From Pocillopora verrucosa (lineage: Eukaryota; Cnidaria; Anthozoa; Scleractinia; Pocilloporidae): a stretch of DNA of 64,000 nucleotides. The position numbers were made by a program, and so were the translations under genes. Shown here one piece after another: positions 1 through 64,000 of the stretch (within the stretch, counting starts at the first letter, position 1; every line of letters begins with the position of its first letter). Below the pieces are notes generated by a model. That model did no database searches. It was not told the origin of the DNA and saw only the letters and a list, made by a program, of their open reading frames with translations. The stretch is taken from positions 370,862 to 434,861 of the forward strand of contig NC_089325.1 in assembly GCF_036669915.1 (NCBI RefSeq), read 5' to 3'.

Positions 1-2059
1 TGTTAGCATCACTTTTCTCTTTGAAGTGCATGTTTGTTGCTTCTTAAAGCCGGAAGTGGGACAGACGCTTTCTTTACTTCTGGTGTGTCACGGTCCTCCA
101 GACGACGAATGACTCAATATTTCAGTAACCTTCTTCCTCCAAGATTTACAAAATTGAAAATAGAATGAACCATAGGCCGATCTTGATAATAAGCAATTCT
201 AAAGACTAATACAAGTAATGACTCATTTTATGCTCGCTTCGAAAAAAAAGAAAAAGAACTTAAAGTATGCTGACTATACCAGCAGTGCTACTCTTATAAA
301 AAGGGCGAAAATTATGCCCGTTTGTTCAAATTATGCCAAGCATTATGCTTGCATAATCTATATGGATCTAGATTTGAGGCAGAAGCATTAAAGCCCTAAT
401 GCCTTTTATGACGAAATTCGTTCACTTTGCTTCCCTGTTTAAGACAAGTAAGATGCGTAAATTATAGCATTTCTCCTAACCGACCTGGCTTGGTATATTC
501 TGGTAGGATATTCGAGGGGCTGGATTTTTTTTTCTTTTGGAAAGACTAGAACCACACTTGCGTACCACCTCTGCTCAAACTCTCTTGAACGAAGCTGCCT
601 TAATTAAAAGGCTAAATCAAAACATTTCATATTCTCAAACCATACCCTGTTTTGTGATACATACACGTTCAGACCACAAAGGCCCCACCCAAATTTAGAC
701 GAATTCGTTTCCATAAGGTTTGGAAACGTCGTTTCATGTGATCGAATTTCAATGCGATTTACATTCTCCATTGTCATAATTATAATCGTACTCAAACTTA
801 GAATGTTGTATGTTGTCGTTTCTGAGGCTGAAAATGCCTCAGCCTTTCGTATGCGCGTATAATACTGGAACGTCGTTTGAATTGTTTTACTGGTTATACT
901 ATACATGAAAAAAAATACGCGCTTCTGGTTGGATGAAAACAAGTGCATTTTTCATGTAACATGAGTGCAAAGTTATAACTCGAGTGCAAATTGCAAATAG
1001 CGCACGCATGCTGTCAAAATTTCGTCTATCTTGAATTTTTGTGATAGTTTTTTTCATGTAAATTGTTGAAAATCTCTTCCGCTTTTACATTTCAAGTAAC
1101 GATTTTTCTCTTCCTCTCCCCCCTTTGTATTCTCTTTGTATTCACGCGCGGTGCGCGTCATTCACAAATTAGCCAATCATGTCAAAGAACCCTAACCTTG
1201 ACATTGGAAAACTGACGTGGACATATTTTCGCGTACTGTTCGTTTGTTTTCGCGGGGTTTTAATTGGTCGTTTTTGAGCTTTCGTTCGTGTAAATTTGTT
1301 ACTCCTTTGTTTGGAATTTTAAGAAATTTCGGGGTTTATATTTCAGCCAAATTATGTGGTTCAGTTAACAAGTTTAATACATATTTTCTACGGAGTTTGG
1401 GCCCCAGCCTCTTTTTTCGTAAATAAATAATTTTACATAAATAATTAATGGCTGATTACATTATTTCTAGTTTAATTTGGTGTAAATAAGCACCTGTCAA
1501 GTTTTCAAATCTACAAACCGCTCCGGAATCGAGCAGTTTATTGTCTTTGAAAAATTTACTCGTGGTTTTTAACACCAAATTGCAGTCGAAATCATGTAAT
1601 TACCTCCTCTCAGCGAAGGAGTCACGAATCAATATTCAATTTCAGAATGATGAGACGCTGAAGTTTCTCCCACAGTTGGGGAGATCAAATGTTCCGTCTG
1701 CCTTCCAGGAGTAAATAATTCAGTTCGCTTTGTGCATGTCCATAATGAGCCGTTTCTGTGACAATTTACAGATCGGAAACGGTTATCTGTATTACCGTAA
1801 AAACAACTGAGAACTATATCTGAAAAAGTCATAATGAGATAGAAAAAGGTTGTAAATGATCGCGATATTGCCTCGACGTAATTTTGTTGAACTCTAGAAA
1901 ATTATTCCCAAATTTACAGACGGTTAAGCAACCAAATATGGTAATGAACGGTGGCGTAATCTAAGTTTGATAGAAACTAATTCAGCTGTTCACACCTCCT
2001 GGGTCATTTCGCTCAGAACTTCAAGGCTTTGAATTTGCACCAAGATCAAACGATTTGTC
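1..2059. other. Intergenic, no gene recognised
   Basis: Both strands carry only short AT-rich open frames with no recognisable domain. The last few hundred bases presumably hold the 5' leader of the GPCR at 2060, but no promoter element was assigned with confidence. Confidence 0.6.
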
Positions 2060-3040
2060 ATGAAAGCTCTGGAGGAATTTTGTGACGATATTTCTAAATA
2101 TTATCCCGAGAAGGATGAATTTTACAGCTGGTATGTATTGCTTTGTGTACTCAACGCGATGTTGGCTCTTTCAGCCACATTTGGGAACATTATCATCATC
2201 TGCGCGCTGACGAAGACTACTTGCGCTCTATGTACGTCAAAGATTCTTCTGCGTGGTTTGGCATTTACCGATCTTGGAGTTGGTTTAGTTGTGCAGCCGT
2301 TGTACATATCTGTGATCGCTGAGATACTCCTGAAAGATTCTGTTTCGTCTTACGATTCTGAGTGCAATACCAAAATTGCTTTCCTCGTCTTGGGAACGTT
2401 TCTAACCAGTGCCTCATTCTTCATTGTTTCAGCGATCAGTTTTGATCGCTTCCTCGCTATTGCACTTCATTTACGCTACAGAGAAATCGTGACAGAGAGG
2501 AAGGTAACCATCACTATTTCTGTCTTGTGGACGCTTAGTGCAGTTACCTCGGTTGGGTATTTGTTAATCGGAGATATGAACAGAGAAGTTGTTTCCTTTG
2601 CCTTCACGATCACCTTCTTTATAACAACCACTTTAGCTTTTGCCAAAATCCATCTCGCTGTTTGTCGTCATCGTTTGCAAATATCTGCGCAGGAGGGAAC
2701 CTTAGGCAAAAATTGCAAAGACTTGACTTTAAGAAAAAGAAAGTTTAAGTCTGTCATGAATATGTTCTACGTATATGCTGCATTTGCCACTTGTTTTCTG
2801 CCCTACACCTGCACCAAGCTGGCTATAGCCACAACAGGGCATAATGTCGTTTTGAAAGGGATCTTTCAGTTTTCAATGACGTTGGGGCTTCTTAACTCGT
2901 CTTTAAATCCCATAATATTTTCCTGGAGAATGGAGGAGATCCGAAGAAGCATGCTGGAGGTATTGAGGGGGGTGTTACCTTGTTTGAAGTTAGCTCGAGT
3001 TATTCAACTGCATCCCCAACAAGAGCTTGTCATGACGTAA
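2060..3040 (+). CDS. Rhodopsin-like (class A) GPCR, intronless, orphan
   Basis: This 326-aa single-exon gene encodes a seven-helix plasma-membrane receptor. Seen in the sequence: GN of TM1 at residues 42-43, an LAFTD motif in TM2 with Asp71, a Cys near 102 in the first extracellular loop, DRF (129-131) in place of DRY at the end of TM3, a Trp in TM4, FLPY in TM6 instead of the usual CWxP, and NPIIF (283-287) in TM7 in place of NPxxY. A short basic helix 8 with a Cys suitable for palmitoylation follows. The N-terminus is short, so a small-molecule ligand is more likely than a large-ectodomain mode; that is inference. Intronless class A receptors of this size are abundant in cnidarians and are often annotated as adenosine-, melanocortin- or amine-receptor-like. 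The ligand cannot be assigned. The first ATG is used. An AATAAA lies near 3549. Confidence 0.88.
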   Translation: MKALEEFCDDISKYYPEKDEFYSWYVLLCVLNAMLALSATFGNIIIICALTKTTCALCTSKILLRGLAFTDLGVGLVVQPLYISVIAEILLKDSVSSYDSECNTKIAFLVLGTFLTSASFFIVSAISFDRFLAIALHLRYREIVTERKVTITISVLWTLSAVTSVGYLLIGDMNREVVSFAFTITFFITTTLAFAKIHLAVCRHRLQISAQEGTLGKNCKDLTLRKRKFKSVMNMFYVYAAFATCFLPYTCTKLAIATTGHNVVLKGIFQFSMTLGLLNSSLNPIIFSWRMEEIRRSMLEVLRGVLPCLKLARVIQLHPQQELVMT

Positions 3041-4260
3041 TGTGAAGACCCTTCTCTAAAATGGCAAACGACATAATATTACAAAAATGAAACAATTTCC
3101 ATCGTAAAAAGGTACATGGTTCAAATAATTCGAAATGAGAAAATTTGAACGCAGTGCAATTCTCATTGTCTCTTGCTCGTGTTTTTTTTTTTTTTTTTTT
3201 TGTGGAGCATCTGCTTCATGACGGCTCAGTCAAACAAAGCTTTTTTTTTTTACTCAAAATGAATTTTTTTTTCTGCTTTAAAGCAACATCTGGCTTGTAG
3301 AAGGTTTATGAATTAAAGATGCTAATTTAGAAGCTAATGAAAATATCCTGTGAACAGTAATTTGATAATACGTAAACAATATGCTCAATGCGGATGATCA
3401 AAACTTATCTAGCTACAAGATAAAGAAGATTAAAAAATGTTGAAGTACCTTTTCACCATTCACAGACGTCAATGAGGAGAGACGTGTATTAATTAAGTAT
3501 TCTTTTCTTGGCGACAGTCAGTTAGATATAGCTTATGAGTAGGGGTACAATAAAATTATTTGGTGACCAGTAGCTTTGTTTTCTATTTACCGTTTTCATA
3601 TCCAGCGATATTGACGAGAAAAGCTTAGCCAATGAAGGGTTTATGATATGACAAAAAATTACAACAAAGAACTGAAATACATTCAGATAATTCATTTTTG
3701 GTTTCGTTTATTTGTCTTTACCTTTGTGCAGTTTTATTGTATTTTGCTACCCTATCTCTGTACCACCGCGAAAAGAAGGGGAGTGCGAAATCGGTGCACG
3801 CCAGCTACAAGCAATTTGTTATCGTAAAGCAGGAAAACCCAGCCTATCTTGCCCGCAGAACACAAAATTTGTTTCATCTTGGGCGCTCACAAAATCAGCC
3901 ACGTAATGATATGACAGCTTCTTTTAAAAACAAGCGGCTGTGGATCTGTTTGAATGCGGTGAACGAAACGTATTTCCAAATGATTTCAACCCATTTCCGA
4001 GGAAAGTCAGATTCCTTTTCTCTGGCTTGATTTAAAGAGATGATTATCCCCTATATCCAATGTTACATATAAACTGTTTTACCGAAAAATTGTGATATTT
4101 CAATGAGGAATTGCATTTAATAGTAGTAGTTAAATACCTGTATTGTGCTCGGAGCTGGAGAGCGCGCAGAGGGAACATAAAGAGATGGTAGACTTTGAAG
4201 GCTCAGAAACTTACTACATACGAACCAAAATCTTGAGTCATTTGACATATGAACGTTTAA

Positions 4261-4288
4261 CTTCTTCTTCTTCTTCTTCTTCTTCTTC
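4261..4288 (+). repeat. (CTT/TTC)9 microsatellite
   Basis: Nine uninterrupted TTC triplets (GAA on the minus strand) lie 94 bp upstream of the G-rich tract at 4382. Confidence 0.95.
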
Positions 4289-4381
4289 GACCGTCCACTC
4301 TCCTGTTCCGAGGAGCACTTGTTTAAGAGGATTGTACAATCGAATGATCAAATACAAGAACCATCCAGTGGGTTGGCAAGA

Positions 4382-4422
4382 GGGGGGGGGGGGTTTGGGG
4401 GGGAATTGGGGGGATTGGGGGG
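4382..4422 (+). repeat. G-quadruplex-type G-rich tract
   Basis: Four G-runs of 12, 7, 6 and 6 bases are separated by loops of 3, 4 and 3 bases. This is a textbook intramolecular G4 pattern on the plus strand. Confidence 0.85.
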
Positions 4423-6136
4423 ACGAGAACAAAGAGGTGGGAGGTGGGGTGTGATGCGATGAAATTTTGGTACTAAAGCTTAGAAAGACATGAGGAAAAT
4501 AAGAGGATCGCGGTTTCGAAAATAATCTTTTACAGTTCTCCTTCTTTGGTAGTGCCTCTGGTCTGTACTATTGCGTCGTACACCGCTTTATCTCTATCAG
4601 GTGTTACGGTATAATCTAACTGACAAAAAAACACTACAATCCTACAAACTTAACCACTTTATTAAAAAGCGAGTAATGTTCTTAACAAGGAGCGACACCT
4701 AAAAGCAGTACAATACTTATCGTTAATAAACTTAATTAGGCCCACCACAGTCTATATCCTAGCTCATCACCACTGACACAATCTCACTTCTGTCTCCAAA
4801 GCTCCTTGAAATGAGCAATCTTCCGCAGTAAATCTCTCTCGGTATAGCTAACAAAACAGTCGTCGTTCCGACAACAACAACTACTTCTTAACGCATATTC
4901 ACAAAGTATTCTGGAACCTTCCAGAAGCTTACAAAAGAACTATTTTAGTGATATTATTTAATAACTGCGTGACTTGATGAAATGTTCTAGAAAGTTCTAT
5001 GGTACGCGTGTCAGCATGAATAAGCAGTCTAGAGATTTCTAGAAGCTTGTATTTACAACAATTACTCATAACACTGGCAGCTGATCAAAACTGAGCAAGG
5101 CAAGATTGCAATGATGTCTTCCCAGAATTCGGATTCTAACATCTTGCATTTAATTATTTTATAAAAGCCGGAGCTCCCGTAACTGATCACAACTCTCCAT
5201 TAATTCATCTACGATATAACAGTTGCTTAGTATAATCTTCTGAGATGCGTATCGCATTTGTTTCTACCCCAATTTCTGTGTATGAAAGTTGAAACACCAG
5301 GAATTGTTATGTTATCAGTTATGTGAATTAAAGCGCGAATAAATCGAAATTCAACTATCAAATATTATTTTCTATTTGAAAAAGAAAAAAACCTTTTTTG
5401 AAGATTAAGCAGCATAATTTGCGAAATTCTAAATCGACACACTGAAGCCATATAGATTCTGATTCGTCATTCTCCGTTCTAGCTGCTGTACATTATTTTC
5501 ACAAATATTTCTATCAAGAAAATACTCCCTTGCGAAGAAAACTGTTTATTCCATCACATGTCAGCTAAAATACATTGATATTGTAAATGCAGGTTATATG
5601 CTCATCGCATTAAGAAGACAAATCTTCTTGTAATTTTCCTTAATGATTTCAATTTGCAACCTTTATTGTTATTTATTTGGTTTTCCGTTGAGCTGTTTTT
5701 AGTTACGTTTGTTTTAGTGGAAAATTGTCCATTTATCAAAATAAAAATGTCCTTGTGCGTGTAAATAGTTATTGGCAATAAAACTTGGGAAATTCCTTGG
5801 TAAAGTTTTCTGAGTTTTGAAATTCTCCTTCAATTCAGAAGAACCCCCTTCAGCCAGATAAGTTTAAACTCCAGCTGTACAGTTAGATAGAGAAAACTTG
5901 ACGTTGCATTGAGAGGCGCAAAAAGCCTGGTAGGGAAAAAAGCCAAGCGTCAAAGCACTTTGTCTTGTGGTTGTCATCTTTAAATCCAAACTCCCTCAGG
6001 AGCGATTTCTTCCCGGAATCCCCATTAAACGGCTCGCGCTCGTGGTTCAAGTTAAAAGTTTTTCTTCCGAACCTCCACTGCTCACCTTACCCAGGTAATT
6101 CGAGTGAAGATGAAATCTTGTGCAAGATAGCTGTGC

Positions 6137-7438
6137 TCAGTCAAAAAAGAGTCTTCTGTGCCCATCTCGTGACACTGTCTGGTGTAACTTCCTGAGTCTC
6201 TCAAAATCGCTCAAACTCCTACTCGAGTTGTGTATCTCAGACTCGCTCGGGCTCCTTCTCCAATTGGGTACGGGGGCCTGGCGAGGTGGCTGACTTGGCG
6301 ACCTCCAATTTTCAGAACGAATTTCTCGAATTGGTTGACTTGGAACACTCCAATGAAAAGAACCGATTTGTTCAGTTTGAACAGTATGTAGAAGCTCTCT
6401 ATTCTCCATAAAACCAAACTCTGAAAGGCGTTTCTCTTGGGTAGTCATATGAAATCCCTTGAAGATTGTCTCGACTGACTTCCTTAATTGAACAACCTCA
6501 ATGTTTGTACTTGTTAATAAGAGTTTTTCAACTTGTCGCAGAGATGATTCCATATATTTTACATAACTGGTATTACCATCAATTTCTTCTTCAAACCTTC
6601 TGACTGATTTTCTTATCTGTTCTTCTGCGTTTTTTAACATTTCTGTCTTTTTTAATTCTACAAGTTTTATCAAATTGTTTTCTAACTCTTCTATTTCCCA
6701 AGCTACAGTTGTTCCTTTTCGTACCAGTTTATGGCAATGTGCCTCAAGTTTCTTGACAGTGTTTCGCTTTGCTCTCAAATCGCATTTTTGCTGTTCAATC
6801 AGGGCTTCAATATCGATCCTCTGTCTTTCGGCCTCATCGTCTATGTGCTCAAAAGCGTGGCCATAGTGGTTTACAGTCACGCAAGTTTGACAAACAGCCG
6901 TGTGGCAGTTCTTGCAGTAGTATTTTAGTTCGTCGTTCTTGTGTCGTGGTTCGGGACAAAACACAGGCCGTTTTAACACATCCTCGTAGTCCTTGTCTCG
7001 AAACTCTTTCAGCGCCATGACACGGTGATCCCTATTCCTTCGCATGATGTTGTGTGCAGTTTCGCACCTGACGCAGTAAAACAAACAACACTGAAAACAA
7101 TAAGAACTTTCGGAACATTTCTGCTCGCAATTTCCACACGTTACACGGCTGTTCTTGCACTCTTTTATGGCTAATACATCAATCAAGCCGTTTAGATAAA
7201 AACTCGTCGGCAGATCTCTCAGATCGCCACTTCTGGGCACTTCGCTAACTTTTAGGCACTTCGGACATTTGATCGTGTCTCGGCCATATCTGCCATGGCT
7301 TGTTCTGTGCCATTGTTGTAAGCAGCTTAGGCAGAAACTGTGTAAACACAAAAGCTGTTTTGGATCGGTGAAGATGTTCGTGCAAACTGAGCAAGACACC
7401 TCCTCACGAAGGTTAGAAAGTAGAGTTTTGAATTCCAT
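6137..7438 (-). CDS. TRIM-family RING/B-box/coiled-coil protein, intronless
   Basis: A single-exon gene of 433 aa, a probable RING-type E3 ubiquitin ligase of the TRIM superfamily. The order is a C3HC4 RING at about 16-62 (Cys16, Cys19, Cys31, His33, Cys36, Cys39, closing with CPKC), a first B-box at about 100-145 (CGNC start), a second B-box at about 157-200 (FCPEP start, CKNC, CQTC, closing HYGH), then a charged coiled coil at about 205-315. The C-terminal 110 residues are Ser/Arg-rich and carry no recognisable NHL, filamin or B30.2 domain, so substrate choice is unknown. RING-BB-BB-CC proteins resembling TRIM2/3/45/56 are expanded and often intronless in corals. It is divergent from malate synthase: a duplicated shared upstream region separates them. 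AATAAA on the minus strand near 5660-5680 could be its poly(A) signal. Confidence 0.9.
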   Translation of the reverse strand: MEFKTLLSNLREEVSCSVCTNIFTDPKQLLCLHSFCLSCLQQWHRTSHGRYGRDTIKCPKCLKVSEVPRSGDLRDLPTSFYLNGLIDVLAIKECKNSRVTCGNCEQKCSESSYCFQCCLFYCVRCETAHNIMRRNRDHRVMALKEFRDKDYEDVLKRPVFCPEPRHKNDELKYYCKNCHTAVCQTCVTVNHYGHAFEHIDDEAERQRIDIEALIEQQKCDLRAKRNTVKKLEAHCHKLVRKGTTVAWEIEELENNLIKLVELKKTEMLKNAEEQIRKSVRRFEEEIDGNTSYVKYMESSLRQVEKLLLTSTNIEVVQLRKSVETIFKGFHMTTQEKRLSEFGFMENRELLHTVQTEQIGSFHWSVPSQPIREIRSENWRSPSQPPRQAPVPNWRRSPSESEIHNSSRSLSDFERLRKLHQTVSRDGHRRLFFD

Positions 7439-7505
7439 GTTGTTCTCTAAGGAGGGATGTTTGAGGCGATGGCTGTTTCAAAAATGCTCATTGAGATTTC
7501 TTCTG

Positions 7506-7965
7506 TGTTTTCTTAGAAAACCCATTGCGTGTAAACTGGGTCCTAAATTGCCTGACTATTTTTGCCTAGCTTATTCATCAATTTAAATGCAGTTTTTATG
7601 CACGGATGGTCTTTAGAAACGAATGAACTTTTATAAACTCCCAAGTTAAAAAATCGAGATGTTCCGAGAGAAAGTTTGAGTAAACAAGGCCATTGCATTT
7701 TGTGCTACAGCTTGAAATGTCTTCAAAGATGCTTATGTTCCTTGGTTTCTAGGAAAACCAACGGCGCATGAATTGGAAATTAAAATATCTTAGCACCGCT
7801 TGACCTTTATCGCTGATACGATTATTCTTTGCAGTGGTATTTCCACGGCTGGCTTAAAAAAATGAAGAATTTCTTGTTAGCGTTTGTTGAAAAAATAATT
7901 GTAAGAGCAAGTGTTGATAGAAAAGCGACTTTTGGCAAACTCAGGCCAACTTTAGCCAAGTTTAT
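7506..7965. repeat. Duplication unit 1: TRIM upstream region to decayed malate-synthase exon 1 copy
   Basis: This segment aligns by eye with 8787-9230. Each unit has two copies of a ~60-bp motif containing AAAACCCA, GTAAACTGGG and GCCTGACT (7511-7570 and a weaker one 7746-7800 here; 8795-8865 and 9018-9075 in unit 2). A GCAGTGGT...TCCACG block then leads to the exon 1-like stretch. The unit lies directly upstream of the intact TRIM gene. Confidence 0.6.
7838..7965 (+). pseudogene. Decayed copy of malate synthase 5' flank and first exon
   Basis: This aligns with 9098-9228, which includes the real start of malate synthase at 9180. AAGCGACTT, GGCCA/AGCCA and AGCCAAG are shared in order. The position of the start codon reads TTG instead of ATG, and small indels break the frame, so it cannot encode the N-terminus. 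It is a relic of a local duplication. Confidence 0.55.
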
Positions 7966-8642
7966 TTAATGGAGACAAAATGCCCTCAACCTCTCATGGA
8001 CGGTTTACCACAGACATATGTGGTCATATTGTGAAAAAAATGCCTGCATGATTAATTGCAATCAGAAGACACATTTTATCTGATAAGAGAAGTTGACAAA
8101 AATATTGTTACCTTACAGTCGATTTGGATACAGAGTGTAGAATGAAATTTTTTTATTATATTCCTTGACATGTTTCTATAATACAAGGTCTGACATCAAT
8201 GAGTATCGGTAGATATCTGTGTGGTGAGGACACCCGCAGTTTATGGTTAAACGGACCATATCAAGTGACACGATTAGCATAAGTAACTGAATTAGGAGAG
8301 ATGGATAATCATACGTGGTTTATTGCAGCTTTAAAAGTTCATCTTTACAGAGGTAAATTAGATAAAACTTAATAAAGGTTTTCGAAAACAAGACTAATTT
8401 AAGTGAGATCCATGAAAAACTCCTAACAAAATTTAAAAAGGATATATTCTTGAGTCTGTTCATCTTGCAATTGAGAATGTGACGCCTGAGTTCATTTCTC
8501 AGAATTGAGGAAAACTATATTTGCTTGCTTGGCTTTGGCCAAAATATTTATCATTTATGAACAGGATTATAACTAATGTCCTACAGCATTTTATCCTTTA
8601 GAGCCTGTCTCCGATCAAACTGTGTCTCTAAACTCGTTGGCG

Positions 8643-8742
8643 CTAATATTTCAGCTCCTCGTTCTTGAGCCATAACTCAGGACAAAACACAGAACAGGAA
8701 ACCTCCTCTCGAAAATGATGCAGCAACAATTGAGATTCCATT
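8643..8742 (-). pseudogene. TRIM gene remnant with internal deletion
   Basis: The frame starting at ATG 8742 reads REEVSCSV, identical to the RING start of the TRIM at 6137-7438. It then jumps directly to FCPEL...KNEELKY, matching the second B-box (FCPEP...KNDELKY). About 145 residues (the rest of RING, B-box 1) are missing, and homology stops soon after. With only about 30 codons left it is a broken duplicate. It sits upstream of malate synthase as the full TRIM sits upstream of the exon-1 relic at 7.9 kb. Confidence 0.8.
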
Positions 8743-8786
8743 TCGTTTTCTTTTGAAATATACTTGGAAAATGATAGTTGTTTTCT

Positions 8787-9179
8787 GTTTTCTTTCAAAA
8801 ACCACTGCGCGTAAACTGGGCTCCACAAATTTGGGGAGGCCTGAGGGAGGCCTGACTATTTTCGACCTTGCGTAAGCCGCTTACTGAGGCTTTCAGCAGT
8901 TTAGACACGAATGGTAAATAATGAGGAAAATTTTTTCGTAAGTCCTAGATAAAAATAACATACTGACGGGAAACTGAAGCAAAAAGCAAAATTTCCGTTA
9001 GATGCACTTTTTTTTTTCTGGGAAAACCCACCGTGTGTAAACTGGGAACTATATATCTTGGAACGCCTGACTGTTTTCGCCCCCACGTGTATATTTTGCA
9101 GTGGTTTATCCACGCCAGGCGTAAAGAAACAGAGAATTTCTCGAGAGTCTTTGTAATAAAAATGTTTTAAACGCAAATA
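8787..9179. repeat. Duplication unit 2: malate synthase upstream region
   Basis: This is the counterpart of 7506-7900 and holds two copies of the AAAACC...GTAAACTGGG...GCCTGACT motif. It forms the immediate 5' flank, and probably the promoter/leader, of malate synthase at 9180. The order TRIM relic / motif / motif / malate synthase exon 1 mirrors unit 1. Confidence 0.6.
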
Positions 9180-12100
9180 ATGGCAGCAGATAAGCGACTT
9201 GCCACAATTTCAAGCCATCTCCAGCCAAGGTTGTCTCACGGGGAAAAATATCGGCAATCTCTTTTGGACAATTTACGACAGGCAAGTATCTTTCTACTAC
9301 ATGTTTGTACTTCGGCGATTCCTTGTAAAGCAATATCTGAATTATTTATTGGACTCAGAAAAATGGTTTATCTGACAATTGGGCTGAAGAAAATTTTTTA
9401 AATTTAGATTCGATTTCGATTCAATGAGCAACCTTGTTAGATCATCATTCGACGTTTACTGCCGTTAGATATCCAATCCCCGATCGGGGTAAGGAGACCG
9501 GTTTCAATAAGGTCGTGGGAATCTATATAATCGTATGGTTATGGTCAAGCGGAAAATGTTTAGAAGCAACTTTCTCACTGCTGGTTGAACAAGGAGATAC
9601 ATCGTAGTATCGATAGTGTATTGAAGCTATACAATCGCAGCTCTTGAGCTAAATCGGATGAAACTTTACCAAAAAATTCATAAAATAACACAAAGCTATT
9701 CTTGGAAAAAAGGGTTCAGTTTCTAAGGAAGCTATGGTTCTGGATTGGCAGGGGTCAGTATAACAAGGTTATTTGGCTTTATAAACTGAATTGATAATAT
9801 CAATTGGCTACTGTAAAGAGCCTCTAAAGCTGATGTTTTGCATGTTAGCCCTTCATCAGAGCAAGGCCTTTTTGCCCTTGTTTGCCCATCACTCTGACGA
9901 AGGGCTAAGGCATGAAACGTCAGCTTTAGAAACTCTTTATAGTGATCACTTTACATTATCTTAGTTGATAAAACAAAGCTATTCTTGATTCTGCTTAATT
10001 TGAAAATAGGATGTGACATCTTTGATTAGTTCTCATCCAAAAAATTTAGGTATGGGGCTCTGGCAAGACTCTTTATAATTTGTGATCAGGATTACTGCTG
10101 AGGACTTAAAACATATCAGAAATTTGAGCTGTCTCTGATTGAGGAGTGTGTCTCAACTGGTGAGCACTACTTCCTCGCATTTTACAGCATACCTCCTAAT
10201 TGTTTGACAGTTAGCTCAGGAGTAAATAATGAAGAACTGGAGAAGGGCACTCTCTGAAAAGTTGGGTACAAGTTGTGTAAAAAATTGTGAGCCACTAGTA
10301 ATTTTTACACAAGGATCAGTTGGAACTAAAAACTAAGAAATTACAGCGATTGCATCTAAATGTTTGCCAGAGTTGATGACTGTAGTCAAATTTATTCAAA
10401 GTCTCATCCAAAATCAGTGTTGAAATCAGTTAGCTTATTGGCCAACTCATGTTAGGTGAACAAATAAAGGTGAATTTTTTTGAGTGTGTTGATACAGGTT
10501 TCATTCACTATGTTTTTGAAAATTGGAGTCACACACTTCACCAGAATAAGCTGTATTTGATTGAGGCTGGTTTTGTGTAAAAACATGATTTAGGCCAAAA
10601 TATTTTCAAAAGAGCCCTTGATTGTTTTGTAGCTAAAAATGACAAGCTTTATAATCATGAAATGCATGGCTTTGAAAACATGTTATTTCAAAATATTTAA
10701 GATTAGTGCACCATTCAGGGTGTTTTCAATTGCACTTATCTTTATTTCCAGCATGGAATACTTGATATGGAGCTTTCTGGTCCACCATCATGTTATGAGG
10801 TTGAATATCAGTCCCTTCTTACTCTGGATGCCATAATTTTTATTGTTGAACTTGTTAGACAATTTGACAGCAATGTTGAACAGGTAGGTCTTATCATTTT
10901 GAGTTTTGTTCGGGGATCAGTAACTTTCCTTGCTCTAAACAACTTTTAACAGTTTGCATCAGATCAAAATCACCTTGTTGAAGGTTTTTGAGACATTAAA
11001 GTTATTTTACTGACCATTCACCAAGCAAAGGATTTCTGGTAATCAAATTACCCTTTCCCATAAATTGAAAATACAATTATTTTTGAGGGAAATGTTTTAT
11101 GGAGCCTTTATACAGAGTAACAGTTTAAAACATCACTTACTGATACAGCAGAGAAAATAAATTCCCGCTAGGATCCCTTTGCATAACTTGAAAAGTCAAA
11201 TTTACATTTTTTACCTAAGAGGTAATCTTTTTTTAGTTCCTTTTACCTTTCAAAGAACTGATCATTTTTAAATGATTTTTTTGTACATATAGATGCTAAG
11301 ATATCGCAGCATCAGGAAACTGACTCTACTTGACTCAGGAGAATTGCCATTCTTCCAACCACAAAGTGTAGAGGTTAGGGATAAAACCTGGAGGGTGGCA
11401 CCTGTACCTTCCAGGTTGCAGTGCAGAGCGGTTGATATTGGAGACATCTCCCCTGCTGATACAGAAATGTTCATGAAGGCTTTAAATTCACCAGCTTGTG
11501 GCATTCAGGTAAACTGCTAAGTGATTTGCCTCAATTTATTTAATCCTTTCACTCCCAGGTCTTATTAGTAATTCTGCTTACTGTCTGCCACACAATTCTT
11601 ATAATGTCAGTTATGAGAATTTGGTATAAGATCAAATGGTTATCCCCAATCTCTACTCTCATCTCTTTTGTTCTTGATAACATATTGTGCTAATATTGTA
11701 AGGAGAAATTTTGTCTTGGTCATTCATGGAAGTTAAAAGGTTAACAAATGACAAAAGGAGGGAAACTTGATGAGGAGTGAAGAAAAAGATTTTATAGAGA
11801 GGCTAAAAAATTATAAAGGATGGGAAAGGAAGGAAAATGTGGAGAAAGAAAATGAATGAAGAAGGAGAAAAGGAGAAATAAAGGGGATAAAGAACAGATG
11901 GGGGAAAAATAAATGAAGAAGGATCATGAAATAAATGGAAGAATGACAAGTAAGTGTGAAGTACTGAGACAGGTTGGATTCAAATGAAATCTCCAGTGGA
12001 AGGGAAAATATGAAGATACATGAAGTAAATTTTTATGAATGGGGCAAGCTTCCAACATTATATTTGATAAATGCATGAATGAGTAGGTATTACTGCTAAA

Positions 12101-15100
12101 TGAAGGGAACCCTGAAACCACTGGTCTCTTTGAACAGATAACTTATTAGTCTTTTTATTTCTTGTAGACTGATCTTGATGATGGCCATTGTCCTTCTTGG
12201 TCAAATCAGTTAAGAGGCCTTTATAACATCTACCAGTTTGTACGTGGTAACCTTAGGGGTTAGTTCTTACCTGTAGCCAATGTGCTTCATAATGCTTATG
12301 TTTCAGCTGTCTCTAATATTTTTTATTTCTGTGTGATGTATGTCAGAAGTCTAAGCTATCCAATATAATTGTTTTTAAATGAAGTGGTTAGCAATATGAT
12401 CAGTTTCTACATAAGGGATTTAGATGATTTTATCTTTTGGTTGTGAAATTATTGAAATTTTTAAACAGGTGTTCCAGTGATGTCTAATGCTCCAGTAATC
12501 ATGTTTCGACCAAGAGCATGGAACATGTTTGAATTTAATATGATGGTAAGGACTATTGCCATGTGTACAATTTGATAATGTGTGTGCTCTGAGGCTCTGA
12601 GTCAATCATAAGATGGTGAAGATAGCAACCTCTGGAGAAAATTGATTTTGGATTGCATTCCAACCCCTTGTCAAATTTGTTCTTTGACTTCCTTAATTAA
12701 GTCTGCTGCTAATTGTAGTTGCTTAAATGGATGTGCATAATCCAAAATCTTGAAAGAGGACAAATTTTATGATGCTTTGGTAAACAAAAACAGGAAAAAC
12801 ATCTGAATTCACTTTAGCTGGGAGATTTAACCAGCTGCCATACTATTTACTGGCTTTGCTTTGAATCAGGGAATGTGGGGGAAAAACACTGTATATGGGT
12901 TACCTTGAACAGTCTTTATGTCCTAACATCAGTATGCAAGTTCTCCTTACTGTTCTCTATACATTTCCTATGGTACTCATAATGAGGATTTGTCTAACCA
13001 AGAATTTCTCAAGTTTGGATCATTTCCTGTACTCTTGTGACCTAAATGTGTGATTCAAGGGTGATACTGTTGGGAGAAACTACTTGCTTATCACTCTTAG
13101 GGGTTAAAAGGCTGAAAGACTTCTGCTTCAAGGAAAACATTCCATCCTTGTGCCCCTCTACTATTTTGAATTCCGCTATTTAATGCAAGGTGTGGTATAG
13201 TATTCACTTAATTTGGGAATGAAAAACAATAATTAATAAGTATTATTAATTATTCTTTGTAGGTTGGAGGAAAGGTGGTTCCAGGTCCATTGTTTGATTT
13301 TGGTCTTCACATGTTCCACAACAGCAAACTTATGATGAAAGACGGGAACGGTCCTTTCTTTTACTTACCAAAGGTGATCTGCCGTGTCTTTGTGATTGAG
13401 AACCCACTCTGTAATGAGCACCTTCCCCTGTGATACTTGGTGAACCTGTGTTTCAATACATCTAATAAGCACCTCCTTCCGCACCCCCCCCCCTCTCGTT
13501 TTTTTCATTAAAAAGTATTGATACAGGATAAATCTGCTTTTGTTGTCACTGTTATTTTCATTTTATAATGGCATTGTGACGTGTAAGAGAGTAGTTTCGT
13601 TTTTGTCAAGTCATCCCCAGTATCTTTCATGGACTATGGCGTCAATTTATGGTCATTTAAATAATAATACAGTTACAGTTTGCTGATGAAAGAATAAAAG
13701 GATTCGATCAACGTTTCAACATCCTGGGTGCCATCCAGTTCAGCTCATGGAATGATTCATTTTTTTAAGTCAACAAGTGCCCTTCTCGAAAATATCCCCA
13801 TGCCATTCCTTAAGTGATAGATTGTGCAAGTAGTTGTTTAGGTTTTGCTCACTGCCCATTAAGTAGTCTGCTCTAGACGTCCGGGTGGTAAAGCGGAGTA
13901 AAATACTGAATGGGGCGATCATAGCAGCGGAGTGAGAAACCAAGAGAAGTTTGAGACCGGTCGTGACCCGACCCAAACCTCTCTCCTTCTTTTCCCTGCT
14001 CTACTATTGCGCACTACACTATTGCGCTTCGTTTTGCGAACTGAACGCCTGGAACAGGCTACCCAGCCAACACACTTGTGAATCAATGGGTACTTACCAG
14101 CACCAAGCTTTCAGAGTACTTACAGCCTTACCAGGTTTCTTGGAATTGGAAAAAAAGCCTTTCACTCGCTTCACTGTACGAAACTAGGGGAAGTATAGCT
14201 GCTGAACAAGTTAGCCGCTTGGCTCAACATTATATTTCCGACTTTTTAATTTTAGCTTGAAGGATCCAATGAAGTGAAGTTGTGGAATGACATCTTTGTT
14301 TGGACTCAACAAAGGGTAAGTCGTGAAAAACTAGAGGCGTATCGTAATCTCCGTGTAGTCAGGCGCTTGTAAATGGAAGGTCTAAGCATTATTTTCAAAC
14401 ACTGTTTCACACCTGTTTCACGAGAAAATTTGCGTACGAGGTTTGCATTTGAAAGGCCTATGAAAAGTATATGAATTAGAAGCATATGAAAATTATTATC
14501 CCTTCCATACACTGTTTTTACATGCTATTCAACTCGTTTTTCAAGCCTAATTGTGGCAACTCGGCCAGACGCATACGCGTAAGAGCCTTAACGGAGATTT
14601 GTGACTAAACACGAACGACCCCGAATTTACATAGCCTCTTGGGGGAGGGCTTGAGTTAACAAACAAAAGAGGACAGAGGAAAATGAAATACGTACCCAGG
14701 GAATGTCGTTTATAATGCTCTATATTCAGTTACATGCACTCTGTACCAAGCAGTACCATTTGATATGCCAATTTTTGTTAATTCGATGACCAAACATCGA
14801 GCTCAAAATTTACTCCTTTGTTAAATGGAACTCTTTCAACATTAGTGATAGTAGGAGTAACTGTATACAAGATGGTTTTGAGGTCATTTGAGATAAGAAT
14901 GTAAATGATCTAACTCAACAGCGCGGTCCCAAGCTCAGTTGATGGTGCATGCGATTTCGAAATCGGAGTTAGTGTGTTTGAATCCTTTCGTTTCCAGTTG
15001 TTCACCGCTCGTTAGAAAGTTTAAAAATCATGTTTTAAAAAAGCCAACGTGTTTCTGTCTTTATGTGTTTGTTTGTTTGTTCTTCTGATCATCAGCTCGG

Positions 15101-17764
15101 ATTACCGCAAGGATCTGTCAAGGCCAGTGTTCTGATAGAGAGTATCTTTTGTTCATTTGAACTTGATCAAATCCTGTTTGAGCTGCGGCATCACTCCGCT
15201 GGTCTGAACTGTGGCATGTGGGATTACTCCGCTTCTTTAATTAGCAACTTTGGTAAGTGAAAAAGTAGTAGCTAATGTCCTTTTTTACCTTTTCACCTCG
15301 ACATCAGGATGCATATTCTCCATACTGTTCTCTGTACATTTCCTAAGGTCCTGACAAGGAGAATTTGTTTAACAATCGAGAGTTTCTTTAGTTGGTGATC
15401 ATTTCCTTCATTCTTGTGACCCTCGTGTTTGATTTAGGGGTCATACTGTAAGGAGAAATTAGATACTAGTCACTGTTAGCGGTTACCAACCGCGACTCAA
15501 CCACTCAACTCTTTTAGTCCATTTTAAAGTATCTCATTTACCATGTTTACAATCAGTGTTAGAATTTCCCTCCTTAACCATCAAGTCGTTTTATGCAGTT
15601 GGACGGACAATTAAATTTTGGTTTAGCTATTTCTGCGCTATGTTATACAGGCACTTGTTTATGAAGCTGGGTAAAACATTGTCGTTTCAGGACACAGGGC
15701 CGATTTCATTTTGCCTGATCGTAAGAAGTACGTATCTATGGACAAGCAGTACCTTAAAAGTTACATGCAGCTGGTTATTAAGGTACATTACATTGCAATA
15801 AATGCCTTAAATTATTAAAGTAATAACGGCCTGTCCATTGATTGAAAAAACAATACCATGTGCTTAGTATGCGCTCGTGCGTATTTTCCTACTCACGTGT
15901 GTTATGCGTAGTACAGGATGCGCGGTGCAATAATGAGGAATCACTTTAAAAAGAATTGTGATTCCTTTTCCTGTTGTCCAGACATGTCACGCACGAGGGT
16001 GTCACGCAACAGGGGGGATGGCGCCAGTTGTGTTACCGAAAGATAATCCGCATCTTCGACAGCAAATCACTGATAAAGTCTGCAGGTAAGAATAGGAATT
16101 GAAAACAGATCCTTAGCTCTTACATTTGTTTACGTATTGGTTAATGTCTAAAGTTTTCTCCAGAGAAATTCGGTGTAACTTTGTCTTGATGTTTTTTTGT
16201 TTAGAGCAAAACTGAACGAAATCAAAGCAGGAGCGGATGGATTTTTAGTGTTTGATCCTGATCTTGTGCAGCCTTTGATTCAGGTCAGTAATTTAGTGTG
16301 CAATTAAGTCACGTCGACTTTTATTGTTATTTTTTGTTGAGAAGAAGTTTTGAATTTTTTTACGTAAAGAAGCCATTTAAGTGAGCTTAGCGGATGAGTA
16401 AGAACAAGGGGATATGCCAATTAACTTTGTTTCTTGACAACCTATGTTATTTTCAGATGTGGAAGACAGAGGTAAATTCCATGAACCAGCTTCATGTAAG
16501 CCGATCTGAACTGATGGTCTCTAGGAACGACCTTCTACGACTACCAAGGGTGAGAATAATGCTTGAACGCGATAATTTATGAAGGCGCTCGAAGTTTTCA
16601 TTTTAACTTATAGCTTTGTACATTTTTAGGGTGGATTCACCTTACAAGGATTACAGGATAACATTACTGTCGGAATCCTGTTCATAGATGCTTGGTTAAG
16701 AGGTATGTGTCTGGTCGTTACATATCAGAATATTTTAGGCAATTGTATGCAGGGCAAAGCAAACTTCAGCTGAAAGACGGCTGTAGAATATTAGTTTGGT
16801 AAAGTAGAAAAACAGAGTCTGTGATAAATCAAAGGGAAGCGTGGATTGATGAGGGTTGAGGAGATGGAAGCGGATTACAATTCGTTTTGTAGCAGCGTAA
16901 CCCGTTACACCCTAATATGGATATCCATATTCTCCATACTGTGCTCTACAAAATTTTTATGATGCGAACGTGGAGAATTTGTTCACCTATCAAGAGCTCT
17001 AGTTGGCGATCATTACCTTTATTCTCGCGACTTTAATATTTGATTCTGCAGGGATACTGTAAGGAGAAATTAGATGCCAATCACTCGTAGGGGCCAAAGG
17101 GTTTAAAAACAGATTTTGAGATAAGTTGTACGGCTTATTGCCTATTCAGTATAATGGCCCTCAATCCGGATTAGAGTGCTTTAATGCTAATTATCATTGT
17201 TATTAAATATCAATTAATCAATGTTATCAGTTATCAATCTCAATTATCAATGTCCATTGCTCTGTCTTACTGCACGCACGCTCGTTCGCATTAACTTTTG
17301 TATGTTGCTCATTTATTCGTACCCAGGCCAGGGTGTGTTTGTGCTCAATGGAGCTGTAGAAGACTCAGCCACAGCCGAAATTTCAAGGTCACAGGTAAGG
17401 TGGACACTGTTTTAGACACTACATACACAAGGGGATGATACACTTAAACTTGTCTGAAAAATGATCATGACAAGTTTCTTAGCATATACCTCCTCTGTGT
17501 TACTTTCAGATTTGGCAGGCAATTCGCCATCGGTGCAAACTGGAAGGAGATGGCCTCATAGTGACTAAAGCCCTCGTTTGTGGTGAAATTAAACGTATCG
17601 CAGACGAGCTTGTCAGCCAGAAAGCTTACGACTCTGTTGATACAGAAAGACTTACGATGTCTGCTAAGATATTGGAGGAGCTCGTATTGAAGCGAGACTT
17701 CCCTCAGTTTATAACCACATACCTCTATGAACATCAAGCGTTTAGGAACAGCGTGCAATTATAA
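9180..17764 (+). CDS. Malate synthase (glyoxylate cycle), 15 exons
   Basis: Condenses glyoxylate and acetyl-CoA to malate (EC 2.3.3.9). Exons: 9180-9281, 10752-10883, 11293-11508, 12168-12246, 12469-12545, 13263-13373, 14256-14315, 15096-15252, 15691-15782, 15982-16085, 16205-16283, 16457-16549, 16630-16702, 17327-17394, 17510-17764. They join in frame to 565 aa, close to malate synthase A length. Motifs: FRPRAW with catalytic Arg190, PLFDFGLHMFHN, GPFFYLPK, Mg ligands Glu274 and Asp302 (28 apart, within HHSAGLNCGMWDY), GGMAP, and general base Asp471 in VEDSATAE. Intron 1 uses a GC donor (CAG|GCAAGT); all others are GT-AG. The protein ends SVQL, not a canonical PTS1, so peroxisomal targeting is unclear. 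The ATG at 9180 is preferred because the exon joins in phase, though it is the least certain exon. Animal malate synthases are patchily distributed and known from cnidarians and nematodes. Isocitrate lyase is not in the window. Several introns carry MITE copies. Confidence 0.92.
9791..9971. repeat. Long imperfect inverted repeat (foldback) in malate synthase intron 1
   Basis: Arms at about 9791-9861 and 9892-9971 are reverse complements with scattered mismatches. They share TTGATAA outer ends, a TAAAGAG block, CTAAAGCTGA and TTAGCCCTTC, around a ~30-bp spacer. The length and arrangement fit a foldback or MITE-like element. Confidence 0.75.
11539..11745 (+). mobile_element. MITE-like element, family A
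   Basis: About 205 bp, starting TAATCCTTTCACTCCCAG and ending GGAAGTTAAAAGGTTAA, so the ends are inverted repeats. The interior has AGTAATTCT, GAGAATTTGGTAT and GTAAGGAGAAATT. It starts ~30 bp after exon 3 of malate synthase. Confidence 0.7.
12911..13110 (+). mobile_element. MITE-like element, family B
   Basis: Shares with other B copies CTAACATCAGTATGCA, TTCTCTATACATTTCCTA, a GATCATTTCCT block, TGATACTGT and a 3' end TTAGGGGTTAAAAGG. In malate synthase intron 5. Confidence 0.65.
14935..15000 (+). repeat. Possible tRNA-derived SINE remnant
   Basis: An AAGCTCAGTTGATGGTGCAT stretch resembles a tRNA A box, and GTGTTTGAATCC about 40 bp on resembles a B box. No intact cloverleaf forms. In malate synthase intron 7. 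Confidence 0.35.
15286..15486 (+). mobile_element. MITE-like element, family B
   Basis: Matches family B with ACATCAGGATGCATATTCTC, GTTGGTGATCATTTCCTT and ACTGTAAGGAGAAATTAGAT. It starts about 35 bp past the donor of malate synthase exon 8. Confidence 0.7.
16898..17106 (+). mobile_element. MITE-like element, family B
   Basis: Ends TAACCC...CACCCTAAT and TAGGGGCCAAAGGGTTTA are inverted. The interior carries CATATTCTCCATACTGT, TTGGCGATCATTACC and CTGTAAGGAGAAATTAGATG. In malate synthase intron 13. Confidence 0.7.
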
Positions 17765-20191
17765 GCAGTGAATTAAAGGCAACTAAGACTGAAAAACGGC
17801 TCATTTCTTACGGTGGGCTGCAACGACGCAGGTTATTAAGATGAAAGGCCCAGATCCGGTTGTTAGAAAGGCGGTGACTGGGAAAAAAAATGACACAAAA
17901 GAAAAATCCGTGGGAATTGAGAGAATGGGGGCCGAAACTCTCCCTTCCCTTGGTTTCAAACAGAACGGAAGCGAGTTATCAAGCAGTGAGTTTTTTTTCA
18001 TTCTGCCGTGCCTTTAAATAGAGTATTATTTAATAATATACTATTTATGGATTTAATGATATTGTTTTACTTTGAGAAATTTAACAAAGAGCAACTATTA
18101 TGAAGATTAAAGATGTTATGGTATTGGTTTGTATTAATATTTCCGAGGTCTTGTGAGAATCCCTCTTTTGCATAGGACGCACGACTTCGGGCCGTAAATC
18201 TTTCTTAGGACCGTCATTACGGCGCCTTTATCGGGTTAAAAATTGAGTGAAATATTTTGCATGGCGAATTACCCTACCACACTTGCGCGAGTAGTTTGCG
18301 TTTTTGGTTGACCCTTCCATTCTCAAGATGTCACCAGTAATTCTCCTCACTAACTGTTATACAATTCTTATGATGCTAGTTCGTAGAATTTGGTATTGGA
18401 TGATGATAATAGCATGACTTATATGTCTTTATTTTTATCACTTTGTCTGCTTGATATTGTATTGATATAGCAGAGAGAAATTCTGTCTTCGTCACTCGTG
18501 GGAGTTAAGAAACGTTTCTCTCGGAATGATAAACATTATGTGGGTATGTTTAGAATTTCATCTCCTTCAAATTTATTTTACACAGTCGATTTAAAGTTAA
18601 ATTCAATCTGGTCAGGAATACCCAATGAAAACGGACTCTTTCTTCTATTTTCCTCAAAGGAAGGGAAATTCAATGATCATTTCGCGTCGATTGATGTCAG
18701 TTGTTGTTGCCCGATCAATGACCATTTGCGCGGAATTCAAACTACTTATTTGTGGGTGTTTTACGAAGGGGCATCTCGTTGTAACAGCTTTTTTAGATCA
18801 CTTTTACCTCAAGAGTTTAGTATTTTCATAAACGGGACATCTGTCTTCTAACGTCCGTCGTATATTACCTAGTCCAACTCTGAAGGATATACCGATCTTA
18901 TTCAAATATGGGTCTGTTAAGCTCTCTCTCCTATAAAATGTTTTCTACTGAACACCCTTCTCCTCTCTCTCTTCACACACTCGTCATCTGTCACAGTTTC
19001 GTAATAAGTACACTGCCACAAAGCATTGCTTGAGTTTTGTCCAAGAAATTATCGTTTTATTGATTGATCGAGATAAGAACGCGCTGTGTGGGTGAACATT
19101 AACTGTTATGTTCAAGTGTAATCTTCAGTTCTCTTCCGAGTCGCGCCAAAAACCTATGCAACTCGGGGATATTCATGTTAACTCGCGTCGAAAGTCATCA
19201 AAATAGGTCAATCCTCACTCTCCAATCAAAGAAAACCAATCAGATTAGAAAGTTTGGATCACATATGACGCGACTTGCGTCCGTTTCAAAAGCCAATCCA
19301 TTCGTGAGCCCTAGTCAAATTCGTATAGGGCCAACCGAAATTATTAAAAGGACGCATTTTGATCCTGATGTTGAACGTGTCTCTAACAAAGTTCCAGGAT
19401 ATTTAGTGGTTTGAGAAAAGTGCCTTTTTCTGGCTCTACTTAGCTAAGGAAGTCAGCGAAAATGGCCCTGTCATTTCCTATGGAAATAACCGTTCTTAAT
19501 TAAGACAAACGAACATAACTATACTCCAAATTCCAGTTATACGTTTCAGCTCATAAAATCTTTGGCGTTTGAAGAAGACCCTAAATGGAAATGTTTAACA
19601 ATATTTTCTTTAGGCTTGGCGAAACTAATTCCATCGTGAATTGTTCATTTATTTTAAAAATAAGCTGCGTTGTGATTCAAATGGTGATAAGTAATTTTTT
19701 GGAATATCTCAAAGAGCTCTCGTCTCCTTCGTAGCCGTTCACAAGATGTCAAACAAAGTTTTCTGGCATACCAAAGAAAAGCTACGAAGGAGGCTTATGG
19801 AAACAATGTTTGGATTTTTTACAATTTAACTCCAGCTTTCAGCGTCAAAATCTAAGTTGAACTCGGTTCCTGGTTAATCGTTTCTGCATGGGACAAGAGT
19901 CAAGGTGTAACACCTCGCGAGAATTTAGTACAATGTTTGTTGCAATCATTTGTTAGAGCAGCTCCTCCAAGTCCTAAGAACACTTTCGACCACTTTTTCT
20001 CTGAGTAGCCCGTTTCTACCCAACGAAGTGGTTTTCATATTTTGCAGCATTCTTTCACCAAAATACTTAAAATTCTCTGAACAAAGTACATCATGGACTT
20101 TTCATCTTCCATTCTCCACACATTTAAAAGGCCGTTGGGCGTGTCTGCATAAAATGGCAGTTTAAATTGCTCAGGTGTTTCGTCATTCAAC
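17765..20191. other. Intergenic between convergent malate synthase and NAA15
   Basis: The two genes converge here, so the space holds both 3' ends. It contains a family A MITE-like copy (18307-18510) and no frame with a recognisable domain. Confidence 0.6.
18307..18510 (+). mobile_element. MITE-like element, family A
   Basis: Contains CAGTAATTCTCCTCACT, GTAGAATTTGGTATTGGAT, AGAGAAATTCTGTCTTCGTC and a 3' end CGTGGGAGTTAA. The 5' end is more diverged than in other A copies. Confidence 0.65.
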
Positions 20192-32205
<12,014 letters not shown>

Positions 32206-32586
32206 GATGGTGGACTACTCAAGGACAGGCCTCTACCACCGAAAGGTCAGATTTGCTGGCCGGCCTCGTGGAACGAACCAAAATGGCGACTGCATCGATG
32301 GCTGATTTATTACCCGTAGTGCTTCGGGACACTGAGTAAGTCGATTGATTGAGTGACCAAGCCTGCTCTACGTTCAAGTCTTGAGATCTACACAAACATG
32401 CATCAGGGGTTATTTTTCCCGTAACCTTATCTGTCAGAAAAAGAGTAATTCTACTTCTTAGCTGTAGGATAGTATAGCGTTTTCTCTTTACCGTTATTTC
32501 AAATATTTCAAAGTCGCCTTTTGAAAATAACCTTTGTCCTCGACCCAGTTTTCCACCCACTACTAACAGCCACGTTCATAAGCAAG
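32206..32586. promoter_or_regulatory. Divergent promoter interval of NAA15 and RNF121
   Basis: The two start codons face away from each other across 381 bp. No convincing TATA box was seen. The interval includes a 19-codon ORF on the plus strand (32283-32339) and presumably both leaders. Two housekeeping-type genes in head-to-head order suggest a shared bidirectional promoter; that is inference. Confidence 0.6.
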
Positions 32587-39679
<7,093 letters not shown>

Positions 39680-41898
39680 CTACGGCTGCTGTTTCTTCAA
39701 AGAATGATTTAATCTACCAAAAACTCGCATAAATTTATCGTCAAACAAAGTTTTATTTGCCCAAATTCAAACAGCAATTGGAAGAAATGTATTTGTTCAG
39801 TACTTTATTATATCAAGAGATTTTTTTTTAATTGTTAAAAGTATGGTTCCGTTCGTAGTTTGGTTTTCGAACTGGAACATGTATTTATCGCACCAAACAA
39901 AACGTCGTATTCTTTCGTTCAAAAATAGTATGAAGAGTTATTTTCAAAGTTTTGCTATTAACTCGTCACTCGGTTTCATCGCAGAGCGTGCGTTTTGATG
40001 GTACTTTCATGTATGACCTTAAAATACTTACCGATTTTTACGCTACGATTTCTTCGTAGGAGAGCATTTTAAAAGTGTTTTTGCTCTGGAAGTAGCGAAT
40101 ATTTTCTAAGACCTACCACGGTTGGAGTTTGATTATAAATAACCGCATGGGTCACTGTTTTGTTCCGAGCTGGTTTCTAAAAGTGCCAGTCACTTTTTAT
40201 CTTAAACTATCGGTGTCACTATTTCTTTTCTGATTCGCCGGCTAAAAGCACACAGCTGTTCGTCTTTAGCGTGGTTTCGTTACGCAATTAGAGACCAAAG
40301 GTTTATTGCAAGTGGCGCACTCTAAGGCCGAATTACGGAAAAACAGTTTTCAATTCTTAGAGCTCAAAGGGATCGTTTGCTTTGAATTAATATTTTAAAT
40401 AAGAGAGTGCTCAGCCTCTTTATTTCTAAATTTCAATCTGTCTTTCTTTGTTAGTTTTAATAAATTTCAACTTTGCCGTCTAACGATTACTTGAAATGTA
40501 TTATTGTCAGTGATAATCCTAATTTTATCAGAATGTTTTTTTTTCTTTTTTTTTTAAAGGAAACTCTCATCCTTAACTCTCTGTCGGCGAAATAAAACGT
40601 TTTATCCAGCACAGTTGTTGCACGCGTACGAGAATCTTCTAGGCCTTGGTTTGTTTTATCTTTTTTTTCGGCTTTCGGAGAAAACACAGACCACGGCCTT
40701 TATGATTCTCAGAGTTATTCTGAACCTTATCTATTCTTAATCCAACAAATACGTTTCCTGCCGTCTGAAAGTTCGAAAAAATAATTTTATGAGAATCGCA
40801 GTTGGTGGGCAAACTGTGCAACTGACATCTCCGATTATATTTGGATTTGATGGTGCAACAAAAATCTTTTTTTTGATCAGCAGGCATAATAATCTCGCAT
40901 ATTGATTTTCGTTTTTAGAGGAATTAAATACAGAATTTATCGCAATAGTATCTATAAATAAATGAAAAATGAAGTTTTTGAAGGCATAGTATGTGAATAA
41001 GATAGAATAATTGGAAAACATTTTATTAGAAGCACGCTGGAGTTCTAATGGAAAACAGAGTTGGAAAACCTGTCAAAATATTGCATATTGATCGACGGAA
41101 CAAAGATAGCAGCTTTATATTAGAAGGGGGTTTTCGTGGAATAATAATAGTTAAGATGATCCTATTCTGCTTTTCTCTTGCACACCTTTTCCATCGCCAT
41201 TACGTGAACACCGTTGCAATTAATTTTAGTGAAAACAAATTCTGATTGTGCTGAGTAGGTAGAGCAAAAAAAAAACAATTTCCCTCCAAATGAAAATCAA
41301 TTTCCTGCTAAGAGAGGAAATTGCGATCTCTCCGTTTGAAGGCCGAGGTACTCAGTGAGAGAAATTACCAATTAGTCAACTTGAAAGGTTTGGTGGAGAA
41401 AACATCGCTCTTTTGTCATTTACACGTTTGTTAAATGAAATAAAGTAACTGGCGCCGGGGGAGCGTAAGTTAATTCGAAGTGGAGGAGTGGTGTGAATGT
41501 CGACAAGCAGAACCTCCGTTTTCTTGATTTTCATGGTAAATAAATGAATTATTTCGTCTGAAAGTCATGCCCAGCTCAATTACAGATTTTTAAAATGCAA
41601 ACCTCTTTTCAGAAAAGGTAAAAAGCTTTCTGTATTTATATTAAAAAAAGAAAAAATTAAGAAACTTTCCTCTATCCTCCTCCTCTTCCTCCCCCTCCCC
41701 CTCCCCCCCCCCCCCCCCCACAACACTAACACATCCTTCTAGGGCTTTAAATAAAAACTTAAAAACATAGGCTTCGCAGCTGGCCGTCAGCAAAAAAGTT
41801 TATCTGATAAACTTATTCCGACAAAGCATAAAGATAAGGAACGGAGGAAAACCTCTGTAGTTACGTGAGGTTGCCACAATACATTGCTATCTTCCTAA
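39680..41898. other. Intergenic, no gene recognised
   Basis: Contains the 3' flank of RNF121 and the 5' flank of the GPCR at 41899. AT-rich with several poly-T/poly-A runs and a C-rich tract listed separately. No frame shows a domain. Confidence 0.6.
41691..41719 (+). repeat. C-rich tract (G4 potential on minus strand)
   Basis: C-runs of 5, 5 and 17 separated by single T residues, 180 bp upstream of the GPCR start codon. Confidence 0.85.
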
Positions 41899-42852
41899 AT
41901 GGAGAACTCGAGTCTAACTTTAGCTCTAAATTCATCAGCGTCAAAATCAGGATGCGATGAATGGTTGGACATGATCTTTTTAGTGTTAGACGGATTATTA
42001 TCAGGCGTAATTATAATCGGCAATGGAGTAACTTGTCTTATTCTCCTGAGAAACAGCCATTTCAGAAGCTGTTTTATGAACACTTTCCTCGTAAGTTTGG
42101 CTGTTGCGGATATTTTAATGGCTGTGTTTGTGATGCCGGGTGAGGTGATCTTTTGTACAAGTTGCAGCCAACCAGTCAGCGAATATTGCTGGCTAATCGG
42201 TTCCGTGAGATATTTTGTTTTTTCGGCAACGAAACTCAATCTGCTCGCCATTACCTACGACAGATACACAGCGGTGATGAGTCCTCTAAGGTACAACGCA
42301 AAAATCAACTTGAAGAAAGTCATCTCAATTCTTTCATTAGTATGGACGTTTCCCATGATTTTAACACTGAGCCGTTTAGTTTGGTGGATCAAGCTACCTC
42401 GGCATCAAGCTTTATACGCGGACCGTATCTTTAACACGTGTCTTATGTTCTCGCTGGTTACTCTACCTGTTGCTGTACTATTAGTTGCGAACCTCAGGAT
42501 TGTATTGGAAATCAGAAAACAGCATCGTCGAGTGAGCACAATGGACAAAGCAAGCGTAACAGAAACTTGCTCAAGTAGCAACAATGCAAGCAATAAGCAC
42601 AGACGGAAAACATCGCGTCAGGCGGGAAGAAAGGGAACAACGGCTTGTGTTCTTGTGGTGTTTATTTTTGTGATGTGTTGGTTTCCCAGGGGATTGTATA
42701 ATATTTTCAGGCTGTTTGGCAAAGAAGGGCCGTTGTTGAGGGAACTAAGCCTGTTTTTCCTGTTTGTTCAGTCAGCCATTAATCCGTTCGTATACTCGTT
42801 TTACAGAACTGATTTTAGACGTGCGTTGGTAAGACTTCTGCGATGTCGTTAG
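41899..42852 (+). CDS. Rhodopsin-like (class A) GPCR, intronless, canonical motifs
   Basis: A 317-aa single-exon seven-helix receptor. Seen: N-glycosylation sequons NSS in a short N-terminus (residues 3 and 11), GN in TM1 (Asn42), SLAVAD in TM2 (Asp71), Cys97 in the first loop, DRY at 121-123, Trp in TM4, CWFP in TM6 (260-263), NPFVY in TM7 (295-299), and a short tail with a terminal Cys for palmitoylation. The third intracellular loop is rich in Ser and basic residues (RRKTSR), a likely kinase target. All activation motifs are intact, unlike the receptor at 2060. The aminergic-type arrangement suggests a small ligand but the ligand is unknown. AATAAA near 43128 could end its transcript; a perfect hairpin lies in the likely 3' UTR. 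Confidence 0.9.
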   Translation: MENSSLTLALNSSASKSGCDEWLDMIFLVLDGLLSGVIIIGNGVTCLILLRNSHFRSCFMNTFLVSLAVADILMAVFVMPGEVIFCTSCSQPVSEYCWLIGSVRYFVFSATKLNLLAITYDRYTAVMSPLRYNAKINLKKVISILSLVWTFPMILTLSRLVWWIKLPRHQALYADRIFNTCLMFSLVTLPVAVLLVANLRIVLEIRKQHRRVSTMDKASVTETCSSSNNASNKHRRKTSRQAGRKGTTACVLVVFIFVMCWFPRGLYNIFRLFGKEGPLLRELSLFFLFVQSAINPFVYSFYRTDFRRALVRLLRCR

Positions 42853-42939
42853 TCCCGACTACTCTCCAGTCTCCTCCACAGCTGCTAATATAGTTGACAT
42901 GACAGTGACACAGATTATTACCCCCTCCAGCCCCCAACG

Positions 42940-42986
42940 ACTCTTTTGCCTGAACAACTCTGAGTGAGTTGTTCAGGCAAAAGAGT
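42940..42986. repeat. Perfect 21-bp inverted repeat with 5-nt loop
   Basis: The arms 42940-42960 and 42966-42986 are exact reverse complements (ACTCTTTTGCC... and ...GGCAAAAGAGT), loop TGAGT. It lies 88 bp past the GPCR stop codon. Confidence 0.95.
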
Positions 42987-43071
42987 AGCCCCAAGTTCAA
43001 TCGTTGCAGAGAAAAGAGCCTACAGCACAACCGCAGAGTTCTTAGAAACGTAGGCTACCCTAGAAGCAGGT

Positions 43072-43127
43072 TAAAATAGATAAGATAAAGACGTAGGAAA
43101 ATAGATGAGATAAAGATGTAGGCAAAA
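43072..43127 (+). repeat. Two-copy tandem repeat
   Basis: A ~27-bp unit, AAAATAGATaAGATAAAGAc followed by GTAGG, occurs twice in direct succession with two substitutions. Confidence 0.75.
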
Positions 43128-43582
43128 TAAAAACATTGAACAATTTGGACCTTCTGAACATGTAGCTCTTGTTTGGTTGATTTATTCTCGGTACATTTCA
43201 AGATTCAAAACTTCGTTATGTATGACTCATTAGCCGGTTGCGTCCCAGCATTTTTTGCTGTAATGACGCCTTAATATCTAGCTAGCCGAAGTGCAGCTGT
43301 ATTGTGAGATAACAGATATAGAAATTTGGCCGGACTTCCTGACATTAGTAGTAAAAGAAAGGCGGTGCTTTAAAGACAATTAAATGGCTCCGCTATGACA
43401 AGGCTAAGTGGTATAATTTATTTAGCTGTTCTGAGGCTATAATTTAATGTGTCTGTGAATATTATTTGTCACCCATGAGTAAGTACTGGAACGTCCATGA
43501 GAATTATTCCAAGACGTCTATTGCTATAGGCTCTTTGGCGTGCTATGATCGGGAAATATTCGATTCTGTCTCCCTGTGAGCA

Positions 43583-43939
43583 ATGCCGACAGAAGAAATC
43601 AAAACTAATCCCAAATACCAGAAGCAAATTGACAAGTCTTTTGCGGTTATATATCACAACCTGAAACGGATACATGATGCCAAGCCAACAGAGGCGGAAC
43701 AACTCGAAATTACGGACCCTGGTTCATCGTCACAGCGTAGAAAAAACCGTTCATATTCTTCGCCATCAGAAAGAACTCTCGTGGGTACGGAAAAAACATC
43801 TTTGGCAACGACACACCAAAATCCAACTCACTTCATGGTAAAACAAAGATCTCTTTCCTCCATGCAAGGTTCTAAAACAGAGGGGCTAAAGAACAGAAGA
43901 GTGAGTTTTTCAGTGGACACACTTACCAGTTTTAGATAG
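43583..43939 (+). CDS. Small Ser/Lys-rich protein, unknown
   Basis: ATG-initiated frame of 118 aa with no hydrophobic segment. It is rich in Ser, Lys and Arg and contains basic-Ser sites such as QRRKNRSYSS, KQRSLSS and RRVSFSVD, which look like kinase or 14-3-3-type sites. Composition is more protein-like than neighbouring chance frames, but there is no family match from memory. It could be an independent intronless gene or an unconnected terminal exon. The donor-like GTAAGA inside the last codons of the upstream GPCR is in the wrong phase to join it. Confidence 0.35.
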   Translation: MPTEEIKTNPKYQKQIDKSFAVIYHNLKRIHDAKPTEAEQLEITDPGSSSQRRKNRSYSSPSERTLVGTEKTSLATTHQNPTHFMVKQRSLSSMQGSKTEGLKNRRVSFSVDTLTSFR

Positions 43940-46900
43940 TGTTTGAAATGGTACGAGACCCTACCAGACAAGGATCGAAACTTTCACCCGATGCTCTACA
44001 CCGTTCATTAACGAAAAAGGTCCGTCCTTGGTTGTGGTTTTATCATCCTTTCATCTATCATACCTGTCAAGTGATCGCCATTTTCTGATAACTTAATGAA
44101 AGAGTGTGTTTTTAAAGCAGGTTAGCGTTATTATTATCGGGACTGATTTTGTGAAAAGATACGAAATGAGTGAGAAGTGTTTTTGATATTTCACCTAACT
44201 TTTTGAGGTTCTTGGTTAGATAGGATCTATGTATGTTTGGAGGTGGTAGATGGTAGATGCGCTCTTGTTCTGTCATTGTATATTCTGCCTTTCTTTAATG
44301 TTTAAATCGCCATTGATGTTCGAAGGGCCACCTCTTACAAGGGGCTCTGTAAACTCTATGGAAGGCAGCTTGAAAGTCTTGTCTTGGGGCATTACATATT
44401 TTGATTGCCAGACTGATCTTTGTATCATCAGTGCGTTGTTGCAGTTAAGTAAATCATGCCTGTAGTATATTCTAACGCCGACAAAACTCTCAGTGTCAGA
44501 AGAAGACCAGCTATTTACATTTTTTGCTCAAAATTTTACGATTATCAGTAAAAACTAGTCGAAGTCTGCGGAGCAAAAGATTCAAAGAAGCTTGAAGGAA
44601 TGAAACGAACCCACGGGCGCAGGATCCACGTATTTGTCAAGTTCACCTGACTCGGAAGCAGTCGTCATCTCTTTAGGCAGATCAACAAGATAGCAAAACC
44701 ACGATTCATCATGGAAAAGCAATAATTTTCAAGCCTATATTTGTCTGTGGTCACTTTCTTTTATATATACAGGAAGCTGGGCATGCATTCCAGTGAACTA
44801 CTATCGAAAATTCGAGCATAGTCAGCAAGGCAAAAGTTTATTTTAAGACCTCATTAGAAGCAATTAAAAGGGTCTTTTTTTTTTTTTTTTTTAGTTTAGG
44901 CTTTTACCTTGAATACCTGGACAAACGTTTTTCGTGTATGCCACTGATAAATCTTGGTATTGATCTCAAGACAAGCACAACGTAATAAATACGAGACTCG
45001 AGAGTGAAACATTGTTCTTGTTGACAAAGTGCTGCTCATTCAACCATCGTTTGTTGATGATCCTTAGCGGTGCGCTAATTCAGAGAGCGATTTACAGAGA
45101 AGCCCGAGGTGATAAACACACCTAAGCAAATAAAGATTTTAGGCAGTGAAAACGTGGCATAAAATCAAGGATTTTTTTTTTACTTAAAATCATGGTTTTT
45201 ATAAAGGAACTACCATCTCGGTGAGCGAACTTGCCTATCACGACAACTGGTGCATATAGGTGTTGCTCTCTCTATTGTTATGGATGACTCTCAAGCTAAT
45301 GGCATTATATGAGTGTAAGTCTGAGAGGCATTAATTTGGCATGGGACCATGATAAACTGCACGTAAATTAAACAAAGCTCTGGATGGGTGAAACTTTCGT
45401 GGATCCCGCTAAGATATACGTATAAATATTTTTCAAAGCATCGAGAAAACGAAGGATCGATCTGGAAGAGTATTGTTGTAGGATATAACCCAAGTCTTTT
45501 AATTGTCTTCTTTCGCATGAATAACTTGATCTAGATAAGAATAAAATTAATCGTAAAAATGAAAACATTCAAACTAGCCCCGAGGGCGTTTATTGATTCC
45601 TACGGATTCCGCAGAAAATAAAAATACATATTATCTTATTATTATTATATATATATATAGATAGATATTTAAACATCCCTCTCCCATGAAGAAATTAGAG
45701 TCCAGTCTTTCATGCAGGTGTGGTAAATTCAGCCTTTGGCTGTTAATGACGCCCAAAAAGGTCTTGAACTCCAAATAAAAACAAGCGAAACATTTGAGAC
45801 AATAAAAAGCGCTAAACTGTTACTTAACCTAAAAAACGTGTGTCCACGTCTCTATCAATGTCAAGTTGAAGGTCTTTGAACATGATTGGTTGATTAATCA
45901 GACAAGGCATGTCGCGCGTGAATACCTATGTAACATTAGACATTTTGGCGTGTAGTATCGATGAGTATTTTCACGAGTGATGTCGTATTTTGACGAGCCC
46001 TGCGGGCTAATTAAAATACATAAAGGTAAAAGTACTCAGTGATACTACACACCGAAACGTCTAATACGTTATTTATTATCCAATTGCTTCATTCTATCTT
46101 TCTTTTCTAAGCAAGCGTAGCCAACCTGTCAATCAGGTGTTTTTTTAACGTTAAAGATAACCACCTTTATTGTAGCGCAGCGCCATGATTGGTCAAATTT
46201 CTCTGATCGAACTTTCGCCTAATGCCAGATAGATGTGCACAGCTGAGTTTTGATAATATTCACCTCGAAGTGCTATCCTTTTTAGTACGTTTGAGGGTCT
46301 TACATAAGAGAGAGAAAGAAAAGTTGTTTTATTTTATGTACCATCCCGCTGAAGCTCTTGAGCTCGTTTTTAGTATACGAGGTCCTCATTATCCCAATCT
46401 TGGGCCTTTAAAATTAGTGTGTGGCACGTCTTTCAGAATTCAATCATACAAAGATTGATTTTCTTGAAGGTTTCGTGCGCTGTTATCACGCGGCATCTAT
46501 ACCTTAATGAAATTTATATCTTCATTCCGTTTCTTATCATCCAGTCCGGATAAATGAGGGCGAAGCGGGAGGAGAAAAAAAAAAAGACGAGAGAGGGTTT
46601 TTATCTTTGCATGTGCGTCACTTTCGCCCTGCCAACGCTTCCCTAGTTTATCATAAAGGAAAATTTTGTGACCCAGGCTTTTAGTAAATAAAATTATTAT
46701 TTCTACCTGGTTCAGTATTTCCCAATTCTTATCAAGATAAATATTTCAAAATAGTTAAAACTCTCCCTATCATCGCAAACAATGAGTATTGACAGTCGAA
46801 CGAGTATAAGAATAGAATATCAGTCTAACTTGAAAAACGATTTTTTCACCATTTATCAATTTTTTTAGGTTAGCTCTTTATTTAAGGTTAAAAAAACAAG

Positions 46901-47017
46901 GTAAAAACTTTCACTACATTTTTAAGTGTCGAAATTTTCATTAAATTTTTAAGATACTTCAAATTATCAAATTCACGCCGTTATTTTACGCGACTGCTCA
47001 ATATTATGATTACAGTT
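43940..47017. other. Intergenic, repeats only
   Basis: Holds a foldback (45931-46072), a TA-rich microsatellite near 45640-45665 and poly-T runs. No frame has a recognisable domain. Confidence 0.6.
45931..46072. repeat. Foldback element with ~42-bp arms
   Basis: Arms 45931-45972 and 46031-46072 are imperfect reverse complements (TAACATTAGACATTTTGGCG and the reverse complement of CACCGAAACGTCTAATACGT), sharing GTGTAGTATC and GAGTA. The spacer has GTCGTATTTTGACGAGCCC and GCGGGC. Confidence 0.8.
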
Positions 47018-48053
47018 CTAGATGGTCAATAACTTCAGAGCAAACACAGCCTCTACCATGTTATAAAACGCTTTCAAATCAGAGTAATCACAAAATTCCA
47101 AGTTGTACACGCGGCGACTTGTCGCAATCGAAGCAATGTGCCCGAGGTTTCCACTTTCATAACCTCCAACTCTTCTTTTTCGCCAGGTATACTTCAGGGC
47201 ACTGGAGACGAGCCTTCCTGGCTGCACCATGCTAAGCTCTGAAACATTGATTTTCATTTTAAGAGATTTTTGGTGCGCTCATGAATTTAAGAATAGGAAA
47301 AAGAATATATCCCATGATTCTTTATGTCTGCCTTACAAGAGATGCTTGCAATTGAATTGTGAAAGTAAATGTTTGTTTCACAAAACAGACGCATATTCCA
47401 TACGTGAATACCCTCAAAGCAGAGGTATCACAACCATTCCCTGCAGTTTTTTCAAGTTTCTCTTAGAGAATAAAGGTACTCTTTGTTTGGGTGAAGGGCG
47501 ACAGAATGAGGGTCAAGTGGGTCGGTGACTGTTAAGTGTCTTGTTAGAAGCAAAAATAAAAACCTGACCTGATACTTCACTTGAGAGCATTTGGAAAACA
47601 GAAAATAGAGGATCAAGCGGAGGGACTTTAACTTCCACATGAACTTATTTCTATGGTAATTATTCCATTTTCAAATCAGCTATCCCAGGATGACTTAAAT
47701 TGATCATATTCATTGAGGCAATTGAATTCTTCCCGGGAGACTCATACGTCCAGATCCTAAACTTAATTAACTTTGGAGGGATTAGACCTGTATTAGGGAT
47801 TGGAGTTCATAGCTTGATCCCCTTTTGACTAAGAAGCATGTTTCTTATCTTGGGGAACTGGTCCCAAGAAAAAAATGTTCACAAAAGACGAAAAGATTGA
47901 TAAAGTTGCGCAGGGTAAAAACGTATAGTTACCTTTCAAATCGATGATCTTTTTAGTTTTCTCGTTTTGAATCGCTTCTCCTTCGCCAGATTTTGATCTC
48001 AACTCAAGTTTGTGGGAATCTTCATGAAAAAATAGGTCTCCGTAATGCGGCAT
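47018..48053 (-). CDS. Small putative two-exon gene, unknown product
   Basis: Exon 1 runs from ATG 48053 to about 47934 and ends GATTTGAAAG|GTAACT; exon 2 runs from about 47238 to 47018 after a TTTCAG acceptor. They join in phase (DLK-E-LSMVQPG) to about 114 aa ending KLLTI. The ATG follows a TTGTATTAG acceptor-like site, so an untranslated or coding upstream exon is likely. The protein is basic in the middle (KYTWRKRRVGG) with no signal peptide or known domain. It begins 318 bp beyond the stop codon of the polyketide synthase on the same strand, and could be a separate gene or part of a longer transcript. Confidence 0.35.
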
Positions 48054-48370
48054 TTTGTTTCCTAATACAACAGAAAAGTGTTAATTAAGCATTAGATTCA
48101 GACAGGATACCTCTATCTATCACCTGAAAAGCTACATTGAGGCAGATCTCCAACATTTTCAGGCCTTCAAAACCTAGACCATAGAGGTCATAATGGCAAT
48201 GAAAAGAGGGGAAATTTGCATGGAGTCAGTGATAACTCAGGGTAAACAATGGGAAAAGGCGAGTGACAAAGTCTCTAAGTTTTCAGAATGATTTTCTAGA
48301 AGAGTAATGGAACCAACGAAAATCCAGCATGCCTTTAGACAATGATTGTATTTGAGAGAAGAAAAAGAAA

Positions 48371-51300
48371 CTATGCTTCTTCAATAAAAGTACAGGCGTT
48401 TTTCAAATCACCTTTCTTTGAGTGGAGGAACACGCCTACACCACCGGAAAGTTTCCCCACGGCGCGTCTTTGGTTGAACGTTCTTGGAGGTGTAGGGAAT
48501 TCAGGGAACAACATGCGGTAGGTGAAGGCCAGGGCTGTTGCTAGGATACCCCCTGTTACTTGGGCTTGTGGTAACTCACTTAAGGAATAATGATCACCAG
48601 GACAAACGAGTACTGTGGTACCTCCATCTACCAACTGGCTCCAGACTTCCTCGATGCCGTGTGACGTGGGATTACGGGGCAAAAATCTGCTGTTCTGGCA
48701 TTTGAGGAAAGTGAGGGGACCTCGATAGCGAACCTATTGAATATAAGGAATGCAAAAATGCAATTAAAGTTATTCTCCAATCATAATCATGTTTCTAATA
48801 AATTTATGATGTCCAATGGCTTGATACTCTTCTCGTTATGCAAATTAAATTTGGACAACCTACTTCCTTACTGTAAGGATATTCGTTATTCCTTACCTCT
48901 GCAGGCTGCCATTCTTGGTGCGTCCTATTGGCAATGGTTTGATTCCTCAGAAGAGCGTCTCTTAGAGTCCTTAAATCGTAGGTAGTAAGACCTTTAGTAA
49001 GACTTCTTTTCTGTAACTCATCAACGATCCAGTCTTGACTGTGTGTCTCTCTCATTTGTCGATATTCGTCAACGGACATCTTTAAGGAGTCTACTGCAAG
49101 CTTTTCCAAATAGCTTTCGAATTGGAGCTGAAGAGATAAAAAAAAATCTGTTAATTTTCTAATGGAAGTAAAATACTCGTCATGGATCAAATGTAAAGCT
49201 ACAAAACAGCTGTAGACCAATTGGAACGGTTAGTTATCAAGTCAATCAGGACAGATCTCTAAAAGCAAAGGAGATATTCTTTCTCCTTTACCTCCCCTTT
49301 CGGGTTCGTAAATCAATGATCCAATGATTTCCACTAGGTTAAACCCATGCATTAAAACTATGATTCATAAAGAAGTGTCCTCACGAGCCAAAGTTATTGG
49401 AAAAATCACCCCAAAAATCACCCAATGAGGTATACGTAATAAAATATGTGTACAACACATAAGGGAAAAAAATCTCCAAAATGACTTATTTGTATTTCAA
49501 GATTTTCATTCAAAATGCGAAATTTTTACTTATTCCAATGACAATAATTCGATGATATATATTGAATATGAGTAATTTTGACTCGTCGAACAAACCTGAA
49601 CATGTTGCGATGGCAACCATCCGTCTTTCTTCATGGAAAATAACCTGGTGGTTATGGTCCGTGAACGCGGTGACCAAGGAAAGGTGTCAATCATAGCAAC
49701 GAACTCCACCCTGTGATCCTGTTCGGTCAGTAGGGAAGCCATTTCGTACGCCAAAAGTCCTCCATAGGAATATCCCCCGAGAAAATAGGGTCCATGGCGC
49801 TGTTCTTTGACGATTAGCTGAACGTAGTGAGCGGCAAGCTCACGTACTCCACCCCAGTCCTCACTAATGACCGTAGGGTCAGTAAAGCCCAGAGCATAAA
49901 AGGATACTAAGTCCTAATAATGCATGATAAATGAAAAAATGCGAGTCACAAGATGAGATTTTCGAAAATTATGAAGTAAACATTCATTTTTTGAGGTTAG
50001 GCGGAAGTGCAACCAGCCTAACACCCCTTAGTGATATATTCGGGGGGACCAAAGGAGGAACCTCCACGGGGCAAAAATTGTAAAACCTCTTAAGATTTGG
50101 GACGGAAAGCGACCTCGAGTGCGTATCGTTACTCCGCCATCTCCGCCATGAGATGTAGGTTACCATGAAACTGTAACAAAGACAGCAGAATATTCCTTAG
50201 CCATAGATCCAAATTAATGTAAGACGATTGATTATAAATAATATCCAAATGATTATCGCATCACTGACCGCTAAAAAAGGGCTAAAAAATGTCAATACTT
50301 CTCAGGTATGTACCTGCCCTTGAAATCCGGTAGAAATGGGAACCAAATTCAACGCGTAGCGATGTGAAGGGTGCACACAGAAGAACTTTATTGCTGATCC
50401 CTCAGGAGTGTAAAGGGGTAAAACTTGGACCTCATTCTTGGAGGGTACGACTGAAGCATTTATATCCTCCGTTGACTGAGTTTGGTCGGGTTCATTTCCT
50501 TGGCTCTCGCTATTCTGTGGGCTGACTGATTTTCCACGAAGCCTGTCATAGATGTCATTGGCCATTTTTAGTGTGGTAGTGTCGGGCTGCATAAAGTAGA
50601 ACACCTGAAACAAAATGTTTTAATTGTTTCAAGTTTAACATACACGGGTAGATTTATCTGCATAAAAGATCGAATTGAACTCACTGCAGTAAGCTGCTTG
50701 AATAGACCATAACTATTTTCCATACATGATCATTAAAGTAGCCTTTGAAAGGAAGAAACTCATGTGCAAGTTTGTCAAAGAACTTTTCAAAATAAGAAGC
50801 TTTCAGGAAAATTGGGAGCGTTTTCATTGACTGTGAATGTAAGGATAAGAAATTACGTATGCGGACTTACGCGACTCTCTAAGATCTATCATTGGAGGAA
50901 ATTAGAATCCAGTTTTTTTTAAATTCATCTTATGAAATACCCACCTCAAAAGATACCTGCAAGTTCGATTCAAGCAGCATTTTCAAAGTCAAAGCTGCAG
51001 TTGAGTCAATACCGTAGCTATACAAGCTTTTGTTTAGATCCGTCTCTGAAGAAGATGAACTGCCTGTTAATTCCGCAACTGACATGCGAACATACTCAAG
51101 AATAAGTTCCCTTTTCTTTTCGGGATCCTTCTCTAAGCGATTTTTTTGCAGTAAAGACTCTGCTGTGTTAGTTTGGCTATCAGAATCACTGGTTTCTGTA
51201 GTAATCATTGCGAGTCGGGGAGTCTTCTGTAGTCCGGTATTACTTTTGATGAATCGAGGCCAGTCCACACCAAATAACGAGATCTGCGGGCGACTCGGCT

Positions 51301-54300
51301 CCTCGATTAAGACCTTGGCCATAAGTTTGACTCCTGAAAAATTAATCAAAAATTGGTCACGAGAACTACAAGATGAACAAAATTGCTCTGGCGCTACTGT
51401 AAATAGTATAATAGAGGAAAAGGCAAGATTTCGCGGAAGAAAAATTCCGGTGAATCGCTCGGTAAATAAAGTTATCTACTGATGGTAAGTCCTTTCCTGT
51501 CGGTATCAAATTACTGTCGCCTGGAGTAAACCCCTTGCCCACCAAAGCTTGCAAAGAAGCTGATTTGTTCTTATCAGCTCACCCTCCAGCATGAAGATCA
51601 GTGAGCTTAAATATCCCCTCACACACATCACACGTAGTCGTGCTCATTTTCATCTGTTTTGACTATTCTACGCTCATTTTGTTCTGTTTCTAGCATATTA
51701 CAATTTGAGCATGTTACTGAAATAACATTTTACCATCTTTGGCATTTATGAAGCCCAGTCCGCCTACTGCCATCAATTTTGTAAGAGCACTCTGCCGTTC
51801 CATCACGCCAGCTCCACTTATTGGTCCCCAGTTTATCGAAAGTCCGGGTAGACTGAGCACTCGTCTTCGATACTGGGCAAGAGAATCTTGGAAGGCATTG
51901 CAGGCGGAGTATGATGATTGACCCATGTTTCCTACGATGGATGCCATGGATGAGAACATAACGAAGAAATCAAGATCCATCTTCAAGCTCATTTGGTGTA
52001 GCAAGTAGGAACCTAAAGAAAACGTATCACACTGATGATCTTGATTTAATTCATAGCTTGGCTATGACATGAGCAGCGTTACCCTGATGATATTTCTACA
52101 CAGCAACAATTCAAACAAATGAATTTAAGTAACTTTACAAACTCGAAAGTGATAATGTTGTTTAAGTGTCTTTAATTTGCATTTCTACAGACACGCTAAT
52201 TTCGGATTCTCGTCTAGATTGATTCACTTATGTTAAAAGGGTTTGATTGTGAGGGTTAGGTGCACTTGCCTTTTAATTACGTTTGTTTCATATATTTACT
52301 GAAGGTGAAATAGAAAACAAACACAGAAAAGAAGGTAAAGTAGTATTACTTGAGGTGTCAGACCTGTTGTAAGGTGTTAATCAATATATTCTTGGGTCGA
52401 AAGAAATGGTTTAAGGATAATAAAGATAATGATAGCAGGCATGACATGCACCTTTAATCTTAGGATCCATGACATCTGTGAAACTTCTAAATGACCAATC
52501 TTTGATAAATTCATCTCTGAGAACCATGGCAGTATGTACTATTCCAGCCACACTTGGAAGAGAGTCTAGCTGCTCTTTTAATGACTGCATTTGCTCTTGG
52601 CTGGATATGTCGATCTATAGCAACAAAAAAGAAAACTGTGAAATCCATGAGATAAAAGGTGCTTTACTTTCTGGACATCACACAACGTGAACTTATATAG
52701 CATTTCCTATAAGGGAAATGTAATCGTAAAAATGTTGCACCAAGTGAAAATTTACTATGGCAAACATGCCACAAATTACCTGGAAAATATGAAACTTTGC
52801 GCCTGTCTTGGTCTCAATACCTCTTACTTCTTGATACTTGGCATCTGAGGGCTTGGAACGACCAATCAGTCCAATAGACTTTGCTCCATTCTCGGCCATC
52901 CAACGCGCCACTTCAAATCCGTATCCTCTGATCCCCCCTGCCACCAAATACGTTTTGTTTTCTTTCAGACCACACTCGTCTAGACCGCGTGGAAGAACGG
53001 GGATCTTTTGACGATCACTGCATTCTTTAGATGGAGCAAATGAGTGAATCAGAAAAGAAATACTTTGAAATACTCTCATGGAAGTTTTCGATGGTGAGTT
53101 GTTTACAGTGAAATCGTTTGTAGCTTCAATGGCCGTCGGTATGTCCATCGATACCAATTTGATTTCTTGTAGCTTTTCCAGGAGTGGTCCACCTTTTAGC
53201 AGCTCTAGACTCTCTAAACTGAGCTGTTGATAAGTTTGTGGTGTTAGGAGGATGTCTGAAATGCTTTCTCTCACATACATAACATTTTTCTTCGCAGGGA
53301 AGACGACGTCTCCATCAAATTCGGCTCCCAAGATAACAACTTTTCCTCCGCGTTTGAGATTTCGACTGCTTTTTTGGAGAGCGTTCGGAGGGGGTGGGTA
53401 GAAAAACAAAACTGCATCAAAGGCGTGTCTGGAATCATCTTCAAATTTGGCGAGGCTCTGATTTGTAACATTCTCAGCTCCCAGCTCTAGGAGGGTAGAT
53501 TTTGTTACGGATTGACAAGTGTCAGACACAGTGCAAAATACTTTGTGACCCATTGCTTTCGCAAGGGCAACTGCTGCAGGTCCAGGGCCACGGTGAGCTT
53601 GATGTATAAGTAATCTCATATTTTCTTTCTTTGTTGCTGTGCGTTTTAGTGCATGCAAAGCTATGGCTAGGCAGGCAGGGATGTATGTTGCTTGTTCCTG
53701 TGTCAAAATGGCTGGCTTCACAAACGTGTTGGTGACTTGTATGGGAAGGGAACGAGAAACGCGCCCAGAGGCTGTAACGCCGCACACAACGTCTCCTATT
53801 TGCATCTGATTATTTGCGGTCTCTCCTGATAGGTGAGTGACCTCTCCAACGGTGAAAACACAGGCATTTGGTTTGGATACATCAATAATTGATTCCGAAG
53901 GTGTCCAGCAATAAAGCAGTTCTATTGTGACCTCGGAGGGCGATGGTTTTGAAAAGCTCTTCTGGCGAAGGCAGACTTTCCTTGTACCGGGGATGGACGA
54001 TAAGTACAAAGAACCCCAGTCGCTTTCATTACTGTGTGGTGTGGGTTGCTCTATGGATATGTTTGATCTCACAACATGATTTATGAACCGCTTTCCATCT
54101 CGAAAGGCGACCTCCTCTTCAATGCTATCGCCAAGTATTTCTGAAAGCAACAAATCCACCTCAGTAATGTCATTCTTGTTGCCAAGATCAATGGTTGTGA
54201 TACCCAGATCAAATTCTTCGAGTTTCGCTGTTCGTCGAAGTCCCCAGATAGTAGACGCCCAAGGAATGGAATTGACTTGAGACTCAGTTGTGGTATTTAG

Positions 54301-57300
54301 GAACTGTGTACTTTCAGAGACGAGTAGCAGTCGACAATCAAGCAATCCCTTGCTTACGAGCTGTTGGATCAAGAAGACTGAGCTGTTGAAGGCGAGGTTT
54401 TGTGCTTTTTCAATAACATCAAATTTGTTTGGTAGGAGATTTGTCTCTACTGGCCACATGTTGACGACTTTGAGGAAGGATAAATTGCCTGAGGGTACAC
54501 CAGTTAACGCTGAACTGATTACGTCTTCCGTTTTGGTGTCAAAAGATAGAGCATTGGGTGGATCAACTGTGATTACGTTGACTTTTGCGGCGCGAAGTTT
54601 TCCGATTAAGGTGTCTGATAAAGGAGAGCTGTCCCTTAGAAGAAGACAGGTCAAGTTTGGCGAAATTTCTCTTTGTGTCTGTAACTTATCTTCAATCCAC
54701 TGCACTTCATAGACAAGGTCATCAGAGGGAAATCGTCGTGGTGTGCTATTTAATTCTGCAACACGGAATTCCCTCATGGTCAGTAGAATTTTTCCAGATG
54801 GACTGGTAAGCGTGACGTCGAATTTTCCGAACTCTTTGACATCCCCAATAACGTGACAATAAAGTTGATTGGTATTTGGAGGGTCATTCAAAGTGATACC
54901 TTCAAATCCCACCGGTACAACAGACTTCTCGTCAATAGCTGAAGATCCAAGAGGAATGAAGCAGGATTGAAGACAAGCGTCTAAAATGGAAGGGTGAACC
55001 ACATAATTTTCAATTTCTGATTGAACCATGAGTGATTCACGGATATCGATCAAGCAAAGTCCCTCGTTATCACGGTACCAGGTCTGTTTAATGATGGAGT
55101 AAGCACCACCATACTGAAAGCCGTACTTTTGTGTTATTTCTCTGAATCGTTCAATCGGCATCTCTGTCATATTTCTGATCAGGTCATTAACAGCTGGTCC
55201 AACTTGATTGCAGGCTGTTAGAATCAAAATGATGGAGAGATGTATTTTTTTAACTTCTATGTAAGAGTTATTGTCTCTAAGAATCGTTACGGTCACAGCA
55301 TCTTTTCCAAGAAAAATGCGTCATTAACTTGAACATTTTTTATCAAATTTTAAGCGATAAATTTTTTAAATTTTTAAACAAATGGATGGATAAATTGATA
55401 TATAACGAATCGAGAATCTTGCAAGCGTTAAATGTTATGGTACCTTCTTCCTCGAAGTTTCTTCTTGTGTGCAAGAGATCTACGGAGATGTGTCCACCAC
55501 TTAACATAATTTCAGACTGGTCTTCCTGTACGCTCGTGATCTGGAACTGAGCGTTATCAATTATTTCGGTCCTTAAAAGGCGAAGACGTAAGGATCTAAC
55601 CTAAAGTGCAAAGGACGAAGAAGTCAGATAAAGTCGGCTTAGCTCCTTAGCTTGCCTCTAATTAATTTGCACACATAATTATTACCTGTGTTTCGGGAAG
55701 AGTGAGAAGACTTGAAAGCTTCACATCACTTAGTTCCAGGCCAGAGGTATGAACGAATTTGTCCTTTACCATTGCAAAGGCCATCTCCAAGTAAGCAGCT
55801 CCAGGCATCACAGCACCCCCCTCGCTTAGGGCGTGATCCTTCAGGGATGGAAAGTTGAAAAGATCAATCTCAGTTTCCCAGCAGTGTAGGCCTGAATATA
55901 AGTCGGTCATTTTGACTTGTGCTAGATAAGGATGTGTTGGCTTCTTAATGGTTTCTTTAGAGTCAATTGGGTGTACTATCGCTTGTGGTGGGTGTTCCCT
56001 GTACCAAAAGCTGCTTTCCACCCATGGAGATTTTGGTAGCCGGATGAACCTCGCTGATTGGCTCCCCTGCACAGAAGTCCAGTCAACAGGAAATCCCATT
56101 GTATACAATTTGCACACCGTGTTCTGAATAAAGTATCTGTGCTGGTCCTCGATGGGCACCCTCTTACGAGGAAGAGTTGTAATGACAACAGGCCTTTCTT
56201 CTTCCGTCAGATCTTCCTGAAGAGCTATCTGTTTCACGTAATGGGCAAGAATTGGCTGCGTACTGATCTCAATTATCTGTTTGTAACCATCCCGTAGTAG
56301 GTGTTTCATCGCTGAATAGAACCGAACAGGACAGCGTATATTTTGCCACCAGTAATTGCTGTTTAATTGCTGACCCGAGACAACTTCACCTTTAACCGTA
56401 GAGTACATCGGAATTTTTGATAACTGAGGGTTAAATTTCACATTTTTCATAGCTTCCTGAAATGGTTTTTTGATCGGCTCCATGTGAGAGCTGTGAAATG
56501 CACGATTCGTTCCAAGAACGCGCCAGAAAACATCTTTTGCATTCAGCGATAGATGTTGCCCAAGTGCCTCGATGGATTGCGAATCACCAGCAACTGTGAC
56601 ACTTTTTGCATCATTGACCGCTGCTATGTCGAGGGTGGCGCTTAACCTTAGATCAAAAAGTAACTCCCTGGCCTTTAATTCTGAGATGCCCAGGGCAGCC
56701 ATACCTCCATTGTTCGGGCATCTATCTTGAAGATTGGCGCGAGTTAATACCAGCTGAACTGCTTCCTTGACAGTAATGATACCAGCAACACAGGCAGCTG
56801 CAAACTCTCCTAAACTGTGACCAATAACAGCAGAAGGATGGACTTTCCAGGACTTAAGGAGCTGTGCAGTTGCGTACTGAACAGCAAAAGTGGCTGGCTG
56901 GGCAATGTAGCTTTCTGTTATTCGTGAAACGTCTTCTGGTGCCATCAATTCGTCCTCGAGTGACCATGTTTCTCCCAAGTCTTTAAGAAAGCTGCTGACT
57001 GTCAAAATAGCTTCTCTGAAAACAGTTTCAAATTCCATTAACTGCCTTCCCATGGCATACCATTGTGACCCTTGACCCCCAAACATGAAAACGACTTTTC
57101 TAACACTCGAAGTCACCTCGGCATAAGAAGCCAACTTTTCCCAACCAACGGAGTTAACAGCGAAAGCTTCCAATGACTTGGATGCTTCGAGAGCGGTTCC
57201 AAAGGCAAGAGCTAGGCGATGCGGATATTGGCTTCGACGTTCGTTTAAGGAATAGCACAAGTCTTGCGCAAAGTGTTCATCCGTTTCATCAGCCTTGTTT

Positions 57301-60300
57301 TTAATCCACGCGGAGTAAAGCTCTGACATCTTCTTAAGACCCTCTAGAGAACGAGCTGTAATGGTGAGGACATTGTTCTTGCGTATATAGTTTTCACCTT
57401 CAAAACTTGGCGTCGGTGTAGCTTCACGAAGAATGGCATGCACATTTGACCCACCATAGCCAAATGAGTTTACGGCTGCTATTCGCGGCTTGCCATTTTC
57501 TGTGTTCCAAGCCTCTCGAATTTGTTGCAATATAAGTCCTTTTTCTTCTAGCTTTAGTTTGGGATTCAACACCTTGACGTTGATAGTTGGTACAAACGTC
57601 TTGTTTCTTATCATCAGAGCGGTCTTAATAAGCCCAGCAAGTCCAGAAGTAGATTCCGTGTGATTGAGATTAGATTTTACAGAGCCAATCCTCAATTTTC
57701 GTGAAGAAGTTGCGCCCTGGTTAGAGTAAGTATCTGCTATAGAGTTGACTTCCACCACATCACCAATTGCAGTACCAGTCCCATGTGCCTCGAAGTAATC
57801 CACGTCTTCTGCGGTCACTCCTGACTGCTCAAGTACTCTTCTTGATAACTCAGCTTGCATCTTGGCACTTGGGGCAGTGATCGGCACGGCATTTTGACCA
57901 TCGTTGTTCATTCCACATGCAACGATCTCGCAATAAACATCGTCTTTGTCACACAGAGCATCTTTTGTCAACTTTAACACAACCGCTGCGAAGCCCTCCC
58001 CGCGTCCATAACCGTCCCCAGAAGCATCAAAACTTTTGCAACGGCCGTCTGGCGCGAGAAGTCCGGCCATACTAGTTACCATCTGCATGGAATGATCAAG
58101 GACGACATTGGGTGCACAAACGATGGCTATATCGCAGTCATCGTGATGGAGATTGTCACAGGCTAGTTTAAGGGCAGTTAGCGATGAAGAACAGGCTGTA
58201 TCCACAGCAATACTTGGTCCTGTTAGATTTAGGCAAAATGACACTCTGTTGGCAAGAATAGACGCCGTTATCCCCGTTGAAGAATACTGATTAATGTTGC
58301 TGTAATTAGACCGGTCTGTTGTGAGGGCGCCGTACTCAAGGTTCATCACACCAACAAAAACACCTGTTCTACACTTTTGTAAATCTTCAAGCCGCATTCC
58401 TGCATCTTCGATTGCCTCGTAGACTACTTGAAGGAGTATTCTTTGCTGAGGGTCCATCGCACGTGCCTCTTGATTGGAGATACCGAAAAACCTGTTGTCA
58501 AAAGTTTGTATTTCTTCCAAGTAGGAACCATTGATGGCACAAAGGCGTCCATTAACGAAGCGCTTAGGATTGTAGAGTTCAAAAAACGCTTTATGCTCCT
58601 GTTTTCGATTATCGGGAAACGGACGGATAGAACTCTTTCCTTCCTCTAGCAAAACCCAAAAAAGGTCCTTACAGTTGGCTCCGGGGAATCTACAACTGAT
58701 GCCAATGATAGAGATCTGGGGACGTTTAGCCTTGAGCTTTGTTATGTCACCATTCCGTGCCTCAAGTAACATTGAGTCATATGCTTCCAGGTAATGTTCC
58801 ACTAACTCCTCGCTATCCTTAGAATTAAAATAGTGAACTAACTCCTCAAACAATGCAAGGAACGTGGGAACGACAATCAGAGCATGGATTGACCCTAGAG
58901 CGAAGACCAGAGGAAGTAGTAGAAAGAAAATATCTGACAGACTGGGAAATATAAATCCTAAGGAGATAGATGCTAATATGGATGAAATTGTGCCTGCTAG
59001 CACGGATACTCCAACAGAGCGTAGACCGTCGATCATGCGATCTTGTATACCCTTCTTAGCTGAGAGTACGTACGAATAACCCACTTCAATACTGGAATTC
59101 AAAGAAAGGATAATCGTCAAGTAAAGAGAAATGAAAGACACAGGATCGAGATAAATTCCAAACGTGTTCATAATTGCAGCTGCTTCCAGTACTAGGACGT
59201 CGAATGCTAAAGTCAGGATTGTACTAACACCTAGATGACACGTCGCAAATAGAGAAACTGTAAACACCACCACTGTGCCAACTGCGAGGACTATGGAGAT
59301 TGTTTCTTCTTCTAACTTGACGAGGTCGTCAACAGCGAAAAACTTTTCGGAGACTGGAATAGCTTTCAGGAAAGAATATTCTTGTAAATCGCCTCTCAGT
59401 TTCCTCAGGGATTTTCTATCGTCTTGAAATCGGTTTTTAAGAGTCATTCTGAGATGAATTCGAGACGCCGATATTTTGACAAGGGATATAGAATCTTTTA
59501 GAAGCAAGTCTTGTCTAAACGGCAAACTTTGGGAATTGTTCAGGAAAATCTCAAAGCATCGGTAGAATTCTGAGTACGAACAATTCATGTTTTGATGTTT
59601 AACCCATTGTCGGAAGTCTTCCGTCCAACAAAGCGACCTTCCTTTACTGTAAGAGGCCTCTTGCAGTTTTTCACACAGTGATACTACTTGATTTTGCACA
59701 CTTTTTAGTGGGTAGTCAATGTCCTCGGAGAAAACGATGCTTACATCAGTTTCGTTGCTAAAGAAAATTTGTCGTGCCTTATCGAATTGCTTGAAGTTTT
59801 CATTCTGGTAGTACGAGTCTATGGTACGTGCTCTCTCTCCAGTTTGAAATGCAGACAAAACACACAAAATAATGAGTAGGGCAAAGATACCAAGGGAGAT
59901 AATTTTGCCGCCAGTTGATGTTATTTTACGAGCTAACGTTTTCAGAATCCGTTGCAGTTTTGTTTTATGGTAAAGTGAGTGTCTTTGTTCAAAGCTGCCA
60001 GCTTCAACATTCGACAACCTTCTTTCACATGCTGCCGCACAAGGAGTATTAATGGTCTTAAGCTTCCTTTCAAAATACAGCAACACAATGACAGTGATTG
60101 TCAAAGTAGAAGCAGAAACAGCTAGATGAGCGGCAAGTGTTGCAAAGAAAAAATGGGAAATTCCCCTGAACGAGGATTTCACCGCTACTCCACAAAGAAT
60201 TGACCCACAAAGTGCAGTTGCGGTGGCGAGGACCCCTGTTCTAGCCAGGCAATTGCCAACGCGATGTTCAAGTGATGGCACCATTTGATGCCTTTCCCAT

Positions 60301-62866
60301 TCAACGAGGAAAAGTACCACGTCTGTAATTACTTTCCCCAACAAAAAGAATGGTATGAACAGGGAAGTTGAGGTAAAGGCAAAGTTCGTCATCGAGACAA
60401 AACCTGCAGAACACGTTAATGGTAAAACAAAGCATGAGAATATCAGGAGAACCGTCCTTAAACAAACGGCATTGGCAGAAGAAAAGTGTACTACAATGAA
60501 TGCAAGGACAGCCATCGCAAAAACTGTAACACAAAGAGGCCATAGCTCTGGTTTGAAGACGTCTTGCAAGGCCTTGGTTGTTGCTCTCCCAGTCTTGTAG
60601 GAAAGTTCTGCACATTTCAAGCGATGACTGACTGATGTGAGGAGATTGCTAAACGTGACTTCAAAATCCTCTATTTTTTGGTACTCTTCTGGACTGGTTG
60701 TCTTTCTTATGAAGTAAATAGCCTGAAGAGCGTCGGCATGAGCAGTTAATCGATCTCTGTTCCGCTGTAGGTGGAAATTGGCCAGCATTTGACGATAGGA
60801 ATGTTTGAATGTTTGGCCAGAGGAAAGAACATTAGTAGGCTTTACCGACTCGCGAGCCAGAATAGAGGAGAGATTTTTCAGATTTTGAAAATTAGTTCCA
60901 GCTAACTCAAGAGGACTGCTTATCATGCAATTTTTTTCCTTACTTTCTTCGGCGACATTTGGTAATTGCTGCTTTAAACATATATCATCGTAACCACTGA
61001 TGTTCTCAATAGCTCTGTGGACCATAACGACGTCTCTCAAACATTCTTCACTCAGAATACTTTCGCCGTCCTTGGGTATCATGATGACTTGTTCTTGGCG
61101 CGCCTCAAGAATTGGAAAAAATTGCGCAGAATTATGCGAGTCTTTTCTAGATTGGCTGTCGGTGACAGTAAAAAGGTCAATGTTGGGCTGCTCGAAATTC
61201 AGGCGAATGAATCCCAGGCAGCAACCAACCATAATAACGAGCGAAATCAGAAGAGCCACCAATGGTTTGCGTGCAAGGAAGTGCCCCATCCTCTCGAAGG
61301 CTTCTTGGTACGCTGCAAGGACGACGAAAACTTTGATTCTCCAAGTAGTGTTGATAGTTCCACAGTCAGGAAGGCATTGTTTGCGCTTCTTGTGAACCCG
61401 ATAAGACCTAGAGTTAAGAAACGGATGTCGGGAAGAAATAGCAATATTGAATTTGAAATTGTAGGTTTTATGAGACAACAGTTATGACTTTTTTGTCCTA
61501 ATACAGAAATGTCATCTTTGGAAAATTCATCAGACTACAAACTAATTTTTGAGGGTTGCAAAATATTTCTCATCTACGCTTAAGTAATCAACGGTTTAGG
61601 AGAGTCTCAAAAAAAGCTGCTAGGAAGATGTTTTTTGCCGGGTGTACCGGCGAACAACTCAGATTAGTTATCGTATTTTCCTTGCTTTTCATAAAACCTT
61701 AGGCAAGTCTTTTCATAATCATCAATACAATGAAGATCAAAATTTTTACTATCCAACTTCTTAGATTTTTTGTGGAATGTCAAACTCTTGTCTCCCACTC
61801 AGAACCCAGAATTCTTGTTTGCGATTCTTATAGAAACTAGATTAATTGAAATTGAAGAGACGTAAACTTAATAGTGGCTTATCTAGTTTGAACCTAAGTC
61901 AAATGCTAATGGTTGAAAAACATCAATATTTTAGAGAATGTACATTCTATAGATAAAAACTTTTCCGATGCACAAAATGCATAGCCTGATGTAAACACGG
62001 AAACCATTTCACATTTCTTTATAAAATAACTAATGAAAGAGGAACGGAAACCGTGTTTACATAGGCTCATGTAAAATGGTTTTATGGCCAATCAGAGCGC
62101 GCATTTATTTGAATTATTTTATAATATTGAATGTTAGGGGAATCTAGCTAACGAGCAACCCACGCTCGGCGAAAGGCATCAAGACTGTTGAACTATCTTT
62201 TTCATTTCCAAAGCAAGGTCAGTAGACAAACTAAGCATGTCCACTTAAGGAAGACAGTCACAATTCGGAAACTCATCGCCACAACTCAAAACTAAACAAT
62301 TTCGGGATTTGAATTCATACGGTAACTGTACAATATAAATATAATGACTAACTAAATTAACTAAATACTTCATAACAACTTAATGAAAGTGAAATTAAAC
62401 GTAAAAATTTGCTTTGATGTCACGGAGGACAGAGGGCGAATATGACTCTCTTTCTGCAGGTTCCGTGTTTTTTATTTTATTAACTCTGTGCTTTCGATTC
62501 TAGTCAAAACAGTCCAGATCAGGCTATCTTGCATGATTGGATGAATGGTGTTCTAAATTCAAGTAAACGTTCCCTTGCAACAATACTCTTCTCTAAACGG
62601 CTTTGAAAATTGCCAGTAAGTTCATAGAGAAACAGAGCAATGCACCATTAGTGTGACAATTTCCTTATGAGTTTTGCAAATTTTGTGGACTGTGTTCTGA
62701 ATGATTTATGCAGCACGCTTGCTGCGCAAAATCAGAAACACGAATCTCTCTCCGTCGTCCCTCTAAATTTAAAGACAATCCTTTTTTGAAAAAGGAAGAT
62801 TCAAATCTGTACTTACCTATATCTGGAAGCGTTTTCGCTTCTCTCTGGCTCCGAAGTAGCATTCAT
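48371..62866 (-). CDS. Patched/RND-type membrane module fused to FAS-like type I polyketide synthase
   Basis: About 3465 aa. Exons: 62866-62817, 61407-55686, 55600-55444, 55214-52780, 52614-52452, 52012-51734, 51333-50945, 50604-50314, 49913-49596, 49127-48897, 48733-48371; all junctions keep frame. Residues 65-868 hold twelve predicted helices in RND order: TM1, large loop (85-305), TM2-6 (sterol-sensing-type, 306-461), TM7, large loop (538-719), TM8-12. After a ~45-residue linker comes KS (913-1340; Cys1089 in DTACSSS, His1225 in EAHGTGT, His1266), AT (Ser1548 in GHSLGE, Arg1573, His1655 in AFHS), DH (His1875, Asp2055), a structural/pseudo-KR region, a degenerate ER-like domain, KR (GGIRGYG 2736-2742; Ser2864, Tyr2877), ACP (Ser3046 in GIDS) and TE (Ser3211 in GYSYGG, His3393). 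No methyltransferase motif. The fusion point lies inside one 5.7-kb exon, so it is not a gene-prediction merge. Exon 1 is inferred from a TATAG|GTAAGT donor matching phase; otherwise translation would start at a Met before TM1. Animal FAS-like PKSs are known from molluscs and cnidarians; the RND fusion is the novelty. Confidence 0.88.
61984..62066. repeat. Short inverted repeat in synthase intron 1
   Basis: GCCTGATGTAAACACGG (61984-62000) and CCGTGTTTACATAGGC (62051-62066) are near-perfect reverse complements 50 bp apart. Confidence 0.75.
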
Positions 62867-64000
62867 GTTTACTGTGTGCAATCCAACGTGATAATCGTTT
62901 AATCTTTTAACTCATCAGCCCAGCAGATGATAGAAAAATCATAACCTCACGGAGATGACTTACATGTGAAATGTGCAAAGTCACTCACTGTTTCGATCGC
63001 AATATGACGAAGATCATTATGGTGTATCAATAGCGAAATCACGAAATAAATAGTCAAATTCTTTTACGTCATTCAGTTAAGTGACAAGTGCGTACGTTTC
63101 TGCCCTCTTTTGAAGACCCATTCGAGGCTTCCAGGAAAAAATTATCTTTTCCCACATCCTTTGCGTTTACAAACCTTATTCGGTTCGCTGTGGGACGGAA
63201 GCTGCCTCGTATCAAAGCGAATAAACAACAGAAATAGCACTCAAAGACCGAACGGACTCTCTAAGCTCTAGTATCAATGGGTTACATTGGTATTTTGTAT
63301 TTTTTCCAAACCCGATTCTATTCAGAACATTGAAATGAAGAATTTTCGCCCCACAGAAAAGATTTACGGATGCATGTTTGCTTTTTCTCTATAAGATAGG
63401 ACTCATAATCGATTAATATTATGTGAAGGGACTAGTTCCTGAAAGCTGTTTGCTGTAAAATGCCCGCAGAACATTGACGTTGGTAGAGTCGAAGCAGGGA
63501 AGTTTATTAAAGCAGTAAGACAACCCATTCAGCAAATTCAAATAATTTTATTGTTTTTTTACTTTCTTTTGTTATTTATATTTGCCACACTACAATAAAA
63601 ATTTACAAGGAAGTACGATAAACAAAGTTAAATACAACTTTGAGGATGGCGAGGATGTCACATCAAACAAGATTTGAGTCAAGGGGAAAAATTGCGGAAG
63701 CCTTGTATAGTTTTTAAATGGAAAACGACCCTTTACGCCACCCAGTGCCCTCTGAGATCAATATTTTTTATGATCACGGGTGAGTGAACCCTTTGACGAC
63801 AACAGGCAGCATATTTTTGGAAAAAGTTCAAAATGCGTTATGATTTAAAATTTTGTGTCCACTTTTGTTTTGTTTTGAATTAATTGATACTGAGAACCGG
63901 CCACTTAATAAAATTTGACGGAGGAATGTCATTACCTGTGTATTTTTAACTAAATTTTAATTTTTTAGCCTCAGTCAGTCCAAACCACGAAATAATATTG
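62867..64000. other. Upstream flank of the synthase gene, no gene seen
   Basis: AT-rich sequence 5' of the inferred first coding exon; it should contain the promoter and any untranslated leader, but no element is clear enough to call. No other coding region was recognised to the window end. Confidence 0.55.

Follow-up and report, generated by a model that had tools for sequence, protein, structure and literature searches.

Does a locus of the coral Pocillopora verrucosa encode one protein in which an RND membrane module is joined to a polyketide synthase (PKS), and what would such a protein do? The gene lies in a 64,000-nucleotide stretch of contig NC_089325.1, here called the window, and all positions are counted from the first letter of that stretch. 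The gene ends were placed with the Stylophora protein P0001 and the Oculina protein P0002 as guides. The splice model of the whole gene has GT-AG at all borders, closing phases and no internal stops. Its features are as follows:

47018..62866, minus strand: whole coding gene, 13 exons, 3,568 aa
62817..62866, minus strand: exon 1, short and variable N-terminus with ATG
55686..61407, minus strand: exon 2, with RND module, linker, ketosynthase (KS), acyltransferase (AT) and start of the dehydratase (DH); AG/GT borders, matching phases
52780..55214, minus strand: exon 4, with the remaining DH, structural region, enoylreductase (ER) and start of the ketoreductase (KR)
48061-47933, minus strand: exon 12 (splice model)
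47238-47018, minus strand: exon 13 (splice model)
58818..61361, minus strand: RND module, aa 33-880, 12 TM, NPC1/Patched-like (hydropathy, AF2 model, profile alignments)
60552..61190, minus strand: loop 1, aa 90-302, presumed lumenal or extracellular
60069..60551, minus strand: TM2-TM6, sterol-sensing-domain (SSD)-like block
60338-60321, minus strand: TM4 motif GKxxTD
59307..59831, minus strand: loop 2, aa 543-717, presumed lumenal or extracellular
58731..58817, minus strand: RND-KS linker, aa 881-909, stop-free and intron-free
57438..58727, minus strand: KS, C-H-H present, strong Pfam match
56226..57101, minus strand: AT, GHSLG and RAFH motif, strong Pfam match
54604..55958, minus strand: DH, exons 2-4, His and Asp present, strong Pfam match
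53029..54042, minus strand: ER, MDR fold complete in the model, RGPGPAA as cofactor motif
51819..52962, minus strand: KR, exons 4-6
50575..51112, minus strand: acyl carrier protein (ACP), exons 7-8, Ser of GIDS present
48575..50412, minus strand: thioesterase (TE), exons 8-11, GYSYG Ser, Asp and His present
47018..48421, minus strand: C-terminal tail, end of exon 11 and exons 12 and 13

The stop-to-stop ORF at 55662-61481 on the minus strand comprises 1,939 codons; this ORF and the splice model bear out the first-pass annotation, which had read a stop- and intron-free frame (61407-55686) from the RND module through KS and AT into DH. The same annotation counted ten exons and closed the gene at 48371. 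Its order of domains stands and its exon count is replaced by 13; the stop at 48371 sits within an intron, exon 11 ending at 48412. The open frame to 48371 was rejected as the gene end, being an intron read-through with the conserved exons 12 and 13 (together 116 residues) downstream. In the splice model exon 7 extends to 50945. The same L.LPETQ-type motif occurs at most 60 aa before the ORF end in 86 of the 100 ORFs of 1650-2000 aa examined. In Oculina P0002 the N-terminus is also short and variable ahead of an RSY motif; Stylophora P0001 begins later.

The AF2 model of the RND half (pLDDT 83, pTM 0.83) contains 12 long helices, counted by eye, and two folded domains after helices 1 and 7, and RND proteins match it along its full length. 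By this model and hydropathy, the 12 TM and the large domains after TM1 and TM7 place the module in the NPC1/Patched RND superfamily. The family profile matches NPC1 with an E-value of 1.5e-17, whereas the NPC1 family model TIGR00917 gives 76 bits against a curated cut-off of 1016.5, so the module is not NPC1 proper. Pfam sterol-sensing and Patched matches of the window copy are weak (20.9 and 19.9 bits, cut-offs 22.3 and 23). Two of the four full-length relatives scanned pass the SSD cut-off, Stylophora P0001 (35.0 bits) and Actinia P0033 (26.3); Oculina P0002 misses it (18.7 bits), and the Pfam matches listed for Nematostella P0036 include no SSD match.

Residue counts are based on alignment A2, a hand-picked set of 42 of 129 sequences (the window protein and 128 others). 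The TM4 Asp is kept in 40 of the 42 rows and the adjacent Lys in 41; three cysteines of loop 1 are invariant (42/42), and seven loop cysteines are each kept in 38 to 42 rows. TM4 and TM10 differ from NPC1: the family has T/S/A-D where NPC1 has D-N, in a TM4 stretch where the HMM alignment to NPC1 scores only 17.8 bits and the window copy reads T-D, and TM10 has N (37/42 rows) where NPC1 has E. Because these residues are altered, an ion-driven pump is uncertain, and classic ion-driven transport may be lost. Five sequons fall in the two loops, three in the N-terminal stretch and one in TM10; since four lie outside the loops, they are no clean marker of topology.

Catalytic residues of the PKS half were read by the canonical KS, AT, DH, ER and KR motif rules. 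KS, AT, DH, ER, KR and ACP with catalytic residues identify a type I PKS of the mycocerosic acid synthase (MAS)-like kind. The AFH of the AT motif RAFH is presumably malonyl-type, and KR has the K, S, Y and N of the catalytic tetrad. Unusual points are the ER cofactor motif and the DH spacing, its H-to-P distance being one longer than in the canonical motif. The half had been called FAS-like, which holds for the domain order; the sequence is that of a MAS-like PKS. In the best 60 of 227 matches to solved chains, KS-AT scores 588.6 bits with the best PKS, 456.2 with MAS and 312.5 with the best FAS, so that by scores alone animal FAS is not its closest relative. With Foldseek, the exon-4 model matches a MAS-like region best (E 4.7e-37, against 4.6e-20 for EcPKS2). 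By these two comparisons the half is not nearer to FAS than to PKS, as an AFPK would be. Chains would probably be built iteratively.

The tail formed by exons 12 and 13 is matched (phmmer) in Stylophora, Oculina and Actinia and weakly in Nematostella (19.5 bits); phmmer gave no tail match in the two octocoral proteins P0118 and P0126. A tail similar by eye from the alignment only, at 24% identity, is seen in Dendronephthya P0118. One of seven members weakly matches PF00169 (E 0.044, the window's own tail being without match) and one of seven PF10450 (0.029); a SET binding factor 1 chain is matched weakly (E 0.045). Chains of SET binding factor 1 and of RanBP3 have a PH fold, and the conserved tail is possibly PH-like.

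The relatives search gave 924 matches, and the findings given here come from the 120 matches listed. The RND module is absent in 11 of these 120: two Desmophyllum models, two octocoral proteins and seven modular PKSs (four bacterial, one from a bacterial MAG) with 32-37% KS-AT identity. Of the Desmophyllum models, P0028 probably represents the downstream portion of one split gene, and P0032 lacks KS too. The octocoral proteins, Dendronephthya P0118 and Paramuricea P0126, have N-termini that look incomplete: P0118 begins at KS, and P0126 has 75 residues before KS, among them a hydrophobic segment alignable with TM12. In the search with the RND half, 8 of 7999 candidates matched, apparently all of the same family, and no clear unfused RND relative was found among the 7999 scored. 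Three of the eight (P0023, P0026 and P0027) lack KS, and all three end inside the RND half, P0023 within TM12 at residue 864 of the window protein; P0023 and octocoral P0118, which end and start near the RND/KS boundary, may be incomplete models. The ORF length limits of both relative searches favour fused ORFs, and a lone exon-2 KS-AT-DH ORF (about 1,000 aa) would be missed by the search with 924 matches because it falls below the limit there; the assembly ORF search used residues 1-900 of the window protein as the scored part of the query. Among prokaryote contigs (84,980 species), 120 stretches matched the patterns, and tblastn at 1e-3 detected no encoded relative among them, in a search of low sensitivity because just two peptide patterns were used; bacterial MmpL-PKS fusions may exist.

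The first-pass annotation had proposed one gene in which an RND/SSD module is fused to a complete PKS; this is supported, and the gene is conserved in corals and anemones. Full-length database models repeat this RND and PKS layout, and P0034 is 98.9% identical to the window protein over 1,869 residues without a gap, with 682 member sequences in its 90% cluster (a count taken at cluster level). Because the database models repeat the layout, and because of the P0034 cluster, the fusion is neither chance nor misassembly. The stretch from TM12 to KS is open in all 86 relatives measured (32 clusters at 60% identity), a result that is conditional because these relatives were picked as ORFs. An assembly join or frameshift near 58.7 kb does not fit a junction that recurs in many assemblies. 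Judged from the sequences compared, one frame and one gene with a conserved overall layout, an RND fold and mostly intact catalytic motifs is carried by both sea anemones and stony corals. That it is expressed as one mRNA is probable from its conservation and from gene models in the databases. The single open frame couples RND and PKS covalently. RND and KS trees were built from 107 of the 129 sequences, those with the KS start located after residue 700.

The RND/SSD module and the PKS stand in one conserved gene, and the protein is therefore probably membrane-tethered. The further proposal of the first-pass annotation, that the RND half would sense, retain or export the products, is a hypothesis. 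The family suggests a protein that would make and handle a lipid-like product at the membrane in one molecule. We consider it slightly better than an even chance that one polypeptide, an NPC1/Patched-type RND module, a linker of about 30 residues and a reducing MAS-like PKS, combines synthesis with product transfer. We infer a topology in which the iterating PKS, cytosolic and held against the membrane, would add malonyl units and the TE would free a lipid-like chain; the RND half would draw this chain, or else a lipid serving as substrate, out of the inner leaflet and pass it to the lumen or outside, in the way that RND relatives bind and move hydrophobic lipids via lumenal domains. Somewhat short of an even chance is the wider proposal of a single-chain synthesise-and-export machine that would secrete a signal, defence or mineral-nucleating lipid; corals and anemones would have inherited it from their common ancestor, and its copies would have become more numerous in stony corals. 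Counted against the preferred reading were 20 of 63 strong RND-tree splits that conflict with strong KS-tree splits, the octocoral relatives without RND, the spread of sequons and the TM4/TM10 changes.

The altered TM4 and TM10 residues would also suit two readings without transport. The RND half may be a sensor and anchor, its SSD binding sterol or product and controlling stability, location or activity of the synthase; the SSD matches above cut-off in two of four relatives point the same way, and HMG-CoA reductase, in which an SSD is fused to an enzyme, is a precedent. Against this reading, which we hold to be unlikely, stand the invariant loop-1 cysteines and the extent of the module: with its 12 TM and two large loop domains it is an entire RND protein and goes well beyond the SSD of HMG-CoA reductase. 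Less probable again is a degenerate, passive anchor merely holding the synthase at one membrane. The RND half does diverge faster (mean tree distance 1.04 against 0.58 for KS-AT), yet one helix would be enough for an anchor, and the TM4 Asp and Lys and the seven loop cysteines are kept. It is very improbable that two adjacent genes, an artefact of gene model or assembly, or separate transcripts account for the locus. The Desmophyllum neighbours OS493_013735 (P0021, RND and KS start) and OS493_013734 (P0028, KS onward) could be read in this way but are also consistent with one split gene; the exon is stop-free in the window and many other assemblies, all 32 clusters, picked as ORFs, are open from TM12 to KS, and the three RND-only matches end inside the RND half.

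Several known systems resemble parts of the protein. NPC1, NPC1L1 and Patched are eukaryotic RND sterol transporters, to which the coral protein adds a PKS; model residue 32 aligns to NPC1 residue 334, and the NPC1 region before that residue, which holds the N-terminal cholesterol-binding domain, is without counterpart. The domain order of the PKS half is common to MAS-like iterative type I PKSs, to which the coral protein adds the TE, the conserved tail and the N-terminal RND module. AFPKs (EcPKS1/2) are animal megasynthases with the same FAS-like domain order and without RND, described in the available part of PMC10764717 as restricted to molluscs and arthropods. The animal type I PKSs OlPKS of medaka and SpPKS2 of sea urchin are closer to the PKSs of microbes than to FAS. 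The sea urchin PKS2 likewise has a TE; the architectures given in the accessible part of that source (PMC4604110) include no RND module. In mycobacteria, MmpL7 is an RND lipid transporter coupled to the polyketide synthase PpsE (PMC1238737, in part); these are separate bacterial proteins of the MmpL branch, whereas the coral protein is fused and of the NPC1/Patched branch.

In the openly licensed PMC literature no described protein was found in which a PKS or FAS is joined to an RND transporter. The claim that no such animal protein had been described agrees with this search and needs one qualification: Acropora PKSs were given in 2015 as 'other-KS-AT-DH-KR-(ACP*)-TE', with 'other' left unexplained in the part of PMC4604110 available, where one turtle PKS entry also bears it. 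Two papers that name both PKS and Patched give them, in the parts available, as separate genes. NCBI already has models of the fusion, named uncharacterised or 'mycocerosic acid synthase-like'. Each half is known already; in the literature searched, their joining in one protein appears to be new.

The coral protein would be a covalent form of the MmpL7-PpsE coupling proposed in mycobacteria (PMC1238737, in part). It bears on animal PKS products and on PKS products in calcification. Cnidarian PKSs were linked to biomineralisation partly since Nematostella and Hydra seemed to be without them (PMC4604110, in part); Nematostella P0036 removes half of that contrast, and the ancestral role was therefore probably not skeleton building. 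For the lipids of anemones and corals, among them Nematostella as a laboratory model, the family provides a defined candidate enzyme.

The RND-PKS gene, which joins a 12-TM NPC1/Patched-like N-terminal half to a KS-AT-DH-ER-KR-ACP-TE half, was modelled from splice borders as 13 exons running from the ATG at 62866 to the stop at 47018, with a product of 3,568 residues; every border is GT-AG and the phases close. An AATAAA was read from the sequence 3' of the gene at 46882-46877. The first-pass annotation had given ten exons and a gene end at 48371; the splice borders fit 13, and 48371 reflects intron read-through. The single frame it had reported at 61407-55686 is confirmed as exon 2, inside a stop-to-stop frame of 1,939 codons (55662-61481, minus strand).

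Exons of the RND-PKS gene (splice model)
62866-62817, minus strand, exon 1
61407-55686, minus strand, exon 2
55600-55444, minus strand, exon 3
55214-52780, minus strand, exon 4
52614-52452, minus strand, exon 5
52012-51734, minus strand, exon 6
51333-50945, minus strand, exon 7
50604-50314, minus strand, exon 8
49913-49596, minus strand, exon 9
49127-48897, minus strand, exon 10
48733-48412, minus strand, exon 11
48061-47933, minus strand, exon 12
47238-47018, minus strand, exon 13

With Pfam, the later half of the 1,939-codon frame matches KS (6e-77), AT (9.5e-56), KS C-terminal and DH, and the first half matches Sterol-sensing/Patched weakly, slightly below cut-offs. The KS consensus is KSNxGHTE; the window has KSNLNHTE (57677-57654), with Asn for Gly in all nine aligned anthozoan sequences. 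The DH motif HALSEGGAVMP (55841-55800) is one residue longer than the consensus HxxxGxxxxP, and in two octocorals two residues longer. All 43 tblastn matches of the window protein and three relatives against the window lie within this gene.

Other features of the window
2033-3040, plus strand, rhodopsin-type GPCR, single ORF (PF00001, E 9.3e-24)
41899-42852, plus strand, rhodopsin-type GPCR, single ORF (PF00001, E 1.5e-34)
6137-7477, minus strand, TRIM-like RING and B-box zinc-finger ORF, 446 aa (domain matches)
22967-23311, minus strand, NatA auxiliary subunit ORF (PF12569, E 5.7e-9)
24163-24522, minus strand, NatA auxiliary subunit ORF (PF12569, E 5.6e-37)
17483-17764, plus strand, weak match to the C-terminal part of malate synthase (22.0 bits against a cut-off of 23.1)

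The NatA ORFs represent a housekeeping gene sharing the window. Together, the GPCR, RING/B-box and NatA-subunit neighbours are consistent with an animal genome.

Stylophora pistillata LOC111325863 is 82.5% identical to the window protein over 3,533 aligned residues, and three Oculina patagonica proteins 64-67%. The closeness to Stylophora suggests a pocilloporid coral as the source of the DNA. Identity is 74% (Stylophora) and 52-54% (Oculina) in the RND region, and 90% and 74-77% in KS. An RND-region query against fusion-length targets gave 19 matches, each carrying both RND and KS. A query with just the PKS half gave 924, and 109 of the 120 listed also have an RND module above 100 bits. Both halves occur in 113 of the 128 proteins collected and, among the matches listed, in the stony corals Stylophora, Oculina and Desmophyllum and the sea anemones Actinia tenebrosa and Nematostella vectensis; Oculina and Actinia belong to the Hexacorallia by taxonomy. 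The Nematostella protein P0036 is full-length (3,442 aa, KS at 794, RND 128 bits). No RND module was found in two octocoral proteins, both possibly truncated models; in one, Paramuricea P0126, residues 1-75 before KS include a hydrophobic stretch aligning to TM12, perhaps the last part of an RND module that the annotation missed. Tandem copies are suggested because several matches sit on contigs of equal size (six on 1,995,220, four of Oculina on 38,537,115, five Desmophyllum models on 2,830,418). Two of these Desmophyllum models are probably one split gene; the neighbouring annotations OS493_013734 and OS493_013735 appear to be a single RND-PKS gene annotated as two.

The RND/KS junction lies within exon 2, without an intron. 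Among 100 collected ORFs of 1650-2000 residues, 86 end at most 60 residues past the L.LPETQ-type motif before the exon 2 splice site. The TM12-to-KS stretch measures 36-61 residues in 86 relatives (32 clusters at 60% identity), which were picked as ORFs, so that its openness is partly selection. Trees of RND and KS-AT from 107 proteins are correlated: the Mantel r of 0.88 (0.89 when the anemones are dropped) was reached by none of 2000 permutations. Of the 63 RND splits with strong support, 20 disagree with strong KS splits, a conflict that could stem from gene conversion among paralogues. P0023, an RND-only ORF (792 aa, seven member sequences), ends inside TM12 at window protein residue 864 and is possibly a broken copy.

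Searches of openly licensed PMC papers found no description of an RND-PKS protein. Table 2 of PMC4604110 has three PKS entries from Acropora digitifera, written as 'other-KS-AT-DH-KR-...-TE', and credits Nematostella with no PKS; P0036 contradicts the absence of Nematostella pks genes stated there in 2015. PMC12330192 lists PKS1 and PTCHD3 of crown-of-thorns seastars in one 56-kb region under selection (Acanthaster NW_019091419:1682033-1737827), possibly a neighbouring pair in an echinoderm. Pearl mussel pks15 and a patched3-like gene are listed together among differentially expressed genes by PMC12652611, and the two listings hint at a wider PKS-Patched link.

C-terminal of the TE region, exons 12 and 13 encode 116 residues. 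By phmmer this tail is matched in those coral and anemone proteins that are full-length, as well as in P0028 of Desmophyllum (KS onward); the Nematostella match is weak (19.5 bits), and none was found in the two octocoral proteins. Up to E 10 the tail matches three PDB chains, all of PH-type fold: SET binding factor 1 at E 0.045, and a pair from RanBP3 at 0.41 and 0.44. The profiles PF00169 (PH) and PF10450 each match one of seven tails (0.044 and 0.029), and the window protein's own tail has no match in this profile search. Judged from sequence, a PH-like fold is possible, and perhaps would provide a second membrane contact.

The main rival reading gives the RND half a sensor role, as in HMG-CoA reductase; altered TM4/TM10 residues speak against a hand-over of product from PKS to RND. 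Such a hand-over is nevertheless considered most likely, because the part conserved in covalent linkage is a complete RND and not just an anchor, because MmpL7 binds PpsE (PMC1238737) and because the medaka PKS is apical and its product secreted (PMC4604110). The PKS would extend malonyl units alongside the membrane, the TE would release the chain, and the RND half would take it up and then move or present it.
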